From NCBI RefSeq assembly GCF_030409755.1, contig NZ_JAUFQE010000002.1:1116001-1180000 (forward strand): a stretch of 64,000 nt of DNA. Reading direction: 5' to 3'. Positions within the stretch are counted from its first letter, which is position 1; the number at the start of each line of letters is the position of its first letter. Of this stretch, positions 1-64,000 are shown in pieces. A program made the translations under genes and the position numbers. This DNA is from Vibrio lentus. Its GTDB lineage: Bacteria > Pseudomonadota > Gammaproteobacteria > Enterobacterales > Vibrionaceae. The notes beneath the pieces were generated by a model, which worked only from the letters and a program-made list of their open reading frames with translations, did no database searches and was not told the origin of the DNA.

Positions 1-35
1 ATAAGGTCATCAAGAATCGATTTACTGTTTCATTA

Positions 36-389
36 ATGTCAAACACTAAATGGCATAAAGCTTTCACGGTGTTAGATGTTCCTGAATTGATGTTGAATCA
101 GTGTTACTGGAAGTTTGTTGATAGCGATGATGAGTTTCTAGGTTTGCTTACTAAATCAGATGAGCTGATGGAAAAGTATGTGTGTGACTATGGCTCAGGT
201 CCTTTCGCCTACAAAAGAATAGAGTGGTTAGAAATCCCCAAAGTAGGTAAGCCTAGTGGTTATGAAAACGTTCCCTTTAAACATTGGCATCAAGATATAG
301 ATGGTGCATTGAGTATCTTAAACTCAGTTGGTCACTTCGATACTGAGTTTACGGATAGAGGGTTGCGTATCTACGGTTTCAGAGAGTAA
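36..389 (+). CDS. Hypothetical protein, possibly DUF6678-like
   Basis: A 117-residue soluble protein with no signal peptide or membrane segment. The short N-terminal NTKW and the central IEWLEIP stretch recall the DUF6678 family, but that link is from memory of the family pattern and is weak. The ATG follows an AT-rich leader with no strong Shine-Dalgarno. A complete attC site begins three bases after the stop codon, so this is very probably the gene of an integron cassette, in the usual orientation. No function can be assigned. Confidence 0.7.
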   Translation: MSNTKWHKAFTVLDVPELMLNQCYWKFVDSDDEFLGLLTKSDELMEKYVCDYGSGPFAYKRIEWLEIPKVGKPSGYENVPFKHWHQDIDGALSILNSVGHFDTEFTDRGLRIYGFRE

Positions 390-391
390 AC

Positions 392-512
392 GTATAACAA
401 GCAATTTAAGCAGACTGCCAACGCTTGGCAGCCTGCTTGTTTTAGCTTCAGTGACTTCGGTGGTATTTTGAGTGTATCGGTTGCGTTGTCAGCTACTAAA
501 TTGGGCGTTATG
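392..512 (+). repeat. attC site, Vibrio-repeat type, complete
   Basis: About 120 bp running from a TATAACAAGC box directly after the preceding stop codon to a GGGCGTTATG core. The arms are imperfectly complementary, with CAACGCTTGGC near the left and GTTGCGTTGTCAGC near the right, and the length matches Vibrio superintegron repeats. In known systems the integrase recombines the folded bottom strand at the GTT core. It is the best preserved site in the left part of the window and separates two + strand genes. Confidence 0.8.
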
Positions 513-525
513 TGTCAGAGAGATT

Positions 526-861
526 ATGAGATTTTTGAAACTATTTATCTTGATTTTAGTAGCAGGCTGTTCAAGTCCTGTAGAAAACAGTCTCTCATCT
601 GAATATTTAGATTTAGAGCCAACAGAGTTTGTACTTCCGAGATATCCCAAAGTTGCAGTGGAAAGCAACCTATCAGGGTATGTGGTCATGACGTTTAACA
701 TCAACAAGCAAGGGGATGTGACTGATATTGTTGTAGTCGAGTCCAATCTAAAGGGGATCTTTGACAAGGCCGCTGTACAAGCGTTGTCAAAATGGAAATA
801 TGAACCACTCAAAGATGTTGAATTTATTGCTCAAAAACAAAAGTTAGTGTTTAAAATCTAA
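526..861 (+). CDS. Lipoprotein with TonB C-terminal-like domain
   Basis: A 111-residue protein starting MRFLKLF with a lipobox (VAGC, Cys about residue 15), so probably a lipid-anchored periplasmic protein. The remainder matches the TonB C-terminal fold: an RYP motif, GYVVMTFNINKQGDV, then DKAAVQALSKWKYEP, typical of TonB-like periplasmic domains. It has no N-terminal transmembrane anchor or proline-rich spacer, so it is not a classical TonB. The ATG at 526 is preferred to an upstream GTG at 472 because 472 lies inside the attC and 526 gives a proper lipoprotein signal. The gene sits between two attC sites as a cassette would. Confidence 0.75.
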   Translation: MRFLKLFILILVAGCSSPVENSLSSEYLDLEPTEFVLPRYPKVAVESNLSGYVVMTFNINKQGDVTDIVVVESNLKGIFDKAAVQALSKWKYEPLKDVEFIAQKQKLVFKI

Positions 862-864
862 CAC

Positions 865-937
865 ATAACAAATTGTTCAAGAGTGCTTCGTCACGCGTGG
901 TATTTTACAATGCGTTGGTTTGACTGATTAAGGTGTA
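865..937 (+). repeat. attC remnant, 5' half only
   Basis: Begins ATAACAAATTGTTCAAGAG just after the stop of the TonB-domain gene and continues through CACGCGTGGTATTTT, matching the left half of the Vibrio repeat. The expected right arm and GTT core are missing; unrelated DNA with an IS110 relic follows. Confidence 0.65.
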
Positions 938-1247
938 ATGCGGGATCTTCGGTATTGCGCTCCTCTCACCTTAACAGGGCTACATGGATTCCCCCCAGGT
1001 TGTCAAACATCCGCTAAACTTATGTTGATGGGTTTTGGACTGCCGCTCTACATTCGGCCTACTTATCGACGATTCGCATACGTCGTGGCCCTGATGACTT
1101 GCGCGACTGCGGTGCCTTATTCGTTAGATGACATCTAGTGTGTCCGCCGCATTAACAGGCTCTCCGCAAGTGGTCTTAACCTATCTCCATCATTAGCGTC
1201 TGCAATGACCCGGTGGGTTTAACTCTTTATGCTGCTTAGGTTTCTAC
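938..1247. other. Unassigned stretch downstream of the IS110 relic
   Basis: About 310 bp with no convincing gene. A 66-codon + strand ORF (938-1138) has no Shine-Dalgarno, no recognisable domain and unlikely composition. Because the stretch lies between the truncated attC and the 3' end of the IS110-family transposase relic, it may be non-coding terminal DNA of that element, but no inverted repeats could be identified. Confidence 0.4.
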
Positions 1248-1725
1248 TTAATCAGCATAGTTTTCATATTCTGTTTGATTGTGTAAAAGCGACCATATAA
1301 TTCGTGCGTTCTTCGAGGCAAGTGCCACTATTGCTCGGTTCATTCCTCTTCGTTCCAGAACGCCTCTGTACCACTGACTTAACTTATCTTGCGGGGGATT
1401 TTATGGGTATAAAGCGAGTAGATGGACGCTGAACAGCTTCGCAGAGAGCTACTGCATCATTAAGGTTGTTCTTCCCTTTAGTTCGATAAGGAACCACGTA
1501 TTTAACGGCCATGATACGGGCGTCATGTCCCAGTTTATTGAGTGTTCTTGCCCAATAATGTGCACCACCACACGCTTCAATACCTATACGCATGAGTGGC
1601 AGATTTGCTATTGTAGTCAGTAGTTTAGAGCGGGTTACTGACTTATGAAGTATGACCTTACCATTTTGGTCTACGGCATGAAGACTGAAGTAGTTTTTAG
1701 CTAATGAGCTTAGAACACAGTTAAC
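1248..1725 (-). pseudogene. IS110-family transposase relic, internally deleted
   Basis: Reading the - strand, codons from about 1725 give the N-terminal part of an IS110/IS1111 DEDD transposase (SLAKNYFSLHAVDQNGKV, then IGIEACGGAHYWARTL and GKNNLNDAVALCEAV). The frame meets a stop at 1384. Directly downstream, in another frame, lies the family's C-terminal end (RRGMNRAIVALASKNARIIW), finishing at a stop at 1248. The middle of the protein, some 200 residues including the catalytic-serine region, is missing, so the element is dead. It has cut into a cassette: a truncated attC lies on one side and a headless reading frame on the other. IS110 relatives are known to target attC sites. Confidence 0.8.
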
Positions 1726-1960
1726 TGAAGCAGGGGTAAGAGTAACTTTCGATAGTCGTTATAAGCTAGTTACAGCGCATAGCTCAATTATTCGGTTCAA
1801 AGCCCCACTCAATGATGCTCAGCAACTTTTAGCCTTATGTCAGCGGTATAGGAATCACGATTTTGGTCATGTTGTGCTTGAAAACTTCGAGTTGGTTTTC
1901 AATAACTGGTATCAGAATTTAGACGTCACCAAGTCTTTGGCAAAGTATAGGGTGCAATAG
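1709..1960 (+). pseudogene. 3' fragment of a cassette gene truncated by the IS110 relic
   Basis: An open + strand frame without a plausible start runs to a TAG at 1958-1960. Its readable tail includes DAQQLLALCQRYRNHDFGHV and FNNWYQNLDVTKSLAKYRV, which looks like real coding sequence. The 5' end merges with the IS110 relic, suggesting the insertion removed the start. A GCGTTATG sequence, like the terminal core of an attC, follows at about 1968. The family is not recognised. Confidence 0.5.
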
Positions 1961-2009
1961 TTAGCACGCGTTATGTTGCGGACTAATTTTACATAGATAA
2001 AGGATAAAA

Positions 2010-2486
2010 ATGGTAGTACTCAGAGAAATGCGCCAAGAAGAATATCCGGCTTATTGTCAGTATTTCATTGGCGATTACAGTCAGGATATAGCTAAAAATT
2101 ATGGACATTCTTTAGATGTCTCAATCGAATTAGCCAAGAAGGATTTGCATCGTTGCTTCCCTAACGGGCTAGAGGGAAATGAGCATTCATTATTATGTAT
2201 TGATGCAGAAATCAATGGTGAGCTTAAGCTGGTGGGTTATCTTTGGCACTCAATAAACATGAGTGATAAATCTACTTTTATTTATGACTTTTTTGTTTCA
2301 AGCGAATATCGAGGTTTTGGTTTCGGCACTCAATCTATTTCAGCGTTGGAAGCTCAACTACAAACGATTGGTATCAGTCAAATTAAGCTTAGGGTCGCGT
2401 ACCATAATGAACGAGCGCTTAAATTATACAAAGACGTTGGTTTCGAGATTACTGGTTTCAATATGTCTAAGAAAATCAGCGGGTAG
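2010..2486 (+). CDS. GNAT family N-acetyltransferase
   Basis: A 158-residue GCN5-related acetyltransferase. The acetyl-CoA loop is visible as SSEYRGFGFGTQ (motif A, R/QxxGxG/A type) at about residues 96-107. It is followed by the C-terminal motif in which conserved Asn and Tyr precede the last strand (YHNERALKLYKDVGFEITGF). A purine-rich AAAGGATAAAA precedes the ATG at a good distance. Transfer of an acetyl group from acetyl-CoA to an amine is the family activity; the substrate is unknown. It is a single gene in the cassette-like region. Confidence 0.85.
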   Translation: MVVLREMRQEEYPAYCQYFIGDYSQDIAKNYGHSLDVSIELAKKDLHRCFPNGLEGNEHSLLCIDAEINGELKLVGYLWHSINMSDKSTFIYDFFVSSEYRGFGFGTQSISALEAQLQTIGISQIKLRVAYHNERALKLYKDVGFEITGFNMSKKISG

Positions 2487-2515
2487 CTTCAACATGACAT
2501 GCGTCCAGATCGAGC

Positions 2516-2562
2516 ACTAACGCGTCGTATTCTCGCTGTAGTAGAGTGCAGTGTGCGTTAGT
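2516..2562 (+). repeat. Short attC-like hairpin site
   Basis: An exact 8-bp inverted repeat, ACTAACGC at 2516-2523 and GCGTTAGT at 2555-2562, encloses about 31 bp. It lies 30 bp after a GNAT gene and resembles the terminal boxes of a short attC. The spacing and core do not fully fit the consensus, so it may be a decayed site. Confidence 0.45.
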
Positions 2563-2600
2563 TTTAGCTTAACTTGGTACAATGCTTAATTAGGTGGTTT

Positions 2601-3077
2601 ATGAAGGAAGTCGTACTATTCGCATTACTCTATTTGTGTTTTTATGGGATGTCTTTATTGGATAGTGATTTGTCCTCATTCACACATAATATCAGTGTTA
2701 TCAATATCGAATCAGCCTATTGCGAAAAAAAATATCGACGCCGTATATGCGAATCTATTTTTACTTTAGATGATATGCCGACCAGATTCAGAGTTGACAC
2801 AAACCTGTCTTCAGGGTTTGAAGAGGGGGAAATATATTATAATCGAAAAGTTGAAGTTCTATTTGATCCAAAAAACGTATTAAGCGATAGAGAGCCTATA
2901 GAGGTAAGTAATATTATAAAAAATGGCTATTCTATTTATGGTTCTACGAAGTGGCTTAGTGGTAGATCGTTTGGTGTAATAACTTTGGTTTATCTGTGTA
3001 TTTGTATTGCACAGTTTGTATTTGCTATCGATAGATATGAAAAAAAGCACAACAAAAAACTTGAGGCTGATTCTTAA
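2601..3077 (+). CDS. Hypothetical membrane protein, two membrane segments
   Basis: A 158-residue protein beginning MKEVVLFALLYLCFYGMSLL. One hydrophobic segment lies at the N terminus (about 5-20) and another near the C terminus (about 125-142), separated by a hydrophilic, presumably periplasmic region with two Cys, and followed by a lysine-rich cytoplasmic tail. The ATG at 2601 follows an AGGTGG Shine-Dalgarno; an upstream TTG frame opening lacks one. It is flanked on both sides by related attC-like hairpins, which suggests a mobile cassette. No family is recognised. Confidence 0.65.
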   Translation: MKEVVLFALLYLCFYGMSLLDSDLSSFTHNISVINIESAYCEKKYRRRICESIFTLDDMPTRFRVDTNLSSGFEEGEIYYNRKVEVLFDPKNVLSDREPIEVSNIIKNGYSIYGSTKWLSGRSFGVITLVYLCICIAQFVFAIDRYEKKHNKKLEADS

Positions 3078-3112
3078 CGCGTGTCATCTACACTGTGCGT
3101 TCGTTTTAGTGT
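3075..3112 (+). repeat. attC-like site related to the one at 2516
   Basis: Starts at the stop codon of the membrane-protein gene with TAACGCGTG and returns as GTGCGTTCGTTTTAGT. The site at 2518-2570 carries the corresponding AACGCGT and GTGCGTTAGTTTTAG pieces. The two similar sites bracket one gene in the same orientation, the geometry of an integron cassette. Confidence 0.45.
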
Positions 3113-3174
3113 CTAAAGCCTATCTGTGAGGGCTGTGCTCTCCACTTAATGCCGCATTTCGTTTAATTCCTGCC

Positions 3175-3212
3175 ACACATTTTAACTGTATATATATACA
3201 GTTAAAATGTGT
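3175..3212. promoter_or_regulatory. LexA (SOS) box within a 38-bp perfect palindrome
   Basis: The 16-bp core CTGTATATATATACAG at 3186-3201 is a perfect match to the gammaproteobacterial LexA consensus. It is extended on each side by 11 further bases into a perfect 38-bp palindrome starting ACACATTTTAA. A plausible promoter overlaps it: TATACA at 3195-3200 as -35 and TATTAT at 3218-3223 as -10, 17 bp apart. A repressor here would block transcription of the four-gene operon beginning about 100 bp downstream. Confidence 0.8.
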
Positions 3213-3298
3213 TGGTGTATTATCTTCTAGTGCTTTAGTTATAGAGCTAATCTATAACCAACTATTTAGGTGTTGGTATTCGAGAATTGGAGTTTTCA

Positions 3299-3689
3299 AT
3301 GGACAAGGCAGTCAAAAATCATTTCGAAGAGTGTCCAGAAAACGCCCGAGTTCGATTGGTAGAGTTACGAGAGCTCATTTTAAAACTCTCATTGGACTTG
3401 CAGTTGGGTGAAGTCGAAGAGTCTTTGAAATGGGGAGAGCCAAGCTATAGCGTAAAGAGCGGAAGCCCAATTCGAATTGATTGGAAGTTAAAGACACCAA
3501 ACAATTATTATCTGTTTTTTCACTGCCAAACAAAGTTGGTAGACACCTTTCGAGAGTTGCATGGTGATGTATTGCGGTTTCAAGGGAATAGGGCTGTCCG
3601 ACCCATTGCCAGAGCCTGAAATTAAACATTGCTTAGAGCTTGCATTAACTTATCACCAGCGAAAACATTTACCGCTTCTTGGAACATAA
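3299..3689 (+). pseudogene. DUF1801 protein, interrupted by a frameshift
   Basis: The first frame encodes a DUF1801 (YdhG-like) domain: ECPENARVRLVELRELIL, KWGEPSYS, then LHGDVLRFQGNRA. It stops early at 3617-3619. A +1 shift near 3588-3597 restores the family's C-terminal helix (LPEPEIKHCLELALTYHQRK) and continues to a stop at 3687. The ATG at 3299 has a GGAG 8 bp upstream; a TTG at 3287 is possible. It is the first gene after the LexA box, and the restored frame ends 11 bp before the next start. Either it is a recently broken gene, a sequencing error or, less likely, a recoded gene. DUF1801 proteins resemble the frataxin/Fra fold; their function is largely unknown. Confidence 0.75.
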
Positions 3690-3700
3690 TTGGTATTAAT

Positions 3701-4174
3701 ATGAACGTAAGGAAAGCATCTAAACAAGACTCGAGTAAGTTGTTCGAACTCATTGAGCAAAAAGCTGAATTTGATCGAAGCATGAAAGGGTTTGAAGGCG
3801 AAATATCGACGACTACAAAGAAAATCGAACGCACGTTATTTGGTGACTATCCATTTGCACATGCTTTGCTATTAGAACTCAATGAGGATGTTTTAGGTTT
3901 CGCGTTGTTTCATTATCGTTACTCCTCTTTTAGCGGTGAACCGTCTATTTGGCTTGATGACCTTTTGGTTGTTGGGGAACATAGATCAAAGGGGTATGGT
4001 GCTGAACTTATGCAGGCTTTGAAAACGGAAGCTGAAAAGTCGTTAGCCTCTCACATTTCGTGGACAGCAAGCCCATACAATACAAAAGCCCATGAGTTCT
4101 ACAATAACTTAGGTGCAGAAATAGAGCGTATGGATGGCCAGCGTCCGTATTTTCGTTGGGTAACATTCGACTAA
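3701..4174 (+). CDS. GNAT family N-acetyltransferase, second gene of the SOS-box operon
   Basis: A 157-residue GNAT protein starting MNVRKASKQDSSKL. Motif A is GEHRSKGYGAELMQAL, preceded by the strand IWLDDLLVV, and the C-terminal Asn/Tyr motif is ASPYNTKAHEFYNNLGAE. This layout is close to diamine/spermidine N-acetyltransferases and their relatives, but the substrate is not inferable. The start at 3701 lies 11 bp after the restored DUF1801 frame, and the stop is 14 bp before the next ATG, so co-transcription from the LexA-controlled promoter is likely. Confidence 0.85.
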   Translation: MNVRKASKQDSSKLFELIEQKAEFDRSMKGFEGEISTTTKKIERTLFGDYPFAHALLLELNEDVLGFALFHYRYSSFSGEPSIWLDDLLVVGEHRSKGYGAELMQALKTEAEKSLASHISWTASPYNTKAHEFYNNLGAEIERMDGQRPYFRWVTFD

Positions 4175-4188
4175 TAAGGTGTTATGTT

Positions 4189-4803
4189 ATGGATAAAGCG
4201 ACAGAGCTAGCTGTAAATGAAATGGTTAAAAAGTATGACCCTCATACTGTAATCGTTTATGGCTCAAGAGCGAGAGGGGATGCGACGGCTGAAAGTGATG
4301 TCGATCTCGCATGTTTTGTTGATGGCTTGCAAACTTTCGAAGATACGAGCGACCGTGATGGTGTGTTCATTGATGCTTGGATATATCCGACGGATGCGAT
4401 GAATAGCGTTGGTGACTTTATAAAGTTACACCAAGCGTGCTGCATTATAGACAAACAAGGGCTTGGCAAAAAACTAGTCACGAAGGTCGAGAAAGAGCAT
4501 CAAAAGGGCCCTGCGTCTCTAACTGATTTAGACAAAACCAATCTTATCGAGCTAAGACAGAAGATCTTAAAACAGGCATGCAAAGGTGGGCTTGAGGGCA
4601 ATTTTCGAAAAGGTTGGCTTCAAACTGACCTGTTACAAACGTATTTCTCATTACGCAGGCTTTGGTATTTCGGACCAAAACAGAGCTTTTCATGGCTGGA
4701 AGAGAATGATGAGGTTGCTTTTAAACTTTTCTCTGAAGTATACGAAGAGCCGCAGAGTATTGAAAAGTTAAAGAAATTGGCAGCGTTCGTCTTAAACGTA
4801 TGA
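4189..4803 (+). CDS. MNT-type nucleotidyltransferase domain protein
   Basis: A 204-residue protein whose first 45 residues carry the polymerase-beta/MNT signature: GSRARGD at 25-31 and SDVDL with metal-binding Asp at about 37 and 39. A third acidic residue is plausible in DGVFIDAWIYP. The C-terminal half is helical and resembles substrate-binding partners fused to such domains. Members transfer nucleotides to small molecules, proteins or tRNA ends, as in MNT antitoxins and antibiotic nucleotidyltransferases; the target here is unknown. It is third in the tightly spaced operon, 14 bp after the GNAT and 10 bp before the AlkD-like gene. Confidence 0.75.
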   Translation: MDKATELAVNEMVKKYDPHTVIVYGSRARGDATAESDVDLACFVDGLQTFEDTSDRDGVFIDAWIYPTDAMNSVGDFIKLHQACCIIDKQGLGKKLVTKVEKEHQKGPASLTDLDKTNLIELRQKILKQACKGGLEGNFRKGWLQTDLLQTYFSLRRLWYFGPKQSFSWLEENDEVAFKLFSEVYEEPQSIEKLKKLAAFVLNV

Positions 4804-4813
4804 CAAAAAATTT

Positions 4814-5476
4814 ATGAGTGTATTCGACTTAATTGCAAGAGAGCTACGTGGGGTTGGTTATCCTGAGCAAAGTGTTCGCACCAGCCAAATTCGCAGTATA
4901 TCGGCGAAGGTCTATAGAACCTTAGAGAGTAAAGATATCTCAGATGTACTTAAAGCGAGTGAAGAACTCCTTGAACATAGGGATTGGGCATTTGGGGTCA
5001 TCGCCTATGATTGGGCGTTTCGAGTAAAGAAGCAATATACGCTGGAAACGTTCGATACTTTTGAGCATTGGCTATTTGAGTATGTGACTGATTGGAACGA
5101 CTGTGACGATTTTTGTACCCACGCTTTTGGGGAATTAATCAAGCAACATAATGAGTTGTTTGAGAAGGTGCTAAGTTGGGGTGAACACGATCACTTTGCG
5201 GTACAAAGAGCTGCTGCTGTTGTTCTGATATACCCAGTCAATAAGAACGTCTACAAGGATTTGAAACCGACTCTAGTTGCGGATCATTTGTTAGAAAACG
5301 AACATCACTTGGTTCAAAAAGGTTATGGCTGGTTATTGAAAGTGTTTTCCAAGAAAGAGCCAGAATTGGTCGTGGAGTATTTGAAAAATAACCATGACAA
5401 AATGCCTAGAACTGCTTTTCGCTATGCTTTAGAAAACCTAGACAAAGATACGCAGCAAGCGCTTATGTCTCTTTAG
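4814..5476 (+). CDS. DNA alkylation repair (AlkD-like) HEAT-repeat protein
   Basis: A 220-residue all-helical protein of the DNA_alkylation family. Conserved signature regions are visible: ELLEHRDWAFGVIAYDWAF, the VTDWNDCDDFC segment equivalent to AlkD's aromatic/Asp cleft, and HFAVQRAAAVVLIYP equivalent to the W/R-containing RRAA helix. Characterised AlkD enzymes excise cationic 3-methyl or 7-methyl purines without base flipping. Length is close to AlkD (about 235). It is the last gene of the LexA-box operon, which fits a damage-response role. Glycosylase activity is inferred, since distant members of the family can be non-catalytic DNA binders. Confidence 0.75.
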   Translation: MSVFDLIARELRGVGYPEQSVRTSQIRSISAKVYRTLESKDISDVLKASEELLEHRDWAFGVIAYDWAFRVKKQYTLETFDTFEHWLFEYVTDWNDCDDFCTHAFGELIKQHNELFEKVLSWGEHDHFAVQRAAAVVLIYPVNKNVYKDLKPTLVADHLLENEHHLVQKGYGWLLKVFSKKEPELVVEYLKNNHDKMPRTAFRYALENLDKDTQQALMSL

Positions 5477-5596
5477 CAACATAACTAGAAAAATCTATAT
5501 TACCAATGAGAGTTTGGTTCAGTGTTGGTGTTTACGATGGTAAGAGCTTAGGAAGGGTGCTTCGCTTAATGTGTTATAACGTGTTGCAGACAAACA
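5477..5596 (+). other. Spacer after the SOS operon with weak attC-like ends
   Basis: GCAACATAACTAG just after the stop and TGTTATAACGTG near 5569-5580 resemble decayed attC ends with a TTCAGTGTTGGTG middle. A 32-codon ORF starting at about 5506 lacks supporting features. No terminator is obvious for the preceding operon. Confidence 0.3.
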
Positions 5597-5620
5597 AACC
5601 TTAGACGGGTTTCTAAGGTT
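5597..5620 (-). terminator. Hairpin terminator of the CCGSCS gene
   Basis: AACCTTAGA at 5597-5605 pairs exactly with TCTAAGGTT at 5612-5620. Read on the - strand it follows the stop of the small gene and is trailed by TTTGTTTG, as expected for an intrinsic terminator. Confidence 0.55.
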
Positions 5621-5635
5621 CGTTCTACATAGGAA

Positions 5636-5791
5636 CTATGAACAAGATCCGCAACAGCCGCTTGGGGTGTCATGTTTAATTTTCTTCTTTGGTTCATTGT
5701 TTTCTTGAGTCGTTTCTTCTGTAGTTAGTTTCGTTTCTTCAGTGGTTTCTGCATCTTTGTTTTTGAAGATCTTCTTGATTGAAAATGTCAT
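5636..5791 (-). CDS. CCGSCS-motif small protein
   Basis: A 51-residue protein starting MTFSIKKIFK, with a very Thr/Glu/Lys-rich middle and ending in GCCGSCS. It matches the small marine-bacterial family named for its terminal CCGSCS motif, seen in Vibrio and Shewanella. The three terminal Cys suggest metal binding or a processed/modified tail, but the function is unknown. It is the only - strand gene in the first 12 kb apart from transposase relics, and it has its own hairpin terminator. It is too short for ordinary ORF thresholds, but the family motif makes the call firm. Confidence 0.8.
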   Translation of the reverse strand: MTFSIKKIFKNKDAETTEETKLTTEETTQENNEPKKKIKHDTPSGCCGSCS

Positions 5792-5952
5792 CTCATTGGT
5801 CTCGATTAGTCTGTGAACGTGAAATGATAATACCAGAGTAAATTAGTCAACTATTGATGTAGCACATGTTTGACGCTGTAACTTCCCTTAATGAATCCAC
5901 GATTCTAATCAATTCAATTGACAACTCACTTTCAATATATGAGAGTGGTTGT

Positions 5953-6003
5953 ATGAAAACTAATCTAAAGCAAGTTCAAAAACGAATTATCATCATTCCA
6001 TAG
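5953..6003 (+). CDS. Putative leader peptide with four consecutive isoleucines
   Basis: A 16-codon ORF, MKTNLKQVQKRIIIIP, with GAGAG 7 bp upstream of the ATG. It ends five bases before the first arm of a nested hairpin series that finishes in an intrinsic terminator, the classic layout of a ribosome-mediated attenuator. Four Ile codons (ATT ATC ATC ATT) followed by Pro resemble the run of regulatory codons in his or ilv leaders. The downstream gene is not an amino acid biosynthesis gene, so this could be a relic or a new regulatory use. Translation is unproven. Confidence 0.4.
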   Translation: MKTNLKQVQKRIIIIP

Positions 6004-6007
6004 GAAT

Positions 6008-6063
6008 GGTGGGTTTTTGATGCGCTCTAGAATAATCAAACCCACCCGTGAGGTGGTTTTTTT
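6008..6063 (+). promoter_or_regulatory. Attenuator-like alternative hairpins and terminator
   Basis: GGTGGGTTT at 6008-6016 can pair exactly with AAACCCACC at 6038-6046. The same CCACC can instead pair with GGTGG at 6052-6056, which is followed by seven T residues. The two pairings are mutually exclusive, so the upstream arm could act as an antiterminator. It lies between the putative leader peptide and the P-loop kinase gene at 6105. Confidence 0.5.
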
Positions 6064-6104
6064 GTATCTATCTTTCGGGGAAACAGGCTCTTAGAGGTAT
6101 TAAT

Positions 6105-6626
6105 ATGAAGAAAATAGCGGTTTTTGGTAAACCGGGCAGCGGGAAATCTACGATAAGTAAAGCGTTGGCAGCGGCCACTGGATTACCACTTCATCAACTA
6201 GATTCAATTGCCTACAAGCCAAATGGCGAGTTGATCGAGCGAGAAATATTCAAAGACGTTCACGACATAATCATAAGCTCAGACACTTGGATTATCGATG
6301 GGCTTGGGCCAATCGGTGCGTTCAATCAGCGTTTAGATGCCGCCGACACGTTGATCTACATCGACCTACCTTATGCGGTTAGCTATTGGTTCGTAACAAA
6401 ACGTTTTCTTAAAGGGGTATTCGTAAAACCAGAAGGCTGGCCTGAAGGAAGCTCGGTATTGAAGGGAACACTAGCGAGTTACAAAATTCTGAAGTTATGC
6501 CCAGTGTTCTGGAATGATGAGCTGATGAGTAAGTTAATCGCTAAGTCGGATGAGAAAACAGTACATGTAATCAAAAGCGTTAGTGAACTCAATAACTTTG
6601 TCTCTCGCTTAAAATTGAACGATTAA
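6105..6626 (+). CDS. P-loop kinase, FlaR/topology-modulation-like (adenylate kinase fold)
   Basis: A 173-residue cytosolic kinase-like protein. The N terminus has the Walker A motif GKPGSGKST at residues 8-16. It is followed by LPLHQLDSIAYKPNGE, the acceptor-site segment typical of FlaR-like 'topology modulation' kinases, then IIDG and TLIYIDLP, the Walker B region. The ATG at 6105 follows AGAGGTATTAAT; the frame is open upstream but crosses the terminator, so that extension is rejected. The phosphoryl acceptor is unknown. It stands alone downstream of the attenuator-like leader. Confidence 0.75.
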   Translation: MKKIAVFGKPGSGKSTISKALAAATGLPLHQLDSIAYKPNGELIEREIFKDVHDIIISSDTWIIDGLGPIGAFNQRLDAADTLIYIDLPYAVSYWFVTKRFLKGVFVKPEGWPEGSSVLKGTLASYKILKLCPVFWNDELMSKLIAKSDEKTVHVIKSVSELNNFVSRLKLND

Positions 6627-6693
6627 AGCGGGCACACAAACCTTCACCGCATTTGGATGCGTTATGCCTCCTTATGGGAACTTGGACTATTGT

Positions 6694-6757
6694 TAAGCTA
6701 ATAAGCTAATAAGCTAATAAGCTAATAAGCTAATAAGCTAACAGGCTAACAGGCGAA
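6694..6757 (+). repeat. 8-bp tandem repeat TAAGCTAA, six exact plus two variant copies
   Basis: Six identical TAAGCTAA units occupy 6694-6741, followed by CAGGCTAA and CAGGCGAA. The array ends 16 bp before the start of the lipoprotein gene at 6774, within its likely promoter or leader. Copy-number changes by slippage could alter promoter spacing. Confidence 0.85.
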
Positions 6758-6773
6758 GAGTGAGGGTTCAGGT

Positions 6774-7154
6774 ATGACAAGGTTTCTATTACTACTATTG
6801 TTTACGATTATTTCTACGGGCTGTGGAACAAGTGACAGTGCTTTAATTGAAAGCGGGCATAACATGGCTTACGTGCAAGGTTTTCATGATGGCAGACATA
6901 GTGGCATGCAAGAAGCGGGTAATAACTTTGAAACCTTCATAAAAGACCAAAAGCGGTTCGAGTCCGATACTGATTATAAGCAAGGTTGGATCGCCGGCGA
7001 GTCTGAGGGGAAAAGATTACAAGACGAAGCAACGTCATTTGGTAAAGGTGTCGCAGGTAGTTATTCCCCTAAAGCTGAAGCGACGAACTCTGACGATGTG
7101 GCAAAAGAAGCGCTGAAAGGTGTCGATACCTCAGGCTTGAAAAGTTTAGAGTGA
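6774..7154 (+). CDS. Hypothetical lipoprotein
   Basis: A 126-residue protein with a lipoprotein signal: MTRFLLLLLFTIISTGC, Cys at about residue 17. The mature part is hydrophilic, rich in Gly, Glu and Lys, with a repeated YxxGxxxGxxxG-like pattern (AYVQGFHDGRHSGMQEAG; YKQGWIAGESEGKR) that suggests a short glycine-helix repeat. No enzymatic motif is seen. It is probably anchored to the envelope. The 8-bp repeat array directly upstream may influence its expression. Confidence 0.7.
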   Translation: MTRFLLLLLFTIISTGCGTSDSALIESGHNMAYVQGFHDGRHSGMQEAGNNFETFIKDQKRFESDTDYKQGWIAGESEGKRLQDEATSFGKGVAGSYSPKAEATNSDDVAKEALKGVDTSGLKSLE

Positions 7155-7203
7155 TGAAGTCAGAATATAGCGAGTGGTCGAGAAGCATAATGCTGACTTG
7201 AAA

Positions 7204-7500
7204 ATGCATGCAACAGGATACTTTGAAACGCCTTATGCCATGGAGTGGATGAACTTCGATGAAGACAGTTCATTGCCAGAAGTCATTAAGACGCAGCCAC
7301 ATATAGGGTATGTTGTAGAAAACTTGGAAGATGCCATCAATGGCAGAAACATCGTTTTAGCGCCAACAAGCCCGGCACCGGGAGTTAAAGTGGCGTTTGT
7401 TCTCGAAGGCCGAGACCTTATTGAATTCCTGCAGTTTGATCGACCTGAACACGAAGTTTGGCCACACCCAAACAAGTTCATGTTAGAGCTCTTAGGCTAG
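7204..7500 (+). CDS. VOC/glyoxalase-like protein
   Basis: About 98 residues from the ATG at 7204 (MHATGYF). An in-frame GTG at 7174 would add ten residues; neither start has a good Shine-Dalgarno. The core PHIGYVVENLEDAINGRNIV followed by VKVAFVLEGRDLIEFLQFD has the beta-alpha-beta-beta-beta layout of a glyoxalase/bleomycin-resistance half-domain, with the His and terminal Glu in usual metal-ligand positions. The protein is shorter than a full two-module domain and probably dimerises. The substrate is unknown. Confidence 0.65.
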   Translation: MHATGYFETPYAMEWMNFDEDSSLPEVIKTQPHIGYVVENLEDAINGRNIVLAPTSPAPGVKVAFVLEGRDLIEFLQFDRPEHEVWPHPNKFMLELLG

Positions 7501-7562
7501 CTTAGAGAGCATAGGTTAGCTTAGAGATCATAGCTAAAGTCTTTAACAAGAAATATGAATTA

Positions 7563-7602
7563 GAAACCCAACGTTTAGGTCAATAGTCCAACGTTGGGTT
7601 TC
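7563..7602 (+). terminator. Strong hairpin, probable terminator
   Basis: GAAACCCAACGT at 7563-7574 is exactly complementary to ACGTTGGGTTTC at 7591-7602. It lies about 60 bp after the VOC gene. The T-run after the stem is poor (GTGTTTC), so efficiency is uncertain. The following 200 bp to the next gene hold nothing recognisable. Confidence 0.6.
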
Positions 7603-7809
7603 GTGTTTCTGGTGTCATGGTTTAGATTGGGCAATCTCGCCGTATAATCGGTTATTCGGTGTCGTTAGAAAAGCGTTGGCTACAAACCTAAATCGATAAC
7701 GAGGCATTTCGGATGATGCTTAATACTTGGTAATTTAGTGCTAAGTGGTTTAACGAATTTGTTTTGCGGGTACAATCATAAGGTCGTTGTATGCAAGATT
7801 TGGTTTCTA

Positions 7810-8097
7810 ATGAAAAAAATGATGGCTGTTTTAGTCACTCTACTTCTTAGTGGATGTTCTCTATTTATTACTGGCGCTTATTTAGGGAAGGATTGGCCAG
7901 GAAGGGATGTTGACGCACTCATAGAGCATTGGGGAGAGCCGAATGAGGTTATTGTGAGTGATAGCGGTGAGAAAGAAGTGATCTATAAATTATTCAGTGA
8001 TACTTGTACTTATACATTTTATTCTGATTCAGCGGATGTCATAACTGATTATGACTATGAAAGTACATGGTTGGGTACGTGTAAACCCATAGGTTAG
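7810..8097 (+). CDS. Hypothetical lipoprotein
   Basis: A 95-residue protein from MKKMMAVLVTLLLSGCS with a lipobox LSGC (Cys about residue 15). The mature part begins near GAYLGKDWPGRDVDALIEHWGEPNEV, a pattern seen in SmpA/BamE-like and other small lipoproteins where a helix precedes a GxP turn and two strands (EKEVIYKLFS, CTYTFYSD). Two further Cys could form a disulphide. The ATG at 7810 is chosen over an upstream in-frame ATG at 7738 because it gives a proper signal peptide. Confidence 0.7.
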   Translation: MKKMMAVLVTLLLSGCSLFITGAYLGKDWPGRDVDALIEHWGEPNEVIVSDSGEKEVIYKLFSDTCTYTFYSDSADVITDYDYESTWLGTCKPIG

Positions 8098-8247
8098 TGT
8101 CACAGACCGCTATTCTTAAATGCGATTGTAGAGTTCTGCCTTACTGCACAACATCTATTTCAGAGACAATTCAGCCTGCTGAGGTTAATAATTCCCGCAA
8201 TAGAACAGAAGACATCCAAAAACTCACATGTTCAAAGGTAAGTCACT

Positions 8248-8649
8248 ATGAGTCTCAATGTTAAATGGGGTGGTGAGTGTCAATTTAAAGTGACCACAGA
8301 GGGTGGTTTCAATTTTGACATCGACGCCACCAGCAACCAAGCACCGTGTCCAACCGAGGTACTTTTGTCTGCACTCGGCGCATGCAGTGCAACGGATGTG
8401 GTTTTGATCCTTCAAGAGAAAGGTTTCGAAATCTCAGGGCTAGAAAATAACGTCACACACACCTTAACGGACGAAGAACCTCGATTGTATAAATCTGCCA
8501 ATCTCCATTTTTCGGTACAAAGCTGTGGGATTTCTGAGTCAGATATTCTTACTGCGGCTCAAGAAGCCGTTTCAAAACATTGCCATGTTTGCTTGATGCT
8601 GCAACCTAAAATAAAGATTACTTGTTCGGCAGAAGTGATAGCAGCGTAA
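8248..8649 (+). CDS. OsmC family protein (YhfA-like)
   Basis: A 133-residue OsmC/Ohr superfamily protein. Key segments are QAPCPTEVLLSALGACSATDV, with the first redox-type Cys in GACSATD at about residue 50, and the C-terminal KHCHVCLMLQ with a second Cys pair, matching the YhfA/OsmC subgroup. OsmC and Ohr proteins reduce organic hydroperoxides; the YhfA branch is not well defined. The gene is soluble and stands 48 bp upstream of the tRNA-binding OB-fold gene, possibly as a two-gene unit. Confidence 0.85.
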   Translation: MSLNVKWGGECQFKVTTEGGFNFDIDATSNQAPCPTEVLLSALGACSATDVVLILQEKGFEISGLENNVTHTLTDEEPRLYKSANLHFSVQSCGISESDILTAAQEAVSKHCHVCLMLQPKIKITCSAEVIAA

Positions 8650-8697
8650 CTTTCATCATAGAGCGTTAAACGCTCATCACAAATTTAGGATATACCT

Positions 8698-9051
8698 ATG
8701 AAACCAGCACCAATCAAAGACGAAATTACATTCGACGATTTTGCAAAGCTTGATATCCGAGTTGGTCAAATCAAGGAAGTGAGCGAAGTCGCTAAGTCTG
8801 ACAAATTAATGAAGCTAACCGTAGATTTTGGCGACCACACGCGTTCAATCTTGGCTGGCATTAAACAAGAACGTGAAAACCCGAAAGAGATTGAAGGCAA
8901 ACAGGCGCTATTTGTGGTGAACCTTCCAGAAAGAAAAATGGCAGGTGAAGTTTCTCAAGGGATGCTTTTCGACATTGGCTACGAAGATAAACTGCAACCG
9001 TGTTTAGCTTGCCCAGAAAACGAAATGCCCAATGGTGCTAGAGCGGGTTAG
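8698..9051 (+). CDS. tRNA-binding OB-fold protein (YgjH/Trbp111-like)
   Basis: A 117-residue stand-alone tRNA-binding domain of the MetRS C-terminal/EMAPII type. Visible landmarks are DFAKLDIRVGQIKEVSEVAKSD, AGIKQ, LFVVNLPERKMAGEVSQGM and PNGARAG. Such proteins bind the tRNA elbow as dimers, and some (CsaA) act like chaperones. The sequence differs from E. coli YgjH but shares all the landmark positions. The start ATG follows AGGATATACCT. No amino-acylation domain is attached. Confidence 0.85.
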   Translation: MKPAPIKDEITFDDFAKLDIRVGQIKEVSEVAKSDKLMKLTVDFGDHTRSILAGIKQERENPKEIEGKQALFVVNLPERKMAGEVSQGMLFDIGYEDKLQPCLACPENEMPNGARAG

Positions 9052-9125
9052 AACATAAATGAAATTTTGGTGGCGGGATCGTTTACAACTTACTGTATAA
9101 ATAAAATAGTAGATATTGGGTATAT

Positions 9126-9566
9126 ATGGACGTTTGGTTTTTAGTTACCGCAATCAGTTTTGTTGTCTGCTTGGTCGCAACTTTAGTTAGTTTAGTCATT
9201 AATGTTAGGCTAAAAGTCACTCTTTATTGGTTTGGCTTAGCATTTCTAAGTGTGACGCTATTTTTTGCTCAGGAATACACGATACGCCATTTACTATCGG
9301 ATAGGCTAGTCGAGGAAAGTTTCGTTATTTCGTCTAATGAAGAAGTTAACAAGCTTAGTCTATTGAGAGCTCTAAAAAATAAGCAATATGTAGATATAAA
9401 CAGGACTAAACCAACGGTTAAAAACAAAGTTAGAATCGTCGCGCGCGATGGAGAAGTAGAGTTAATCTTAGCTAAGGACTCAGTGCACGAAGATATCTAC
9501 TGGGTGTATTACCCTAAATATCGTTTTAGTCGAATCAATGATATTGGAAAAATTAGGTTGGACTAG
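9126..9566 (+). CDS. Hypothetical membrane protein
   Basis: A 146-residue protein with two N-terminal membrane segments (about residues 4-24 and 32-50), then a charged domain of some 95 residues that is probably soluble (KNKVRIVARDGEVELILA, EDIYWVYYPKYRFS). No family is recognised. It lies alone between the tRNA-binding protein and DUF3291 genes. An AT-rich leader precedes the ATG, with only a weak GGG at 9118-9120. Confidence 0.6.
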   Translation: MDVWFLVTAISFVVCLVATLVSLVINVRLKVTLYWFGLAFLSVTLFFAQEYTIRHLLSDRLVEESFVISSNEEVNKLSLLRALKNKQYVDINRTKPTVKNKVRIVARDGEVELILAKDSVHEDIYWVYYPKYRFSRINDIGKIRLD

Positions 9567-9745
9567 GTATTTACATAACAATACGCATAAATAAATACAC
9601 ATAAAAAATCACCGGAAGAACTGGAAAGTAGTTTCCGTGTTACGGTGTAAAAATTCAGCTTGAGACTTTGGTTAGCGATTGACGTTGGTAATTGCTCATC
9701 GAAGTGTTCTCCATTTTTATCATAATCATTCAAGGAAGAAGCATT

Positions 9746-10195
9746 GTGAAATTAGCTCAGTTAAATATTGCTCTGGCGAAGTACCCTTTAGATGCGCCTG
9801 AAATCAAAGATTTTGTTGATAATTTGGATCTGGTTAATGGCATAGCCGAAAGCAGTGAAGGATTTGTCTGGCGTCTCAAAGATGAATCTGGTGATGCGAC
9901 CAATATCAAAGCGTTCGATAATCCGAACATGATCGTCAATATGTCTGTGTGGGATTCAGTAGATTCGTTAAAGAACTTCATGTTTAGAACTCATCATCGC
10001 GACTTCATGCGAAGAAAAAACGAATGGTTTCATCGTTTAGCTGAAGATACGTATGTTCTTTGGTGGGTTGAAGATGATCACATCCCAAGCCTTGATGAAG
10101 CTATCGAGCGACTAGAACACCTTAGAGAAGTGGGTGACACACCTTATGCATTCACATTTAAAACCAATTTTACTGAATTAGAAGCGCAAGAATAG
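9746..10195 (+). CDS. DUF3291 domain protein
   Basis: A 149-residue protein starting at a GTG (KLAQLNIALAKYPLDAPEI) with AAGGAAGAA 8 bp upstream; a longer in-frame ATG at 9692 lacks such support. DUF3291 landmarks are visible: GFVWRLKDESGDATNI, NMSVWDSVDSLKNF, HRDFMRRKNEWF and YVLWWVEDDHIPSLDEA. The fold resembles dimeric ferredoxin-like ABM mono-oxygenases, but no catalytic role is established. It is a cytosolic single gene in the cassette-like region. Confidence 0.8.
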   Translation: MKLAQLNIALAKYPLDAPEIKDFVDNLDLVNGIAESSEGFVWRLKDESGDATNIKAFDNPNMIVNMSVWDSVDSLKNFMFRTHHRDFMRRKNEWFHRLAEDTYVLWWVEDDHIPSLDEAIERLEHLREVGDTPYAFTFKTNFTELEAQE

Positions 10196-10275
10196 CTTTG
10201 TATAACAGTGTTTTGCGGGTTCCTTTGGTATTGTCAGTTTTACATCTTAAAGGCGTTGTTTGTTAACGAGGAACT

Positions 10276-10779
10276 ATGACCAAAATCTATTTCGTTTGTG
10301 GCTTTATTGGGTCGGGTAAAACTACGTACTCTAAACGACTTGCAGAAGAGCATAACGCCTTTCGCTTCTCCATAGATGAATGGATGATTCCTCTCTATGG
10401 CGAGCATATGGATCGTGAAACCTTTGACCACCGTTTAGCGACTCTACAGGGGTTATTCAAAGACTCGGCAACACAACTTTTCTCTCTTGATGTGCCTGTT
10501 ATTTTTGACTTCGGTTTTTGGCGCAAAGCCGATCGAAATGCTTTTACTGAATGGGCATTAAATGCAGGTGTTAAAAGTGAAGTACATTACTTGGATATTC
10601 CTTTTGAAACCTGTAAAGAGAGGGCATTTCATCGTAATTCAGAGTTGAACGGAAAATCTTATGAAATGACGCCAGAAATGTTGGAGTTGTTCTGGTCTTG
10701 GTTCGAAGTCCCAGATCCCGATGAAAATGTGGTTTGGGTTCAGCAAGCGCTCTCATTGCGGAGCAAACTGGCTTTGTAG
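10276..10779 (+). CDS. ATP-binding P-loop kinase (AAA_33 type)
   Basis: A 167-residue protein with Walker A GFIGSGKTT at residues 9-17 and a downstream FSIDEWM acidic motif. VIFDFGFWRKADRNAF and HYLDIPFETCKERAFHRN fit the lid/arginine region of the zeta-like/AAA_33 kinase group. Relatives phosphorylate small molecules, some of them antibiotics such as chloramphenicol; the substrate here is unknown. The spacer upstream contains TATAACAG and AGGCGTTGTTTG at attC-like positions, suggesting a former cassette. Confidence 0.8.
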   Translation: MTKIYFVCGFIGSGKTTYSKRLAEEHNAFRFSIDEWMIPLYGEHMDRETFDHRLATLQGLFKDSATQLFSLDVPVIFDFGFWRKADRNAFTEWALNAGVKSEVHYLDIPFETCKERAFHRNSELNGKSYEMTPEMLELFWSWFEVPDPDENVVWVQQALSLRSKLAL

Positions 10780-10867
10780 TGATTGGAACATCGAGTGTGG
10801 CAATTGCACGCAGTCACGGAGTGGATGACGGTGCATAAGTGAATAACTGAAAAAAAAGGATAAATAG

Positions 10868-11380
10868 ATGCAGTTTGCGAAGGCATTTGAATACAAAAAA
10901 TGGGCAAATAGTCAGTTACTCGATTTTGGAGAGAAACAATTCTCAAAACTGCCGGAAAACGATGGCACATTTTTCATTAGAATTCTAAACCATACAACTG
11001 TAGTGGATAGCCTATTCATAAGTCGAATTCTCGGTGAACCGGAAAAATATACTGCTGATAATACTGTTGAAACTCCTTCCTTTTCAGAGCTGCGTGAGAG
11101 GATGGCTCATAATGATACTCGGTTAGTGCAGTATGCAATGTCAGCCTCAAAAGATGAGTTAGACAAAGTTATTCAGTTTAACTTCGTAGATGGTGATATA
11201 GGGACAATGTCTGTTGAAGAAGTCCTTCTCCACTTGCTCACACACGGTAATAACCACAGAGGCATGGCGTCTAGAGTGTTAGCTGAAAACAATTTAGAAC
11301 GCCCAAAGGACACATTTACCCGCTATCTGCACTTTGCTGAGCCAGCACGTAGAGGTAGCGACATGTTGAAAGAAAAGTAA
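10868..11380 (+). CDS. DinB family protein
   Basis: A 170-residue four-helix-bundle protein of the DinB/YfiT-like metal-binding superfamily. It starts with the YKKWANSQLLDF helix, then has a His in RILNHTTVVD and the HGNNHRG motif near residue 127, together forming a His triad for a divalent metal. Members include thiol-dependent S-transferases such as bacillithiol or maleylpyruvate isomerase types. It sits only 6 bp before a GNAT gene, so the two are probably co-translated. No LexA box is visible upstream despite the family name. Confidence 0.85.
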   Translation: MQFAKAFEYKKWANSQLLDFGEKQFSKLPENDGTFFIRILNHTTVVDSLFISRILGEPEKYTADNTVETPSFSELRERMAHNDTRLVQYAMSASKDELDKVIQFNFVDGDIGTMSVEEVLLHLLTHGNNHRGMASRVLAENNLERPKDTFTRYLHFAEPARRGSDMLKEK

Positions 11381-11386
11381 AAGGTT

Positions 11387-11845
11387 ATGTACTTAAGAAC
11401 AGCACATACGCATGAGTTGGATGATATTTATCTCATGGGTTTTGATGTATGGGGAAGCCAGTTGTCGGTCGATGAGTATCTAGCTTGTTGTTACAACAGT
11501 GGTAAGTATCAGAATGGAACTTGGTATGTGCTAATAGAACAGGAACAAATTGTGTCTTCTTTGATTGTTTATCAGAGAGAGTTTGGCCTTTTGGAAGGAA
11601 GCCGTGGGCTGGGTTCCATTGCAACGCCACCAGAATTAAGGGGCAAAGGCTATGCTTCAAAATTAATTAACTTGGTAAAAGATGAGCTATTCCAAGATCA
11701 AAATAGTAAGGCATTGTTTCTGCATAGTGATATTGACAAAGAGTTTTATAGGCGACTAGGATTTACCGCAATTGAAGGTTCTGACTGTATGTACAGTACG
11801 AGTGATAACGCGGAATTCAAAGGCGCGATACCTGCGTATTTTTAA
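11387..11845 (+). CDS. GNAT family N-acetyltransferase
   Basis: A 152-residue GNAT protein, coupled to the DinB gene by a 6-bp gap. Motif A is ATPPELRGKGYASKLINLV, and the C terminus has DIDKEFYRRLGF. The N-terminal half contains a double Cys (YLACCYNSGKY) and GLLEGSRGLGS. This arrangement resembles Eis-like or generic small-molecule acetyltransferases; the substrate cannot be inferred. Confidence 0.8.
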   Translation: MYLRTAHTHELDDIYLMGFDVWGSQLSVDEYLACCYNSGKYQNGTWYVLIEQEQIVSSLIVYQREFGLLEGSRGLGSIATPPELRGKGYASKLINLVKDELFQDQNSKALFLHSDIDKEFYRRLGFTAIEGSDCMYSTSDNAEFKGAIPAYF

Positions 11846-11927
11846 TCGCGAACATTATATTTGTTTTTACGCAGAATAAATGGCCAACGGTTGAAGCTTG
11901 ATGCTTGGCATTTGATTTAGGGAAAGA

Positions 11928-12758
11928 ATGAGAGTTTTAATAGCAGGTGCCAATGGTTATATTGGTCGTCACATTACGAAGGCATTCGTAAACAGTGGTT
12001 TTGATGTTTTTCGCTACAGCAGGGACAAAGGCATTGCCGCTTGTTCGGATTGCATCAAAGACCTATCCGCAGATTATGAAGATTACTTCGATGTGGTTAT
12101 CAATTGCGCACGCCCTCACTGGTCAGAATTTTCGCCAGTTGAAATCGCAGACATTGAACATGGCTTGCTCAAACAGCTTGATAGATTTGCGTCTGAAGAT
12201 GCGATAAAGATCCACACATCGGGAGTTTGGCTCTTTGGTAATGCATCTCAACAAGACCTCAAAGAGTTTAGGCTTAAACCTTTAAAGGCCGTTGAGTTAG
12301 ACGTAAAAACAATTCACTCAGTGATTCGTACTAACTGGCATATCGTTTACTGCCCGAGCTTGGTATATGGCGGTGGCAATTGCCAATTAAAGCGAATCAT
12401 CGAATCGTATGTTGAACAAACCGCTCAAGTTGCCGTTCCTTCCCAAGGCCACAATCAATACGTCCACGTTTATGATATTGCCAAGTTTTATTTACTATTG
12501 GTACAAAACCCAGTTTCAGAAATGCAGCACTTTATTGCAGAAACTAAGGGGTACAGCCCAGTTGAGTTTGCGCAACTTTTATTAGAATCAAATGTGATTC
12601 AAAAAGTAGATGAACGTTCTTGGGTGGAATTCGCGGCTCTAAATGGTTTTGAGTCTCAACAATTAGAAAGGCTCAACCTCACTCTACCAGTGAGCCCTCT
12701 ATTCCAAGCGACTGAGTTGATTCATGAGTATATAAAAAAGTTAAACGAAGGAAGTTAA
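11928..12758 (+). CDS. NAD-dependent epimerase/dehydratase family protein
   Basis: A 276-residue extended SDR. It begins MRVLIAGANGYIGRHI, the GxxGxxG NAD(P)-binding motif, and has the Asn/Ala motif VVINCARPHW and a Tyr-containing SLVYGGG segment with an active-site-like position. The usual YxxxK is not clearly seen, so it may be an atypical SDR that binds nucleotide for regulation or acts on an unusual substrate. The C-terminal 90 residues form the variable substrate domain. It stands alone. Confidence 0.8.
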   Translation: MRVLIAGANGYIGRHITKAFVNSGFDVFRYSRDKGIAACSDCIKDLSADYEDYFDVVINCARPHWSEFSPVEIADIEHGLLKQLDRFASEDAIKIHTSGVWLFGNASQQDLKEFRLKPLKAVELDVKTIHSVIRTNWHIVYCPSLVYGGGNCQLKRIIESYVEQTAQVAVPSQGHNQYVHVYDIAKFYLLLVQNPVSEMQHFIAETKGYSPVEFAQLLLESNVIQKVDERSWVEFAALNGFESQQLERLNLTLPVSPLFQATELIHEYIKKLNEGS

Positions 12759-13156
12759 AGCGAGAGCTGAATATTGCTGCCGTGCTTTAGTATAAATACT
12801 CGGTGTGATTTTCAGTGATTCTCGATAGGCTTGCTAAAAAGCTTAATTACCGTAAGTTGCTCAGCATTAACAGCTCTTTGTTAATAATGTGTATCACTAC
12901 GCACTTCCACGTCTATCCGGGTTGATGGCATATTTGCTATGCTAGTCAGTACTTTACGAAAACCGATTGATCGGATAGTGTGCAGGTTGATAACTTTCTT
13001 TAAACACTTATTGTTGGCCTTGTGCTGTTCTAATCTGCTTTCGTAACATAATAATGACTAACAGGGCACCTCCGATATAAATAAGTACCACATCAATGTG
13101 TCAACTTGGTGGTAGTAGAATCCGTGTTGTCATAAGTTTGGTTTTGGAGGGAATTC
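12759..13156. other. Gene-free spacer containing an IS110 relic
   Basis: Almost 400 bp without an intact gene. The central part (12905-13015) is a decayed - strand transposase fragment listed separately. The rest holds no recognisable promoter motif or attC; TTCGTAACATAATAATGACTAACAGG at about 13040 shows no symmetry. Confidence 0.5.
12905..13015 (-). pseudogene. Second IS110-family transposase relic
   Basis: The - strand reads KVINLHTIRSIGFRKVLT followed by SIANMPSTRIDVEV. This matches, residue by residue with substitutions, the KVILHKSVTRSKLLTTIANL and RIGIEA segments of the relic at 1248-1725. The DNA also aligns (for example ATTTGCTATGCTAGTCAGTA against ATTTGCTATTGTAGTCAGTA). Only about 35 codons survive, with no start or catalytic region. 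Confidence 0.65.
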
Positions 13157-13642
13157 ATGATTAGGGAAATGTCTAAATCTAACTTTGTGTCATTTTGGCC
13201 TACGTTTTCAGCAGTTATTCAAGCACAAGAAACCTACGCTTTTGATCCAGAAATGACGATGGAACAAGCCTTTTCGGTTTGGTGTGAACTGCCATTAAAA
13301 ACTTATGTATATACCGAAAATGATATTGTTTTAGGATCGTACTACATAAAGTCAAATGCAATGGGGCCAAGTGGTCATATTTGTAATTGCGGTTACATGG
13401 TTTCGGTAGAGGCAAGGGGACAGGGAATAGCGCGGTCTTTGTGTGAGCACTCTCAACAAGTCGCCATTGATTTAGGCTTTGAGGCGATGCAATTTAACAG
13501 TGTCGTATCGACAAACAAAACGGCAATAAAGCTTTGGGAAAGGCTCGGCTTTAGTATTATCGGTGCTATCCCAAAGGCATATAAGCATCCTAAGTTTGGT
13601 CTCGTTAACAGCTATATCATGTACAAATCACTTAAAAAGTAA
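13157..13642 (+). CDS. GNAT family N-acetyltransferase
   Basis: A 161-residue GNAT protein. The N-terminal helix (FWPTFSAVIQAQETYAFDPE), YVYTENDIVLGSYYIK and motif A VSVEARGQGIARSLCEHS resemble the phosphinothricin/YhhY-like group. The C-terminal motif is VVSTNKTAIKLWERLGFSIIG. It starts at an ATG after GGAGGG. Substrate unknown. Confidence 0.85.
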   Translation: MIREMSKSNFVSFWPTFSAVIQAQETYAFDPEMTMEQAFSVWCELPLKTYVYTENDIVLGSYYIKSNAMGPSGHICNCGYMVSVEARGQGIARSLCEHSQQVAIDLGFEAMQFNSVVSTNKTAIKLWERLGFSIIGAIPKAYKHPKFGLVNSYIMYKSLKK

Positions 13643-13711
13643 GAAAGCCGATGAATGGCGTTATTACTTTTTAAGAAGGTTAATTTCAAGCGGTATCCTA
13701 GGAGGTTTTAA

Positions 13712-14101
13712 ATGACGATAGTCGAAAAAATTGTTAGTCGTGAAATGGAAGCTGTGATCGTTTATGAATCGGATAACGTGATTGCGTTCGCTGACCACGA
13801 TCCTATCAACTTTGGGCATATATTAATTTGTCCGACATACCCGTACACGAACTATATTGATTTACCGGAAGATGTTCTTACTGAAATTCAATCTGTCGCT
13901 AGGCAGGTATATAAGCGTATCCAAGAGGCGTTTAAGCCTGATGGGATTTCGTTCCTGCAAAATAACGGTGAGTTTAATGAATTGTCTCATTACCACCTGC
14001 ATATTTTCCCAAGGTTTGAGGATGATCAGTTCGGGTGGAAAAGTAGTGAACTCGGAATTCAAAGTATAGATAAACTGCGCGAATCATTAGAAAACTTGTA
14101 A
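13712..14101 (+). CDS. HIT family hydrolase
   Basis: A 129-residue histidine-triad protein. The signature HYHLHIFPR places the triad His at 93, 95 and 97, with the supporting FADHDPINFGHILICP strand earlier. HIT proteins hydrolyse nucleotide phosphoramidates or dinucleoside polyphosphates; the E. coli HinT-type WHVHLH pattern is altered here to YHLH. AGGAGG just upstream of the ATG is an excellent Shine-Dalgarno. The PPOX gene follows after 47 bp. Confidence 0.85.
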   Translation: MTIVEKIVSREMEAVIVYESDNVIAFADHDPINFGHILICPTYPYTNYIDLPEDVLTEIQSVARQVYKRIQEAFKPDGISFLQNNGEFNELSHYHLHIFPRFEDDQFGWKSSELGIQSIDKLRESLENL

Positions 14102-14148
14102 TTCATAGTGAAAACTAGATGCACATTAAGTGCACAAAAGGCTTAACA

Positions 14149-14757
14149 ATGAGTGAAATAAAAACGTTAGAACAATTAAATGAGCTTTATGCCGAGCCGA
14201 GTAAAAGAGCTCAAAATAAAGTACTTCCAGCGCTGGACGCCCACGCGAGCACTTTAATCAACCATTGCCATTTTGCTGTGTTGGGGACGACCGACTCGCA
14301 AGGCTTTGGCGATCTGTCTCCAAAAGGCGGTGAGCCCGGCTTTATCAAGGTTCTCGATGAGTCTACGATTCTGATACCGGATAGCTCGGGGAATAATCGT
14401 ATTGATGGCTTAAAAAACATCATCAATAACCCTGAAGTTGGCTTGCTGCTGATGGTTAATGGAATAGATGAAGTGGTGCGTGTTAAAGGTAAAGCCAGTA
14501 TTCATACCGATCCAAACTTGCTTGCGGCTTGCCCAGATGGGAAGAAAGCCCCAAAAGTCGTGATTAAAATCGCTGTAGAGTCTATGTACTTTCATTGCGC
14601 TAAGGCGGTAATGAGAGGCAAGCTTTGGTCTGATACGTTTAAAGTGGAGCGTTCTATTCTGCCATCGCTGGCACAGATCATGAAAGATCAACAAAACTTA
14701 GAAGATCCCGCGATCAATCAAGACGATATGGTCAAATATTACCAGTCCACACTGTGA
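14149..14757 (+). CDS. Pyridoxamine 5'-phosphate oxidase family, FMN-binding (MSMEG_1061-type)
   Basis: A 202-residue split-barrel flavoprotein. Landmarks are CHFAVLGTTDSQGFGDLSPKGG, ILIPDSSGNNRIDGLKNI and NPEVGLLLMVNGIDEVVRVKGKA, the signature of the FMN-binding PPOX-like subgroup named after MSMEG_1061. These enzymes bind FMN at a dimer interface; the substrate is not known. The ATG at 14149 is preferred; an in-frame ATG at 14119 lacks a Shine-Dalgarno. The stop overlaps a GTG that could start the Nudix gene. Confidence 0.85.
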   Translation: MSEIKTLEQLNELYAEPSKRAQNKVLPALDAHASTLINHCHFAVLGTTDSQGFGDLSPKGGEPGFIKVLDESTILIPDSSGNNRIDGLKNIINNPEVGLLLMVNGIDEVVRVKGKASIHTDPNLLAACPDGKKAPKVVIKIAVESMYFHCAKAVMRGKLWSDTFKVERSILPSLAQIMKDQQNLEDPAINQDDMVKYYQSTL

Positions 14758-14762
14758 TATTT

Positions 14763-15155
14763 ATGAAGAATGTAGTTCAAATTATCTTTGTGTCGGGCTC
14801 TAAGTTTCTACTCGGCTTTCGTCAAAACACAGAAGCGTACGACCAATACTGGGGATTTCCTTCTGGGAGAATAGAACAAGGGGAGTTACCTCGGACCGCA
14901 GCAAAGCGAGAAGCGCGAGAAGAGGTTGCGGTTGACGTCAGCAACTTAGCATTGTTCGCGATTGTCTCTGATCCAGAGTTACCCATTTGTCATTATTTTT
15001 ACCTTTGCCACGACTGGCATGGTGAAATAGAAAATGCTGAGCCGCATTTATGCCGAGAGTTACGCTGGTTTGATCACGACAAGCTACCCGAAAATTGTAC
15101 GCCTATTACTTACTTAGTGATGAAGGAATTAGAAGGGTTTTGTGCATCAAGTTAG
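14763..15155 (+). CDS. Nudix hydrolase
   Basis: A 130-residue Nudix protein with the box running from G35 (GRIEQGELPRTAAKREAREEV). It fits GX5EX7REUXEEXGU except that the last Gly is Ala. The Nudix box coordinates Mg for hydrolysis of nucleoside-diphosphate-linked compounds. The upstream FLLGFRQNTEAYDQYWGFPSG fits a MutT/housecleaning subclass. A GTG at 14754, overlapping the PPOX stop, is an alternative start and suggests translational coupling. A short SRPBCC-like remnant overlaps its 3' end. Confidence 0.85.
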   Translation: MKNVVQIIFVSGSKFLLGFRQNTEAYDQYWGFPSGRIEQGELPRTAAKREAREEVAVDVSNLALFAIVSDPELPICHYFYLCHDWHGEIENAEPHLCRELRWFDHDKLPENCTPITYLVMKELEGFCASS

Positions 15156-15249
15156 CTTGTCGGTCCTCTATACACAAGGCGTAGCCAAAAAATTTGAAGG
15201 TTGGCTCGCTGCCCCTACAGAAGTTTCATTAATGAATAAGTTATCTTGA
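15142..15249 (+). pseudogene. Possible remnant of an SRPBCC/AHSA1-type gene
   Basis: A 35-codon frame starting GTG inside the Nudix 3' end reads HQVSLSVLYTQGVAKKFEGW and then LAAPTEVSLMNKLS. It resembles the first strand and helix of AHSA1-like SRPBCC proteins, where a hydrophobic strand is followed by KxFExWL. The rest of the domain is absent. The assignment rests on a short pattern and could be chance. Confidence 0.3.
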
Positions 15250-15280
15250 TGCAACTCGTCTAATTAGGATTAATCAGTCA

Positions 15281-15700
15281 GTGGAATATAAGTTAGATAC
15301 CGAACCATCAGATAGTGACATTAATGAAGTTCGCTCCGGCCTAATCAAACACAACACACCATTTCTGGAGGGTATTCCCAAATCTCAAGTGGGTTACTAC
15401 GCCATGGAAGGGGATGTTAAAGTCGGTGGCATTATTGCCGATCTTTGGGGTAATTGGTTGTTGATTAAGTTCCTTTGGGTAGACGACTCAATGAGAGGGA
15501 AACAGGTGGGAGGAAAGCTTCTACAACTCATTGAAGAGTACGCGCAAACCCAAGGCTGTACATCGTCACTTGTCGACACCTTAAGCTTTCAAGCTAAGCC
15601 TTTTTATGAGAAGCATGGCTATCAATGCCAAATGGTGTTGGAGAATTATCCTGTGGATTCATCACTTTCATTTCTTACTAAGTCAATTATCGAGAGCTAA
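15281..15700 (+). CDS. GNAT family N-acetyltransferase
   Basis: A 139-residue GNAT protein of the compact type in which GYYAMEGDVKVGGIIADLWGNWLLIKFLWVDDSMRGKQVGGKLLQ leads into motif A (MRGKQVGGKLL). The C-terminal segment is SFQAKPFYEKHGYQC. It starts at GTG 15281 with AGGATTAA upstream. It belongs to a run of two GNAT genes and a tautomerase gene with short gaps. Substrate unknown. Confidence 0.85.
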   Translation: MEYKLDTEPSDSDINEVRSGLIKHNTPFLEGIPKSQVGYYAMEGDVKVGGIIADLWGNWLLIKFLWVDDSMRGKQVGGKLLQLIEEYAQTQGCTSSLVDTLSFQAKPFYEKHGYQCQMVLENYPVDSSLSFLTKSIIES

Positions 15701-15749
15701 CTGACTTTCGACTTATTCAATTGAAACTTACAGAAGCAAGGAGAGCAAT

Positions 15750-16184
15750 GTGGTCAAGATTCGAGAAATGGTAACTGCAGATTATGATTCAGTCATCGCG
15801 TTATGGTGTAAAACTGAAGGCATGAGCATTCGTGATGCGGATTCAAAAGAAAGCATTGCGAGTTACTTAAAGCGTAACCCTGGTTTGAGCTTTGTTGCCG
15901 AGTCCGACAAAGAGATTGTTGGTGCGGTCTTAGTGGGTACCGATGGGCGTCGAGGTTATTTACAACATTTGGCTGTCTCTACTGAATGCAGAGGGCAGAG
16001 GTTAGGTTGTAAACTTGTATCCGAAGCGGTTAACTCTCTTGCTACGTTAGGTATTCCCAAGACGCACTTATTTGTATACAACGATAATATCAACGCTCAG
16101 CAATTCTATGAGAAATTGGGTTGGTTTCCTCGTGACGAAGTTCGTATGTACTCGTTTAATAGCTCAAGTAACAGTAACGTCTAA
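15750..16184 (+). CDS. GNAT family N-acetyltransferase (YpeA-like)
   Basis: A 144-residue GNAT closely patterned on YpeA/RimI-like enzymes: IREMVTADYDSVIALWCKTEG, GRRGYLQHLAV, motif A ECRGQRLGCKLVSEAV, then VYNDNINAQQFYEKLGWFPRD. The GTG at 15750 follows AAGGAGAGCAAT; a shifted ATG nearby is out of frame. It is 17 bp upstream of the TTG-started tautomerase gene, so the two are probably co-transcribed. Confidence 0.85.
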   Translation: MVKIREMVTADYDSVIALWCKTEGMSIRDADSKESIASYLKRNPGLSFVAESDKEIVGAVLVGTDGRRGYLQHLAVSTECRGQRLGCKLVSEAVNSLATLGIPKTHLFVYNDNINAQQFYEKLGWFPRDEVRMYSFNSSSNSNV

Positions 16185-16201
16185 TTTTTAAGGAGTAAGT
16201 T

Positions 16202-16537
16202 TTGCCTCATTGTATTATTGAACACTCTTCGTCTATTAAGTCAGATGAGTTAAACAACAAAGTCTTTCTAGGTGCACTAAATTCGGGTTTGTTTGAGGCT
16301 GACGGCCGAGATATCAAGGTGAGAAGTATCGCCTATCAGAACTACCAAACCGGTACGACGAAAGCTGATTTCATCCACGTCACACTACGTATATTGTCTG
16401 GCCGCAGCGATGAGAATAAGGCTACCTTGTCAAATACTGTGATGACGCAATTAGAGTCTTTGTCTCTGGTTGATGCCTCGATTACGATTGAGGTTGTCGA
16501 TATGGATCGAAATAGCTACAGCAAGGTCGTGGTCTAA
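16202..16537 (+). CDS. 5-carboxymethyl-2-hydroxymuconate isomerase-like tautomerase
   Basis: A 111-residue protein of the CHMI/HpaF family in the tautomerase superfamily. Residue 2 is Pro (MPHCIIEHS), which becomes the catalytic N-terminal proline after Met removal. The body (GRDIKVRSIAYQNYQTG, FIHVTLRILSGRSDENK) matches the family. It starts at TTG with AAGGAG upstream. CHMI acts in homoprotocatechuate degradation, but no other gene of that pathway is nearby, so the true substrate is uncertain. Confidence 0.8.
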   Translation: MPHCIIEHSSSIKSDELNNKVFLGALNSGLFEADGRDIKVRSIAYQNYQTGTTKADFIHVTLRILSGRSDENKATLSNTVMTQLESLSLVDASITIEVVDMDRNSYSKVVV

Positions 16538-16580
16538 CTCTCTCCGTATTTACTTCTTTTTCCAAGCTTATAAATAGATT

Positions 16581-16611
16581 CATAACACTCGGTGTTTTAC
16601 CGTGCGTTATG
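16581..16611 (+). repeat. Collapsed attC-like hairpin
   Basis: CATAACAC at 16581-16588 and GCGTTATG at 16604-16611 are complementary except one base and enclose a 15-bp loop, in a position 44 bp after a gene. It looks like the terminal boxes of an attC with the interior lost. The next 150 bp to the RDD gene are AT-rich and otherwise featureless. Confidence 0.35.
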
Positions 16612-16767
16612 TTTTGTTGATTGACGGCATTTTTTGAACGATTTTCTATTGTCGTGATTTATAAATTGGTACGGCAATCACAAACATTAAGTGTCTTGTT
16701 GAGTATCAATTGAGAAGTCGATTGCATTAAGTATCATGTATTTACGTTAATTATATAAGTAAATAGC

Positions 16768-17259
16768 ATGAAAGATGATGTCCCCTCGACAATAAGTGAT
16801 TTGTACGAATATTCAGGCTTTTGGCCTCGAGTTGGTGCGAGTTTAATTGATACAGTCATAATCGGTGCCATCACATACCCTATATTGATTTCGGTTTACG
16901 GCTGGGTATATTTTGATAACGAGGCATTAGTAAAAGGCTTCACAGATCTTGTGTTTGGTTGGATCTTTCCAGTCGTCGCTATTTTGGTTTGTTGGCTTTA
17001 TCGACAAGCAACACCTGGCAAAATGGCGATATCCGCAAAAATTGTAGACGCAACCACTGGCGATAAACCCTCTCTTCAACAATATATAGTGAGATACCTT
17101 GGATATATCCTAGCGACTATCCCGTTTGGGCTTGGAATATTTTGGGTTGCTTGGGATAAGCGTAAACAGGGGTGGCATGACAAATTGGCCAACACTGTGG
17201 TTATCTGCAAAAAAGACCGAAAAACACCTCAGAAAGTCAGGTTTTCTTCTAAGAGTTAG
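16768..17259 (+). CDS. RDD family membrane protein
   Basis: A 163-residue RDD protein. The family signature is SGFWPRVGASLIDTVII, with Arg and Asp in the first membrane segment, then segments at about 63-83 and 105-127. A QATPGKMAISAKIVDA loop follows the second, and GWHDKLANTVVI at the C terminus is typical. RDD proteins are inner-membrane proteins; a few have been tied to Na+/H+ transport, but the role is generally unknown. It has a weak leader and no operon partners. Confidence 0.85.
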   Translation: MKDDVPSTISDLYEYSGFWPRVGASLIDTVIIGAITYPILISVYGWVYFDNEALVKGFTDLVFGWIFPVVAILVCWLYRQATPGKMAISAKIVDATTGDKPSLQQYIVRYLGYILATIPFGLGIFWVAWDKRKQGWHDKLANTVVICKKDRKTPQKVRFSSKS

Positions 17260-17396
17260 TATCTATAGTGAGTCGAACTCATCGCTCACTATTCATGAAT
17301 TCGTGTTAATCAGGTCTGTAGATTTACACGTTAGTTGATTGAAAGTTATTACAGAAAAAGCACACTTAGTAACATCAAAATGTGACAAGATTGTCT

Positions 17397-17426
17397 GGAG
17401 TGGGAGTGGGAGTGGGAGTGGGAGTG
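17397..17426 (+). repeat. Hexanucleotide repeat GGAGTG x5
   Basis: Five exact GGAGTG units lie 33 bp upstream of the Shine-Dalgarno of the PhzF gene. In the extended upstream frame they would encode a Gly-Val repeat, which argues that the true start is downstream. Their purine-rich nature could mimic ribosome-binding sequences. Confidence 0.75.
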
Positions 17427-17471
17427 AGCATTTATCCCCGTTTACTAAGATGTTGCATGGAGGTACTGAAG

Positions 17472-18350
17472 TTGAAGAACGTAGAAGCTTTTTTGGTGAA
17501 TTCCTTTACTAAGAACGGTAAGGGAGGGAATCCTGCGGGCGTGGTTTTACAGGCGGATTTTCTGTCTAACGAAGACAAGTTAGCGATAGCACAAGCGGTT
17601 GGCTTTTCTGAAACAGCGTTTGTTTCTCAAGATGATGAAGTCGACTTTGAATTGTCTTTTTTCACCACAACGAGTGAGGTCGATTTCTGTGGACACGCAA
17701 CATTAGCTGCGTTTTCAACAATGTACCGTGAAGGGCTAATCACTCCAGGGCAATACGTTCAAAGGACTAAAGCTGGCATGTTGGCTGTCACTGTTGAGTC
17801 TAATGGGCAGATAGTGATGGAGCAGGCATTACCTGAATATCGAGATGTGTTTAGCTATGACACGATATCTGAATTGATTGGAATCGCTCCACAAATATTA
17901 AGATCTACCCAGTTGCCAATCGAGGTTATTTCAACTGGGTTGCCAGATATTATTGTTCCCGTCCCCAATGGCTATCTCGACAAAATTCAAGTCGATGAAG
18001 GCTCTCTTAGTGAATTCTGTAAGTTACATGATGTCATTGGCCTGCATGCTTTTGAACTGTGTGAGAAACCCACCGAATTAACTGCAAGTTGTAGAAATTT
18101 CGCTCCTTTATTTGGCATCCCTGAGGAATCAGCAACAGGGAGCGCCAGTGGTGCGTTGGCTTGCTATTTAGCTAAGCACTTAAATGGCATTCATGGACAC
18201 AGTTTTACTTTCGAGCAAGGTAGGGCAATGGGTTATGTTTCCCAAATTACGGCAGCCGTTGAATTAGACGATGTTGGCGATAGTGAGATTATCAAGGTTA
18301 GGGTCGGAGGCTTCGCGCACCCAATTGGGGTTCAGAATATTGCCATATAG
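17472..18350 (+). CDS. PhzF family isomerase
   Basis: A 292-residue PhzF/diaminopimelate-epimerase-fold protein. It has the FTKNGKGGNPAGVVL nucleotide-like motif, the catalytic Glu in GFSETAFV (residue 47), DFCGHATLAAF, and GIPEESATGSASGALACYL in the second half. I chose the TTG at 17472 because GGAGG sits 8 bp upstream and MKNVEAFLVNSF matches the usual N terminus. The ATG at 17457 and the frame through the repeats are less likely. Members isomerise diverse metabolites; the substrate is unknown and no phenazine genes are nearby. Confidence 0.85.
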   Translation: MKNVEAFLVNSFTKNGKGGNPAGVVLQADFLSNEDKLAIAQAVGFSETAFVSQDDEVDFELSFFTTTSEVDFCGHATLAAFSTMYREGLITPGQYVQRTKAGMLAVTVESNGQIVMEQALPEYRDVFSYDTISELIGIAPQILRSTQLPIEVISTGLPDIIVPVPNGYLDKIQVDEGSLSEFCKLHDVIGLHAFELCEKPTELTASCRNFAPLFGIPEESATGSASGALACYLAKHLNGIHGHSFTFEQGRAMGYVSQITAAVELDDVGDSEIIKVRVGGFAHPIGVQNIAI

Positions 18351-18444
18351 GAACACTGAAAACTCATGCGCGACGCCTTATTAACAGGGTGTTGGTCTCA
18401 AGGTTTTTTATAAATAAGGAGGTCTTAGACCGATAAGGATGTTC

Positions 18445-18654
18445 ATGAACTTGATCATTATTTTGAGCACTATCTTATTTAGCCGGCATGTTATGAGTCA
18501 GCTAGGGTATAGCTACAATATCTTTTCTGATCCGTTCGATTTAACGCTCTTTCTCATTGATATCGGGCTGTCTATTCTTGTTTATTGGGTATTACACTTT
18601 TCATACACTCGGACAAAACTCATTGTCCAAAATTCAATGAAGAAATACAGATAA
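18445..18654 (+). CDS. Small hypothetical membrane protein
   Basis: About 69 residues from the ATG at 18445, which has AAGG 7 bp upstream; an ATG at 18439 is also in frame. Two hydrophobic segments (LIIILSTILFSRHVM and LTLFLIDIGLSILVYWVLHF) and a basic tail suggest a two-pass inner-membrane protein. No family is recognised. Confidence 0.55.
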   Translation: MNLIIILSTILFSRHVMSQLGYSYNIFSDPFDLTLFLIDIGLSILVYWVLHFSYTRTKLIVQNSMKKYR

Positions 18655-18834
18655 TGTGTCGCACACTACAATCATAAGTACCAACCAGTTGAAAGGTTAG
18701 GCTTTCTGATGACGCATATTACAAAGGTCTGCGTAGACTAAGTACCTAAAAAGGCGTTATAAGAGTGATGTTTCGCCCTGTAATTCGGCGTTAGGCAACT
18801 GTGTTTTGAATGAGTTAACTCGTAGAGGTATAGA
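18655..18834 (+). repeat. Degenerate attC-like spacer
   Basis: The spacer contains AAAGGCGTTATAAG near 18750 and TTCGGCGTTAGGCAAC near 18785, both like the terminal core of an attC (GCGTTA). A matching left arm is not clear. It lies between two + strand single genes. Confidence 0.35.
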
Positions 18835-19287
18835 ATGAAAAGAATAATATCACTAGGCATTATCGCACTTTCCGCTTCCTTTTCTGTCGCGGCTTCTGAT
18901 GGTCTAGTTAAGTATGAAAGTAATTACTCGGTAAAAGAAACAGCTGATCGCTTCGAAAATATAGCGAAAAGCAAAGGGCTTACTTTGTTTGCAAGAGTTG
19001 ACCATCAAAAAAATGCGGCCAGTGTGAACCTAGAACTACGACCAACCGAAGTTATCATTTTTGGTAACCCAAAAGTTGGAACGCCTTTAATGCAGTGCGC
19101 TCAAGATGTGGCTATCGACTTACCGCAGAAGGTCATGGTGAGTGAAGACGATAATAAGAAAGTTTGGCTTACTTACAATAATCCTACGTACCTGATGGAG
19201 CGTCATCAGATCCAAGGTTGTGATGAAGTCATTAAAAAGATCTCAGGTGTGTTGAGTAAGCTGTCAGAGGCTACAGTAGCCAAGTAA
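18835..19287 (+). CDS. DUF302 periplasmic protein
   Basis: A 150-residue protein with a cleavable signal peptide (MKRIISLGIIALSASFSVAA). The mature part is a DUF302 domain: SNYSVKETADRFENIAKSKGLTLFARVDH, then LRPTEVIIFGNPKVGTPLMQ and LPQKVMVSEDDNKKVWLTYNNP. The domain is common in periplasmic or membrane-linked proteins of unknown function. The two mature Cys (CAQD, QGCDE) could form a disulphide. Single gene. Confidence 0.85.
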   Translation: MKRIISLGIIALSASFSVAASDGLVKYESNYSVKETADRFENIAKSKGLTLFARVDHQKNAASVNLELRPTEVIIFGNPKVGTPLMQCAQDVAIDLPQKVMVSEDDNKKVWLTYNNPTYLMERHQIQGCDEVIKKISGVLSKLSEATVAK

Positions 19288-19307
19288 GTATCGATAGTTT
19301 TTATCAC

Positions 19308-19351
19308 CAACAGCCTATGCGTGGCGTGCTACGCGAGGTTAGGCTGTCAGT
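19308..19351 (+). terminator. Hairpin after the DUF302 gene
   Basis: ACAGCCT and AGGCTGT form the base of a stem-loop with an inner GCGTGG/CTACGCG part. There is no T-run, so it may be a terminator or an attC-like structural relic. Confidence 0.35.
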
Positions 19352-19486
19352 AACATGCCTCAATTCAATTAAGCTTCACTCTAGTTCTCAACCAGTTGTC
19401 CATAGGGCATGGTCTCTCATGTGAATTAGCGTAGTGAGTATCACTTTTGATAGAATTCGGTTTGCTTTTCGTTCTTGGTGACAAAT

Positions 19487-19933
19487 ATGGAATTAAATGA
19501 AGTTGGAAGTCATGAGATCCCGATGGATCTACTTCTCGAAGCTGACCCGTCAAAAGAGAGCATTTCATCGTATCTGCCAAGTTCGTGGTGCTTTAGCGCG
19601 TCAGAGAATGGAAAAATCTTGGGCGTGTGTGTTGTTAAACTGCAAAAGCATACTGTTGCTGAAATCTATAATGTCTCGGTCTATCCCGAAAATCAGGGGC
19701 GTGGCATTGGGTCTGAATTACTTAGGTTTGTTTTGTCCGTTTTACCGACCAAAGGGATAGAAAGAGTCGAACTTGGTACCGGTACTTTTGGTTATCAACT
19801 AACTTACTATCAACGCCTTGGCTTTCGAGTCGATTCAGTGGCTAAAGATTACTTTCTTCTCAATTATCCAGAGCCCATCTTTGAAAACGGCATTCAACAT
19901 AAAGACATGCTGAGGTTATACATACAGCTTTAA
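19487..19933 (+). CDS. GNAT family N-acetyltransferase
   Basis: A 148-residue GNAT protein from the ATG at 19487; a GTG at 19475 adds four residues. Motif A is YPENQGRGIGSELLRFVL, preceded by VAEIYNVSV; the C-terminal motif is FGYQLTYYQRLGFRVDSV. The N-terminal region is short and has no second domain. It is the last + strand gene before the converging methionine synthase gene, from which a bidirectional terminator separates it. Confidence 0.8.
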   Translation: MELNEVGSHEIPMDLLLEADPSKESISSYLPSSWCFSASENGKILGVCVVKLQKHTVAEIYNVSVYPENQGRGIGSELLRFVLSVLPTKGIERVELGTGTFGYQLTYYQRLGFRVDSVAKDYFLLNYPEPIFENGIQHKDMLRLYIQL

Positions 19934-20008
19934 CAAGCTGTGAGCTTGAGTGAAATAGTCAGCGATTCAATGCTTATGATTAACTAACGGTATCAACAGT
20001 TAAGCACA

Positions 20009-20041
20009 AAAAAGCACACCGATTTCTGCGGTGCGCTTTTT
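20009..20041. terminator. Bidirectional intrinsic terminator
   Basis: AAAAAGCACACCG and CGGTGCGCTTTTT pair with one mismatch around a 7-nt loop. A-run and T-run on opposite sides make it functional for both converging transcripts (GNAT on +, mesD on -). Confidence 0.85.
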
Positions 20042-20090
20042 GTTAAACAGGTTGATGCTTCAAATCTCGATAAAGCTTCCGATGAGTGTT

Positions 20091-21122
20091 CTATCTATCG
20101 GCGATTTCTTTTCGGATGATCTCTGCACCTGCATGTAATGCATTAAGCTTGGCCGTTGCGATAGAGCGTGGCAGGGGAGCCATTCCGCAGTTAGTGCATG
20201 GGTACAGGTTTTCGGCATCGACAAACTCTAGAGCTTTTCGTAAAGTATCTGCAACTTCTTCTGGTGTTTCGATATCGTTGGTTGCTACGTCAATAGCACC
20301 GACCATAACTTTTTTGCCGCGAACAAGTTCCAATAGCTCAATAGGCACACGAGAGTTGTGACATTCTAATGAGATAATATCGATATTAGATTTTTGCAGT
20401 TTCGGAAATACTTCTTCGTATTGTCTCCACTCAGTTCCTAACGTCTTTTTCCAATCTGTATTGGCCTTGATGCCGTAGCCATAGCAAATATGAACGGCAG
20501 TTTCGCATTTAAGGCCTTCAATGGCTCTTTCTAAACACGCGATTCCCCAATCATTCACTTCATCAAAAAACACGTTAAATGAAGGCTCATCAAATTGGAT
20601 AATATCAACGCCAGCCGCCTCTAAGTCTTTAGCTTCTTGGTTGAGAATTTTGGCAAACTCCCACGCCAATTGTTCGCGACTCTCATAATGATCATCGTAA
20701 AGTGTGTCGATCATGGTCATAGGACCAGGCAATGCCCATTTAATCGGCTGATCAGTTTGTTGACGTAAGAACTTAGCATCTTCGACAAAAACAGGCTTTT
20801 GGCGAGAAACAGGGCCTACAACTGTAGGGACGCTTGCGTCATAGCGATTACGAATCTTAACGGTCTTACGCTTCTCAAAATCAACGCCGTTAAGGTGCTC
20901 AATAAACGTTGTGACGAAGTGTTGGCGTGTTTGTTCGCCGTCACTAACAATATTGATTCCGGCTTGCTGCTGTTCTTGCAATGAGATACGCAACGCATCG
21001 TGTTTACCAGCAATCAGTTCTTCACCTTCCAATTTCCATGGTGACCAAAGTGTTTCTGGTTGAGCTAACCAAGAGGGCTTGGGTAAGCTGCCTGCTGTTG
21101 AAGTCGGTAATAGTGTTTTCAT
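20091..21122 (-). CDS. mesD: Folate-independent methionine synthase MesD-like (MetE catalytic core)
   Basis: A 343-residue protein equal to the C-terminal catalytic barrel of cobalamin-independent methionine synthase, without the N-terminal half. Zn ligands are visible: H211 and C213 (HICYG), Glu at about 253 (SLECH) and C312 (CTNCGM); QFDEPSFN is also conserved. The upstream DUF1852 gene (27-bp gap) identifies it as the MesD type, which makes methionine from homocysteine with an unknown one-carbon donor and needs MesX and oxygen in the characterised cases. Symbol by family and context, not by experiment. Confidence 0.85.
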   Translation of the reverse strand: MKTLLPTSTAGSLPKPSWLAQPETLWSPWKLEGEELIAGKHDALRISLQEQQQAGINIVSDGEQTRQHFVTTFIEHLNGVDFEKRKTVKIRNRYDASVPTVVGPVSRQKPVFVEDAKFLRQQTDQPIKWALPGPMTMIDTLYDDHYESREQLAWEFAKILNQEAKDLEAAGVDIIQFDEPSFNVFFDEVNDWGIACLERAIEGLKCETAVHICYGYGIKANTDWKKTLGTEWRQYEEVFPKLQKSNIDIISLECHNSRVPIELLELVRGKKVMVGAIDVATNDIETPEEVADTLRKALEFVDAENLYPCTNCGMAPLPRSIATAKLNALHAGAEIIRKEIADR

Positions 21123-21149
21123 AATAAGTGCCGCTATATTCTGGGTTAA

Positions 21150-22127
21150 TTACAATGCGTAGTTCGCAGACCAATTCTCAAGTGTTGCTTGGTGCGGCTT
21201 AATGAAGTGTTCTTCAGCGAATTTACCCTGTTCAATAGCTAACTGACTGCGCTCTTCTCGGTCATAAACAATTTGAGTCAACGAATGATCTAAGCTCTTC
21301 AGGTTTGGCTGGTAGCATTTACCAGCAACTGCGTTCGCATTATAAATCTCTGGGCGGTAAATCTTCTGAAAAGTTCCCATTGTGCTGATGGTGCTGATCA
21401 ATTCAAAATTGGTGTAATCATTAAGTAAGTCGCCAAAGAAATAGAAAGCTAACGGTGCTGCGCTATTTGGCGGCATAAAGTAGCGAACTTGTAATCCCAT
21501 CTTCTTGAAATATTGCTCAGTGAGAGAAGACTCGTTTGGCTGATATTCAACGCCTAAAACTGGGTGTTGATTTTCAGTTCTATGATAGGTTTTATTGTCT
21601 GAAACACTCAGGCATATCACTGGCTGTTTATTAAAATTCTGCTTATAAACGTCCGAGCTCACAAAGTATTTAAAGAGTTTTCCGTGTAGGTCACCAAAAT
21701 TATCTGGGATACTAAATTTCGGTTGGCCTTTATTATGATCCAGTAGTAATACACTAAAATCATAATCGCGAACATAAGAGGAAAAGTTGTTTCCAACAAT
21801 ACCTTCAATACGTTTGTTGGTGGTGTGGTCAACGATATTTGTTTTCAAAATTTCGATTGAAGGGAAGGCTTGGTCACTGCCTTCAATGTCCATATCAACC
21901 GAAATGATTTCAAGCTCAACAGAGTAGCGATCACCGTTTGGGTTATCCCAATGTGCTAAAGCGTTGAAACTGTTATCAATCATCTTTAATGCGTTACGCA
22001 GATTCTCTTGGCGGCTATCGCCTCTCGCTAAGTTAGCAAAATTGGTTGTGATACGAGTACTGTCTGAAGGACGATAATTTTCATCGAGACAAATGCTTTT
22101 AATTGTAAAGTTAAAGTCTTTATTCAT
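21150..22127 (-). CDS. mesX: DUF1852 protein MesX, partner of MesD
   Basis: A 325-residue DUF1852 protein: NFTIKSICLDENYRPSDSTRITTNFANLARG, NSFNALAHWDNPNGDRYSVELEI, and a conserved C-terminal region with FKKMGLQVRYFMPPNS. DUF1852 proteins are required by MesD-type methionine synthases and are thought to help supply or oxidise the methyl donor. It is the first gene of a two-gene - strand operon with mesD. The promoter must lie in the 292-bp gap shared with the divergent permease; no clear MetJ box (AGACGTCT repeats) is seen. Confidence 0.85.
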   Translation of the reverse strand: MNKDFNFTIKSICLDENYRPSDSTRITTNFANLARGDSRQENLRNALKMIDNSFNALAHWDNPNGDRYSVELEIISVDMDIEGSDQAFPSIEILKTNIVDHTTNKRIEGIVGNNFSSYVRDYDFSVLLLDHNKGQPKFSIPDNFGDLHGKLFKYFVSSDVYKQNFNKQPVICLSVSDNKTYHRTENQHPVLGVEYQPNESSLTEQYFKKMGLQVRYFMPPNSAAPLAFYFFGDLLNDYTNFELISTISTMGTFQKIYRPEIYNANAVAGKCYQPNLKSLDHSLTQIVYDREERSQLAIEQGKFAEEHFIKPHQATLENWSANYAL

Positions 22128-22419
22128 AGTGTTGGTATCCCAATATTTTGATTTCTTAGTCAGCGATTTGCACAGGTTTTGGTTTGAGGCCGTGAGCTGA
22201 TTTAAGAATTAAATTCAATAATGTTTTTGTTATGGGGTTATTTATACGTGCTTCAGTGGATGGTTAATAATGGTTTTCTTTCACATTCAACATGAGGATT
22301 ATTCATGATGTATTCGTTTGAAAAATAAAGCGACCGTCAGTTATATTAACTGGCTGAATGCGAGCGTAACTGAATTTATGTCGTAAATTAGCCCCTAAAT
22401 ATATAAGGAAATAAGCGGA
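22128..22419. promoter_or_regulatory. Divergent mesX / TauE-SafE intergenic region
   Basis: About 290 AT-rich bases between divergent starts. AAGGAAATAAGCGG provides a Shine-Dalgarno for the permease. No MetJ, MetR (TGAAN5TTCA) or riboswitch pattern is evident. Control of mesXD by methionine is thus unproven from sequence. Confidence 0.4.
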
Positions 22420-23229
22420 ATGAGTGAATGGCTGTTGTTGATTTTATACTGTGCAATACTTGGCAGTGGTGTAGGTTTCTTGGCTGGGTTATTAGGGATC
22501 GGCGGGGGGCTTATTATTGTCCCGGTACTTAGTAGTATTTTATTGCACTTCGGATCTTTACCAACAGATCAGGTCGTGATCGTTGCAATTGCGACGTCAT
22601 TAGCATCGATATTATTCACATCAACATCGTCTGCAATCGCCCATCATAAAAATGGTAACGTGCCATGGAATCTTGCACCATGGATAATGACGGGTGTTGC
22701 ACTTGGCGCATTGGTTAGTGGTTTTATGGCGGCACTATTGCCAGAACAAGTGGTGCGTTTGGTCTTTACCGTGAGTGTTGTGCTTATCGCAATTAAGATG
22801 TTTCTAAGCAGTAAAAGCGCGGCATCTAAAGAGCGTAAGCTACCCAACAAAGCATTGTTAACCTTTTTTACGACGATCACTGGCGGGTTGTCAGCCATGA
22901 TTGGCATCGGTGGTGGCGCGTTATTAGTGCCTTTACTGACGTTCTTCTCACTGGATATGAAAAAGGCCATAGGTTGTGCGTCTGCCTGCGGTATTGTCAT
23001 CGCGTTGTTTGGTTCGATAGGTTACATAAGCTCAGGTACGCCTCACTTTGCTTTAGAGGATGGCTTTGCTGGGTTTGTCTATCTACCTGCTTTGTTGGGT
23101 ATTGTTTGTACTTCATGGTTCACAGCACCTTTAGGGGCAAAAGCGACCAATTACTTACCCGTTCCAACGATCAAAAAAATCTTCGCTGTATTACTGTTAG
23201 TCATGGCTGCGAATATGATTATTCGTTAA
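22420..23229 (+). CDS. TauE/SafE (TSUP) family membrane permease
   Basis: A 269-residue protein with about eight hydrophobic segments and two copies of the TSUP motif, FLAGLLGIGGGLIIVPVL (N half) and SAMIGIGGGALLVPLLTFF (C half). The two halves appear as an internal duplication, normal for the family. TSUP proteins export or import sulfite, sulfoacetate and related organosulfur anions. The location divergent from a methionine-synthase operon is suggestive of sulfur metabolism, but the substrate is not shown by the sequence. Confidence 0.85.
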   Translation: MSEWLLLILYCAILGSGVGFLAGLLGIGGGLIIVPVLSSILLHFGSLPTDQVVIVAIATSLASILFTSTSSAIAHHKNGNVPWNLAPWIMTGVALGALVSGFMAALLPEQVVRLVFTVSVVLIAIKMFLSSKSAASKERKLPNKALLTFFTTITGGLSAMIGIGGGALLVPLLTFFSLDMKKAIGCASACGIVIALFGSIGYISSGTPHFALEDGFAGFVYLPALLGIVCTSWFTAPLGAKATNYLPVPTIKKIFAVLLLVMAANMIIR

Positions 23230-23496
23230 AAACTAATGGTTGTTAAGAATGAGTGGTCGCTAAAAACTAATGGTCGTTAACTTATCAATGTTCGTTTAAA
23301 AATCAATGAACGAACGTCTCCGAGAAGGTGCTAAGCCTATAGGGTGATACAAGTTCACCCTGTGATATCACAAAATACGTTCGAATAGTTTTTAACGTTT
23401 AATTGGTCGTGTAATGTTTGAGTTCATATGCAGCGTTGCTTGTTGTTCGTGGCTATTTGTTCACGGCCGATACGTTAACAATTCAAGGGAAGCCAT

Positions 23497-24003
23497 TTGG
23501 ATATCATCAAACAATTAGAAAAGCTCATGTCGATGGATGAATCCACTTGGCATAAGCACTCTAACCCGTGGAGTGTTTATACTCGATTTACTCTTCTCCC
23601 ACTGATTTCTCTCGCTTTTTGGTCTAGAGATTGGATCGGAATCTATTCTGTACTGGCAATATTGGCCTCCTTCCTTTGGGTATGGATTAATCCGAGGTTA
23701 TTCCAAGCTCCTGAGACAACGAACAACTGGGCTTCAATGGGTACGTTTGGTGAGCGCATCTATCTGAATCGTAACGTTGAGCCTATTCCTCTTCATCATG
23801 TAAAACCGATTCTGGTTCTTCAGTCCTTAACTGGGCTAGGCTTGCCCGTATTTGTATATGGCTTATGGAGTTTAGACTTAACCTTAGTCGTCATTGGTAA
23901 CCTTTGGATTGCTGTATTTAAGGCTTGGTTTGTCGATAGAATGGTTTGGCTATATTTGGATATAAAAGACACTAAACCTGAATATGCGAATTGGCTAAAG
24001 TGA
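23497..24003 (+). CDS. DUF6653 family membrane protein
   Basis: A 168-residue protein with TTG start (AAGGGA upstream) and the landmarks STWHKHSNPWSVYTRF, WVWINPRLFQAP and WASMGTFGERIYLN, shared by DUF6653 proteins. Four hydrophobic segments are visible, with a conserved soluble loop in the middle. The function is unknown. An in-frame ATG at 23527 would lose the first helix. Confidence 0.7.
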   Translation: MDIIKQLEKLMSMDESTWHKHSNPWSVYTRFTLLPLISLAFWSRDWIGIYSVLAILASFLWVWINPRLFQAPETTNNWASMGTFGERIYLNRNVEPIPLHHVKPILVLQSLTGLGLPVFVYGLWSLDLTLVVIGNLWIAVFKAWFVDRMVWLYLDIKDTKPEYANWLK

Positions 24004-24089
24004 TGACAAACGAATCGGGTAGTGTACTCGTGCGTCGTCTTTTGGGTTAGGTTTGAATGAAATTGTTTAGATAATGGAGTATTTAGTTC

Positions 24090-25094
24090 GTGTTATATCC
24101 AAAGGCTTTAAAAGCAGGTGACAAAATTGGTTTCTTCTCGCCATCTTCTCCTGCCACTGTATTCGCTCCGAATCGATTTAATCGTGCTAAATCTTATCTG
24201 GAGTCACAAGGTTTCGTTTTAGTTGAAGGCTCACTCACAGGGGAGTCGGACAAGTATCGCTCTGGTTCGATTCAAGATCGAGCTGAAGAATTAAATCAGC
24301 TCATTCGTGATCCAAGTGTCCGTTGTATCATGTCTACAATAGGTGGCACCAACAGCAATTCACTGTTGCCCTATATTGATTACGAAGCGTTGAAAAACGA
24401 CCCTAAGATCATTATTGGTTATTCAGACGTGACCGCGTTGCTGCTTGGCATTTATGCACAGATAGGGCTAATCACATTCTATGGTCCGGCGTTGGTTGCT
24501 TCTTTCGGTGAACTTCCGCCATTGGTCGATGAAACACTCCGTTCATTCATTGATATTTTGTGTTCTGACTCCGAGCAATATCAATACGCTATGCCCTTGG
24601 AATGGACAGATGTGAAACATGATTGGGAAACACAAGATACAGCGAAACCTGTGTATCCGAATGACTGGCAATTCTTGGGAGAGGGTAAGGTTTGTGGTCG
24701 TCTTATTGGGGGTAACTTGAATACGATGGCTGGGATTTGGGGAAGTAAGTATATGCCAGATCTTCAAGCCGGTGACATCTTACTTATTGAGGATTCATTA
24801 AAGGGTATTGAAAGCGTAGAACGTTCATTCTCACACCTTCTAGCCTGTGGTGTTTTTGACAAAGTCGGTGCCATTATTCTGGGTAAGCACGAGCTATTTG
24901 ATGACAAAGGAACAGGACGAGCACCACTTGAGGTTCTACTCGAAGTTTTAAATGGCAAGCCAATCCCAATATTCTGCGGATTTGATAGTTGCCATACTCA
25001 TCCAATGCTTGTAACACCTTTAGGAGTAACGTGCTCAATCGACTTTGATAATCAAATCTTTGAGCTTAAAGAACGGTGGCTTTCAGAAACGTAA
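24090..25094 (+). CDS. S66 peptidase, LD-carboxypeptidase / MccF-like
   Basis: A 334-residue S66 serine peptidase with the Ser-Glu-His triad recognisable at S112 (GYSDVTAL), E234 (LLIEDSLKG) and H304 (CHTHPM). The oxyanion/backbone motif GGTNSNSLLPYI and GRLIGGNLNT are typical. The N-terminal GDKIGFFSPSSPA and DRAEELNQLIRDPSV fit MccF-like members, which hydrolyse microcin C or aminoacyl-nucleotide conjugates and give self-immunity. LD-carboxypeptidases that trim murein tetrapeptides share the fold. No signal peptide, so cytosolic. GTG start. Confidence 0.85.
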   Translation: MLYPKALKAGDKIGFFSPSSPATVFAPNRFNRAKSYLESQGFVLVEGSLTGESDKYRSGSIQDRAEELNQLIRDPSVRCIMSTIGGTNSNSLLPYIDYEALKNDPKIIIGYSDVTALLLGIYAQIGLITFYGPALVASFGELPPLVDETLRSFIDILCSDSEQYQYAMPLEWTDVKHDWETQDTAKPVYPNDWQFLGEGKVCGRLIGGNLNTMAGIWGSKYMPDLQAGDILLIEDSLKGIESVERSFSHLLACGVFDKVGAIILGKHELFDDKGTGRAPLEVLLEVLNGKPIPIFCGFDSCHTHPMLVTPLGVTCSIDFDNQIFELKERWLSET

Positions 25095-25194
25095 TATAAA
25101 TGCTCACTGCGATTCCCAACGCTTGGCATTTATAATGACTGTTTAGGTGAAAGGCCCCTGAGTGCTTCACCTAAACAACTCTACCTAAAGATAC

Positions 25195-25653
25195 TTAAGA
25201 TATCGTCTTTTTAGGACGGAATTTTCGACCATCCATAATATTCAAAGACATCAGTGTTAGGTTAGTGGCTCCAGCGATAAGTTCTAACGCTTGAACGCCA
25301 TAAAATACTGCATCGAGCTCTCCAGAACTCGCCCATTGATTCAAAAAATAGGCTGCTGGGATCAAAATAAAGATCCCGTTAAAAGCAATGATTGGCATCC
25401 GTTTACTCTTACGTTCAACAATTTTTCCTTTTCGGTGCTTAGCCATTGCAGCACCTGTTGCGCCCGTAACTGCAATCGCTGGTACCAGAATAAATAAACC
25501 CGGAAATACGATCAGCGACTTAACCAGCTGTATCGACTCTGTGGTTCCAGTCAGTTCCACAATCAAGGTTGAAGAAAAGAATGTTGCAACACATAACGTA
25601 GCAACTATTGCAGCAAGTCGGTGGATTATTGGTTTCATATTGTTCTGTTCCAT
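25195..25653 (-). CDS. Hypothetical four-helix membrane protein divergent from MarR
   Basis: A 152-residue protein with four hydrophobic segments (about residues 12-32, 45-65, 85-103 and 117-137) and a basic loop (KHRKGKIVERKSKR). The ATG can be at residue 1 or 6 (MKPII). It is divergent from the MarR gene, with two operator-like repeats between the starts, so it is a probable MarR target. No transporter family signature is evident. Confidence 0.65.
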   Translation of the reverse strand: MEQNNMKPIIHRLAAIVATLCVATFFSSTLIVELTGTTESIQLVKSLIVFPGLFILVPAIAVTGATGAAMAKHRKGKIVERKSKRMPIIAFNGIFILIPAAYFLNQWASSGELDAVFYGVQALELIAGATNLTLMSLNIMDGRKFRPKKTIS

Positions 25654-25665
25654 TTGTTATTTTGG

Positions 25666-25715
25666 TAACATGTTGTCAATATCGTTGAGTTTAAATTAAT
25701 GACAGCATGTTGTCA
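25666..25715. promoter_or_regulatory. Two operator-like repeats between divergent genes
   Basis: TAACATGTTGTCA at 25666-25678 and TGACAGCATGTTGTCA at 25700-25715 share the CATGTTGTCA half. The second is a near-perfect palindrome (TGACA/TGTCA arms), and the first has an AACATGTT core. Centres are 37 bp apart. Such spacing between a divergent MarR gene and a membrane protein fits an autoregulated operator pair. Confidence 0.6.
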
Positions 25716-25727
25716 AAGTGAGGCGTT

Positions 25728-26168
25728 GTGGATACGAATGGAGAAGTCTTTACTAAGATTGCTTTAGAGATCTTTAAGGTAAGTGGTTTATTGAACAATG
25801 AAGGCGATAAAATAACGGAAGAGTTTGGACTGAGTAGTGCACGATGGAAGGTGATGGGAGCGATTGAAAAATCAACTGACTTAGTCACAGTGTCACAAAT
25901 TAGCCGTATCATGGGCCAAAGTAGGCAAGCCACTCAGCGCGTTGTTGACGTCATGGTTAAAGACGAGCTGGTGGCATGGTTAGATAATCCGAATCATAAG
26001 AAAGCAAAACTGGTGGAACTCACGGACAAGGGTAAGCAAACCTACAACCTACTCGATAACAAACAAGTTTTGTGGGCAAATCAAGGCGCCGAAGGAATCG
26101 ACAGAGATGAGCTAGATAAGGCTTTAATCACTTTAAATAAAATGGCCAAATTTCTTGAAAGAGAATAG
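25728..26168 (+). CDS. MarR family transcriptional regulator
   Basis: A 146-residue MarR protein with a GTG start. The winged-helix DNA-binding part is ITEEFGLSSARWKVMGAIEKS, then VTVSQISRIMGQSRQATQRVVDVMVKDELVAWLDNPNHKKAKLVELTDKG; the N- and C-terminal helices form the dimer. Such regulators usually repress their own gene and a neighbour and are released by small phenolic or antibiotic ligands. The ligand is not inferable. The divergent gene is the natural target. Confidence 0.9.
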   Translation: MDTNGEVFTKIALEIFKVSGLLNNEGDKITEEFGLSSARWKVMGAIEKSTDLVTVSQISRIMGQSRQATQRVVDVMVKDELVAWLDNPNHKKAKLVELTDKGKQTYNLLDNKQVLWANQGAEGIDRDELDKALITLNKMAKFLERE

Positions 26169-26279
26169 CTTAGGCTTGTGTTGTTATCCTTTAATTCTAT
26201 TGTAAATCATCGATTAAACAATGAGTTATAGGGGAGTGTCTATGTTTAGATATGCTAATTTTCGAATAATACGGAATGA

Positions 26280-26295
26280 CTGTATATATATACAG
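26280..26295. promoter_or_regulatory. LexA (SOS) box upstream of a GNAT gene
   Basis: CTGTATATATATACAG is a perfect 16-bp match to the LexA consensus, flanked by A and T to give ACTGTATATATATACAGT. A TATACT at 26306-26311 would be the -10, placing the box over the -35 region. A strong Shine-Dalgarno (AAAAGGAG) and ATG follow at 26324-26340. This geometry is that of direct SOS repression. Confidence 0.85.
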
Positions 26296-26339
26296 TGAGG
26301 GGGTGTATACTCCGTTTATATCAAAAGGAGTAGCATAGA

Positions 26340-26750
26340 ATGACAATAGTATTTGATGAAAAAGTTCCTAATCCAAATGAATTCTGCGATATGCGAGTAC
26401 GAGCAAACCTATCACCAAAATCTATTGAAGCTGCCACCATTGCGTTACCAAATAGCCTCTATGGTGTCTCGATAAGAGACGCAGGTGTTCTAATTGGTAT
26501 GGGGCGTGTCGTCGGTGATGGTGCATGTAATTTTGAGGTTGTTGATGTTGCTATTGATCCTAGTTATCAAGGACAAGGGTTAGGGCGAAAAGTGATGGGA
26601 TATATCGACGACTACTTGTCCTCGGTTGCACTTGAAGGATCGTATGTTTCAATGATCGCTGATGAACCTGAATTCTATGAAAAATTAGGCTATAAACTAG
26701 TGTCTCCTTCATGCCAAGGAATGACAAAAAAGTTCAAACCTTGCGTATAA
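26340..26750 (+). CDS. GNAT family N-acetyltransferase with SOS-type promoter
   Basis: A 136-residue GNAT protein with motif A DPSYQGQGLGRKVMGYIDDYL, preceded by ACNFEVVDVAI; the C-terminal part (IADEPEFYEKLGYKLVSP) lacks the long last helix of larger members. The N-terminal segment (EFCDMRVRANLSPKSIEAATIALPNSLYGVSIRD) is typical of a family of small acetyltransferases also found as cassette genes. A perfect LexA box lies about 45 bp upstream. Substrate unknown. Confidence 0.85.
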   Translation: MTIVFDEKVPNPNEFCDMRVRANLSPKSIEAATIALPNSLYGVSIRDAGVLIGMGRVVGDGACNFEVVDVAIDPSYQGQGLGRKVMGYIDDYLSSVALEGSYVSMIADEPEFYEKLGYKLVSPSCQGMTKKFKPCV

Positions 26751-26794
26751 TGAACGGATTCTAAAAGCCAAAAATTTACACACTAGGTAGAACC

Positions 26795-27211
26795 ATGAAG
26801 CAAAATATTGTCCATATTGCATTGGTCGTTAAAGATTACGATGAAGCCATCGATTTCTATGTAAACAAGCTGAATTTTGAACTTATTGAAGACACCTATC
26901 AGGCAGAACAAGACAAACGTTGGGTTGTGGTTGCTCCGCCGAATTCTCATGGCGTTACCTTATTGCTTGCAAAGGCGTCTAAGCCAGAACAGCATGATTT
27001 TATTGGTAATCAAGCGGGTGGACGCGTATTTATTTTCTTGAATACCGATGATTTCTGGCGTGATTACGAGCATATGAAATCGATAGGGATTAACTTTGTC
27101 CGAGATCCACAAGAACAAGACTACGGTACCGTTGCTGTATTCGAAGATTTATATGGAAACCTTTGGGATTTACTTCAGTTAAACCCTGACCATCCGATGG
27201 CAAAGAGATAA
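26795..27211 (+). CDS. VOC family (glyoxalase-like) protein
   Basis: A 138-residue VOC protein with two beta-alpha-beta-beta-beta modules: VHIALVVKDYDEAIDFYVNKLNFELIEDTYQ, then VFIFLNTDDFWRDYEHMKSIGINFVRDPQEQDYGTVAVFEDLYGNLWDLLQL. His at residue 7 and an acidic residue in the last strand are plausible metal ligands. The FEDLYGNLWDL ending is common in dioxygenase- and glyoxalase-like members. It lies 45 bp after the SOS-type GNAT gene, so it could be read from the same promoter. Confidence 0.85.
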   Translation: MKQNIVHIALVVKDYDEAIDFYVNKLNFELIEDTYQAEQDKRWVVVAPPNSHGVTLLLAKASKPEQHDFIGNQAGGRVFIFLNTDDFWRDYEHMKSIGINFVRDPQEQDYGTVAVFEDLYGNLWDLLQLNPDHPMAKR

Positions 27212-27351
27212 GCTATAGGACGTTCTTTATTATACGCCCTATAAATAAGGCCACAAGCCACTAGATAAATACTTCTAGAAATACGCAAATCTGACGCTTA
27301 AGCCATGGCACTTAAACCATTTAACTAACAATCGATTTAGGAGAATGCTTC

Positions 27352-27933
27352 ATGGAAGAAATCAATAATGTCCTTCAGTTTATGGTTGAAATTGAAAAGC
27401 TAAAATCAGTTCACCGTCAAACGAAACCAGTAGGGCTGGATCGCTACGAAAATTCAGCGGAGCATAGTTGGCATGTGTGCTTAAGCGCCCTGATGCTGAA
27501 AGACTACGCGAATGAGACGATTGATATTACGCGTGTCGTTAAAATGCTATTGATTCATGACCTAGGTGAGATCGACGCCGGAGACACGATTATTTACGCC
27601 AGTGAAACGGAAGAAAATAAGTTAAAAGAACGTCATTGTGTTGAGCGCTTATTCCAATCGTTACCTCATGATCTACGCGATGAGTATGTACAGTTGTGGT
27701 TAGAGTTTGAAGAAGGCAAGTCTCCAGAGTCGATGTTCGCAAAAGCGATTGATAGAGTGCCTCCCTTATTACATAACATCCACGGTGGTGGTCATAGCTG
27801 GAAGAAGCACAATATCTCTAAAGATAAAGTCCTCACTTTCAATGGTGAACGCATATCCAAGGGCAGTAATAAGTTGTGGGATGCACTTGAAGTTCAGTTA
27901 GAAAGTGCCGCAGAGAAAGGTTTTCTGAAATAG
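27352..27933 (+). CDS. HD-domain phosphohydrolase (YfbR-like)
   Basis: A 193-residue HD-domain protein. Metal ligands are visible: H38 (ENSAEHSWHV), H69-D70 (LLIHDLGEIDAGD), and a later Asp in KAIDRVPP. The layout matches the YfbR/HDDC2 group of 5'-deoxynucleotidases. GGAGAATGC precedes the ATG. Family knowledge suggests dNMP dephosphorylation; this member is not tested. Confidence 0.85.
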   Translation: MEEINNVLQFMVEIEKLKSVHRQTKPVGLDRYENSAEHSWHVCLSALMLKDYANETIDITRVVKMLLIHDLGEIDAGDTIIYASETEENKLKERHCVERLFQSLPHDLRDEYVQLWLEFEEGKSPESMFAKAIDRVPPLLHNIHGGGHSWKKHNISKDKVLTFNGERISKGSNKLWDALEVQLESAAEKGFLK

Positions 27934-28065
27934 TGCGTGAACCACAGTATTAATCCGGCTTCTCTTAGACAATAAGTCAAAACATTAGGTAATCGGCCAT
28001 GGCGACTTAATTACGGAACTTACGTAATTACTAAGTGCGACGTAACCAGACAATTTGGAGTATTT

Positions 28066-28536
28066 ATGATAACCGTTGAACGACTCAAACCGTTGGATGT
28101 TGAGAGAGTGAAAAACATTCAATTGGCTGATGAACAGATCAAGTTCGCAGGAACCGCAGAGGCGTTTTTATTGAGTGGCAGTGACACGATTCACTTACAC
28201 GTAATCAAATACAACAACGATGTTGTTGGCTTTTTTAAGTTAGACACTGCGTATGCTACTGGGTACGATTTTTGTTCTGAACATGGCTTAGGATTAAGAG
28301 CATTCGCTGTCGACAAAAATCAGCAGGGCAAAGGCATAGGGACGGGTAGTGTGAAGGCGCTATTTCCTTATTTAAAATCTAACTACGCCGAATTCGACTC
28401 GATTTACCTGACCGTTAATTGCAAGAACCCAGGGGCAGTCAGTTGTTACAAAAAGGGTGGATTCGTGGATACCAATGAAAAGTACTTAGGTGGTGAAGCC
28501 GGTCCGCAGCACATAATGAAAGGACAAATTAGATAA
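28066..28536 (+). CDS. GNAT family N-acetyltransferase
   Basis: A 156-residue GNAT protein starting MITVERLKPLDVERVKNIQLADEQIKFAG, with motif A DKNQQGKGIGTGSVKALFPYL and C-terminal VNCKNPGAVSCYKKGGFVDTNEKYLGGEAGPQHIM, the long terminus of the RimJ/YhfO-like group. The Shine-Dalgarno is GGAG. Substrate unknown. It is the ninth GNAT gene in the first 29 kb. Confidence 0.85.
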   Translation: MITVERLKPLDVERVKNIQLADEQIKFAGTAEAFLLSGSDTIHLHVIKYNNDVVGFFKLDTAYATGYDFCSEHGLGLRAFAVDKNQQGKGIGTGSVKALFPYLKSNYAEFDSIYLTVNCKNPGAVSCYKKGGFVDTNEKYLGGEAGPQHIMKGQIR

Positions 28537-28741
28537 GCGGTGTTCGTAAGTGATGCTCGAATGAAAAAGTCGTTTGTGAAAACTCAATACCGACCTATTT
28601 TTAATACTGGGAACGAACTAAGTAATGACTTGGCGTTAATCGACACGTGAGGTAGTCCTGACATAGGTCGTTCCTTATATGCGGTGATTGAGCGATTGCT
28701 GATGATCACTCTGGTCTTGCTTTTAGAACTATTGAGGGACT

Positions 28742-29404
28742 ATGAATAGTCGGATATTAAAGGCTTTGGGAACGAACGCATCAATTGTGTTTGGTCACTT
28801 TATAATGTTTAGCCACCTTATTTTTTTTAGCCATATAGCAATGAGCGAAACGTTGCCCTTAGGATATTCTCTTAGTGTTGAGTACCAACCTTATAGCGTG
28901 AACGGAGGTACCGTTGCTGAAATTAATCGCTCCTTTCATGAGAATAAGCCTCAACACTTAAAAGATAGAGGTTTCGATGGTCTTACTAATTGGCAATATC
29001 AAACCTCTCATAACAGTGAAACCTGCGAGCTATCTAAACTGGACGTTAACATCACGTATACCTTGCCCCAAATCCAACGTTCGGAAGCTAACCGAGACGT
29101 GGTGGACGAATTCAAATCTTATATGGGAAAACTGTATCGTCATGAAGAAATGCACTGTGCGATAGCCGCAAAGCTATTTCAGCAGGTGTATTTAGCGTTC
29201 AAGCAGGGAGAGAGCGGAGATTGCAAACATCAACTCACTGTCGTAGACGATTTATATGCCAGCTTGCAACAACAGAGTGATGAGTTCGATTCTTATACCA
29301 ATCATGGTGAAACTGAATTGCTCGCTTCTCCTTTTGGAGAGGAAGCCTATTACGCTCATTGCCGTATCACATTATCAAAGTATCTAACAGACATGAAAGA
29401 GTGA
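28742..29404 (+). CDS. Secreted DUF922-type zinc metalloprotease
   Basis: A 220-residue exported protein. Its hydrophobic N terminus (FGHFIMFSHLIFFSHIAMSET) should act as a signal peptide or anchor. The DUF922 domain has the HExxH zinc motif at residues 134-138 (LYRHEEMHCAIA) and NGGTVAEINRSFHENKPQ at the front. Four Cys in the mature part may form disulphides. DUF922 proteins are predicted Zn-dependent proteases; the substrate is not known. Single gene with GAGGG Shine-Dalgarno. Confidence 0.8.
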   Translation: MNSRILKALGTNASIVFGHFIMFSHLIFFSHIAMSETLPLGYSLSVEYQPYSVNGGTVAEINRSFHENKPQHLKDRGFDGLTNWQYQTSHNSETCELSKLDVNITYTLPQIQRSEANRDVVDEFKSYMGKLYRHEEMHCAIAAKLFQQVYLAFKQGESGDCKHQLTVVDDLYASLQQQSDEFDSYTNHGETELLASPFGEEAYYAHCRITLSKYLTDMKE

Positions 29405-29589
29405 GTGCAACGTAAAGCTATGTGAGTTGAACAATTTTGTTCACCAACAAGTCGGTTGACGAGCGGCTACTCTTATTGGTTTTGGTTGTTTGATTGACGG
29501 ATAATTCTATAAAACGATTTAGGTTGAATTCAACTTGTGGCATATTTGCATTGGTTAAGTTTCTGTTATCGATAAGGTTTATAGATTTT

Positions 29590-29814
29590 ATGTATGGAAG
29601 TGAGCAGACGAGGGCGTTTTGTTGTAACTGCAAAGTGTTGACACTGCATAAATACACTATGTTCAGCAACCAAGTTCAAAAAGCACCTCAAAAAGAAAAG
29701 AAACCAGGTTTGATCCAACAGATTTTGTCGTCATTAGTGTCCAATAACACAACGGGTGATTATAAGTGTACAAAGTGTGGTACTTACTTACGTACGCCAG
29801 ACAATCTTGACTAA
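29590..29814 (+). CDS. Small zinc-ribbon-like protein
   Basis: A 74-residue protein from ATG 29590; a longer in-frame start at 29494 is not supported. It has CCNC near the N terminus and CTKC near the C terminus, two CxxC pairs joined by a basic linker (QKAPQKEKKPGL), as expected for a zinc ribbon. A similar Cys-pair layout appears in the protein at 34638-34871. It is followed by a bidirectional terminator. The role is unknown. Confidence 0.6.
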   Translation: MYGSEQTRAFCCNCKVLTLHKYTMFSNQVQKAPQKEKKPGLIQQILSSLVSNNTTGDYKCTKCGTYLRTPDNLD

Positions 29815-29911
29815 GGCAGGCGATCAGTAAGGTATCTGAAAGGTCGGTTATCAAAAAGCCAAAACATTATTAAAGTGAACGCCTTGCTTAAGAAATAGCT
29901 CGAGATACAAA

Positions 29912-29946
29912 AAAAACGGGCAGATCGTAGTGACCTGCCCGTTTTT
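29912..29946. terminator. Bidirectional intrinsic terminator
   Basis: AAAAACGGGCAG and CTGCCCGTTTTT form a perfect 12-bp stem with an 11-nt loop. It lies between converging genes (zinc-ribbon on +, SEC-C on -). Confidence 0.85.
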
Positions 29947-29996
29947 ATCTCGATTGTCTCAATCGTATGCGGTTACTGATTGAGAGTTAGAAGTGC

Positions 29997-30329
29997 TTAT
30001 GCGCAGCACTTCTTGTATTTCTTACCGCTACCACAAGAACATGGGTCGTTACGGTTAGGCGTTTTTTCAAACGTCATTGTTTTTGGCTTGTTTAGTAACG
30101 TGTCGAACTCAAGCGTGTTTTCTTCTTTTTCTGCATCAACAGATACCGCAACAAAGATTGAATGCTCAGCTGCGATTGCTTCAACTTCTGTTTTACGAGC
30201 TTCAGTTTGAACCATTACGTTAACTGGTGATTCTTCAGTACCCGCTTTAACATCGCGGTTTACATTGTAGCCAGCAAGAACGTGGTTCTGTCTTGTTTCG
30301 ATACGGCCTTTAAAAAATAGTTTCGACAT
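29997..30329 (-). CDS. SEC-C metal-binding protein, PBPRA1643 type
   Basis: A 110-residue protein that ends in a SEC-C motif: RNDPCSCGSGKKYKKCCA, a CxC...CC zinc site as at the SecA C terminus. The N-terminal part (MSKLFFKGRIETRQNHVLAGYNVNRDVKAGTEES) matches the PBPRA1643-type SWIM/SEC-C family of Vibrionaceae. The function is unknown; SEC-C tails usually bind zinc and other proteins such as SecB. It is the first clearly core-like gene after the cassette region. Confidence 0.85.
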   Translation of the reverse strand: MSKLFFKGRIETRQNHVLAGYNVNRDVKAGTEESPVNVMVQTEARKTEVEAIAAEHSIFVAVSVDAEKEENTLEFDTLLNKPKTMTFEKTPNRNDPCSCGSGKKYKKCCA

Positions 30330-30522
30330 TGGGTACTCATTAAAAATGTGAATGGCGCTATTTTTAATGGAGATAGCGCAATGGAGCGGGGATTATACGC
30401 ATATATTCCAATTGATAAAGCAGTGATGTGAGCAAAGGCTAATTGCTTTTTACTAAACGATGATTGAGTAATCAGGAACTTGTTTGGTTTTTGGCTTAAA
30501 CGTAATGATTTAGGGATGAGAG

Positions 30523-30906
30523 ATGACACCGAAAGAAGTGGTATTAGGTTTTTGGGATGCAATGCGCACCAACGATTTTGCAAAGGCAAGTGAATGGCTA
30601 GCCGAAGATTTTCAAGGTTACTGGCCTCAGTCGTCTGAGCTGACGGTAGGGCGAGGTAACTTCACTGCAATCAACTCTGAATACCCTGCTAACGGTGTTT
30701 GGGAGTTTACGCTCAATTCGATTGTCTGTGAGGGTGATACAGTAGTCACGGATGTGTCAGTGACTGACAGTGTATTGAAAGATCGGGTGATCACCTTTCA
30801 CACGGTGGTTGATGGTCTAATTCAAAAGCAAACTGAGTTTTGGCCAGACCCATTCGAAGCGCCAGTTTGGCGATCGCAGTGGGTTCAGGTTGTATCGAAC
30901 AATTAG
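30523..30906 (+). CDS. NTF2-like (SnoaL) family protein
   Basis: A 127-residue NTF2-fold protein starting MTPKEVVLGFWDAMRTNDFAKASEWLAEDFQGYWPQ, the typical helix followed by the curved sheet. FHTVVDGLIQKQTEFWPDPFEAPVWR is the usual C-terminal strand set. Such proteins are steroid-isomerase-like enzymes or binding proteins; no catalytic Asp/His pair can be assigned with certainty. The stop codon lies within the first unit of an 18-bp tandem repeat. Confidence 0.8.
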   Translation: MTPKEVVLGFWDAMRTNDFAKASEWLAEDFQGYWPQSSELTVGRGNFTAINSEYPANGVWEFTLNSIVCEGDTVVTDVSVTDSVLKDRVITFHTVVDGLIQKQTEFWPDPFEAPVWRSQWVQVVSNN

Positions 30907-30957
30907 GTTATATCGAGCAACCAGGTTGCATCGAAAAATCAGGTTATAACAAACAAG
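30886..30957 (+). repeat. 18-bp imperfect tandem repeat, four copies
   Basis: Four consecutive 18-bp units (30886, 30904, 30922, 30940) share CAGGTTRTATCGARCAA with drift in the last. The array starts in the final codons of the NTF2-like gene and ends 10 bp before the AGGAGG of the SDR gene. Slippage could alter the NTF2 C terminus or the spacing to the next gene. Confidence 0.8.
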
Positions 30958-30975
30958 TGGCATTAGGAGGTTTCA

Positions 30976-31707
30976 TTGAGCAAGGTAGTGATTGTAACAG
31001 GCGGAAGCCGAGGCATTGGCGCGGCGACATCTAAATTGTTGGCCAGTAAAGGCTATGCCGTATGCGTTAACTTCATACACAATGAATCGCGAGCGGAAGA
31101 GCTAGTTAATGATATTCGTGAGCAAGGTGGAACCGCTATCAGTGTTCGGGCGGATGTGTCGGTAGAGTCGGACGTTAAATCCTTATTTGAGATTGCTCGT
31201 AATAAGCTAGGTCCAGTGACTCACTTGGTCAATAATGCCGGGATCTTGTTTACCCAGTCACCATTGGTTGATATTGAATTGGATCGTTTTGAAAAGGTGA
31301 TGAAATCCAACGTATCAAGCTGCTTTCTGTGTAGTAAAGCCTTTATCAAACAAGCTGATGGCGCGGGTGCAATTGTGAATGTATCGTCTGCCGCTTCTCG
31401 CACAGGCGCACCGTTTGAATATGTGGATTACGCTGCATCGAAAGGTGCGATGGATTCACTCACCAAAGGCTTATCGCTTGAACTTGCTTCACGCAATATC
31501 CGAGTGAATGGCGTAAGGCCAGGGTGCATTTATACTGAGATGCACGCAGACGGCGGAGAACCTGATCGCGTAGACAGACTAGCTTCGCAGCTACCATTAC
31601 AACGAGGTGGCACGCCAGAAGAAGTCGCTAATTCTATCGCGTGGTTACTGTCAGACGAAGCTTCTTATGTAACTGGCTCATTTATTGATATTGCGGGCGG
31701 TCGATAG
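30976..31707 (+). CDS. SDR family oxidoreductase
   Basis: A 243-residue classical short-chain dehydrogenase. It has the NAD(P) motif TGGSRGIGAAT (residues 8-18), NNAG at about 88-91, catalytic Ser in VSSAAS and the YAASK motif near 151, and PGCIYTEM. It starts at TTG with AGGAGG 5-6 bp upstream. It is similar to YgfF-type SDRs that act on sugars or steroids, but specificity is not clear. It follows the NTF2 gene, a common pairing in genomes. Confidence 0.9.
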   Translation: MSKVVIVTGGSRGIGAATSKLLASKGYAVCVNFIHNESRAEELVNDIREQGGTAISVRADVSVESDVKSLFEIARNKLGPVTHLVNNAGILFTQSPLVDIELDRFEKVMKSNVSSCFLCSKAFIKQADGAGAIVNVSSAASRTGAPFEYVDYAASKGAMDSLTKGLSLELASRNIRVNGVRPGCIYTEMHADGGEPDRVDRLASQLPLQRGGTPEEVANSIAWLLSDEASYVTGSFIDIAGGR

Positions 31708-31786
31708 GGCACGTTGGCCTTTACACTAAGATAAACCAGTTAAAACCATAAACACGTAACAAAAGTACGAAACTAAGAGTACAAAC

Positions 31787-32413
31787 ATGAAAAATTATTT
31801 TGAAAGTCCGTTTGTCGGAAAGTCACTCAAAGAACAAGTGACCAACCCAAACATCATCGTGGGCGAGCACAGCTATTACTCGGGTTACTACCATAACCAC
31901 AGTTTTGATGATTGTGCGCGTTATCTGCTGCCTGATAGAACAGATATCGACAAGTTGATCATCGGCAGTTATTGCTCGATTGGTTCTGGTGCAGTCTTCA
32001 TGATGGCAGGCAATCAAGGCCACCAAAATCAGTGGGTGAGCACTTTCCCGTTTTTCTATCAAGATGATGAAAAGTTTGAAGGTGCGATAGACGGCTTTGA
32101 ACGCTCTGGCGATACTGTGATTGGTAATGATGTATGGATTGGCACAGAAGCCATGATCATGAGTGGTGTTAAGGTCGGTGATGGGGCGATTATCGCGAGT
32201 AGAGCGGTTGTGACCAAAGATGTAGCGCCATACTCGATTGTCGGTTCAAACCCTGCGCGTCACATCCGTTATCGTTTCAATGAAACTGAAATCGCTCAAT
32301 TGCTAGAAATGAAATGGTGGGAGTGGAGCGAAGAACAGATCAAAGGCGCAATGTCGTTGATGTGCTCTTCAGATATCGATGGCCTTTATCAGTACTGGAA
32401 AGCACTCAAGTAA
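31787..32413 (+). CDS. catB: CatB-type xenobiotic acetyltransferase
   Basis: A 208-residue left-handed beta-helix hexapeptide acetyltransferase. The N-terminal [18 protein letters not shown], the [23 protein letters not shown] block and the catalytic His79 in NQGHQNQW match class B chloramphenicol O-acetyltransferases, including the CatB9 protein carried in the V. cholerae superintegron. The C-terminal [15 protein letters not shown] also matches. This family acetylates chloramphenicol and related xenobiotics; whether this copy confers resistance is not shown by the sequence. The gene is in + orientation 79 bp after the SDR. Confidence 0.85.
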
Positions 32414-32482
32414 TTATTGTTACCGGAGCGCTTTGTCTCATCGTTATCGCTTTGGTTTATTGGGTAAGCACAGCGTAATAAA

Positions 32483-33661
32483 TTAGATACCAGCACCGAC
32501 TTGGAAATATAGGGCGGTATCTTCTTCACTGAAAGCAATATCAATCCCTGAAATCAAACCATAGCGTCTTGCGATAAGGTATCGGAAACCGACGCCATAA
32601 GCAGCGTGAGAACTTTGATCAAACATGTCTTTATCACTGTCACCCGCATAGCCAATTCCCGTAAACACCGCGGTTGACCAACGTGGTGTCCATTGTTTGC
32701 TTATTTGAACTTCTGCCGCGACAGTGTGTTCACCTTGATAGCGATTGCGGGCGATACCTCTGAGTTCAATGTCTGGGTAATATTGAGGGGAAAGCACGCG
32801 TTCATTGGTCGACAATGATTTGTATTGTCCTCGCAATGCTAAGTTCCACTCCTTGTTTAACTCCCAATAATTCAACCCTTCCAAATTAAACGTTTGGTAG
32901 GTGTAGTCACTGCCAATCGCATCACCAAACCAAAGATATTCCGCGACATAGTTGTATCCTTGCGTCGGATTCAAGAAGCTGTTCTTGCTGTCGTATTCAG
33001 CGATTAGACCCAAACCGGAAGAGGTCGGTGAGGTGTTGCCAATGTTGTTTAAGATTTTTTGCGCTTTGGGATGATTATTAAGTGAGAGTGTTGGTGCGAA
33101 GAACTGTTGAGAAAACCCCAGTAACCATTGGGAGTCGGGTACTCTAAATTGGAGCTTCTGTATCCCGCCCATGCCTTTGAGTCCTAGCTCAACACCTTCG
33201 TTTGGATCGAGTGGAGACAAGGCGTTCGGAGAGCTTTGTCTATAAAAGGTCATGTTGATATCGCCATAACCTAATCCACCAAGGTAGCGTATCGAGTCTT
33301 CATTCCAACTGCGTTTGTGACCAACAAACGCCATCCAAGTGCCATTTTCTGTCGCAAAGCCGCCAATCGCAGTGATTGCAGGGGTGAGAAGTTGCGCGCC
33401 ACCGTCGATGGATTTTTCGGCGAGTTCTTTACGCGTGTTTTTTTGCGATTCAGATTCGTGCATGAAGATACCGGTGAAGCCGCCACCGTATCCTACCGCA
33501 GGCTCTGTAATGAGAATTGGGACAGGAAGAAAACCATAGGCATTTTCTGCGAGGTATTCTCCCATATCGAGTTGGCCATCAATTTCATCGATAAAGCTGA
33601 CGGCGTGTGTCGCCGTAGAAACAAGTATCAGGCTACTTAGTGTTAAAGGTTTAAAGGTCAT
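32483..33661 (-). CDS. Surface-antigen-type outer-membrane protein (BamA/TamA-like barrel)
   Basis: A 392-residue protein with a cleavable signal peptide (LILVSTATHAVS). The mature sequence has the GYGGGFTGIFM strand and a C-terminal beta-barrel rich in aromatic strands (GLGLIAEYDSKNSFLNPTQGYNY; WRWTAVFTGIGYAGD-like segments), as in the Bac_surface_Ag domain. There are no POTRA domains, so it is not BamA or TamA itself. It ends in an amphipathic strand. Barrels of this type are found beside patatin domains in other bacteria; a separate patatin lipoprotein lies about 3 kb away. Confidence 0.75.
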   Translation of the reverse strand: MTFKPLTLSSLILVSTATHAVSFIDEIDGQLDMGEYLAENAYGFLPVPILITEPAVGYGGGFTGIFMHESESQKNTRKELAEKSIDGGAQLLTPAITAIGGFATENGTWMAFVGHKRSWNEDSIRYLGGLGYGDINMTFYRQSSPNALSPLDPNEGVELGLKGMGGIQKLQFRVPDSQWLLGFSQQFFAPTLSLNNHPKAQKILNNIGNTSPTSSGLGLIAEYDSKNSFLNPTQGYNYVAEYLWFGDAIGSDYTYQTFNLEGLNYWELNKEWNLALRGQYKSLSTNERVLSPQYYPDIELRGIARNRYQGEHTVAAEVQISKQWTPRWSTAVFTGIGYAGDSDKDMFDQSSHAAYGVGFRYLIARRYGLISGIDIAFSEEDTALYFQVGAGI

Positions 33662-33779
33662 AACATTCCGTATTATTCAATATCCATTAAATTGAGTGTA
33701 ATCAACCAAATAGAGAGCGCAATAGAACGAGGAGTATTAGCCGATATATCTGTTCAAAAGGCGAATGGCACAGCGTTTA

Positions 33780-34145
33780 CTATTGGATAGTTTCTACGTA
33801 CGTCAGAATATTCAGAGCATCTTGCTTGGTAATTGTACCTTTCCACGCTGGCATACCTTGTTCTACATCGCCCTCTAAAATGTCATCCGCCAAAGAGCTT
33901 GGGCTGGTAAAAAAGCCGCTCAGTTTATTAGCGATATTGGCGGGCTTGTGTGGCAATGAAGCTGCAGTGGGACCATCACCGTGTCCTTTGTCGCCATGAC
34001 ACACCTGACAAAGCTGTCGATATTTGGCTTTGCCATTGGCGAATTGACTCGCATCGACTTCAGTGGCCGCATTAACATTAAACGTCATCATTGAGGTGAC
34101 TAACCCTAAGAAAGCTAACAAGTGTAAATAGTTCATGTGTTTCAT
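33780..34145 (-). CDS. Class I c-type cytochrome
   Basis: A 121-residue secreted cytochrome c with a signal peptide (LLAFLGLVTSMMTFNVNA) and a single haem site CQVCH. The distal ligand should be Met in DVEQGMPAWKG, and GKAKYRQLCQVCHGDKGHGDGPTAAS is typical of c6/c551-like small electron carriers. The start may be the ATG at residue 4. It is a single gene on the - strand, opposite to the rof-like gene. The partner oxidoreductase is unknown. Confidence 0.9.
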   Translation of the reverse strand: MKHMNYLHLLAFLGLVTSMMTFNVNAATEVDASQFANGKAKYRQLCQVCHGDKGHGDGPTAASLPHKPANIANKLSGFFTSPSSLADDILEGDVEQGMPAWKGTITKQDALNILTYVETIQ

Positions 34146-34377
34146 TTTTTTATTCTCGATTATTATTTAACAATGAAAGAATAAGCAGGCGTGAGTAGAA
34201 GAAACGTGAATGGGTAAAGCGGGAGTAAGCTAAGTTTAGAAGCAAGTTTAGAAATAGGATTAAAAACAAGTTCAGTTGCGGACGAACATCAATGTGATTT
34301 GGGTAAATGATTGATTATATGCATATTGCATAGTATGGCGTGTCGCATTAGCGTGGTGGATGAATTGGAGGGGTATT

Positions 34378-34629
34378 ATGATTAGTTGCAACGATTACGA
34401 TTATATTGAGATTGTGTGTATGCACCGATACCCAATCAAATTAACGCTGAAGTCTGGCGAGCAGATTGAATGTGTCGGATTAGATACTCAACGCAATGAT
34501 AGCCGTGAAGAGTGCATTAAGGTCAGTATTCAAGGTGTAGAACAACTTGTCGTACTCACTGATCTTTCCAAACTAGAAGTCTGTGTCGACAATCCTCATT
34601 TTCAGCAGATTTCATTCAAAACGTCATAG
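34378..34629 (+). CDS. rof: Rof/YaeO-like inhibitor of Rho termination
   Basis: An 83-residue protein homologous in pattern to Rof (YaeO): MISCNDYDYIEIVCMHRYPIKLTLKSGEQIECVG, where E. coli has INCDDYDNLELACQHH and LTLELKDGEKL. This is the SH3/Sm-like fold that binds Rho and blocks its RNA-binding site. The ATG at 34378 has GGAGGGG 5 bp before it. The next gene, a zinc-ribbon protein, starts 8 bp after the stop, so they form a pair. The symbol is given by family resemblance. Confidence 0.75.
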   Translation: MISCNDYDYIEIVCMHRYPIKLTLKSGEQIECVGLDTQRNDSREECIKVSIQGVEQLVVLTDLSKLEVCVDNPHFQQISFKTS

Positions 34630-34637
34630 GCTTTCAA

Positions 34638-34871
34638 ATGAATAACAGCATAGAACAATGCTATTGCACCGCGTGCAGAGAAGACACACAACATGTTGTT
34701 GTGTTGGTCAGAAAGACGAGTGCGTTTGCAGACAAACCTAACCAAAAGCGAAGCGAGTTTTGGGCAGGCATGATAAAAGGTTGGTTCCTTGATCCATTTA
34801 TCGCGTCAATGGATGAGTTTTCTCGTCATCTTGTCTGTGAACAGTGTGGCCATAAAGAGATACAAGATTAG
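34638..34871 (+). CDS. Zinc-ribbon-like small protein next to rof
   Basis: A 77-residue protein with CYCTAC near the N terminus and CEQCGHKE near the C terminus, forming a split zinc ribbon with an aromatic middle (RSEFWAGMIKGWFLDPFIASMDEFSRH). It begins 8 bp after the rof-like gene, so they are translationally linked. No known family is recalled. The link to Rho or RNA polymerase is only a guess from context. Confidence 0.6.
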   Translation: MNNSIEQCYCTACREDTQHVVVLVRKTSAFADKPNQKRSEFWAGMIKGWFLDPFIASMDEFSRHLVCEQCGHKEIQD

Positions 34872-34919
34872 TTAAGATTTTACATAGTTAAAGCGTCGAT
34901 TGGCTTAGGAATAAAACGA

Positions 34920-35369
34920 ATGAAAGTAGAAACGATTGAAGCCGTAAAGGCGTATGGGTTTTCAGTAAGAACCACTAATACCGATGAGATTGATCCAGCA
35001 AAAGCAAAGATAGGTCAATTATGGCAAGGGTTTTTCGATCAAGCTTTTCCTAAGCTAACTCCAGACTCAAAGGTTTATGGCGTCTACACCAATTACCAAT
35101 CGGATTTTACTGGTGAGTTTGATGTTATTGCATGTACCAATGCACTTACCCATAACAATCTAGATGACCTAGTTGAAACCGAAATTGAAGCAGGTAAGTA
35201 CCTAACGTTTTCTGCTGAAGGTGAACTCCCTCAAGCTGTGATCGATCTTTGGGGAGAAGTGTGGGCGTACTTCAACGCAGCGGATTGCCCATATGTTCGA
35301 ACTTACACGACAGACTTTGAATTTTACAAAGGCGAAACTGAAGTCGAGATTTCGATAGCGATTCAATAA
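34920..35369 (+). CDS. GyrI-like / AraC effector-binding domain protein
   Basis: A 149-residue stand-alone effector-binding (BacT/GyrI-like) domain: VKAYGFSVRTTNTDEIDPAKAKIGQLWQGFF, VYGVYTNYQSDFTGEFDVIACT, TEIEAGKYLTFSAEGELPQAVIDLWGEVWAYF and FEFYKGETEVEISIAI. The Glu in the last strand and the aromatic pocket are those of small-molecule-binding SOUL-like domains. Such proteins bind drugs, or gyrase inhibitors in SbmC. No DNA-binding domain is attached. Confidence 0.85.
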   Translation: MKVETIEAVKAYGFSVRTTNTDEIDPAKAKIGQLWQGFFDQAFPKLTPDSKVYGVYTNYQSDFTGEFDVIACTNALTHNNLDDLVETEIEAGKYLTFSAEGELPQAVIDLWGEVWAYFNAADCPYVRTYTTDFEFYKGETEVEISIAIQ

Positions 35370-35414
35370 GCTTTGGGTTGTCATTAGTGCTAGCGCAAAT
35401 TTAGTCATTAGTAC

Positions 35415-35445
35415 AAGAGTCGCTCTGTATTGAGCGGCTCTTTTT
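35415..35445 (+). terminator. Intrinsic terminator
   Basis: AAGAGTCGCTC pairs with GAGCGGCTCTT (one wobble pair) around a 6-nt loop and is followed by TTTTTATT. It ends the GyrI-like transcript. Confidence 0.85.
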
Positions 35446-35498
35446 ATTGGGGTACACCGCTTAAATAAATTGCGGCATACCGTCCTAACAAAGGTCAG

Positions 35499-36719
35499 CT
35501 ACATCATTCTCATGAAGTAAGGAATAATCAGGGCGTTCGCTAAATCAATGAAGAACGCGCATACCAATGGCACGATGATGAAGGCTTGCGCTGAATGCCC
35601 ATACTTCTGGCTTACTGCCGACATGTTTGCCATGGCTGTCGGTGTTGAACCTAATGAAATTCCTCCAAACCCCGCACATACAACGGCTGCATCATAGGTC
35701 TTACCCATTGAAGGGAACACGATGAAGATATTGATTATCACGGCCAGTAGCAGCTGCATTGCCAATATCGCGAAGATAGGACCAGCCAAGTCTATGAGCG
35801 TCCAAAGTTGCATGCTCATTAGTGACATCGCCAAAAATGTACCCAGGGAGATTTCGGCAATTAAGTCGATAGCGGGCGAGCGTGTCGGCCATTTTGCGCC
35901 CGAAATTCTAGGGTAGGAGTCTGGCATTACGTTGGTGATCACGATACCCGCAAACAAACACGATACGAACAGTGGAAGCTGTAATCCTGTCTGACTGATC
36001 AATTCATTAAGCAACGCGCCGACAATGACACAAATATGGATCGCTAACACGGCATCTAAAAATTGAAATGATGTGAGAGCTTGTTGTTTTTTGGCATTTG
36101 AATCGATTGATCCTGATTGGCCGTCGGCTGGTTTGAGGTTATGACGCTTGATGAGAAACTTCGCAATAGGACCACCCATCAGGCTGGCTAAAATCAGCCC
36201 GAATGTTGCACTGGCGATACCTATCTCCATCGCGCTTTCTAGGCCGAACTCTTCTGCAACCTTGGGTGCCCAAGCAATCGCGGTACCATGTCCGCCAATC
36301 AGCGAAATACTGCCGCTGAGTAGACCAAAGACTGGCTCTAGGCCAAACATTGATGCGACAGAAATACCGACAATGTTCTGCATGATCATGAAGAAAATAG
36401 TGATTGCTAGCAAAATGACCAAGGGCTTTCCGCCTTTGAACAGGTCTTTCAAACTTGAGTTAATACCAATCGTGGTAAAGAAGTAGACCAATAATACATC
36501 GCGAGCAAACAGATCAAACTGCACTTCAATTGAGGTCGTCGCGTATAAAACCGCGAACAAGAGCGATGCCAAAATCCCACCAGAGACAGGTTCAGGGATA
36601 CTGAACTCTTTCAAAAAACCGATGACTTGATTCAGCCTTCGTCCGACAAATAGAACCACGATTCCCATGGTCACTGCAAAGAATGACCCGAGATGTAAGA
36701 TGTTGTTTTCAAATTCCAT
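35499..36719 (-). CDS. gltS: Sodium/glutamate symporter GltS
   Basis: A 406-residue integral membrane transporter with about ten hydrophobic segments and an internally repeated GltS architecture: PVSGGILASLLFAVLYA, SLIGGHGTAIAWAP in the first half and GGISLGSTPTAMANM in the second, the latter two being the re-entrant loops that bind substrate and Na+. The start at 36719 (MEFENNILHLGSFFA) is preferred over a longer frame at 36785. It lies 77 bp downstream of the patatin gene on the same strand. It imports glutamate with sodium. Confidence 0.9.
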   Translation of the reverse strand: MEFENNILHLGSFFAVTMGIVVLFVGRRLNQVIGFLKEFSIPEPVSGGILASLLFAVLYATTSIEVQFDLFARDVLLVYFFTTIGINSSLKDLFKGGKPLVILLAITIFFMIMQNIVGISVASMFGLEPVFGLLSGSISLIGGHGTAIAWAPKVAEEFGLESAMEIGIASATFGLILASLMGGPIAKFLIKRHNLKPADGQSGSIDSNAKKQQALTSFQFLDAVLAIHICVIVGALLNELISQTGLQLPLFVSCLFAGIVITNVMPDSYPRISGAKWPTRSPAIDLIAEISLGTFLAMSLMSMQLWTLIDLAGPIFAILAMQLLLAVIINIFIVFPSMGKTYDAAVVCAGFGGISLGSTPTAMANMSAVSQKYGHSAQAFIIVPLVCAFFIDLANALIIPYFMRMM

Positions 36720-36796
36720 AGTGATCCTTGTAAAGGTGAAATTATGACTAAATTTTTGATGGCCAAATCGCGCTTTGATAAGCAACTAGATTAGCA

Positions 36797-38170
36797 TTAT
36801 TTATTGCGTTCAAATGATAAGAAGTTTCGGAATTCCGGATCGGCAACAAGTTGTTTGTTACCTTCTTCAATCAATAGGTCGACGTTTTCTTTGTCTATCA
36901 TAAAGTCCGTCGGAATTTGATTGAGCAAATATCGCTTGGCGCTGTTGTCTGATTTATTCAAGCTGATTTCAATGAAGTAAGGAGACACCTTACGACCTTG
37001 CTGAGAGGCCAACTCCGACCAAGACTGCAACTCGTCAACGATCAAATCTTTTGTTGTGTCGTTATAGCGATGCAGCTGGATATCAGTGATGACATCCACC
37101 GTTTGTTTCATGGAAGGCGCTTCAATTGATTCTCCAATGCCAGATTCTGGCGTCGTCGATGCATCAACCGAAATGATGACAATAGGGCGCGCGTGCTGGT
37201 TGTCGTACAAGTTTTTCAGCTCTTCGTTGTCGTTGTAACGCAAGTATTCAGACATCTCATATACCGACAGTAAACCGAGGTTGTCAGTGATCCCGCCATC
37301 CACAAGGTGGAGATAACTCACATCATCCTTATTGCTATAGGACTTTAGCGATTTGATGAGATTTCTATTGCGATAACTTGTGGCTTCAAACGAGGGCTGT
37401 AAATGCTCTGATTTGTCACAGTCATTTTTGTTTTCTAGTACCACAGGTGTGAAAACGAAAGGCACAGCAGAAGAAGCCGTCACTGAACTAGATACAGAAT
37501 AGCTATTCAAGTCTGAACAAATGAGGTCAAAATACTCTTGTGTGAATGAAAAACGCGAACCCGTTGAAATGTCGGTCGCGTTAATAACAATGTAGGGTGC
37601 ATCTTCTCGGTGCATGTCGGCAAATGTACTTTCACCGAAGATGTTGGCTTTGTAATAGTCGGTGGCTTTGTCTGTTCTGGTGGCGTACGAGAACCAATAA
37701 GTTGGAGATAAAAGGATGGAGAACAGATCTTTCGAGACTTCGTGATAAAGGAACGTTTCTTCGTAATCTTCGAATATCTGGTCACCATACAAACCATAAT
37801 ACGCGGCGGTAAAGCTGCCACCGGATACCGAACTGATCATATCAACTTCTTCTAACAGATTGACCGTTTCACCATTAACTTCGATGTTGGTGTCGCGCAA
37901 TGCTTGCAACACACCATATGAGAGCGCTGCCGCACGTGTGCCGCCACCAGAAAAAGAAAGGATCAACGTGACTTTGCTATTGGGTTTAATGAAGCTTTTC
38001 GCCGTGTAGGCTTGATTCTGCTGCGCAGCAGATGGACTTGTGTTGGTTGCTTTGTTTTTCGCGCTACAGCCTGAAAGGGCGAGCGAGAAGGCCACTAACA
38101 GTGAAGCTTTCGCGAACCCTTTAAAATCGGGACTAAGTGTGTTGAACGTGTTTACTTGGTTTTTTGGCAT
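36797..38170 (-). CDS. Patatin-like phospholipase lipoprotein
   Basis: A 457-residue protein with a lipobox (SLALSGC, Cys at 35 from the 38170 start), so probably lipid-anchored. Patatin motifs are clear: the oxyanion loop SFSGGGTRAAALSYG, a nucleophile Ser in MISSVSGGSF and the catalytic Asp in VDGGITDN. The nucleophile context is SVSGG, without the first Gly of GxSxG. The upstream end has two candidate ATGs (38182 and 38170). Such enzymes hydrolyse phospholipid acyl chains. The gene is followed by gltS. Confidence 0.85.
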   Translation of the reverse strand: MPKNQVNTFNTLSPDFKGFAKASLLVAFSLALSGCSAKNKATNTSPSAAQQNQAYTAKSFIKPNSKVTLILSFSGGGTRAAALSYGVLQALRDTNIEVNGETVNLLEEVDMISSVSGGSFTAAYYGLYGDQIFEDYEETFLYHEVSKDLFSILLSPTYWFSYATRTDKATDYYKANIFGESTFADMHREDAPYIVINATDISTGSRFSFTQEYFDLICSDLNSYSVSSSVTASSAVPFVFTPVVLENKNDCDKSEHLQPSFEATSYRNRNLIKSLKSYSNKDDVSYLHLVDGGITDNLGLLSVYEMSEYLRYNDNEELKNLYDNQHARPIVIISVDASTTPESGIGESIEAPSMKQTVDVITDIQLHRYNDTTKDLIVDELQSWSELASQQGRKVSPYFIEISLNKSDNSAKRYLLNQIPTDFMIDKENVDLLIEEGNKQLVADPEFRNFLSFERNK

Positions 38171-38365
38171 AGCGCATTTCAAACTAACGTTGTGATTGAG
38201 TGAAAGACGATTTTCGTTGATATCTAATATGCCATCAATGGCAGTACTTGTAATTCAGTGTCACGATTTTCATAACAATAGAGAGTTGGCTATGCTTATT
38301 TAGAACTGTTTACAGTCATCTTCGGTAATCTAGGGATTTCTCCAGCAATTCATAGCGACTTAATG

Positions 38366-39037
38366 CTACCCAAAAAGACAATCTTGTTTAGTTTCATTCC
38401 ACAAAGGGTATTGCTTCATAACTTGGGTGTAGAGCTTACTCTCGAGGTGCGCTCTTAACCAACGTCCTACGTTCTGATATTCAGATTGCACAAACCACTT
38501 CTTCTCGACTCTTACGAACTGGCTAACAAAAGGCATCACGGCAAAATCGGCTAAGCTTGGGGTTTCTCCAAAAAAGTAGGGCTGATCGGTGAGTAACGCT
38601 TCTAACTTACTGATGAATCCTTCACAGGCTTGTCGACGTTGTTCCGTATCTATGTTTCGGTAACGAACAGACGCACGATACTTTTCTAAGTGACCAATAA
38701 ACTCATCATCGTTAACTTTAATGAGCTGGTGGACTTGTTGGCTAAGTGTTGGGTTACTTGAACGCAGAAGATCTTGAGGATCGTTTTGTTGAAGCGCCCA
38801 GTTCATCACATCTAAGCTCTGCTCGATGATTTGACCATCTGGCAATACCAATACTGGAACAGTGCCTTTTGGTGAACTAGCCAATAGTTCGCTAGGCTTA
38901 TCTTTGGTGACAATCTCACGGAGCAACACTTGCTGTTTTGATAAGGCAATGCCCATTCTTCCACGCATAGCGTAAGGACAGCGTCTTAAAGAATAAAGGA
39001 TAGGTAAATCGGATTCGTTTGGCATTATTGAGGTCAT
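38366..39037 (-). CDS. Glutathione S-transferase family protein
   Basis: A 223-residue GST. The N-terminal thioredoxin-like domain has CPYAMRGRMGIAL (catalytic-type Cys and Arg), KPSELLASSPKGTVPVLVLPDG with the cis-Pro TVPVL, and IIEQSLDVMNWAL; the C-terminal all-helical domain ends near ADFAVMPFVSQFV. The C-type catalytic residue suggests the omega/beta-like branch, which acts as a thiol transferase. Single gene with its own leader, divergent from the U32 gene. Confidence 0.85.
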   Translation of the reverse strand: MTSIMPNESDLPILYSLRRCPYAMRGRMGIALSKQQVLLREIVTKDKPSELLASSPKGTVPVLVLPDGQIIEQSLDVMNWALQQNDPQDLLRSSNPTLSQQVHQLIKVNDDEFIGHLEKYRASVRYRNIDTEQRRQACEGFISKLEALLTDQPYFFGETPSLADFAVMPFVSQFVRVEKKWFVQSEYQNVGRWLRAHLESKLYTQVMKQYPLWNETKQDCLFG

Positions 39038-39129
39038 TTAGTTTGAAAAGTGTTGTTAGGTGGTAAAGAGATCGTGATGTAGGTAGAATACGCGGCTTAA
39101 AAATTATAAGTAAGTGAGCGACTTCAAAA

Positions 39130-41385
39130 ATGAGCAGAAAGATTGAGTTATTAGCCCCAGGTGGCGATGTAGAGGCGATTAAAGCAGCTATCGTAGCGGG
39201 TGCTAATGCGGTTTATTGCGGTTTAGACACCTTCAACGCTCGTAACAGAGCCTCTAACCTGTCGTTAGATGAGTTGAATGGTGTGATTCGCCTTGCTCAT
39301 GAATATGGCTGTGAAGTGTTTCTAACTCTTAACGTTGTGCTGCTGGAGCATGAAATTAAGAGCATCACTAAACTGTTAAACCAACTAGTGAACACCAAAC
39401 TAGACGGCATCATTGTCCAAGATCTTGGTTTGTTTGATTTGGTGAAAAAGCATTTCCCATCATTAGATGTTCACGCATCGACTCAGCTGACTACGCACAA
39501 CGAAGGCCAGATTAAGTTCTTGTCTAAGATTGGCGCGACGCGCGTTAACTTGTCTCGTGAATTGAACCTGCCAGAAATCAAAATGCTGACGGAAGTGGCA
39601 CACGATCACGATGTTCTAACCGAAGTGTTTGTACATGGCGCTTTGTGTATCGCATTCTCTGGCCAATGTTACTCAAGCTCTGTAAGTGTGGGCAACTCAG
39701 GTAACCGTGGTCGTTGTAGCCAAGCGTGTCGTGATGAATACGAAATCACCGATGCAGGAAACAAGTTCCCACTGAACTTGAAAGATAACTCTGCTTACTA
39801 TGACCTACCTGAACTGGTTGACGCAAAAGTTGACTCGCTGAAAGTAGAAGGCCGTATCAAAGGCGCACACTACGTATACACAGTGGTAGACACGTGGCGC
39901 AAACAGATTGATAGCTTTGTAGAAAGTGGTTTGTTGATCGAAGACGATTCGAACCTACACAAAGTATTCAACCGTGATTTCACCAACTCTTTCCTTAAGG
40001 GTAACCTAACGAAAGACATGTTTATCGATAACCCTCGCGACAACAGCATGAATTACGCTGTAGATAAAGCGACGAAAGAGAACAATGAAATCTCTGTTGT
40101 GCAAATTCAAGAAGTGACCAGCGATCTTTACGAAGCTAAGAATGCGCTAGGCAGCGAAATGCGCGATAAGATCGAGTTCCTTGATATTCGTAAAACACCG
40201 GTGTCATTGTCGTTTGGCGCGAAATTGGGTCAACCATTCACAGTGACAGTGAACACAGCAAAAGAGAACTTTACGGTTCAATCTAAATCGCTACTGATAG
40301 CGGCAGGTGAGAAGGCGATCGATCAAGAGTTACTTGAGAAGCGTTTCAAAGCTGTTAAGAGTGCAGTTCATACATTAGAGAGCTACAACTACGATAACCT
40401 TGATGCTGGCCTGATTATTCCTTTGAAAGAAGTGTCTAATCTTAAAGATGAAATCGACTTCGTTCTTAATGGCTCTGTAGATGTGATTAAGCACGTTGAC
40501 GTGCCAGCACTACCGCAACACCCTAAGGTGAATGAGAAGCCAACCATGTCGATGCTGATCGCGGATGTGGAAGACTTGCACCTGTGTGATGTGACTGAAG
40601 CGGATGTTTACTTCAAACTGCCTGAAAGCTTCAAGAAGCGTTGCAACAAGTACATCGATATCTTAGCTGCAAACCCACGCTTGATTCCTTGGTTCCCTGC
40701 AGTATTGATCGGCAAAGACTACGACGAAGCGGTTCGTATTCTGGAAGAGGTCAAGCCAGCTCGCATCGTAACCAACAACACGGGTATTGCTTACAAAGCT
40801 TACGAAATGGGTATCGAGTGGGTTGCGGGTCCGTTCATGAACACGACCAACTCTCATGCGTTAGTGACTCTGCAAGAAGAGCTTAACTGTGCCGGTGCTT
40901 TCATTTCGAACGAGATCAACAAAGGTCAGATTCGTCATATTCGTCGCCCAGAGAACTTCAAACTGTTCTACAGCATCTACCACCCAATCTTGATGATGAC
41001 TAGCCGCCAGTGTTTCTTCCAAAGAACCGTCGGTTGTAACAAGCCAAGCATCGAAGCGGGCTGTATGTTGAAGTGTGAGAAAGCGACCACGATTACCAAC
41101 GTGAAAGGCATCTCTTTCGCGGTTGATAAACAGAAGGGTGGCTACCCAAGCATTTACAACCACGAGCAGTTCTTAAACCATGACGCTGTAACGGATTTCT
41201 CGGGTCTGTTCGATGAGTTCTTCATCGACCTAACCAACATCGGTGCAGGTTCGAAAGAAGTACAAGACAAAGTAGAGCTTATCAAACACTTCCAAGGTTT
41301 GATTGACGGCGTTGATGGTTCACAACAGAACCTAGAGCAGCTAGTCGAAGTTCGTACTAACGCTCAATACGTGCAAGGTCTATAG
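39130..41385 (+). CDS. Peptidase U32 family protein (RlhA/TrhP-related)
   Basis: A 751-residue protein of the U32 family. The N-terminal TIM-barrel region (LLAPGGDVEAIKAAIVAGANAVYCG; NASTL-like block) is followed by the signature GQCYSSSVSVGNSGNRGRCSQACRDEY. A Cys-rich segment near residue 630-655 (RQCFFQRTVGC, GCMLKCE) could bind an Fe-S cluster. E. coli RlhA and TrhP, members of this family, hydroxylate rRNA and tRNA with prephenate-derived help. The 751-residue length is longer than RlhA (653), and the protein could be a distinct paralogue. The gene ends at a strong terminator. Confidence 0.85.
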   Translation: MSRKIELLAPGGDVEAIKAAIVAGANAVYCGLDTFNARNRASNLSLDELNGVIRLAHEYGCEVFLTLNVVLLEHEIKSITKLLNQLVNTKLDGIIVQDLGLFDLVKKHFPSLDVHASTQLTTHNEGQIKFLSKIGATRVNLSRELNLPEIKMLTEVAHDHDVLTEVFVHGALCIAFSGQCYSSSVSVGNSGNRGRCSQACRDEYEITDAGNKFPLNLKDNSAYYDLPELVDAKVDSLKVEGRIKGAHYVYTVVDTWRKQIDSFVESGLLIEDDSNLHKVFNRDFTNSFLKGNLTKDMFIDNPRDNSMNYAVDKATKENNEISVVQIQEVTSDLYEAKNALGSEMRDKIEFLDIRKTPVSLSFGAKLGQPFTVTVNTAKENFTVQSKSLLIAAGEKAIDQELLEKRFKAVKSAVHTLESYNYDNLDAGLIIPLKEVSNLKDEIDFVLNGSVDVIKHVDVPALPQHPKVNEKPTMSMLIADVEDLHLCDVTEADVYFKLPESFKKRCNKYIDILAANPRLIPWFPAVLIGKDYDEAVRILEEVKPARIVTNNTGIAYKAYEMGIEWVAGPFMNTTNSHALVTLQEELNCAGAFISNEINKGQIRHIRRPENFKLFYSIYHPILMMTSRQCFFQRTVGCNKPSIEAGCMLKCEKATTITNVKGISFAVDKQKGGYPSIYNHEQFLNHDAVTDFSGLFDEFFIDLTNIGAGSKEVQDKVELIKHFQGLIDGVDGSQQNLEQLVEVRTNAQYVQGL

Positions 41386-41453
41386 GGTTCAAGGTCTATA
41401 AGTTGCAAGGTCTATAAGGCTTAACGGCTTGTAAGCACTGTGAAGTAATAAAC

Positions 41454-41482
41454 AAAAGGCCACTCGATCGAGTGGCCTTTTT
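41454..41482. terminator. Bidirectional intrinsic terminator
   Basis: A 28-bp perfect palindrome whose arms are AAAAGGCCACTCG and CGAGTGGCCTTTT. It ends the U32 gene on + and the thioesterase gene on -. Confidence 0.9.
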
Positions 41483-41512
41483 GTATCTGAGTATTCTGAA
41501 TCAGCGTATACG

Positions 41513-41977
41513 TTATTCCGTCACAGCTTCCTGTTTGAAGCATGGGCTTTTCAACGTGTTCATCTTTTCGATTTCACTGGTTAAACGCAGTGAAAGCAGC
41601 GCTTTTTGGTTTGAAGCAAAATCGAACATAACGATGGTCGCAGTACCGATTGTGGTCAGCTTCTGTTGAGTCTTACTGACGATCGCGTATTCCATGGTGA
41701 AGCGGTCGTCTTGAATGTCGGTGACACGAGAACCAATCATCAGCGTGTCTGGATATGTGACTGGGCGGAAATACTTACAGTAAGTGTCACCAAGAACAGG
41801 GCCAACTTTGGTAATCGCCATCTCTTCCATCAGCTCAACGTGCTTGAAAAAATCTAAGCGAGCAGTTTCGAAATAACGAAAATATACGGCGTTGTTAACG
41901 TGATTAAGCGCGTCCATTTCTCCCCAAGCGACTGGGATTTCTGTTACTACCGGGTAGTCAGATAATAATGCTTCCAT
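41513..41977 (-). CDS. Acyl-CoA thioesterase, 4HBT/YbgC family
   Basis: A 154-residue hot-dog fold thioesterase: VAWGEMDALNHVNNAVYFRYFETARLDFF, with Asp-17-type catalytic acid in MDALNHVNN, the hallmark of the 4-hydroxybenzoyl-CoA thioesterase clade. YCKYFRPVTYPDTLMIGSRVTDI follows. It hydrolyses acyl-CoA thioesters of unknown chain length. It is a single gene opposite to the U32 gene. Confidence 0.85.
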   Translation of the reverse strand: MEALLSDYPVVTEIPVAWGEMDALNHVNNAVYFRYFETARLDFFKHVELMEEMAITKVGPVLGDTYCKYFRPVTYPDTLMIGSRVTDIQDDRFTMEYAIVSKTQQKLTTIGTATIVMFDFASNQKALLSLRLTSEIEKMNTLKSPCFKQEAVTE

Positions 41978-42126
41978 GCGAACTCTCTTATTGTTATCTG
42001 CGGATAAGTTGTTATTGGAATAAAAACCCTACCGTTAAATTAACAAAACTGCAACACGTGTGATTTAAGTTTTTGAAGCTTGAAACCACACAATGTCAGT
42101 GACTTAGTTGCACATCCACTCAATGT

Positions 42127-43950
42127 TTACACATTAAGGTGTTTGAATTGCAGTTCAACTAGGCGTTGGTACAGTTCACAGCTATTGATGAGCGACTGGT
42201 GGTCGCCGATGTCTACTAGCTGTCCTTTATCGAGCACCGCAATCTGGTCGGCGTGTTTAATTGTTGATAATCGATGGGCGATAATGATGGTCGTTCTGCC
42301 ACGCATTAACTCTTCTAAAGCTTGTTGAACGTGATGCTCACTTTCGCTGTCTAGCGCACTGGTTGCTTCATCCAACAATAGAATATTCGGATCTTTTAAG
42401 ATGGCACGAGCGATTGCGATACGCTGACGCTGACCGCCAGACAATCTCACGCCACGTTCACCAAGAAAGCTGTGATAACCTTCAGGTAAGTTCTGAATGA
42501 ACTCGTGCGCGTGCGCTTTTTTCGCCGCCTCGATAACTTGCTCGTCCGTTGCTTCTGGGTTCCCGTATCGAATGTTATGGAACACATCGTTACTGAACAG
42601 AGCGGGTTGCTGAGGAACCAATGCCATCTGCTTTCTTAGTTCATTCGGATCAAACTGATTCAGTTCAACACCACCTAACGTCACTTTGCCCACTTGTGGG
42701 TCGTAGAAACGTTGCAGCAGTTCGAATAGGGTGGTTTTACCTGCGCCAGACGGGCCAACCAATGCCAACACTTTACCTTCATGGGCCGTTAGCGTGAGGT
42801 TGCTTGTTGCGGGCTGGTCTGGTCTTGATGGGTAACAGAAAGTCACATCATCAAAAGCGACTTCTGGTGTCACGTTATCCAGTGATGTTGGGTTTTCTAC
42901 AGGCGCAACAATGTGGCTTTCAACTTGTAGAATTTCAATCAATCGCTCTGTCGCACCTGCCGCGCGTTGCAATTCACCCATCACTTCAGAAATCGTACCT
43001 AGCGATGAAGCGACCATGATCGCATAGAAGACAAATGCAGCCAGATCACCCGCCGACATAGTGCCGTTGATAACATCACTGCCGCCAACCCAAAGCATGC
43101 CTGCAATCGCACTGAACACGATAACAATCACACCAGAGATTAGAATCGCACGCTGTTTAACGCGTTGGCGACCAATCTCATAAGCCTTTTCTACTTCAAT
43201 TGCGAATGACGCTTTCTCTTGTTCTTCTCGGCTGTAGCTTTGCACCGTCTTGATGTGCTCAATCGCTTCGCCGGCATAAGAGCCCACATCGGACATCGAA
43301 TCTTGGCTTTGACGGGATAGGGCTCTTACTCGTCGACCGTATACCAAAATCGGAATCAGGATAAACGGCACCGAGGCCAACACAATCAGCGTTAGCTTAA
43401 TGTTGGTCGCGAACAGCATGATGATTGCGCCAATACACATTAATGCACTGCGCATCGCCATAGAAAACGACGAACCAATAATGCTTTGAAGCAGAGTTGT
43501 GTCGGTTGTGATGCGCGACATGATGTCGCCACTGCCATTGCTTTCAAAGTAACTCGGATGAAGTGTCACCACGTGATTGAAAACCGACAGGCGTATATCC
43601 GCACTTACTCGCTCACCAACAGAAGAGACTAAATAGAAGCGGAAAAAGGTGCCAATCGAGATCAACACGACCACCACCATGATGAATTGAATCGCACTGC
43701 CTAGGTCTGACAACGATTGTTGGCTGAAGCCTTGGTCGATAAGAAGGCGAATACCGTGTCCGACCGAAAGAGTTAAGCTCGCCGTGAAGATCAACGCGAT
43801 CAACGCTGCAATCACACGACCTTTATACGGCTGAATAAATTTGCTGAGCTCGAACAGAATACTGAGGCTTTTCTTCTCAGGTTTGGGTTCTGGCGCTTTT
43901 TGATTCGATCGCTGAGTAGAGTCGAGCGTAGAAGAGACATCGTTTTGCAT
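42127..43950 (-). CDS. MsbA-like ABC exporter (fused permease and ATPase)
   Basis: A 607-residue half-transporter. Residues about 40-330 form six membrane segments. The ATPase has Walker A GPSGAGKTT at 399-407, the signature LSGGQRQR at 502-509 and Walker B ILLLDEATSALD at 522-533, with the H-loop in IIIAHRLSTI. It probably works as a homodimer. The family exports lipids or drugs; MsbA itself is usually encoded next to lpxK, which is absent here, so this is a paralogue. It has a 527-bp leader region to the divergent art operon. Confidence 0.9.
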   Translation of the reverse strand: MQNDVSSTLDSTQRSNQKAPEPKPEKKSLSILFELSKFIQPYKGRVIAALIALIFTASLTLSVGHGIRLLIDQGFSQQSLSDLGSAIQFIMVVVVLISIGTFFRFYLVSSVGERVSADIRLSVFNHVVTLHPSYFESNGSGDIMSRITTDTTLLQSIIGSSFSMAMRSALMCIGAIIMLFATNIKLTLIVLASVPFILIPILVYGRRVRALSRQSQDSMSDVGSYAGEAIEHIKTVQSYSREEQEKASFAIEVEKAYEIGRQRVKQRAILISGVIVIVFSAIAGMLWVGGSDVINGTMSAGDLAAFVFYAIMVASSLGTISEVMGELQRAAGATERLIEILQVESHIVAPVENPTSLDNVTPEVAFDDVTFCYPSRPDQPATSNLTLTAHEGKVLALVGPSGAGKTTLFELLQRFYDPQVGKVTLGGVELNQFDPNELRKQMALVPQQPALFSNDVFHNIRYGNPEATDEQVIEAAKKAHAHEFIQNLPEGYHSFLGERGVRLSGGQRQRIAIARAILKDPNILLLDEATSALDSESEHHVQQALEELMRGRTTIIIAHRLSTIKHADQIAVLDKGQLVDIGDHQSLINSCELYQRLVELQFKHLNV

Positions 43951-44477
43951 ATGACTGCCTTAATGTGTTGTCGCTTTGAGAATAGATGGCTTATTGCTTG
44001 TAATACGTGTTGTTCGCTGCTGAAAACTTGTTATTGAGAATCGATGCCATTAAAGCATTTATTGCCGCGCGACGCTTCCTAGGAAACTCAATTTCCAAAA
44101 TTTTCTTAGCACTGAGTGAATCAACAGGAACTGTTTAAAGGGAAAATTAAGCATTTGGTGTGCGCCAAGATGGTTTCAAAACTGTCTTTATAACCCTCAT
44201 TTTTATGCAAGTAATTCTAAATCAATAGGGAAGTGTGTTCATAGATTTACAACCCAACAACGATTTATAAATTAATAGCAAAACGTTTGCCTTTTATCTC
44301 TAAATCAACCTTATCAATAACTTGTGATTTATAGATGTAAGACCAGTCATTGAGACTGTTTTTTATGCAATATCTGTTACAAAAATTCAACAAATTAGTT
44401 TTTTATACATTTATCTTGCATAAAAATTTAGTTTGAATAGAATAACCAACAAATGACAATTAATGCAGTAATCCGGC
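43951..44477. promoter_or_regulatory. Divergent regulatory region upstream of artP and the ABC exporter
   Basis: 527 AT-rich bases without a gene. Near artP, TTGCATAAAAATTTA (44416-44430) and TTGAATAGAATAAC (44433-44446) fit adjacent ArgR boxes of the 18-bp type, overlapping a candidate promoter (TTGCAT and TAGAAT, 16 bp apart). Farther up, TTATGCAA occurs twice (about 44212 and 44363) as possible additional half boxes. Nothing else is recognised in the half nearer the exporter. Confidence 0.55.
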
Positions 44478-45206
44478 ATGAGTATTCAAGTAAAGAGCAT
44501 CAACAAATCATATGGCGATATCCAAGTTCTTCACGACATCAGTTTTAACTGTGAGAGTGGCGAAACCTTGGTACTGCTTGGCCCAAGCGGCGCTGGTAAG
44601 AGTTCACTACTGCGTGTTTTGAACCTGCTAGAAATTGCGGACAACGGCGAATTAGACATTGCTAACGAGCAATTCGACTTTGCTAGTCAGATCCAAGAGA
44701 AGCAGGGGCTTAAACTTCGTCGTAAAGTCGGCATGGTTTTCCAACAATACAACTTGTGGCCGCACATGACGGTAATGGAAAACTTGATTGAAGCGCCAAC
44801 CAAAGTTGCAGGCTTAGATAAGCAAGAAGCCATCAAACAAGCAAAGGCGGTATTAACCACCTTACAGCTTGCAGACAAAGCAGACGCTTGGCCATTACAA
44901 CTGTCTGGCGGTCAGCAACAACGTGTTGCGATTGCACGTGCTCTTATGATGAAGCCAGATGTATTGCTGTTTGATGAGCCAACGGCAGCACTCGACCCAG
45001 AGATCACCAACCAAGTTGTTAGCATCATTAAAGAGCTAAGCGGCACAGGCATCACTCAGGTTGTTGTGACTCACGAAGTTGATTTCGCCAAGAAGATTGC
45101 AAGCCATGTTCTTTATCTTGAGAAAGGTTACATCGTTGAACACGGCACCAACGACGCATTTATTAATCCGCAGACTCCAGAGTTTGCCGAGTACTTAACT
45201 CACTAA
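44478..45206 (+). CDS. artP: Arginine ABC transporter ATP-binding protein ArtP
   Basis: A 242-residue ATPase with strong resemblance to E. coli Art[17 protein letters not shown] (Walker A at about 35-43), [21 protein letters not shown] (Q-loop), LSGGQQQR at 142-149 and [12 protein letters not shown] (Walker B). It energises arginine (and related basic amino acid) uptake with the next three genes. The spacing to artI/J is 104 bp. The ATG has no strong Shine-Dalgarno, which is GGC-poor here. Probably ArgR-regulated through the boxes upstream. Confidence 0.95.
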
Positions 45207-45310
45207 ACCTGAGTTGACTCACTAGATTTAGCTAAACACAACATCGATTAAAACAATCAAATTATAAGAATGGCCACAGGCCACTATCACAATGTATTCG
45301 GAGTAACAAA

Positions 45311-46042
45311 ATGAAAAAGATTCTACTAGCTTCACTTATCGGCCTTGCTTCTTTCAATGCAGCGGCTCAAGAAGAAATCAAATTCGCAATGGAAGCAACT
45401 TACGCACCGTTCGAATACATGGACGAGAACAACCAAATCCAAGGTTTTGACGTAGACCTAGCAAACGCACTTTGTGAAGAGATGAAAGCGACATGTACTT
45501 TCCACAATCAAGCATTCGATAGCCTGATCCCAGCTCTTAAATTCAAACGTTACGATGCGGCTATCTCGGCAATGGACATCACTGAAGCACGTCTTCAACA
45601 AGTGAACTTCTCTGATGCTTACTACGACAACTCTGCAGCATTTATCTCTATTGAAGGTAAAGTAGCAGACCAAGCAGATCTTGAAGGCAAGCGTATCGGT
45701 GTTCAAAACGGTTCTACTCACCAAAGCTTCCTACTTGAGCAAATGACTGGCGTAACCGCTGTTCCTTACTCAAGCTACCAAGATGCATTCATCGACATGA
45801 AAAACGGTCGTATTGATTCTGTATTTGGTGACACAGCGGTAGTAGCGGAATGGTTTAAGAAGCAAGACAACCTAACTTACGTTGGCGAGCAAGTAACGAA
45901 CCAAGAATACTTCGGTAACGGTTTCGGCATCGCAGTAAACAAGAGCAACCCAGAGCTAGTTGCACAGCTAAACACAGCACTTGCAGCGGTTAAAGCGAAC
46001 GGCGAATACGACAAGATCTTCAACAAGTACTTCGGTAAGTAA
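45311..46042 (+). CDS. artI: Periplasmic arginine-binding protein (ArtI/ArtJ type)
   Basis: A 243-residue secreted solute-binding protein with signal peptide MKKILLASLIGLASFNAAA. The class 3 amino-acid-binding domain is evident: FAMEATYAPFEYMDENNQIQGFDVDLANAL, ISAMDITEARLQQVNFSDAYY, and KRIGVQNGSTHQSFLLEQ. It binds arginine in the periplasm and delivers it to ArtQ/ArtM. Assignment to ArtI versus ArtJ cannot be made. It is followed after 1 bp by artQ. High codon adaptation and strong Shine-Dalgarno-like GGAGTAAC suggest high expression. Confidence 0.9.
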   Translation: MKKILLASLIGLASFNAAAQEEIKFAMEATYAPFEYMDENNQIQGFDVDLANALCEEMKATCTFHNQAFDSLIPALKFKRYDAAISAMDITEARLQQVNFSDAYYDNSAAFISIEGKVADQADLEGKRIGVQNGSTHQSFLLEQMTGVTAVPYSSYQDAFIDMKNGRIDSVFGDTAVVAEWFKKQDNLTYVGEQVTNQEYFGNGFGIAVNKSNPELVAQLNTALAAVKANGEYDKIFNKYFGK

Positions 46043-46043
46043 T

Positions 46044-46730
46044 ATGCAGTTAACGGGTTACTCTTTAGGGCTCGTCGAAGCAAGCTGGATGACAGTTCAG
46101 CTTGCGTTCGTAAGTCTATTGGTTGGATTAGTTTTAGCTGTATTGTTTGCTGGCGGTGAAATGTCTCGTCGTATTGCAATCAAATGGCCGACAACCGCGT
46201 TCGTGACTATCGTTCGTGGGCTACCAGAAATCTTGGTGGTTTTGTTTATCTACTTTGGTTCAACACAAGTGCTCTTCATGATCACTGGTGACTTTATTGA
46301 AGTTAGCCCGTTCTTATCTGGTGTTGTTGCGTTGTCACTTATCTTCGCTTCTTATGCTTCACAAACCATTCGTGGTGCATTGAAAGCAGTAAGTAAAGGG
46401 CAGAGAGAAGCGGCGAGTGCATTGGGCATCCCTCAATCTCGCGCTTTCTTCAGAGTTGTATTGCCACAAGCAGTAAGACACGCACTACCAGGTTTAACGA
46501 ACCAATGGTTGGTTCTCTTGAAAGACACTGCACTGGTTTCACTGATTGGCGTAACCGATCTATTGAAGCAAGCGCAATTAACATCAGCAGCAACGCACGA
46601 AGCATTCACTTGGTACGCAACAGCAGCGACTATCTACTTAATCATCACTTTAATCACGCAAAGATTGGTAAAAGTGATTGATGGTAAGTTCTCTATTCAA
46701 GGTTTGGGTAATAAAGGGGCAATGGCATGA
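46044..46730 (+). CDS. artQ: Arginine ABC transporter permease ArtQ
   Basis: A 228-residue inner-membrane permease beginning MQLTGYSLGLVEASWMTVQLAFVSLLVG with five hydrophobic segments. The EAA motif is EAASALGIPQSRAFFRVVLPQAVRHALPG. It begins one base after the artI stop. A longer in-frame ATG at 45981 overlaps artI and is rejected. With ArtM it forms the channel. Confidence 0.9.
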   Translation: MQLTGYSLGLVEASWMTVQLAFVSLLVGLVLAVLFAGGEMSRRIAIKWPTTAFVTIVRGLPEILVVLFIYFGSTQVLFMITGDFIEVSPFLSGVVALSLIFASYASQTIRGALKAVSKGQREAASALGIPQSRAFFRVVLPQAVRHALPGLTNQWLVLLKDTALVSLIGVTDLLKQAQLTSAATHEAFTWYATAATIYLIITLITQRLVKVIDGKFSIQGLGNKGAMA

Positions 46731-47395
46731 ATCAACAATACCTCTCTCAAATGCTTGAAGGTTTAGTGACCAGCCTTCAACTGACAGGCGCTTCACTGCT
46801 TGTTGGTTGTATCTTGTCACTGTTGATGACAGTAACGCTGATTCTAAGATTACCAGTAATACATTGGTTCACTCGTGGCCTTATTACGCTGTTCACGGGC
46901 ACACCATTATTGGTACAGATCTTCTTGGTGTATTACGGCCCAGGTCAATTCGATTGGATTCGTGAAAGCTTCCTATGGACATGGTTAAGCCAACCTTGGT
47001 TCTGCGCGATGTTAGCATTAGCTTTGAACACCGCTGCATACAGCACGCTACTGTTCAGAGGCGCATTCAACGCCATTCCAGCAGGGCAGTGGGAAGCATG
47101 TCGCGCACTAGGCATGGACAAAATCGCAACGCTTAAAGTGTTGTTGCCATACGCACTACGCCGCGCTGTTCCAGCTTATTCGAACGAAGTGATTCTAGTA
47201 TTCAAAGGCACGTCACTGGCAAGCACCATCACCATCATGGATTTAATGGGCTACGCTCAGCGTATTAACGGCCAAACCTACGACACACTTACTGTGTTCG
47301 GCATTGCTGGCGCATTCTACCTAGCAGTAAACGGCATTTTAACACTGATCTTCCGTCAGGTTGAGAAGAAGGCCCTCGCATTCGAAGCCGCGTAA
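46727..47395 (+). CDS. artM: Arginine ABC transporter permease ArtM
   Basis: A 222-residue permease with the EAA loop EACRALGMDKIATLKVLLPYALRRAVPAYSNE and five hydrophobic segments. It overlaps artQ by four bases (ATGA), so the two are translationally coupled. A strong terminator follows. Completes the artPIQM set. Confidence 0.9.
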   Translation: MNQQYLSQMLEGLVTSLQLTGASLLVGCILSLLMTVTLILRLPVIHWFTRGLITLFTGTPLLVQIFLVYYGPGQFDWIRESFLWTWLSQPWFCAMLALALNTAAYSTLLFRGAFNAIPAGQWEACRALGMDKIATLKVLLPYALRRAVPAYSNEVILVFKGTSLASTITIMDLMGYAQRINGQTYDTLTVFGIAGAFYLAVNGILTLIFRQVEKKALAFEAA

Positions 47396-47426
47396 TCTAG
47401 CTACTCACAAGCTTAACTAACGTATA

Positions 47427-47466
47427 AAGCCTGCCATTTATGTTCGCATAGATGGCAGGCTTTTTT
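47427..47466 (+). terminator. Intrinsic terminator of the art operon
   Basis: AAGCCTGCCAT and ATGGCAGGCTT form an 11-bp perfect stem with a 14-nt loop followed by a TTTTTT run, 31 bp after artM. Confidence 0.9.
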
Positions 47467-47708
47467 GTGTTTAGGGTCTGTGTAGGTGCGCTGTGCTTAT
47501 ATACAGTTCGACGAGGCTTTTGCGAAAATTATACTGTGTGGAAATATTCTGCACTTTATCATTCAATGAGTCTATCTATGTTTTAAGTCACTGAATTGCT
47601 GTGATTAATCGTGGTACATTTTCGTGAATATGAAACTAGATAGATTGATTCTGTATTTAAATGCAAAATTATTCTATTTAATAGCTGTTATACGAATAGG
47701 GATAGTTC
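47467..47708. promoter_or_regulatory. Leader region with a LexA-like box before the Thg1-like gene
   Basis: CTGTGCTTATATACAG at 47491-47506 fits CTGTN8ACAG, with the right half identical to the consensus and the left half changed at the inner bases. A TATACT -10-like sequence follows at 47530-47535. The remaining 170 bp to the gene are AT-rich with no attC upstream; a 30-codon ORF overlapping the next start is not convincing. LexA control is plausible but weaker than at the two perfect boxes. Confidence 0.5.
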
Positions 47709-48488
47709 ATGAAACTAGTTGAAAAATATACGGGTATGGATGAACGCTTTAAGGAAGTGGAGAAGCAGACTGAAACGCTTTCAACCTACCCAGATGATGG
47801 ATACCTGATAATACGTTTAGATGGTATTGGTCTAAGTAAAAAATACCTTAAAAACAGCATCAGGAATAAACGTTTTGAGGGGCTAATGTGGGAGGCTATG
47901 GACGAAACATTTGAAGCTCTACATCGTAAGTGCCCCCATGATGCTCAAAACATTATTTTGGGTGCCATTATTTGTTCTGATGAAGTATCAATAGTTTTGA
48001 ACAAAGTTCCAAACTATTATGAAAATCGAATCATGAAAGTGCTGACCACCTTCGTGTCGACATTTACTCATTTCTTTACACTTCGCGGCGTGGCACGAGC
48101 ATCGAAAAAAGGAAAGCAATATATTGCAGGTTCATTCGATGGACGAGCACTTTTCTTAACTGACCTAAGTGAAGTGTCGGACTACATTACACATAGGTAC
48201 GCAGTCGGGATACGAAACACATTAACGAAGCTGGTTCGTTTAAGTGGAACAGCAGAAGATGCTGAGATCTATAGTGAGAGAAACTTAAATAATCTTAACT
48301 ATATTTCTGATAAATTGGCTAGCTTTGATTCTTCAAATGATGTCAATGAGGCTTTCCTTGCACCAATAGTTTTTGTTTCAAATGAGAGAGAATTACTCAA
48401 TAAGAAATTTGAGTCCATTGAGCAACTGGAGCAATGGGTTGATTCAGGCTTTAAATCTCAACAGGTTTGGTTGGAACAATTCGTATAA
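47709..48488 (+). CDS. Thg1-like 3'-5' RNA polymerase (tRNA-His guanylyltransferase family)
   Basis: A 259-residue Thg1 superfamily protein. Signatures are IIRLDGIGLSKKY (metal Asp38, as in RxDGRxFxKF), ICSDEVSIVLNK (Ser90-Asp91-Glu92, the second metal region) and GSFDGRALFLTDLSEVSDYITHR (FDGR at about 143-146). Eukaryotic Thg1 adds G-1 to tRNA-His, while bacterial and archaeal Thg1-like proteins repair 5'-truncated RNAs by 3'-5' nucleotide addition. Such genes are uncommon in bacteria and rarely reported in Vibrio. The gene stops just inside an attC site, so it appears to be a cassette. Confidence 0.85.
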   Translation: MKLVEKYTGMDERFKEVEKQTETLSTYPDDGYLIIRLDGIGLSKKYLKNSIRNKRFEGLMWEAMDETFEALHRKCPHDAQNIILGAIICSDEVSIVLNKVPNYYENRIMKVLTTFVSTFTHFFTLRGVARASKKGKQYIAGSFDGRALFLTDLSEVSDYITHRYAVGIRNTLTKLVRLSGTAEDAEIYSERNLNNLNYISDKLASFDSSNDVNEAFLAPIVFVSNERELLNKKFESIEQLEQWVDSGFKSQQVWLEQFV

Positions 48489-48574
48489 CAAATTGCTTAA
48501 GTCTGATTCGTAAACGCGCGCCGAACTCGCTTCGCTCAGACATGGCACACGTTCACTCACAGCTTAGCAAGGCG
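48483..48574 (+). repeat. attC site interrupted by the IS10-like element, left part
   Basis: Begins GTATAACAAATTGCTTAAG at the 3' end of the Thg1-like gene and includes TAAACGCGCGCC and the right arm up to AGCAAGGCG. The final GTTAT core is found beyond the insertion at 49905-49909. Joined together, the parts make a site of roughly 97 bp. The integrase-cut core is thus displaced by 1.3 kb. Confidence 0.75.
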
Positions 48575-49896
48575 CTGACGGATCCCCTCATAATTTCCCT
48601 AGTCCTGCGTTGTGTGTGAGCCTTTGATATTCGAACATTCCCCATTGATATTGGGATTCATTAATTTGATATCGCCGATGATTTCGTACCTCTCTCCCTA
48701 GACGAGGTATGGATAGAACTCGGCGGTGTTTAATGCTGTTGGCTTGGAAGTCAAAATGCCATTTGGCTTGTACTGCAATTAGGCCATTCCACCACATCAA
48801 GATTTCAGCGAGCAACGCAATAAGAAGCAGGATATCTAATCGCTTAGTACAGCGAGTTCTGTTGTGACGAAGTGCGATCCCATAGGCGGTACTCTTTAGA
48901 TCGCGGAAGGCTTCTTCTATCTGCATACGCTTGGCGTACAGATTGGTAATTTGTACTTCATTTAAGATATGTCGAGGGACATTAGTCGCGAGTAGCCACG
49001 GCTCCTTTGCACTGCGTTGATAGAGATGTGTAGCGGAGTGTTTTTGGCTGGTTCTACTATGGCGCTGGGCTTTTCGGCCTTTTTCTAATCCCTTATAAAC
49101 ATAGGCTTCACAAGATATCGGTGATCTCTTTGCTAATAAGCAGTTGCCAAGATATTTGGGTTTATGGACAGCGTTTGGATAAAAGGTTTTATTTGAGACC
49201 CAAGGTTTTTGAGGTTGTTTGATTGATACTTCACCTCGGACACGACCTAACCAAAACCAACCTTTCTCCTGAACTTGGCGGAACCAAGTATTTCTAAAAC
49301 CCGCATCAGAAACGATGATCGGACTGATTTTATTCGGCAAAATACTCTGCAATTTATCGAGGAATGTTTGGTGACTTTTCGGTGAATTGTATTGGCCATA
49401 CTCAAAAACTTGTTCAAAGATTGTGACGGCTCGACCATCAAGTGCAACGGATGCTCTTAACGTCATATAACGAAGTTGTTCACGAACATCAGACCAATCC
49501 ACAAGGATCACAGGGCATGGGTTAGCGCCCGTTATTAAGTAGGCATGCCATTTATAAATAAGGTCTTTTTCACGATGTAGTTGGCGATTTCCAAGCAGTC
49601 TATCAACGCGTTTGATCGCATGTTTTACCGTGGTATTAGTTTCTAGTTTGCGACCTAGTTTAGTCAGCGTTAAGTCTGAGCCGTCAAGTACACTTTTTGT
49701 AGCAAGTATCAGAGAACTAACGCGTTTTTTGTGAATGGAGGGGCATTGGTTTTGTATGGTTTGTTGTAGAATCTGAATGTCGCGCATTATTAACCCACTT
49801 GTTCGAAATGTGTGTTCAGCGATATTCATTAGATCAAAGACGGCGATGCACGTCTACCTCATTGTTTTTAAGCCTGATTATGAGGGGATTCGCAAG
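48575..49896 (-). mobile_element. IS10-like insertion sequence (IS4 family), complete
   Basis: 1,322 bp, close to IS10's 1,329 bp. The left end reads CTGACGGATCCCCTCATAAT, and the right end, read inward on the - strand, has CTTGCGAATCCCCTCATAAT, so the outer 20 bp differ at only a few positions. The element is flanked by a 9-bp direct repeat AGCAAGGCG at 48566-48574 and 49897-49905, the usual IS10 target duplication length. The target is partly like IS10's GCTNAGC preference (reverse complement CGCCTTGCT). It contains one intact transposase gene, so it may be active. Confidence 0.9.
48588..49787 (-). CDS. IS4-family transposase, IS10 type
   Basis: A 399-residue transposase (IS10: 402) from ATG 49787, about 110 bp inside the IS end as in IS10-Right. 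Landmarks match IS10: LTKLGRKLETNTTVKHAIKRVDRLLGN, VILVDWSDVREQ (first DDE Asp), SPIIVSDAGFRNTW (second Asp) and YAKRMQIEEAFRDLKS with the YREK-type Glu. No frameshift is seen. An in-frame ATG at 49829 is also present. The stop lies 14 bp from the inner end of the element. Confidence 0.9.
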   Translation of the reverse strand: MRDIQILQQTIQNQCPSIHKKRVSSLILATKSVLDGSDLTLTKLGRKLETNTTVKHAIKRVDRLLGNRQLHREKDLIYKWHAYLITGANPCPVILVDWSDVREQLRYMTLRASVALDGRAVTIFEQVFEYGQYNSPKSHQTFLDKLQSILPNKISPIIVSDAGFRNTWFRQVQEKGWFWLGRVRGEVSIKQPQKPWVSNKTFYPNAVHKPKYLGNCLLAKRSPISCEAYVYKGLEKGRKAQRHSRTSQKHSATHLYQRSAKEPWLLATNVPRHILNEVQITNLYAKRMQIEEAFRDLKSTAYGIALRHNRTRCTKRLDILLLIALLAEILMWWNGLIAVQAKWHFDFQANSIKHRRVLSIPRLGREVRNHRRYQINESQYQWGMFEYQRLTHNAGLGKL

Positions 49897-49925
49897 AGCA
49901 AGGCGTTATATTCAAATGAGGTAGT

Positions 49926-50687
49926 ATGAACATTTACGTTAACGAAAGTGTGTTCGATTGGGACGTAAAAAAGTGCACAATTGAACCTCAAGGGAGTGAG
50001 TGGGAAAAGAGCTACATATACGTAAATCACGCTCAGTCTTTGTTAGCTATTGCCGATAATGGTAACTTTTATATTGATATTATATCCAATTTAAAACGCT
50101 CAATAGATCATCGTCTAAAGTTGCTATCTAAGTATTACGACATTAAACACATATCGAAGCTATTTGGTGTCAAAGGTTCATTTGATACATTGTCAAAGTT
50201 GTCACTTGTCCGCAGGTTGATGGTGAACAAACTTATTGAATTAAGGAACAATATAGAGCATCAGTTCAGTGAGGCACCGTCACATGACCGATGTGAAGAA
50301 TATATCGAGTTCACTTGGTATTTCTTACGTTCTACGGATAGTTGGGCTAAAGAGGTACACAGTGATATCTATTTTGAACACCCTAATATTTCTCACTACT
50401 TCATTGAACTTGATTTGAATATCGAGAATGGATGGAATATTGAGTTTTCGGCTTGGCTTCCGAAAGAAATGTATTCAGAGGGTGAAAGAAATAAGTTCTA
50501 TGAACTCGAAGTTAAAAAATTAGAGTTCGGGCATCAATTTAGCAGTAAATTGGAAAGTGACCCGGATCTAAATTCTGACGGGCACTGGATTGCCTTAAAA
50601 CAGGATGACTTGCACATTAATAGTGTACTAGTCCAATCTCATGAACTTAAAAGACGCATAATCAAAGAGTATTTTGCGAAAATATGA
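49926..50687 (+). CDS. Hypothetical protein, cassette gene
   Basis: A 253-residue soluble protein. The middle part has KLLSKYYDIKHISKLFG and an MVNKLIELRNNIEHQF helix (RNNIEH), reminiscent of HEPN-like or 'DUF4145' helices (the RNxxxH pattern), followed by WYFLRSTDSW and an extended region with EFSAWLPKEMYSEGERNKFYELEVKKLEFGHQF. The RNxxxH motif is what HEPN RNases carry, so an RNase or binding role is possible but not established. It lies directly after the IS10-bearing attC and ends at an intact attC, so it is a cassette gene. Confidence 0.55.
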   Translation: MNIYVNESVFDWDVKKCTIEPQGSEWEKSYIYVNHAQSLLAIADNGNFYIDIISNLKRSIDHRLKLLSKYYDIKHISKLFGVKGSFDTLSKLSLVRRLMVNKLIELRNNIEHQFSEAPSHDRCEEYIEFTWYFLRSTDSWAKEVHSDIYFEHPNISHYFIELDLNIENGWNIEFSAWLPKEMYSEGERNKFYELEVKKLEFGHQFSSKLESDPDLNSDGHWIALKQDDLHINSVLVQSHELKRRIIKEYFAKI

Positions 50688-50811
50688 ATATAACAAAAAA
50701 TTTATCAGATTCGTAACGCTCGGCGTTTTCGGTTTGAATCAGATTTAGTGTTTACGACACAATAGTTAGGTTTAGTGGTAGCGTTGCTCACTACTTAATT
50801 GGGTGTTAGGT
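50688..50811 (+). repeat. attC site, intact
   Basis: About 123 bp from TATAACAAAAAATTTATCAG, just after the stop of the preceding gene, to GGGTGTTAGG. Interior arms include AACGCTCGGCG and GGTAGCGTTGCTCAC. Matches the layout and length of the site at 392-512. A normal attC for the cassette at 49926-50687. Confidence 0.8.
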
Positions 50812-50843
50812 TTTTCCGCAGTCAAATGGAATTGAGGGGTATT

Positions 50844-51197
50844 ATGGATTATCAAACGAAGCTCCAATTTGCACATAAAGAGCTCAATGATAAAGGTGTT
50901 TGGAAGTCGAATTACAATCCACCAATCGCAAAGTTACTATGTAAAATGGGACTTAACTTCCCGCCGCCTTATTATCAGATCTTCATGAACAACTGGATTA
51001 TTTCAGCCATCATGTTCGCTCCTGTTTGGGGTGTTTTAAATTGGTTTATGGTTTGGAGTAAAGCAGATAAGCCAGTTCTCGAAGCTGTCTATATGTCTTT
51101 GAACGGGGGTGTTTTGTTTGGGTTAATCATGGCGACATTTTATTTTGTTAGACGAAAGCAGTTAAACCTGTCGGAGTGGAGTTCTTTGGGAGAATAG
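50844..51197 (+). CDS. DUF6404 family membrane protein
   Basis: A 117-residue protein from the ATG at 50844 with GAGGGG 6 bp upstream. It reads DYQTKLQFAHKELNDKGVWKSNYNPPIAKLL, LGLN-FPPPYYQ-type block and FMNNWIISAIMF, matching the DUF6404 pattern. Two hydrophobic segments (about 49-70 and 83-103) indicate a membrane protein with both ends in the cytoplasm. Function unknown. It is in the cassette position between two attC-like spacers. Confidence 0.75.
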   Translation: MDYQTKLQFAHKELNDKGVWKSNYNPPIAKLLCKMGLNFPPPYYQIFMNNWIISAIMFAPVWGVLNWFMVWSKADKPVLEAVYMSLNGGVLFGLIMATFYFVRRKQLNLSEWSSLGE

Positions 51198-51204
51198 CCC
51201 CAAA

Positions 51205-51340
51205 ACCTATCAAAGTATTTAAAAATGATTCGCAACACATGGTATTTTTACTATACGGTTTTTTGTGATTAGGCTTATGCCGAAGCATCGTCTTGAGTGC
51301 CTCACACCTTAGTCCGCGTCAAGCTTAGTGTAAACATGGA
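51205..51340 (+). repeat. Degenerate attC-like spacer
   Basis: GATTCGCAACACATGGTATTTTTACTATACGG and GCGTCAAGC toward the end correspond to the central arms of a Vibrio repeat, but terminal TAAC and GTT boxes are unclear. It separates the DUF6404 and RraA-like genes. Confidence 0.45.
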
Positions 51341-51348
51341 GTATAAAT

Positions 51349-51966
51349 ATGAAGCAAGATTTTTCTGAATTAGCGACCACCGATTACGGAAACATATTAA
51401 GTAACGACCACTTTATTGATTTCAACATTGGTCCTCTTTGGCAGGGTATGCCGAGAATTTTTGGTGAAGCATTTACGGTTCAGTTAACTTCGGGCGATAA
51501 CCTAATGCTTCACGCTGCAATATACGAAGCACCCGAGGGGTCTATCATTGTTGTCGATGGCGTTGATAGTAAATATGCGGTAGCTGGCGGTAATGTGTGC
51601 GCAGTCGCTAAGAGTCGAGGAATAAAAGGCTTTATCATTGACGGCGCAATTCGGGACTTGAGTGAAATTTCAGACATGAAATTTCCAGTATTTGCGAAAG
51701 GCGTCCACCCTATACCGGGAAAAAAGAAAGTCTATTCTGAATTGGGTGTTTCAATCACTTGTGGGGGAGCAAGCGTCTCTACGGGGGATGTCATTGTTGC
51801 TGATGTAGAGGGTATTGTCGTTATTCCTAAATCAAGAAAAGATGAAGTGTTTGTCATGGCTTCAAAGAAAGCACGTGAAGAAGCTTCATTAACACTAGCT
51901 GAGTGGGAAATGAATCATAGGGCTAAAATAGCTCAAGCCATAATCTCTGCGAAACAAAAAGCTTAA
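51349..51966 (+). CDS. RraA-like / demethylmenaquinone methyltransferase-family aldolase
   Basis: A 205-residue protein with the RraA/HMG aldolase-like fold: GEAFTVQLTSGDNLMLHAAIYEAPEGSIIVVDG, KSRGIKGFIIDGAIRDLSEI with the G-x-R-D pattern in which Arg and Asp hold substrate and metal, and GVSITCGGASVSTGDVIVADVEGIVVI. RraA itself is a regulator of RNase E; the wider family are 4-hydroxy-4-methyl-2-oxoglutarate aldolases. Which role applies is open. It is in the second cassette island. Confidence 0.8.
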   Translation: MKQDFSELATTDYGNILSNDHFIDFNIGPLWQGMPRIFGEAFTVQLTSGDNLMLHAAIYEAPEGSIIVVDGVDSKYAVAGGNVCAVAKSRGIKGFIIDGAIRDLSEISDMKFPVFAKGVHPIPGKKKVYSELGVSITCGGASVSTGDVIVADVEGIVVIPKSRKDEVFVMASKKAREEASLTLAEWEMNHRAKIAQAIISAKQKA

Positions 51967-52062
51967 CTAATGTTTCGAGTTGATTCGCTGTCGGCGTCAT
52001 TTCTAATTAGAGCTTGCTGTGCAGGGTTCGTTGCTCACGACTTAACGCAGCATCATTAGGTT
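51965..52062 (+). repeat. attC-like spacer
   Basis: Starts TTAACTAATG right at the stop of the RraA-like gene, has GCTGTCGGCGTC and GGGTTCGTTGCTCACGACTTAACGCAGC, and ends CATTAGGTT just before the next ATG. About 98 bp with attC-like layout and a weak terminal core. Confidence 0.5.
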
Positions 52063-52065
52063 AAG

Positions 52066-52623
52066 ATGAACAAACAAAAACTTGAATCCCTAATTCAGCA
52101 AGTTCCTGAGTTAATCGAAACCGCTAAAGTGTGTCGTGAAGTAGGCTTGCCAAACTCCTACATCGCAGGCGGTGCTATTACTCAAGTTATCTGGAATAGC
52201 ATCGAACGAAAACCGCTTCTCGATAAGGTTAAAGATTTTGATATCGTTTATTTCGACAACTTTAATCTTGCCACCGAAGACGAATTCAAAAGTCGTATTA
52301 GTTCACGATTGAGCCATTGCGTAGACGTGGATGTGAAAAACCAAGCAACCATACATGAGCGCTATGCTAAGAAGTTCGGTTGTTCGATTCAGCCATACGA
52401 GAGTGTTGAGCAAGGTATTGAATCTTGGCTTTCTGCGTTTGCCATTGGGTTTACTCTCGATAATTCAGAAAACATCAAACTGTTCGCGCCTTATGGGTTA
52501 GATGACGCATTCAACATGTTGATCAAGCCAAATAAACAAGCAATGACCGAAGCGAACTACAACAAAATGACGGCTGGTTATAAGGCTAGGTGGCAGCAAG
52601 TACAAGTGCTATCTTGGAGTTGA
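52066..52623 (+). CDS. Nucleotidyltransferase family protein (NTP_transf_6 type)
   Basis: A 185-residue protein of the DUF925/YitT-type nucleotidyltransferase group: YIAGGAITQVIWN (the G-G motif before the active-site strand), VKDFDIVYFDNFN with DxD-like acidic pair, CVDVDVKNQATIHERYAKKFG and the C-terminal TEANYNKMTAGYKARWQQV. The catalytic-type Asp residues are in FDIVY and VDVDV. Substrate unknown. It is in the cassette island, with attC-like DNA upstream. Confidence 0.8.
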   Translation: MNKQKLESLIQQVPELIETAKVCREVGLPNSYIAGGAITQVIWNSIERKPLLDKVKDFDIVYFDNFNLATEDEFKSRISSRLSHCVDVDVKNQATIHERYAKKFGCSIQPYESVEQGIESWLSAFAIGFTLDNSENIKLFAPYGLDDAFNMLIKPNKQAMTEANYNKMTAGYKARWQQVQVLSWS

Positions 52624-52655
52624 CCTACTAATAAACTGTTCATGGAGGAATTATA

Positions 52656-52790
52656 ATGGGAACTATAATTGGTTTAGTCGTTCTTGCTGCAATAGATTGG
52701 TATCTGGTTCGTAAAACAGGGTTCCATATTCATCAATGGATTTCTAGGAAGTACGCAGAGCATCTACAAGGCAAGGAAAACAGTAAATAG
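52656..52790 (+). CDS. Small membrane peptide
   Basis: A 44-residue ORF, MGTIIGLVVLAAIDWYLVRKTG with a single N-terminal membrane segment and a basic, hydrophilic tail (HIHQWISRKYAEHLQGKEN). A strong Shine-Dalgarno GGAGG lies 9 bp upstream, which supports translation. No homolog is recalled. It sits between the nucleotidyltransferase and DUF6434 genes. Confidence 0.5.
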   Translation: MGTIIGLVVLAAIDWYLVRKTGFHIHQWISRKYAEHLQGKENSK

Positions 52791-52834
52791 TGTTGACGTG
52801 GTTCGATTGTGCGTTTTAAGGAAGATGAGAGATC

Positions 52835-53050
52835 ATGGAAAAGGTTGATTGGCACAAAAATCACATTGATGAGAATACGTTGATCACGGATAGCTACAAA
52901 ACGACTCAGAATGTTCGTCGATATTTCAAATCCCAATTTGGTGAGCAGTTCAAGTTCGACCGCGATTTCATGCTTTGGATGAAGAGAGCAACAGGATTGA
53001 CGATGGGTGATGCCGCGCAAGAGTGGGCGAAGCGTCATCAAGTTAAGTAA
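52835..53050 (+). CDS. DUF6434 domain protein
   Basis: A 71-residue soluble protein: DWHKNHIDENTLITDSYKTTQNVRRYFKSQFGEQFKFDRDFMLWMKRATGLTMGDAAQEWAKR, matching the DUF6434 motif (W-H, ITDSYK, NVRRFFK, F.F, M.WMK). This domain often follows SAP-like domains. Function unknown. The gene ends before a strong terminator and is the last gene of the accessory island. Confidence 0.75.
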   Translation: MEKVDWHKNHIDENTLITDSYKTTQNVRRYFKSQFGEQFKFDRDFMLWMKRATGLTMGDAAQEWAKRHQVK

Positions 53051-53070
53051 TAGCGTTTTATATGATTACA

Positions 53071-53104
53071 AAAATACCGCTGAACGATTCAGCGGTATTT
53101 TTTT
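53071..53104. terminator. Bidirectional intrinsic terminator
   Basis: AAAATACCGCTGAA and TTCAGCGGTATTTT pair perfectly around a 3-nt loop, followed by a T-run. Ends the + strand island and, on the other side, the - strand RND operon. Confidence 0.9.
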
Positions 53105-53138
53105 GAGCTTATCACTTGATAAGTAACGTGTAGGTTTT

Positions 53139-54641
53139 CTAGTTCAAAGAGGCTACTTCAACGCTTTGTGTCTCGTTTGCGACTTTCCAATCACCGCCTA
53201 GCGCTTTGTATACCGCAATGGTGGTATTGGCGGTTTGTAGTTTGGCGGCGACTTGGCGGTCTTGCATCATCTTCTGTTGTCGTTGTGCATCGAGCACCGA
53301 TAAGTAATCCACTAGGCCAGCTTTGTACAAGGATTTGGCTTTGCTGACTGCGTTATCGACCGCGTCTGTTGCTTCATCAATGCGCTTTTGGTTCTCTTGG
53401 CTACGACCGTAAGCAAACAAGCTTGAATCGACTTCTGCGAATGCGCTGTCTACCGAATGTTGGTAGTTGAGTGCTGCCGAGCGAAATCTTGCTTCGTTCA
53501 TCTCAACCATGGCTTCACCTCGGCCACCATCAAACACGTTCCAACTGATACCCGCAGACGCTGCCCAACCAAATGAGTCACTGCTGAACAAGTCATCAAA
53601 GCTTCCTGCCGTAACACCTGGTGTGCCCGTTAGGAAGAACTTTGGATAACGATTGGCGATGCTTGCGCCAAGTTCTTCGTTAATGGCCGCCATTTCACGT
53701 TCTGCGATTCGGATGTCTGGGCGTTGCTCCAACAAGTCAGAAGGTAAGCCCGTTGGGATAACATCGTTCATGCGTGGCAAGGTAAATTCACCCGCTAAAC
53801 GTTGGTTGATGTTCGCTAGCGATTCTCCCAACAACACGGCCATACGCTGCTTGTGAACTTGTTCTGCAATTTCTAGCTGTGGAACAATTGACTCTGTGGC
53901 TGCGAGCATTGCTTTGGCTTGAGCGAGATCTAACTCTGAACCATAACCGCTGCGAACGACTTTGGTCACCAATTCAAGTGTGCGTTGTTGGTCTTGAATG
54001 TTTTCCATTGCTATCGCTTTGCGTTCTTGCGCGCCTCGATATTGCAGGTAGTTGTGAATCACGTCTGCGGTGATTAGCGTGTTCAAGCCTGATTGGAATA
54101 TCTCGGCTTGTTCAACTCGAATCGTTGCCGCATTAGATTGCCTGTTGATACGCCCAAACAAATCCATTTCCCATGCAATGCTTGCGCCTAAGAAACCGCC
54201 ATCGTGTTGAGCATCAAGCAATGACATACCAGTTGCTGATTGAACGGCATCAGACGCGCCAAATACAGGGCCGAGTAGGGAGTCGTTTTCACTCAATTGA
54301 TAGTTGTAGTAACCACCGCCGACATTGACGGTCGGTACTTTGAAAGATTCAACGACACTCTTGTATGAGTTGGCCATGTTGATTCGTTCGGCTGCGAGTT
54401 TGAGTGGGATGTTCTGGCTTTGAACATCGGCCACCAACTGGTTAAGCGTTGGATCATTGAACTGCGTCCACCAATGATTGTGTTGTTGGTTTGCCTTGCT
54501 TTGGCTTTGACTTTCTTCGCTGTACAAGAAGGTTTCTGCCATAGTGGTTTGCGGCTCTTCGTAATCAGGGCCAACCGCACAGCCTGTCAGTAACAAGGCT
54601 AGGGCAATAGGAGCCACTTTAAATCTAGGTAATAGATACAT
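53139..54641 (-). CDS. RND efflux outer-membrane lipoprotein (OprM/NodT type)
   Basis: A 500-residue TolC-family channel with a lipobox (LLLTGC, Cys about residue 21). The two-copy OEP repeats are visible: NQLVADVQSQNIPLKLAAERI with GASIAWEMDLFGRINRQSNAATIR in the first, and GLPSDLLEQRPDIRIAEREM, YAGL and SVLDAQRQQKM in the second. It forms the exit duct of a tripartite efflux system. It lies 12 bp after the pump gene, in the same - strand operon. Confidence 0.9.
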   Translation of the reverse strand: MYLLPRFKVAPIALALLLTGCAVGPDYEEPQTTMAETFLYSEESQSQSKANQQHNHWWTQFNDPTLNQLVADVQSQNIPLKLAAERINMANSYKSVVESFKVPTVNVGGGYYNYQLSENDSLLGPVFGASDAVQSATGMSLLDAQHDGGFLGASIAWEMDLFGRINRQSNAATIRVEQAEIFQSGLNTLITADVIHNYLQYRGAQERKAIAMENIQDQQRTLELVTKVVRSGYGSELDLAQAKAMLAATESIVPQLEIAEQVHKQRMAVLLGESLANINQRLAGEFTLPRMNDVIPTGLPSDLLEQRPDIRIAEREMAAINEELGASIANRYPKFFLTGTPGVTAGSFDDLFSSDSFGWAASAGISWNVFDGGRGEAMVEMNEARFRSAALNYQHSVDSAFAEVDSSLFAYGRSQENQKRIDEATDAVDNAVSKAKSLYKAGLVDYLSVLDAQRQQKMMQDRQVAAKLQTANTTIAVYKALGGDWKVANETQSVEVASLN

Positions 54642-54653
54642 GTTTATTGCTCC

Positions 54654-57600
54654 TTATTGAGTGATGTTTGATTGTTGAGTCTGTGCGCTGCCATTCGGCG
54701 TTGCATCAAGGACGACAATCGCGTCTTGGATTGCTTCGTTTACCGTGATGCCATTCTCTTCTGAACGATAGAAGAGTTTGTACAACGCAGGCATCACGAA
54801 GAGAGACAACACGGTAGCTGCTGCCAAGCCACCTATGATAGTTGCGGCCATTTGGTCGAACAGAAGATCAGTAAGTAGTGGGATCATGCCGAGTGCGGTG
54901 GTTAGTGCACCCATTGAGATCGCCATAGTGCGGTTTACCGTCGCTTCCTTGATTGCGTCCGACAGTGAGCGACCACCTTTACGTTCAAGCTCAATTTGGT
55001 CCATTAATACAATGCCGTTTTTGATGATCATACCCGTGAGAGTTACCGCACCAATCAACGCCATAAAGCCGAAAGGTTTATCCAGTAACAACAAGCTGAA
55101 TGTGGCACCTGTTGCTGCCAGCGGCAAGGTAGTAAATATGATGACGGGTTGTTTGAAACCGTTAAACATCGCCACCAAGATGATCACCATTAACAAGATC
55201 GCTTTTGGCAGTTGCTTAAGAATATCGCTGACGGCTTTGTGTTCATCATAGTATTCGCCACCCCATTCAAGGCTGTAACCTGGCGGAAGTGCGATAGCTT
55301 CAATATCATCAATCACTGAGTTTCTTACCGCAGCTGGCGTGGTGTAACGACCAACACCGGCTTGTGCTGTGATGGTTTTCACGCGGTCACGACGCCAAAT
55401 CATGGTCTCTTCACTGGTCAGTTCAAACCCATCGACAACTTGACCCAGTGGCACGCTGTGTAAGCCAAGTAACGATCGAACGGGTAACGTTTCTAGCGAT
55501 TCGATTGAGTTTTCAGTACCACGTAATTGAATGGTGACCAATTCATCGTTTAGGTTCATACGACCTAAAGGCATGCCTTCAGACGCACGTTTCATCGCAA
55601 AGGCAATGTCGGCACGGTTAATACCTGCAAGGCGAACCTTATCTTGATTGATGACCGGCTCTAGCACTTTGCTCTTTTGACGCCAGTCATCACGCACGTA
55701 CTTGGTATCTGGATGTGCTTGGAAAATGGCTTTCGCTTGGTTCGATAAGTCATGTAAAACGTCTACATCCGGGCCTGAGAAACGCACTTCGACGCTGAAC
55801 TTGTCTGAGGTCGCCAGTTTCAAACTTCTAAAGCGCGGGTCGGCGTTTGGAAATTCTTGAGTTAACCATTTGTCACCACGAGCAATTAGTGGGCTCAATG
55901 ATGGGAAATCAGTCGCGTTTATTAGGATCTGCCCATAAGCTGGGTCGAACGGTTCTGGCTCAATCGTTACAGAGAAGCGGGGCGCACCTGCACCGACATA
56001 AGTCGAGATACTTTCCACTTCAGGCTGTTCAAGTAACCATGCTTCGATGCGTTTCATGTCTTCCGACGTTTGTTCAACCTTGGCACCATTTGGTAGCCAG
56101 TAATCAAGGAACAAGATCGGTCTGTCTGCTTGAGGAATGAAATTAATTGCGACATTTGGGATAGCAAAAGCCGTCACTAAGATAAGTGGAATTAAGCCAC
56201 TCAGCGCTTTTAATGGGTTATCGACTGTCCAGTTAACGCTCTTGCGGTATAAGCTGACTTTGGTGTCTGTTTTCTGTTTGGTTGGTTTAATGAACATCCA
56301 ACACATCAGGGCAGTGAACGTCATTGCCACGAACCAAGACAACAGCAGTGAAGAAGCGATGATTAAGAATACCGAACTCGCAAATTCAGCGGCATCTGTC
56401 TGAGAGAAGATAACCGGGCTCGCCCCCATGATTGCGATAACGGTAGCGCCAAACAGTGGAGTTACTGTCTCTTTCACTGAATCGATAGCCGCAATAGTAC
56501 GGTCGATACCTTTGTTGATCTTTACGATCATCATGTCGGTAATCACAATTGCATTATCAACCAACATGCCAAGTGCGAGTATAAATGTACCGAGAGACAC
56601 ACGGTGCAAATCAATTGCAGTAATGTTCATGTAGATCAGCGTTAGTAGAATTGTCAGCAATAAGCTTGAACCAACGATCGTTGCACTCTTTAAGCCCATG
56701 AAAATAGACAGCACGACAAACACAATCGCGACACTTTCAAGTAGGTTACTAACAAAGTTATCTATGGATTTTTGAACCTCTTCAGGTTGGTTCGCAACGG
56801 TTGCGACTTCAACACCCAGTGGCAGCGATGCTTGGAACTCGTTAACGATACGGTTGATGTCATCGCCCAGAGATACCACATTCACGCCAGAGACAGGACT
56901 CATTGCGAGTGTTACTGCTGGGACACCGTTGTAGCGGTTTTCCGTCATCATCGGTTCTTGATAACCCATGGTCACTTCAGCAATATCACCAAGTCGTAAC
57001 AGGCCCGTTCCTAACTCGCTCACGCCACCTTTGATCATCAGATTTTTAATATCAGCGAGCGAAGTGAATTGGCTCGACTGTTGAACACGAATACGCTCGC
57101 CACCGGCAGAGAATTTACCCGCATCAAATGTGGTGTTCTGTGTGTTCAGTTGGCTCCAAACTTGAGCCATGGACAAACCATATTGAGCCAAGCGTTCGTC
57201 TGGAATATCGATATGAACCACGCGTGGCTGAACGCCGTGCAATTCGACTTTTTTAATGCCGTCTACGGTTTTAATGCGACGTTGTAACTCTTCTGCGTAG
57301 CTACGAAGTTCTGATGGAGAAGCTTCTTCGCCGTACACAGAGAAAAGCATACCGTACACTTCTGAAAACTCATCTTGTACGATGCTGATCTGCGCCGTGC
57401 TCGGTAGCAACATTTTCATGTCTGACACTTTACGACGAAGTAAGTCCCACTCTTGTGGTAGTTCTTTTGAGTTCAGCGATTCTTTTAAGTCAACAAACAC
57501 CATCGACATGCCCGGACGAGAAAGCGAGCGTAGTCGGTTTAGGTTAGCCATTTCTTGGAGCTTGGTTTCAACTGTGTCTGTGACTTGTTGTTCTACTTCT

Positions 57601-57779
57601 TCGGCCGATGCGCCTGGGTAGAGTGTTACCACGACGGCCGTTTTAATGGTGAAGCTTGGGTCTTCAAGTTTACCGAGGTCGAAGTAAGAGTAGAGTCCGG
57701 CAATCACGCTCAATGCGGTGAAGAACAAGACGAAGGTTCGTTGTTTTATGGCAAAGTCAGCTAAGTTCATGGTACTCAC
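54654..57779 (-). CDS. RND efflux pump (AcrB/HAE1-like permease)
   Basis: A 1,041-residue RND transporter with a transmembrane start (MNLADFAIKQRTFVLFFTALSVIAGLYSYFDLGKLEDPSFTIKTAVV), two large periplasmic loops, and the proton-relay Asp in LALGMLVDNAIVITDMM. Here the AcrB DD pair is replaced by DN. The GxxGxGxxG-like second half and the FGFMALIGAVTLTGMIIKNGIVLMDQI helix are present. The substrate range is unknown. Adjacent adaptor and channel genes with one-base and 12-bp gaps make a full tripartite operon. Confidence 0.95.
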   Translation of the reverse strand: MSTMNLADFAIKQRTFVLFFTALSVIAGLYSYFDLGKLEDPSFTIKTAVVVTLYPGASAEEVEQQVTDTVETKLQEMANLNRLRSLSRPGMSMVFVDLKESLNSKELPQEWDLLRRKVSDMKMLLPSTAQISIVQDEFSEVYGMLFSVYGEEASPSELRSYAEELQRRIKTVDGIKKVELHGVQPRVVHIDIPDERLAQYGLSMAQVWSQLNTQNTTFDAGKFSAGGERIRVQQSSQFTSLADIKNLMIKGGVSELGTGLLRLGDIAEVTMGYQEPMMTENRYNGVPAVTLAMSPVSGVNVVSLGDDINRIVNEFQASLPLGVEVATVANQPEEVQKSIDNFVSNLLESVAIVFVVLSIFMGLKSATIVGSSLLLTILLTLIYMNITAIDLHRVSLGTFILALGMLVDNAIVITDMMIVKINKGIDRTIAAIDSVKETVTPLFGATVIAIMGASPVIFSQTDAAEFASSVFLIIASSLLLSWFVAMTFTALMCWMFIKPTKQKTDTKVSLYRKSVNWTVDNPLKALSGLIPLILVTAFAIPNVAINFIPQADRPILFLDYWLPNGAKVEQTSEDMKRIEAWLLEQPEVESISTYVGAGAPRFSVTIEPEPFDPAYGQILINATDFPSLSPLIARGDKWLTQEFPNADPRFRSLKLATSDKFSVEVRFSGPDVDVLHDLSNQAKAIFQAHPDTKYVRDDWRQKSKVLEPVINQDKVRLAGINRADIAFAMKRASEGMPLGRMNLNDELVTIQLRGTENSIESLETLPVRSLLGLHSVPLGQVVDGFELTSEETMIWRRDRVKTITAQAGVGRYTTPAAVRNSVIDDIEAIALPPGYSLEWGGEYYDEHKAVSDILKQLPKAILLMVIILVAMFNGFKQPVIIFTTLPLAATGATFSLLLLDKPFGFMALIGAVTLTGMIIKNGIVLMDQIELERKGGRSLSDAIKEATVNRTMAISMGALTTALGMIPLLTDLLFDQMAATIIGGLAAATVLSLFVMPALYKLFYRSEENGITVNEAIQDAIVVLDATPNGSAQTQQSNITQ

Positions 57780-58907
57780 CTACAAATCTTTAACTTGGAT
57801 TGATGAAAAATGTTGGCCCTCTTGAACGTATTGCGCGCCGTTCACAACGACATAATCACCATCGTTGAGTTCTGATTCGACACACGCTGTGTTTTCAGCG
57901 AGTGACGCAACATGTACGGAAACCGATATTGCTTGCGAGTCCTTGATGGTGAACACTTGTTCGTTGCCTGATTGGTTAACGATGGAAGAGTAAGGTAGGC
58001 AAAAATTGTTGCTTTTTTCACCCAGTTGAGTGGTGAGGGTGACGGCTTTACCAGGCAGTAAACGGAGCGTGTCGCTCTTTGCTAAGTCATCTAAGCGATA
58101 AGTGACTGAATAAGTTTGTTTGATTGGGTGAGGGAGTGTTGAGATCTCAGTTGCTTGGCCTGTGATAGAGTTTTTTGCGTTATACCAACTGATGGTTGCT
58201 TGTTGATCGGCTTTGAATTGATGAATTAAGTTTTCAGGTACATCAATGGTGACTTCAAGCTTTTCTGGTTTGTGAATGGTGAAAACCGAGATTCCCGGAA
58301 GTACTTGTTCGTATTGATCGAAATTTGAAGATGCAACCACGCCATCGAATGGCGCAAGCAGGCGAGTGTAGCGAACCGAGTCTTTGGCTCGACGAATGTT
58401 TTGCTCAACCACTTTAACGGCGGCTTCGCTGCGTTCGTAACCGCTGATCGCACGGTCTAAATTGACATTGGCAATCGCGTTGTCAGCAATCGCTTGTCTT
58501 ACTCGAGCTAATTCTGCTTTTGCTAATTTGTGAGCCGATTTTGCTTCTAACGCACGAGCTTGTAGCTCCTCTAGCGCAACTTGGTAATCGTGCGGGTCTA
58601 GCTGAGCTATCGCTTGGCCTTTCTTAACGCTGTCGCCAGTTTTTACTAACAATTCTTGAATGGTACCGGGAACGCGAAAAGCCACGCCTGCTGTTTCAAC
58701 CGATTGGAGCTTACCCGTAAAGGTTTTGCTGGTTTGTTGAGATTTCGATTCAAGTTGGATGACTTGAATTGGGCGCGCTTCCGTTGTTTTGATCGAAGCT
58801 GCTGACGCTTCCAGAGAAACAGATGGCTCCGTGACAACAGACTGATTGCAACCGATAAGAGGCAAAAGAGTGGCGGCGAGTAGAGAGTAGCGATAGATAG
58901 ACATCAT
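57780..58907 (-). CDS. RND periplasmic adaptor subunit (MFP family)
   Basis: A 375-residue membrane-fusion lipoprotein: lipobox LPLIGC (Cys about residue 20), barrel/lipoyl hairpin GTIQELLVKTGDSVKKGQAIAQLDPHDYQVALEE, alpha-hairpin of about 80 residues and MP domain near the C terminus. It starts one base after the end of the intergenic region and its stop is adjacent to the pump start. First gene of the efflux operon. Likely regulated by the adjacent LysR protein. Confidence 0.9.
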   Translation of the reverse strand: MMSIYRYSLLAATLLPLIGCNQSVVTEPSVSLEASAASIKTTEARPIQVIQLESKSQQTSKTFTGKLQSVETAGVAFRVPGTIQELLVKTGDSVKKGQAIAQLDPHDYQVALEELQARALEAKSAHKLAKAELARVRQAIADNAIANVNLDRAISGYERSEAAVKVVEQNIRRAKDSVRYTRLLAPFDGVVASSNFDQYEQVLPGISVFTIHKPEKLEVTIDVPENLIHQFKADQQATISWYNAKNSITGQATEISTLPHPIKQTYSVTYRLDDLAKSDTLRLLPGKAVTLTTQLGEKSNNFCLPYSSIVNQSGNEQVFTIKDSQAISVSVHVASLAENTACVESELNDGDYVVVNGAQYVQEGQHFSSIQVKDL

Positions 58908-58983
58908 GAATTGCTCCGAAATATTGATGGGGCAATTCTATCGAGATGACGCGCAGAGATAATCAGTGCTAACGGTATAACAC

Positions 58984-59002
58984 TGTCACATTATTTGTGA
59001 CA
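58984..59002. promoter_or_regulatory. Palindromic operator-like site upstream of the efflux operon
   Basis: TGTCACA at 58984-58990 and TGTGACA at 58996-59002 form a perfect inverted repeat around TTATT. It lies just 3' of the LysR gene and about 77-95 bp upstream of the adaptor start, so it could be an operator in the operon's own promoter or a hairpin ending the lysR transcript. The 19-bp form TGTCACAN5TGTGACA includes a T-N11-A-like arrangement as LysR-type sites have. Confidence 0.55.
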
Positions 59003-59006
59003 ATTA

Positions 59007-59885
59007 TTAGAGTTTTGGTAATTCTTGTAATAAGAAATCAATCAATAACTGGCTGGCATGACTCAATGCTTTTCGCTGTGGATACAGCAACCACGCTTCT
59101 TCTTTTTCCAAAGTCTCCGTCGGGAACAGGTTGACCAACGAGCCTTCTTTCAGCTCTTGTCGAACCATCAATTGGGGTAATAAGGCAATGCCTCGGTGAC
59201 GGGTAGAGGCACCTTTCACAAAGCCAATACTGTCACTGACGATAGACGGTTCAACTTTCACAACTTGATTCGAGATTTCCCACTCTTTATCTATATCACC
59301 ACTTGGCCAGCGGAAACACACAAACGGAAATTTAGACAATTCTTCAAGCTTTGTGGGTTTGCCTGACTTAGCGAGGTATTCAGGGCTAGCAACAAAAATA
59401 CGCTGTAAATCCATTACCTTACGAGCGACGACATTCGAATCGCTTAGTCGTCCTCCATGCATAGCAAGGTCTAACCCTTGACGATACATGTCGATAAAGC
59501 CATTGCTGATGCTGCGAATATCAAGCTCAACCTCTGGGTAGAGATCTTGGAACTTAAATAGGGTGGCTTGAACAATATCGCCAGTTTCTGGAAGCAAACC
59601 TATCTTCACGCGACCATGCGGTACTTCCAATAAGTTAGACGCCATGTGATTGGCCTTTTCAAGCGCGCTCAGTGCTTTCAACAATTCGTTGTAATAGAGT
59701 TCCCCCGACTTAGTCACCGATAAACTGCGTGTTGTACGAAAGAAAAGCTGCATGTTGAGTGCTTTCTCTAGATCGTTAATACGTCTACTCACGTTCGCTC
59801 GAGGCACGTCCAGTGCGTTGGCGGCAGCGGTAAAGCTTCCGAGTTCAACAACAGTAGTGAATAGTTTGAGATCTTCGATTTTCAT
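59007..59885 (-). CDS. LysR family transcriptional regulator
   Basis: A 292-residue LTTR from ATG 59885 (MKIEDLKLFTTVVELGSFTAAANALDVPRANVSRRINDLEKAL, the winged HTH); a longer frame from 59963 is rejected. The effector-binding domain starts with GRVKIGLLPETGDIVQATLFKFQDLYPEVELDIRS. It is encoded immediately upstream of the RND operon on the same strand (99-bp gap). A role in controlling that operon is the usual arrangement and is inferred. The inducer is unknown. Confidence 0.9.
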   Translation of the reverse strand: MKIEDLKLFTTVVELGSFTAAANALDVPRANVSRRINDLEKALNMQLFFRTTRSLSVTKSGELYYNELLKALSALEKANHMASNLLEVPHGRVKIGLLPETGDIVQATLFKFQDLYPEVELDIRSISNGFIDMYRQGLDLAMHGGRLSDSNVVARKVMDLQRIFVASPEYLAKSGKPTKLEELSKFPFVCFRWPSGDIDKEWEISNQVVKVEPSIVSDSIGFVKGASTRHRGIALLPQLMVRQELKEGSLVNLFPTETLEKEEAWLLYPQRKALSHASQLLIDFLLQELPKL

Positions 59886-59956
59886 AGGAAATACGCTTTG
59901 AATACAGGCTGAATGTCTGTTCGGTATCGTATACCAAATAGTATATAAAATCGAAA

Positions 59957-59988
59957 AAACCAATGAGTAATCAGCTACTCATTGGTTT
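59957..59988 (-). terminator. Intrinsic terminator of the polysaccharide operon
   Basis: AAACCAATGAGTA and TACTCATTGGTTT make a perfect 13-bp stem with a 6-nt loop. On the - strand it follows the sugar transferase gene and is trailed by T residues. Confidence 0.8.
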
Positions 59989-60074
59989 TAATAGGACTTG
60001 AATCAAAAAGAGAGGGACTAGTACAAACTGATACTGACAGCTGTTAACAGTTAGTTGTTAGTAAAGTCTACTTT

Positions 60075-60734
60075 TTAACGCCCTCGGCCATCGACCATCA
60101 CAACAATCGTTTTCGTGATAATGCTCAAGTCAGCAGCAATCCAAGATTTTACAGAACATAGACTCAGTGCGTAACTATGGTCAAAACCGACTTTGCGGCG
60201 AACATCATCAATGCAAGTGTCATAGCCTTGATTGACCTGAGCAAGCCCCGTAATACCAGGCATCACGCCATAAGTGCGGTCTGCAAAGTATGGGATTTCA
60301 TTCTCTAACTTGTTGTAGAAGGTTGGGCGTTCAGGGCGCGGACCAATCAACGACATTTCACCTTTAAGCACATTGAATAACTGGGGGAGTTCATCAAGTC
60401 GTGTCTTTCTCAAAAAGCGACCCACAGGTGTTATACGTGGGTCATTCTGTGTTGCCCAAACCGCACCAGAACGAGTTTCTGCATCTTGATACATGCTACG
60501 AAACTTCATGATTTCAAAAATCTCCATTTTTTCTGGTGTCGATTTTCCCACGCGAAGTTGGCGATAGAAGATAGGACCGCGAGAAGTCAGTGCAATGGCC
60601 AGTGCGATAAAAGGGAATACCGGAGATAAGATGACTAACGCGAGTAAAGAGCTAACAAAATCAAAAGTTCGTTTCGCGCGAGAAATCTTGCTTTGGTATA
60701 GGTTTTGGTTTGATAGTTGGTCAATATTCATCAT
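60075..60734 (-). CDS. Undecaprenyl-phosphate sugar phosphotransferase (WcaJ/PglC-like)
   Basis: A 219-residue bacterial sugar transferase with a single N-terminal membrane anchor (RTFDFVSSLLALVILSPVFPFIALAIAL). Catalytic landmarks are KFRSM, RKTRLDELPQLFNVLKGEMSLIGPRPERP and the conserved GRY-type tail. It adds the first sugar-1-phosphate to undecaprenyl phosphate to begin exopolysaccharide or capsule repeat-unit synthesis. It lacks the N-terminal four-helix domain of full WcaJ. Last gene of the three-gene cluster. Confidence 0.9.
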   Translation of the reverse strand: MMNIDQLSNQNLYQSKISRAKRTFDFVSSLLALVILSPVFPFIALAIALTSRGPIFYRQLRVGKSTPEKMEIFEIMKFRSMYQDAETRSGAVWATQNDPRITPVGRFLRKTRLDELPQLFNVLKGEMSLIGPRPERPTFYNKLENEIPYFADRTYGVMPGITGLAQVNQGYDTCIDDVRRKVGFDHSYALSLCSVKSWIAADLSIITKTIVVMVDGRGR

Positions 60735-60743
60735 AGTCAGTCC

Positions 60744-61937
60744 TTAACGATTAGCTCTAGTCCAAGGGGAGTTTTCAAGTCCTAATAGGTAACGTACGCC
60801 ACCAATGAAGTTGGCATAATGACCAACGATTAAATAGGAAATTAAAGAAACAGGTTTGTTGATGAGTCTGCTAGGCAAGATGCAACCAAGTACACCAATG
60901 CTGTAAACAAACACTTGTGCCCAAAGAAGTACTTCAAACAATAGATATTCGTTGAGTAATATTGAGCATATTAAGCACACAATCATTAGATATGGGGTTA
61001 ACAGTCGTAGCCCTTTTCCTGAAAAGAACGCAAAAGCGATGCCCTTAAATTTAGGGCTGAACAGGCCAAATAATCGTATGGCTTGTTGCATGTTGCCTGC
61101 AGAGATTCGCAGCCGTCTATTGAAGTCAGTCTTAAGATTTGACTCTTCCAGCTCCAGTGCAACCATCTGTGTTTCGTATTCTGCAATGTAGCCTTGTTTG
61201 ACTATCTGCATTGGTAAAATGAAATCGTCGTTAATGGTATTAAGTGGTAGTGGAGTGAACAATGCCGTTCTGAACAGATAAAAAGCACCGTGCGAACCTA
61301 AACTTGAACCAAATGACGCTTCGCACTCTTTCACTGATGTTTGATACTGCCAATATGCATCTTCGCCTACATTACCTGTTGGACATAATTGATAGGTTGC
61401 GTTTACCACACCAACCGCGTCACTTTCAAAGTGAGCAGCAGCAATCAACAGTGCATCTAATGAAATCAGGGCAGACACGTCACTGAGCGCTGTAATATTG
61501 CTGGTAATATTAGTCACTTCTTCATTGAGTACCGCCACTTTACCTCTGTTTTGAACATGGTCGTGTATCTCAAAGTGAATGTCGCTACACATTGCTTCTT
61601 GGATGGTCATTTGGGCGATGTTTACTGTGTCGTCGGTACAGCCATCGCAAGCAATCACGACACGCAGTTTCGTTCTTGGGTAATCTAACGCCGCTAAGTT
61701 ACGAATCTTATCGGCAATCCATTGTTCTTCGTTAAACGCAGGAACAAGGACGGTGACGGTTGGAAGTGTGCAATCCTGTTGTTCATCTTTGTAACAACGA
61801 GAGCTTTCGCTCACAGTACGCGCTGGATGATGTCTTGCATACCAACGCAGCAGTATTGGATACGCCGCGTGATGATAAACAATCAAGGCTCCAGAAAATA
61901 AACATAGGCTCGCAAGCAAAAGGTCAATCATGCGCAT
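60744..61937 (-). CDS. GT2 family membrane glycosyltransferase
   Basis: A 397-residue glycosyltransferase: one N-terminal helix, then the GT2 domain (TVTVLVPAFNEEQWIADKI, VVIACDGCTDDTVNIAQMT, NRGKVAVLNEE), and at least three C-terminal membrane segments (about residues 306-380). The layout is like cellulose/hyaluronan synthase-type enzymes, so it may polymerise or extend the chain. The usual QxxRW motif appears altered (RLRISAGNMQQAIRLFG). It overlaps the upstream GT4 gene by 10 bp (or ATGA from the second ATG). Confidence 0.85.
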   Translation of the reverse strand: MRMIDLLLASLCLFSGALIVYHHAAYPILLRWYARHHPARTVSESSRCYKDEQQDCTLPTVTVLVPAFNEEQWIADKIRNLAALDYPRTKLRVVIACDGCTDDTVNIAQMTIQEAMCSDIHFEIHDHVQNRGKVAVLNEEVTNITSNITALSDVSALISLDALLIAAAHFESDAVGVVNATYQLCPTGNVGEDAYWQYQTSVKECEASFGSSLGSHGAFYLFRTALFTPLPLNTINDDFILPMQIVKQGYIAEYETQMVALELEESNLKTDFNRRLRISAGNMQQAIRLFGLFSPKFKGIAFAFFSGKGLRLLTPYLMIVCLICSILLNEYLLFEVLLWAQVFVYSIGVLGCILPSRLINKPVSLISYLIVGHYANFIGGVRYLLGLENSPWTRANR

Positions 61938-63028
61938 ACTCCCTTTGAAATATCGTCGTAAGATTCAACCATCTTCACTATGTCAAAATTATCTAACACA
62001 TAAGTACGAGGCGATAAGAATCGTTCGTGTTGGTTGTCTAGTAGCGCGCTAGCTAATCCCGTAATACTCCCTTTATTCACAAGCGTTCCACTGACTGGAC
62101 ATAAGGTTTCATCAACGGCACCTACATTCATCGCAACGGTAGGGACGTTACATGCCTGTGCCTCAAGAGTTGAAAGCGGTAACCCTTCATGACGTGAAGG
62201 TAAGCAGAAAGTATCCAGAGCGCCGTAAAAAGTAGTCATGTCTTCAACTAGACCAAGAAAGATAACGCGATCATTAAGGTTTAGTCTGTTGGTCAGTTGC
62301 GCTAATTTTTTTTGTTTGGAACCGCCACCTGCAAATACGACAACCATATTTTGGGGCAGTAGTGCGAGGGCTTTGATGAGTTGGTCTTGGCCTTTAACGT
62401 GTTCCAATCGGCCTGCACAACCAATCATGTGCTTGTCTTGTGGTAGATTTAACGCTGTTCTCGCATCTATCTTAGACATCGGCTTGAATTTGTTGCAATC
62501 AACGCCGTTCTTGATGGTAATGATGTTCTCGTATGAGAAAGCAGAACGGAGTTGTTTGTAAACACGAGTTGCGTCAGCGACCAATGTTGGTTGAGCGGCT
62601 TTAAGCGCTAATGCCTGTAAGCGTCGGCGCTTGTCATCTTGAAGGTGCCAAGCGTCATGCTCAGTATGAATTCGCGTTGGAACACCTGATACACGAGCAG
62701 CGTAACCCGCATAGAGTAGAGGGCCTATGTGATGAGTGTGAACAACATCAGGGCGAATGCCTCTAAACGCTTTGATGAGTTTTATGATGATGTTGAATTG
62801 AACACCGGGCTCTTTGTCTAAAAACACAATTTGATTGTGGTAAGGCTGAAGCTTCGGCCAGTTCTTGATGGATTCGTCTTTGGTACCTTCAATACTGACG
62901 ATCAACACTTGATCAACTGGCTTAGCAAGGCGCAGAAGATCCAGAGTTAACGTCTCCAAACCGCCAGGAGCAAGGTGCTGAACAACATGTATTATCTTTT
63001 TGCCATTCTTTGTGTTTTGCTTTCCCAT
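61928..63028 (-). CDS. GT4 family glycosyltransferase
   Basis: A 366-residue GT-B enzyme: N-terminal HLAPGGLETLTLDLLRL and VHTHHIGPLLYAGYAARVSGV with the HH motif typical of EPS GT4 enzymes; C-terminal VGCAGRLEHVKGQDQLIKAL, and the donor-binding EX7E equivalent PSRHEGLPLSTLEAQACNVPTV. It adds a sugar to the lipid-linked repeat unit. It overlaps the next gene, so the three glycan genes form one operon starting at about 63028. Confidence 0.9.
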   Translation of the reverse strand: MGKQNTKNGKKIIHVVQHLAPGGLETLTLDLLRLAKPVDQVLIVSIEGTKDESIKNWPKLQPYHNQIVFLDKEPGVQFNIIIKLIKAFRGIRPDVVHTHHIGPLLYAGYAARVSGVPTRIHTEHDAWHLQDDKRRRLQALALKAAQPTLVADATRVYKQLRSAFSYENIITIKNGVDCNKFKPMSKIDARTALNLPQDKHMIGCAGRLEHVKGQDQLIKALALLPQNMVVVFAGGGSKQKKLAQLTNRLNLNDRVIFLGLVEDMTTFYGALDTFCLPSRHEGLPLSTLEAQACNVPTVAMNVGAVDETLCPVSGTLVNKGSITGLASALLDNQHERFLSPRTYVLDNFDIVKMVESYDDISKGVCA

Positions 63029-63346
63029 AATATTGCTCCCTTCAGTAACGCTCTAATGTTGCAACCTAGCTTTCTGTTTCGTTCTGTTGTTACCATTGCA
63101 CGTGCCGTGCCAGTTAATTATTTGATGATTTTCAAGCGGTTATGGATGATTGAAGTTGAGGGTAAGGCAATTCTCAAAATAGGAATCAAAACAGAATCTG
63201 TGGTTGAAAGAATGATAAGAAAATCGGAGAGTTAATGGTCAAAGTGAAACTGGCTATTAGAACCAACACAATTAAAAACACCAGCGCGAGGCTGGCGTTT
63301 TCATTTGTGTTTAGTTATTTCTGGTGATGGCGAGAGTGCTTTGTGG
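63029..63346. other. Intergenic region between the chain-length gene and the glycosyltransferase operon
   Basis: About 318 bp. A stem-loop at 63272-63304 is a - strand terminator for the chain-length gene. The remainder should hold the promoter of the glycosyltransferase operon; no clear JUMPstart (ops) element or RfaH motif is seen. A + strand ORF at 62975-63235 has no support. Confidence 0.45.
63272..63304 (-). terminator. Intrinsic terminator of the Wzz-like gene
   Basis: On the - strand, AAAACGCCAGCC and GCTGGTGTTTTTAATT form a stem with one mismatch followed by a T-run, 43 bp after the stop of the Wzz-like gene. Confidence 0.7.
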
Positions 63347-64000
63347 CTAACTCATTCGAGGAATAACAGTAATAACGGGCACCCCCATGATGTCTTCAAT
63401 TTCATCTTTTCGTTTGATTGATGAATCAAAGAGTTCGAACAATATCGCCAAACCTGTTCCTAAGCCGATCCCAGCAACTAGACCTGCAAGAATGAAGATG
63501 AATGCCGGCATGTTAGACTTGATGCTGGGTGTAAAGGGTAAATCGATAATCTTCACACGTTTGTTTTGTTCAAAAACACCTAATGATCCGGTTAATTGCG
63601 CCATCTCGTAACGTTCGGTGAGTTCATCGTAAAGCTGACGTTTAATATTCACATCACGTTGCAAGCGATACATCTCTTTTGCGTTCTCACCAAAGTTATT
63701 CGCTTTGTTTTCCAATTCAAAAATCATTGTACGAAGGCTTTTGGTTTCTTCGGTTAAAGACTCATAACGAGCTCGAACCAATTGCAAGCTGTGGAGCTGT
63801 GTCACTAACAAAGGTTGAATGTCGGAAAGCTTGTTTAATGTCGTGCTACTCGCGATGTCCCACAATTGATCGCTGTTCATGCCAGGTTGTTTTTGTTCCA
63901 ACAGCGCTTTTCGTTCATTCTCAAGTCTTTCTAGTTCACGAACTTTGGCTTGCACTGCACTGTGCTGGTTCGTGTATTTGGCTTGTAGCAGGGTAAGCGC
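63347..64000 (-). CDS. Wzz/GumC-type chain-length determinant, partial
   Basis: The C-terminal 217 residues of an exopolysaccharide chain-length/co-polymerase protein; the N terminus lies beyond the right edge. The sequence is a long coiled coil (ELERLENERKALLEQKQ; LQLVRARYESLTEETKSLR; MYRLQRDVNIKRQLYDELTERYEMAQL), then the periplasmic-proximal PFTPSIKSNMPAFIFILAGLVAGIGLGTGLAILFELFD membrane segment and the short KRKDEIEDIMGVPVI tail. The GNVR/Wzz pattern sets chain length of the polymer. There is no kinase domain, as in GumC rather than Wzc. A GTG at 63955 is internal. Confidence 0.85.
   Translation of the reverse strand, partial: ALTLLQAKYTNQHSAVQAKVRELERLENERKALLEQKQPGMNSDQLWDIASSTTLNKLSDIQPLLVTQLHSLQLVRARYESLTEETKSLRTMIFELENKANNFGENAKEMYRLQRDVNIKRQLYDELTERYEMAQLTGSLGVFEQNKRVKIIDLPFTPSIKSNMPAFIFILAGLVAGIGLGTGLAILFELFDSSIKRKDEIEDIMGVPVITVIPRMS

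Follow-up and report, generated by a model that had tools for sequence, protein, structure and literature searches.

A putative SOS promoter before four genes of Vibrio lentus looks like a leftover of a lost esterase cassette

According to the parts of the literature on which we draw, the nlhH gene of Salmonella is SOS-induced in a LexA- and RecA-dependent manner (PMC8072944), and a gene is counted into the LexA regulon when the site is conserved upstream of its orthologues in at least three species (PMC3323433). LexA-box-like sequences of V. cholerae gave no gel shift (PMC5963079), and the LexA box at intI2 does not confer SOS control; the LexA-controlled gene named in the sections of the same source used here is qnrB, which is associated with ISCR1 (PMC8876359). 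A search of the literature returned no report of integron cassettes with a LexA operator of their own. The locus considered here lies in a stretch of 64,000 nucleotides from Vibrio lentus (the window), where an earlier note had described an SOS-controlled operon of four genes. Judged from homology, the SOS switch before these genes looks like what remains of an esterase gene since lost, one of a kind that moves within Vibrio integrons together with a damage switch of its own; the four-gene set is thus probably an accident of gene shuffling and not a dedicated repair operon.

LexA site, palindrome and promoter

A motif scan confirmed the perfect LexA consensus (SOS box), CTGTATATATATACAG, claimed for positions 3186–3201 (no strand), and the claimed overlap with a promoter was borne out by a sigma-70-like pair of hexamers, TATACA-17-TATTAT, at 3195–3223 on the forward strand. 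The loose motif, CTGT-N8-ACAG with at most one mismatch, is uninformative by itself since the window holds 25 matches against 23.6 expected; the exact pattern occurs 67 times in the whole genome and its reversed form 55 times. Unlike the loose motif, the full 16-mer stands out, with 3 copies in the 5.9-Mb genome and none of the reversed pattern. Promoter-like pairs of this kind are no commoner there than in shuffled sequence (4 versus 6.9). In alignments with the esterase promoters described below, the second hexamer of the pair is matched to TATATTAT/TATACTAT. The locus presents CTGT-N8-ACAG overlapping a candidate promoter, as looked for in members of the LexA regulon.

A perfect palindrome of 38 bp, at 3175–3212 (inverted repeat I1; no strand), is centred on the LexA core and is the longest in the window by an exact scan. 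Its 11 flanking pairs are all complementary here and 9 of 11 are so in a sister genome, G014, although both the arm letters and the core have diverged between the two genomes. The G014 version has a damaged LexA core (CTGAATATACATACAG) and retains most arm pairs; LexA control is therefore not strictly maintained at this locus. Paired arms are not required by a plain LexA site, and their persistence would fit a palindrome acting mainly as a hairpin, or as the operator of another dimeric regulator, with an incidental LexA match; another LexA-like site of the genus, in G102, also lies within a long dyad. We consider this improbable: among comparison sites (ten rows) selected with a loose pattern, and comprising neither esterase operators exclusively nor all 48 loci described below, only 2–5 of the 11 flanking pairs are complementary, so that the long dyad is probably recent; the conserved part consists of the LexA-like half-sites; and the Salmonella gene is LexA-dependent in the cited part of PMC8072944. 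The palindrome was rejected as an intrinsic terminator, being A+T-rich and followed by no T run. That its perfect arms arose by template-switch repair is a guess.

Esterase ancestry and integron context

By homology to four esterase promoters, positions 3174–3286 correspond to an Abhydrolase_3 esterase gene from its promoter to codon 11. The alignments of 3174–3285 gave E values of 2e-8, 5e-7, 1e-4 and 3e-3, and the stretch after the LexA core, 3202–3286, beat 1000 shuffles in all four comparisons, leader scores being 36–44 against shuffle maxima of 24–27 (the shuffles preserve base composition only). The coding remnant (3254–3286, forward strand), delimited by the leader alignment, has lost its start codon here. 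The sister genome G014 retains the start, MTNFLGVGIRE*, followed by the ribosome-binding site of DUF1801, and the counterpart in G024 is MTNHLEAGIREL. At E 1e-60, the esterase has no match in the V. lentus genome itself.

LexA-like sites are conserved at the esterase loci of relatives. Within the genus, such a site lies upstream of the esterase at 47 of 48 loci (18 exact CTGT-N8-ACAG, 29 with one mismatch), the remaining one, in G130, not being credible; in other genera of the family it is found at all five esterase loci, each time with one mismatch. Four of the six enterobacterial esterase loci examined carry an exact site, two of the four being near-identical Salmonella copies, while the Klebsiella locus has one mismatch and the only match at the Pantoea locus, likewise with one mismatch, is distant and richer in GC. 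A second family in the window, a GNAT after a box at 26280, has the same design as the esterase. From a plasmid collection, 7 of the 17 records with the esterase and 3 of the 5 with the GNAT at 26340 were sampled and scanned over 300 bp; several of the ‘plasmid’ records in this collection resemble chromosomal sequence.

Salmonella nlhH was matched to the esterase by locus layout and box distances. For the distances at locus L279, we took the LexA box to be 20 bp long. The box then lies 13 and 184 bp from the two genes, which are the figures in the consulted part of PMC8072944, and the L279/L282 esterase is about 50% identical in protein. Conservation across three or more species, as the cited part of PMC3323433 demands, is seen for the ancestral esterase promoter (47 of 48 and 5 of 5 loci), and not for DUF1801, GNAT, the nucleotidyltransferase (NT) or AlkD. 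Since the site of the esterase ancestor is so widely conserved and its Salmonella counterpart depends on LexA and RecA, SOS control of the promoter at 3195–3223 is likely.

Upstream, a degenerate attC-like integron recombination site, the end of a preceding cassette, occupies 3051–3156 on the forward strand (nhmmer E 1.2e-10, where the reversed window gave nothing better than 1.3). It ends 18 bp before the palindrome and supplies the attC boundary expected in front of a cassette. The underlying model comprises 64 attC-like sites from relatives and is biased to one type because these were collected by similarity to the window site at 386–516 and seven relatives. With it, only five strong attC-like sites were found in the window; a weak, possible attC remnant follows AlkD at 5513–5550 on the same strand (E 0.7 when the window was searched whole and 0.068 when the search was confined to its first 6200 bases). 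Elsewhere, the esterase is flanked by attC, that is, it forms an integron cassette, at 10 of 35 loci; these 35 were tested out of 53 esterase loci, along with 30 of 47 GNAT loci. At nine of the ten the box reads CTGT-N8-ACAT, to which LexA may bind weakly because it is one base off the consensus. A functional integron integrase was not found, none of 13 matches in the genome exceeding the TIGR02249 cut-off; the best, which alone was looked at in detail, is in two pieces (profile 1–81 and 270–315) at C1:1154531–1154904. An Rfam search of the window found nothing, and the window was rejected as an intact superintegron after a repeat search revealed no large attC family.

The four genes and their association

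All four genes lie on the forward strand and match the families assigned in the earlier note (Pfam DUF1801, Acetyltransf_1, NTP_transf_2/Polbeta and DNA_alkylation), but the DUF1801 gene (3299–3619) is broken. Compared with five relatives of 134 aa each it has a single internal 14-bp gap, and the resulting frameshift leaves 106 aa and an out-of-frame remainder extending to 3689. Of the short gaps previously reported, 14 bp between GNAT and NT and 10 bp between NT and AlkD hold, whereas 11 bp applies to the broken frame only; from the actual DUF1801 stop to the GNAT start it is 81 bp. The GNAT acetyltransferase gene (3701–4174) has no obvious Shine–Dalgarno sequence here; in 14 of 15 relatives ATGGAG shortly precedes the start, and in 8 of the 15 GCGTTAG, the usual attC end, is found about 40 bp before it. 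The 38-bp palindrome, the DUF1801 frameshift, the attC-like site and the missing GNAT Shine–Dalgarno sequence had been overlooked in the earlier note.

The NT-like protein (4189–4803) has a nucleotidyltransferase domain. It scores 34.7 bits against the NCBIfam MntA cut-off of 60, falls below that for HalB as well and has GNAT and AlkD, in place of the HEPN partner expected next to MntA, as neighbours, which does not place it in the MntA type VII toxin–antitoxin family. A known anti-phage defence system, defence being one of the possibilities that the earlier note had raised for this gene content, was rejected in the absence of any full-length match to defence models; NT gave partial domain matches only (best PDC-S09, E 1.7e-10, residues 3–48), and DUF1801, GNAT and AlkD gave none at E 0.01.

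The AlkD-like DNA alkylation repair protein (4814–5476) contains the DNA_alkylation domain (PF08713, 122 bits versus 21). The residue roles in AlkD we take to be those of W109, D113, R148 and W187. The catalytic Trp, Asp and Arg and the GW motif are kept in an alignment with PDB 3jx7, 5cl3 and 3bvs, and with domain and catalytic residues present the protein is a predicted member of this DNA glycosylase family.

AlkD occurs in 19 of 227 genomes of the genus (E up to 1e-20) and NT in 6, the present genome being counted; both are present only here and in G221, where they lie on different contigs of an assembly of 160. No proximity of AlkD and NT was found in the 226 other genomes, and DUF1801, GNAT or NT stood beside none of 31 other AlkD loci (flanks of up to 6 kb for 13 loci and of about 1.5 kb for the other 18; the set includes some places twice). 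LexA sites were lacking at 49 of 50 control loci, for which enough upstream sequence had been fetched and which were deduplicated by their upstream 100 bases: the counts were 1 of 12 for DUF1801, 0 of 15 for GNAT, 0 of 4 for NT and 0 of 19 for AlkD, and the sole positive is the sister locus, which has this promoter too.

These results bear on the idea of a dedicated SOS operon whose four genes cooperate, tying base repair by AlkD to the transfer of acetyl and nucleotidyl groups. It could account for the consensus LexA site overlapping the promoter, the single strand and the short gaps between GNAT, NT and AlkD, but is very improbable given that AlkD and NT are near each other in none of the 226 other genomes searched, that the AlkD, NT and GNAT homologues examined have no LexA sites, that DUF1801 is broken and that the promoter derives from an unrelated esterase. 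The coherent damage-response module proposed in the earlier note is likewise not supported, and the neighbourhood comparison it suggested gave the outcome it had named as refuting it, the four genes being rarely together. Of its interpretation, the likely SOS control of the promoter stands. A dedicated AlkD repair operon was rejected because the gene set is not conserved, a phage module because no phage matched at the DNA level, and a plasmid module because each of 11 records gave one short match covering 5–13% of the query.

Proposed history and comparison with known systems

The locus is, in our judgement, quite probably a decayed SOS-type integron cassette, the promoter of whose lost esterase was captured by neighbouring genes. 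Positions 3051–3286 would be the 5′ end of this cassette, whose ancestral cargo would have been an NlhH-type alpha/beta-hydrolase (esterase), expressed from a LexA-controlled promoter within the cassette. All of the esterase beyond codon 11 would then have been deleted, so that promoter and leader came to abut the DUF1801 ribosome-binding site, a stage that G014 appears to preserve. Later, in the present genome, DUF1801 would have lost its 14 bp, and GNAT, NT and AlkD would have come to lie directly behind, probably as separate cassettes or genes whose intervening recombination sites were lost. LexA should sit on the palindrome, blocking the -35 region; upon DNA damage the promoter should open, reading into the DUF1801 remnant, GNAT, NT and AlkD.

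Alternatively, LexA may still bind a fossil promoter that yields no useful transcript for GNAT, NT and AlkD, these being silent or served by other promoters. We rate this as unlikely, though less so than the other alternatives: the broken DUF1801, the lost esterase start codon, the want of a clear Shine–Dalgarno sequence before GNAT, the damaged LexA core of the sister genome and terminator-like stems within GNAT (4128–4150) and AlkD (5198–5217) are consistent with it, but here the LexA core is perfect, the -10 is retained and a scan from 3223 to the GNAT start met no terminator-like stem.

Returning to promoter capture, we see about even chances for a broader proposal, namely that Vibrio integrons contain a class of SOS-inducible cassettes in which at least two unrelated cargos, the NlhH-type esterase and a 136-aa GNAT, have their own LexA operator. 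The signal that induces the integrase would then turn on the cargo wherever it has landed, and the operator of a decayed cassette could be captured, so that unrelated neighbours come under SOS control, as would be the case here. If LexA truly controls these promoters, mobile cassettes can arrive with an SOS switch already built in, independent of the distance from the main integron promoter, and cargo expression is tied to the stress that induces the integrase. The locus would also offer a traceable case of accidental regulon gain, by promoter capture after cassette decay and with an intermediate in a sister genome, and it cautions against inferring a functional operon from a perfect SOS box that precedes closely packed genes.

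Among described systems, and within the parts of the sources consulted, the nlhH/higB-2 SOS promoter of Salmonella Typhimurium (PMC8072944) likewise has one LexA box near the start and is damage-induced there. In Salmonella and E. coli, the copies examined have fabY next to them or nearby and, upstream, a toxin-type gene pointing the other way; unlike at Salmonella nlhH, the promoter alone survives here and faces other genes. Some cassettes, among them cmlA1, qnrVC1 and toxin–antitoxin cassettes, similarly carry a promoter of their own in the stretch from the attC end to the start codon, but these promoters are not called LexA-controlled in the sections of PMC8876359 used. In the blaOXA-10/aadA1 fusion, formed by attC deletion (PMC8876359), tandem genes also stand under an upstream cassette promoter, whereas here there are four genes, one of them broken, and the promoter’s own gene is gone. 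SOS-controlled integron integrases (PMC3323433, PMC3108266) share the LexA box in an integron context, but there SOS control regulates the recombinase and not the cargo.

The LexA consensus and its palindrome

The longest perfect palindrome in the window (G000:C2:1116001-1180000 of the 5.9-Mb genome) is a 38-bp element at 3175-3212. Its centre is the LexA consensus CTGTATATATATACAG, the presence of which, as claimed in the earlier note, is confirmed. This 16-mer has three copies genome-wide: here, at window position 26280, and about 2.2 Mb away (L003, G000:C2:3325528) between two genes that we take by eye to be a phage-type integrase and a dusA-like gene, upstream of the latter. The looser CTGT-N8-ACAG pattern is uninformative by itself, since the genome contains 67 matches versus 55 for the reversed pattern. 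A promoter-like pair (3195-3223) overlaps the LexA core. The palindrome arms differ in letters and length from those in G014, a sister genome with a related promoter, yet they are mostly complementary in each: 11/11 flanking pairs in the window and 9/11 in G014, where damage has reached the LexA core. Such retention of most arm pairing, in altered form and around a damaged core, is not accounted for by LexA control.

Elsewhere in the genus, a LexA-like core within a nearly perfect palindrome, about 48 bp long, was seen upstream of a 193-aa gene (L172, G102:C1:1859147-1859174). A long dyad, ATTTAACTGTATA..TATACAGTTAAAT, lies 5′ of a gene that, by eye, is presumably GGDEF diguanylate cyclase-like; at least 10 of the genomes compared within the genus have it (L036-L039, L044-L049), with a slightly shorter copy in the own genome (G000:C1:505619).

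The genes downstream

The earlier note described a LexA-controlled operon of DUF1801 (3299-3619), a GNAT acetyltransferase (3701-4174), a nucleotidyltransferase (NT, 4189-4803) and an AlkD-like protein (4814-5476). The first of these genes is broken. Compared with five relatives (G014, G015, G023, G119, G120), DUF1801 shows a single internal gap of 14 bp; the frame ends with a stop at 3619, the conserved end runs on in a different frame to 3689, and the product has 106 instead of 134 residues. The window copy is probably non-functional; intact copies exist elsewhere.

The gene neighbourhood comparison suggested with the operon was carried out, and the four genes did not emerge as a set. AlkD relatives (E up to 1e-20) occur in 19 and NT in 6 of the 227 genomes of the genus, own genome included; besides the latter, only G221 has both, on separate contigs of a 160-contig assembly. 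DUF1801, GNAT and NT were found in none of the available flanks of 31 other AlkD loci (13 named and 18 unnamed, some being one place counted twice). When 1900-6700 was compared with the genus and 1-13000 with 20 fetched stretches, the order of matches changed, and DUF1801, the GNATs and their neighbours matched one gene or one short block at a time. The counterpart of the window gene at 8687-9050 begins only some 155-175 bp after DUF1801 in G014, G015, G023 and G119; the ≈ 5 kb with GNAT, NT and AlkD therefore intervenes here and not in those four. Judged by these comparisons, the four genes do not belong together.

According to the proposed mechanism, LexA would sit on the core of the palindrome and across the -35 region, its RecA-driven cleavage would open the promoter, and the transcript would pass through the broken DUF1801 into GNAT, NT and AlkD. 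These three proteins may or may not be made: GNAT has no clear Shine-Dalgarno sequence, and terminator-like stems lie within GNAT (4128-4150) and AlkD (5198-5217). In an alignment to solved AlkD the window's AlkD-like protein keeps the catalytic residues, and for this reason a chance gain of a damage-inducible AlkD is possible.

Further downstream, the stretch 5953-6056 shows a short leader ORF (MKTNLKQVQKRIIIIP and a stop) followed by two terminator-like hairpins, ahead of an AAA-type kinase gene (6105-6626). The leader end, RIIIIP and the stop, is kept in 3/3 relatives examined, and the arrangement looks like a peptide-based attenuator.

A probable esterase origin of the promoter

A search of 3090-3290 across the genus returned the same element in G014, where it matches at 87% and DUF1801 behind it is intact. 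G024, G222, G031 and G041 have it at 67-71%, ahead of a 304-aa alpha/beta-hydrolase (PF07859, 212 bits), an NlhH-type esterase. Similarity to the esterase loci does not end at the box but takes in the -10 region, the leader and 11 codons from the gene start; the segment 3′ of the LexA core (3202-3286) scored 36-44 against four esterase leaders, versus 24-27 for the best of 1000 shuffles. The G014 remnant reads MTNFLGVGIRE and a stop (counterpart in G024, MTNHLEAGIREL), with the DUF1801 ribosome-binding site directly after it; in the window the start codon of the remnant is lost. No esterase was found in the own genome at E 1e-60. G014 has a frameshifted esterase copy with its own promoter about 4 kb further downstream, and the relic 5′ of DUF1801 is therefore a second copy.

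An attC-like site (integron recombination site) flanks the esterase in 10 of 35 loci tested, just 5′ of the promoter in six, 3-8 bp 3′ of the gene in eight and on both sides in four. In these loci the esterase is an integron cassette, which comprises an attC end, a LexA-like box, a promoter and the esterase. When the window was searched with a profile built on 64 attC-like sites of relatives, strong matches came up on the + strand at 394-510, 865-980, 3051-3156 (ending 18 bp before the palindrome), 50690-50808 and 51208-51318, as well as some of lower score; with the window reversed, E was 1.3 at best. 3′ of AlkD there is a possible but weak attC remnant (E 0.7). None of the integrase matches in the genome rose above the family cut-off, the best being two fragments (profile 1-81 and 270-315; C1:1154531-1154904) with CTGT-N8-ACAG just upstream (G000:C1:1154485-1154904). 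Our reading of the window region is a decayed array with fused gene blocks.

Pieces of an element that we take by eye, from the ORF at 1384-1593, to be IS110-type-like lie at 866-1703 beside attC-like sites, and several relatives have the same stretches close to these genes.

LexA-like sites at esterase loci and their known counterparts

A scan for CTGT-N8-ACAG over the 200 bp preceding the gene, applied to each of the 48 esterase loci in the genus, gave 18 exact and 30 one-mismatch sites. The one-mismatch site of G130, at -30, is not credible, so that 47/48 remain; positions are mostly -59 to -74, with a few farther out to -115. Other genera of the family have a one-mismatch site in 5/5 loci (-66 to -70). 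The same scan of fetched homologues found no site for GNAT (0/15), NT (0/4) or AlkD (0/19), and one for DUF1801 (1/12), namely in G014, which shares the captured promoter. Elsewhere, then, the esterase is a putative SOS-controlled gene.

The window's other exact consensus, at 26280, lies upstream of a 136-aa GNAT (26340-26747) with relatives in 45/227 genomes, own included. Among 47 loci (own included), 33 have an exact site (-56 to -65) and four have ATGT for CTGT (-60), giving 37/47; two other one-mismatch matches are doubtful and eight loci are without a site. Of three copies from the plasmid collection, that of Vibrio pelagius has an exact site and those of Pseudoalteromonas and Photobacterium none. 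attC flanks this gene in 5/30 loci, the window copy not among them. It is a candidate second SOS-controlled cassette family.

Against LexA control, ACAT replaces ACAG in 9/10 attC-flanked esterase loci, and ATGT replaces CTGT in 3/5 attC-flanked loci of the 136-aa GNAT. Several LexA-like sequences were not shifted by V. cholerae LexA, according to PMC5963079, and PMC8876359 reports an intI2 box that did not confer SOS control. The words hydrolase, esterase and acetyltransferase are absent from the main text of PMC3323433 and PMC5963079, and a LexA-controlled integron cassette is not described in the titles and abstract beginnings of the open-access papers that our searches returned, nor in passages of PMC8876359 and PMC11014356.

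The enterobacterial sample covered 7/17 records, comprising six enterobacterial homologues (50-52% identity) and a Vibrio record with one mismatch. Of the six, four carry an exact site, roughly 31 bp ahead of the start codon, two of these being Salmonella copies that are nearly identical. The Klebsiella site has one mismatch, and a distant one-mismatch match in Pantoea was not counted.

The E. coli esterase was looked at in L281, L287 and E. coli chromosomes. In L281 an exact LexA box precedes it, and both records examined for its neighbours place it next to fabY. Its DNA is present in 2652/5426 complete E. coli genomes, and 2612 contain the 101 bases that surround the box (coverage ≥80%), a count of surrounding DNA and not of the box itself.

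In the Salmonella locus L279 the LexA box, which we take to be 20 bp long, is separated from the esterase by 13 bp and from the divergently oriented gene by 184 bp. These distances equal those in Table 1 of PMC8072944, which lists S. Typhimurium nlhH (STM14_4846) with a box 13 bp from the ATG and 15.1-fold induction with nalidixic acid, and higB-2 with a box at 184 bp and 8.05-fold induction. It is by locus layout and these box distances that L279 is likened to nlhH.
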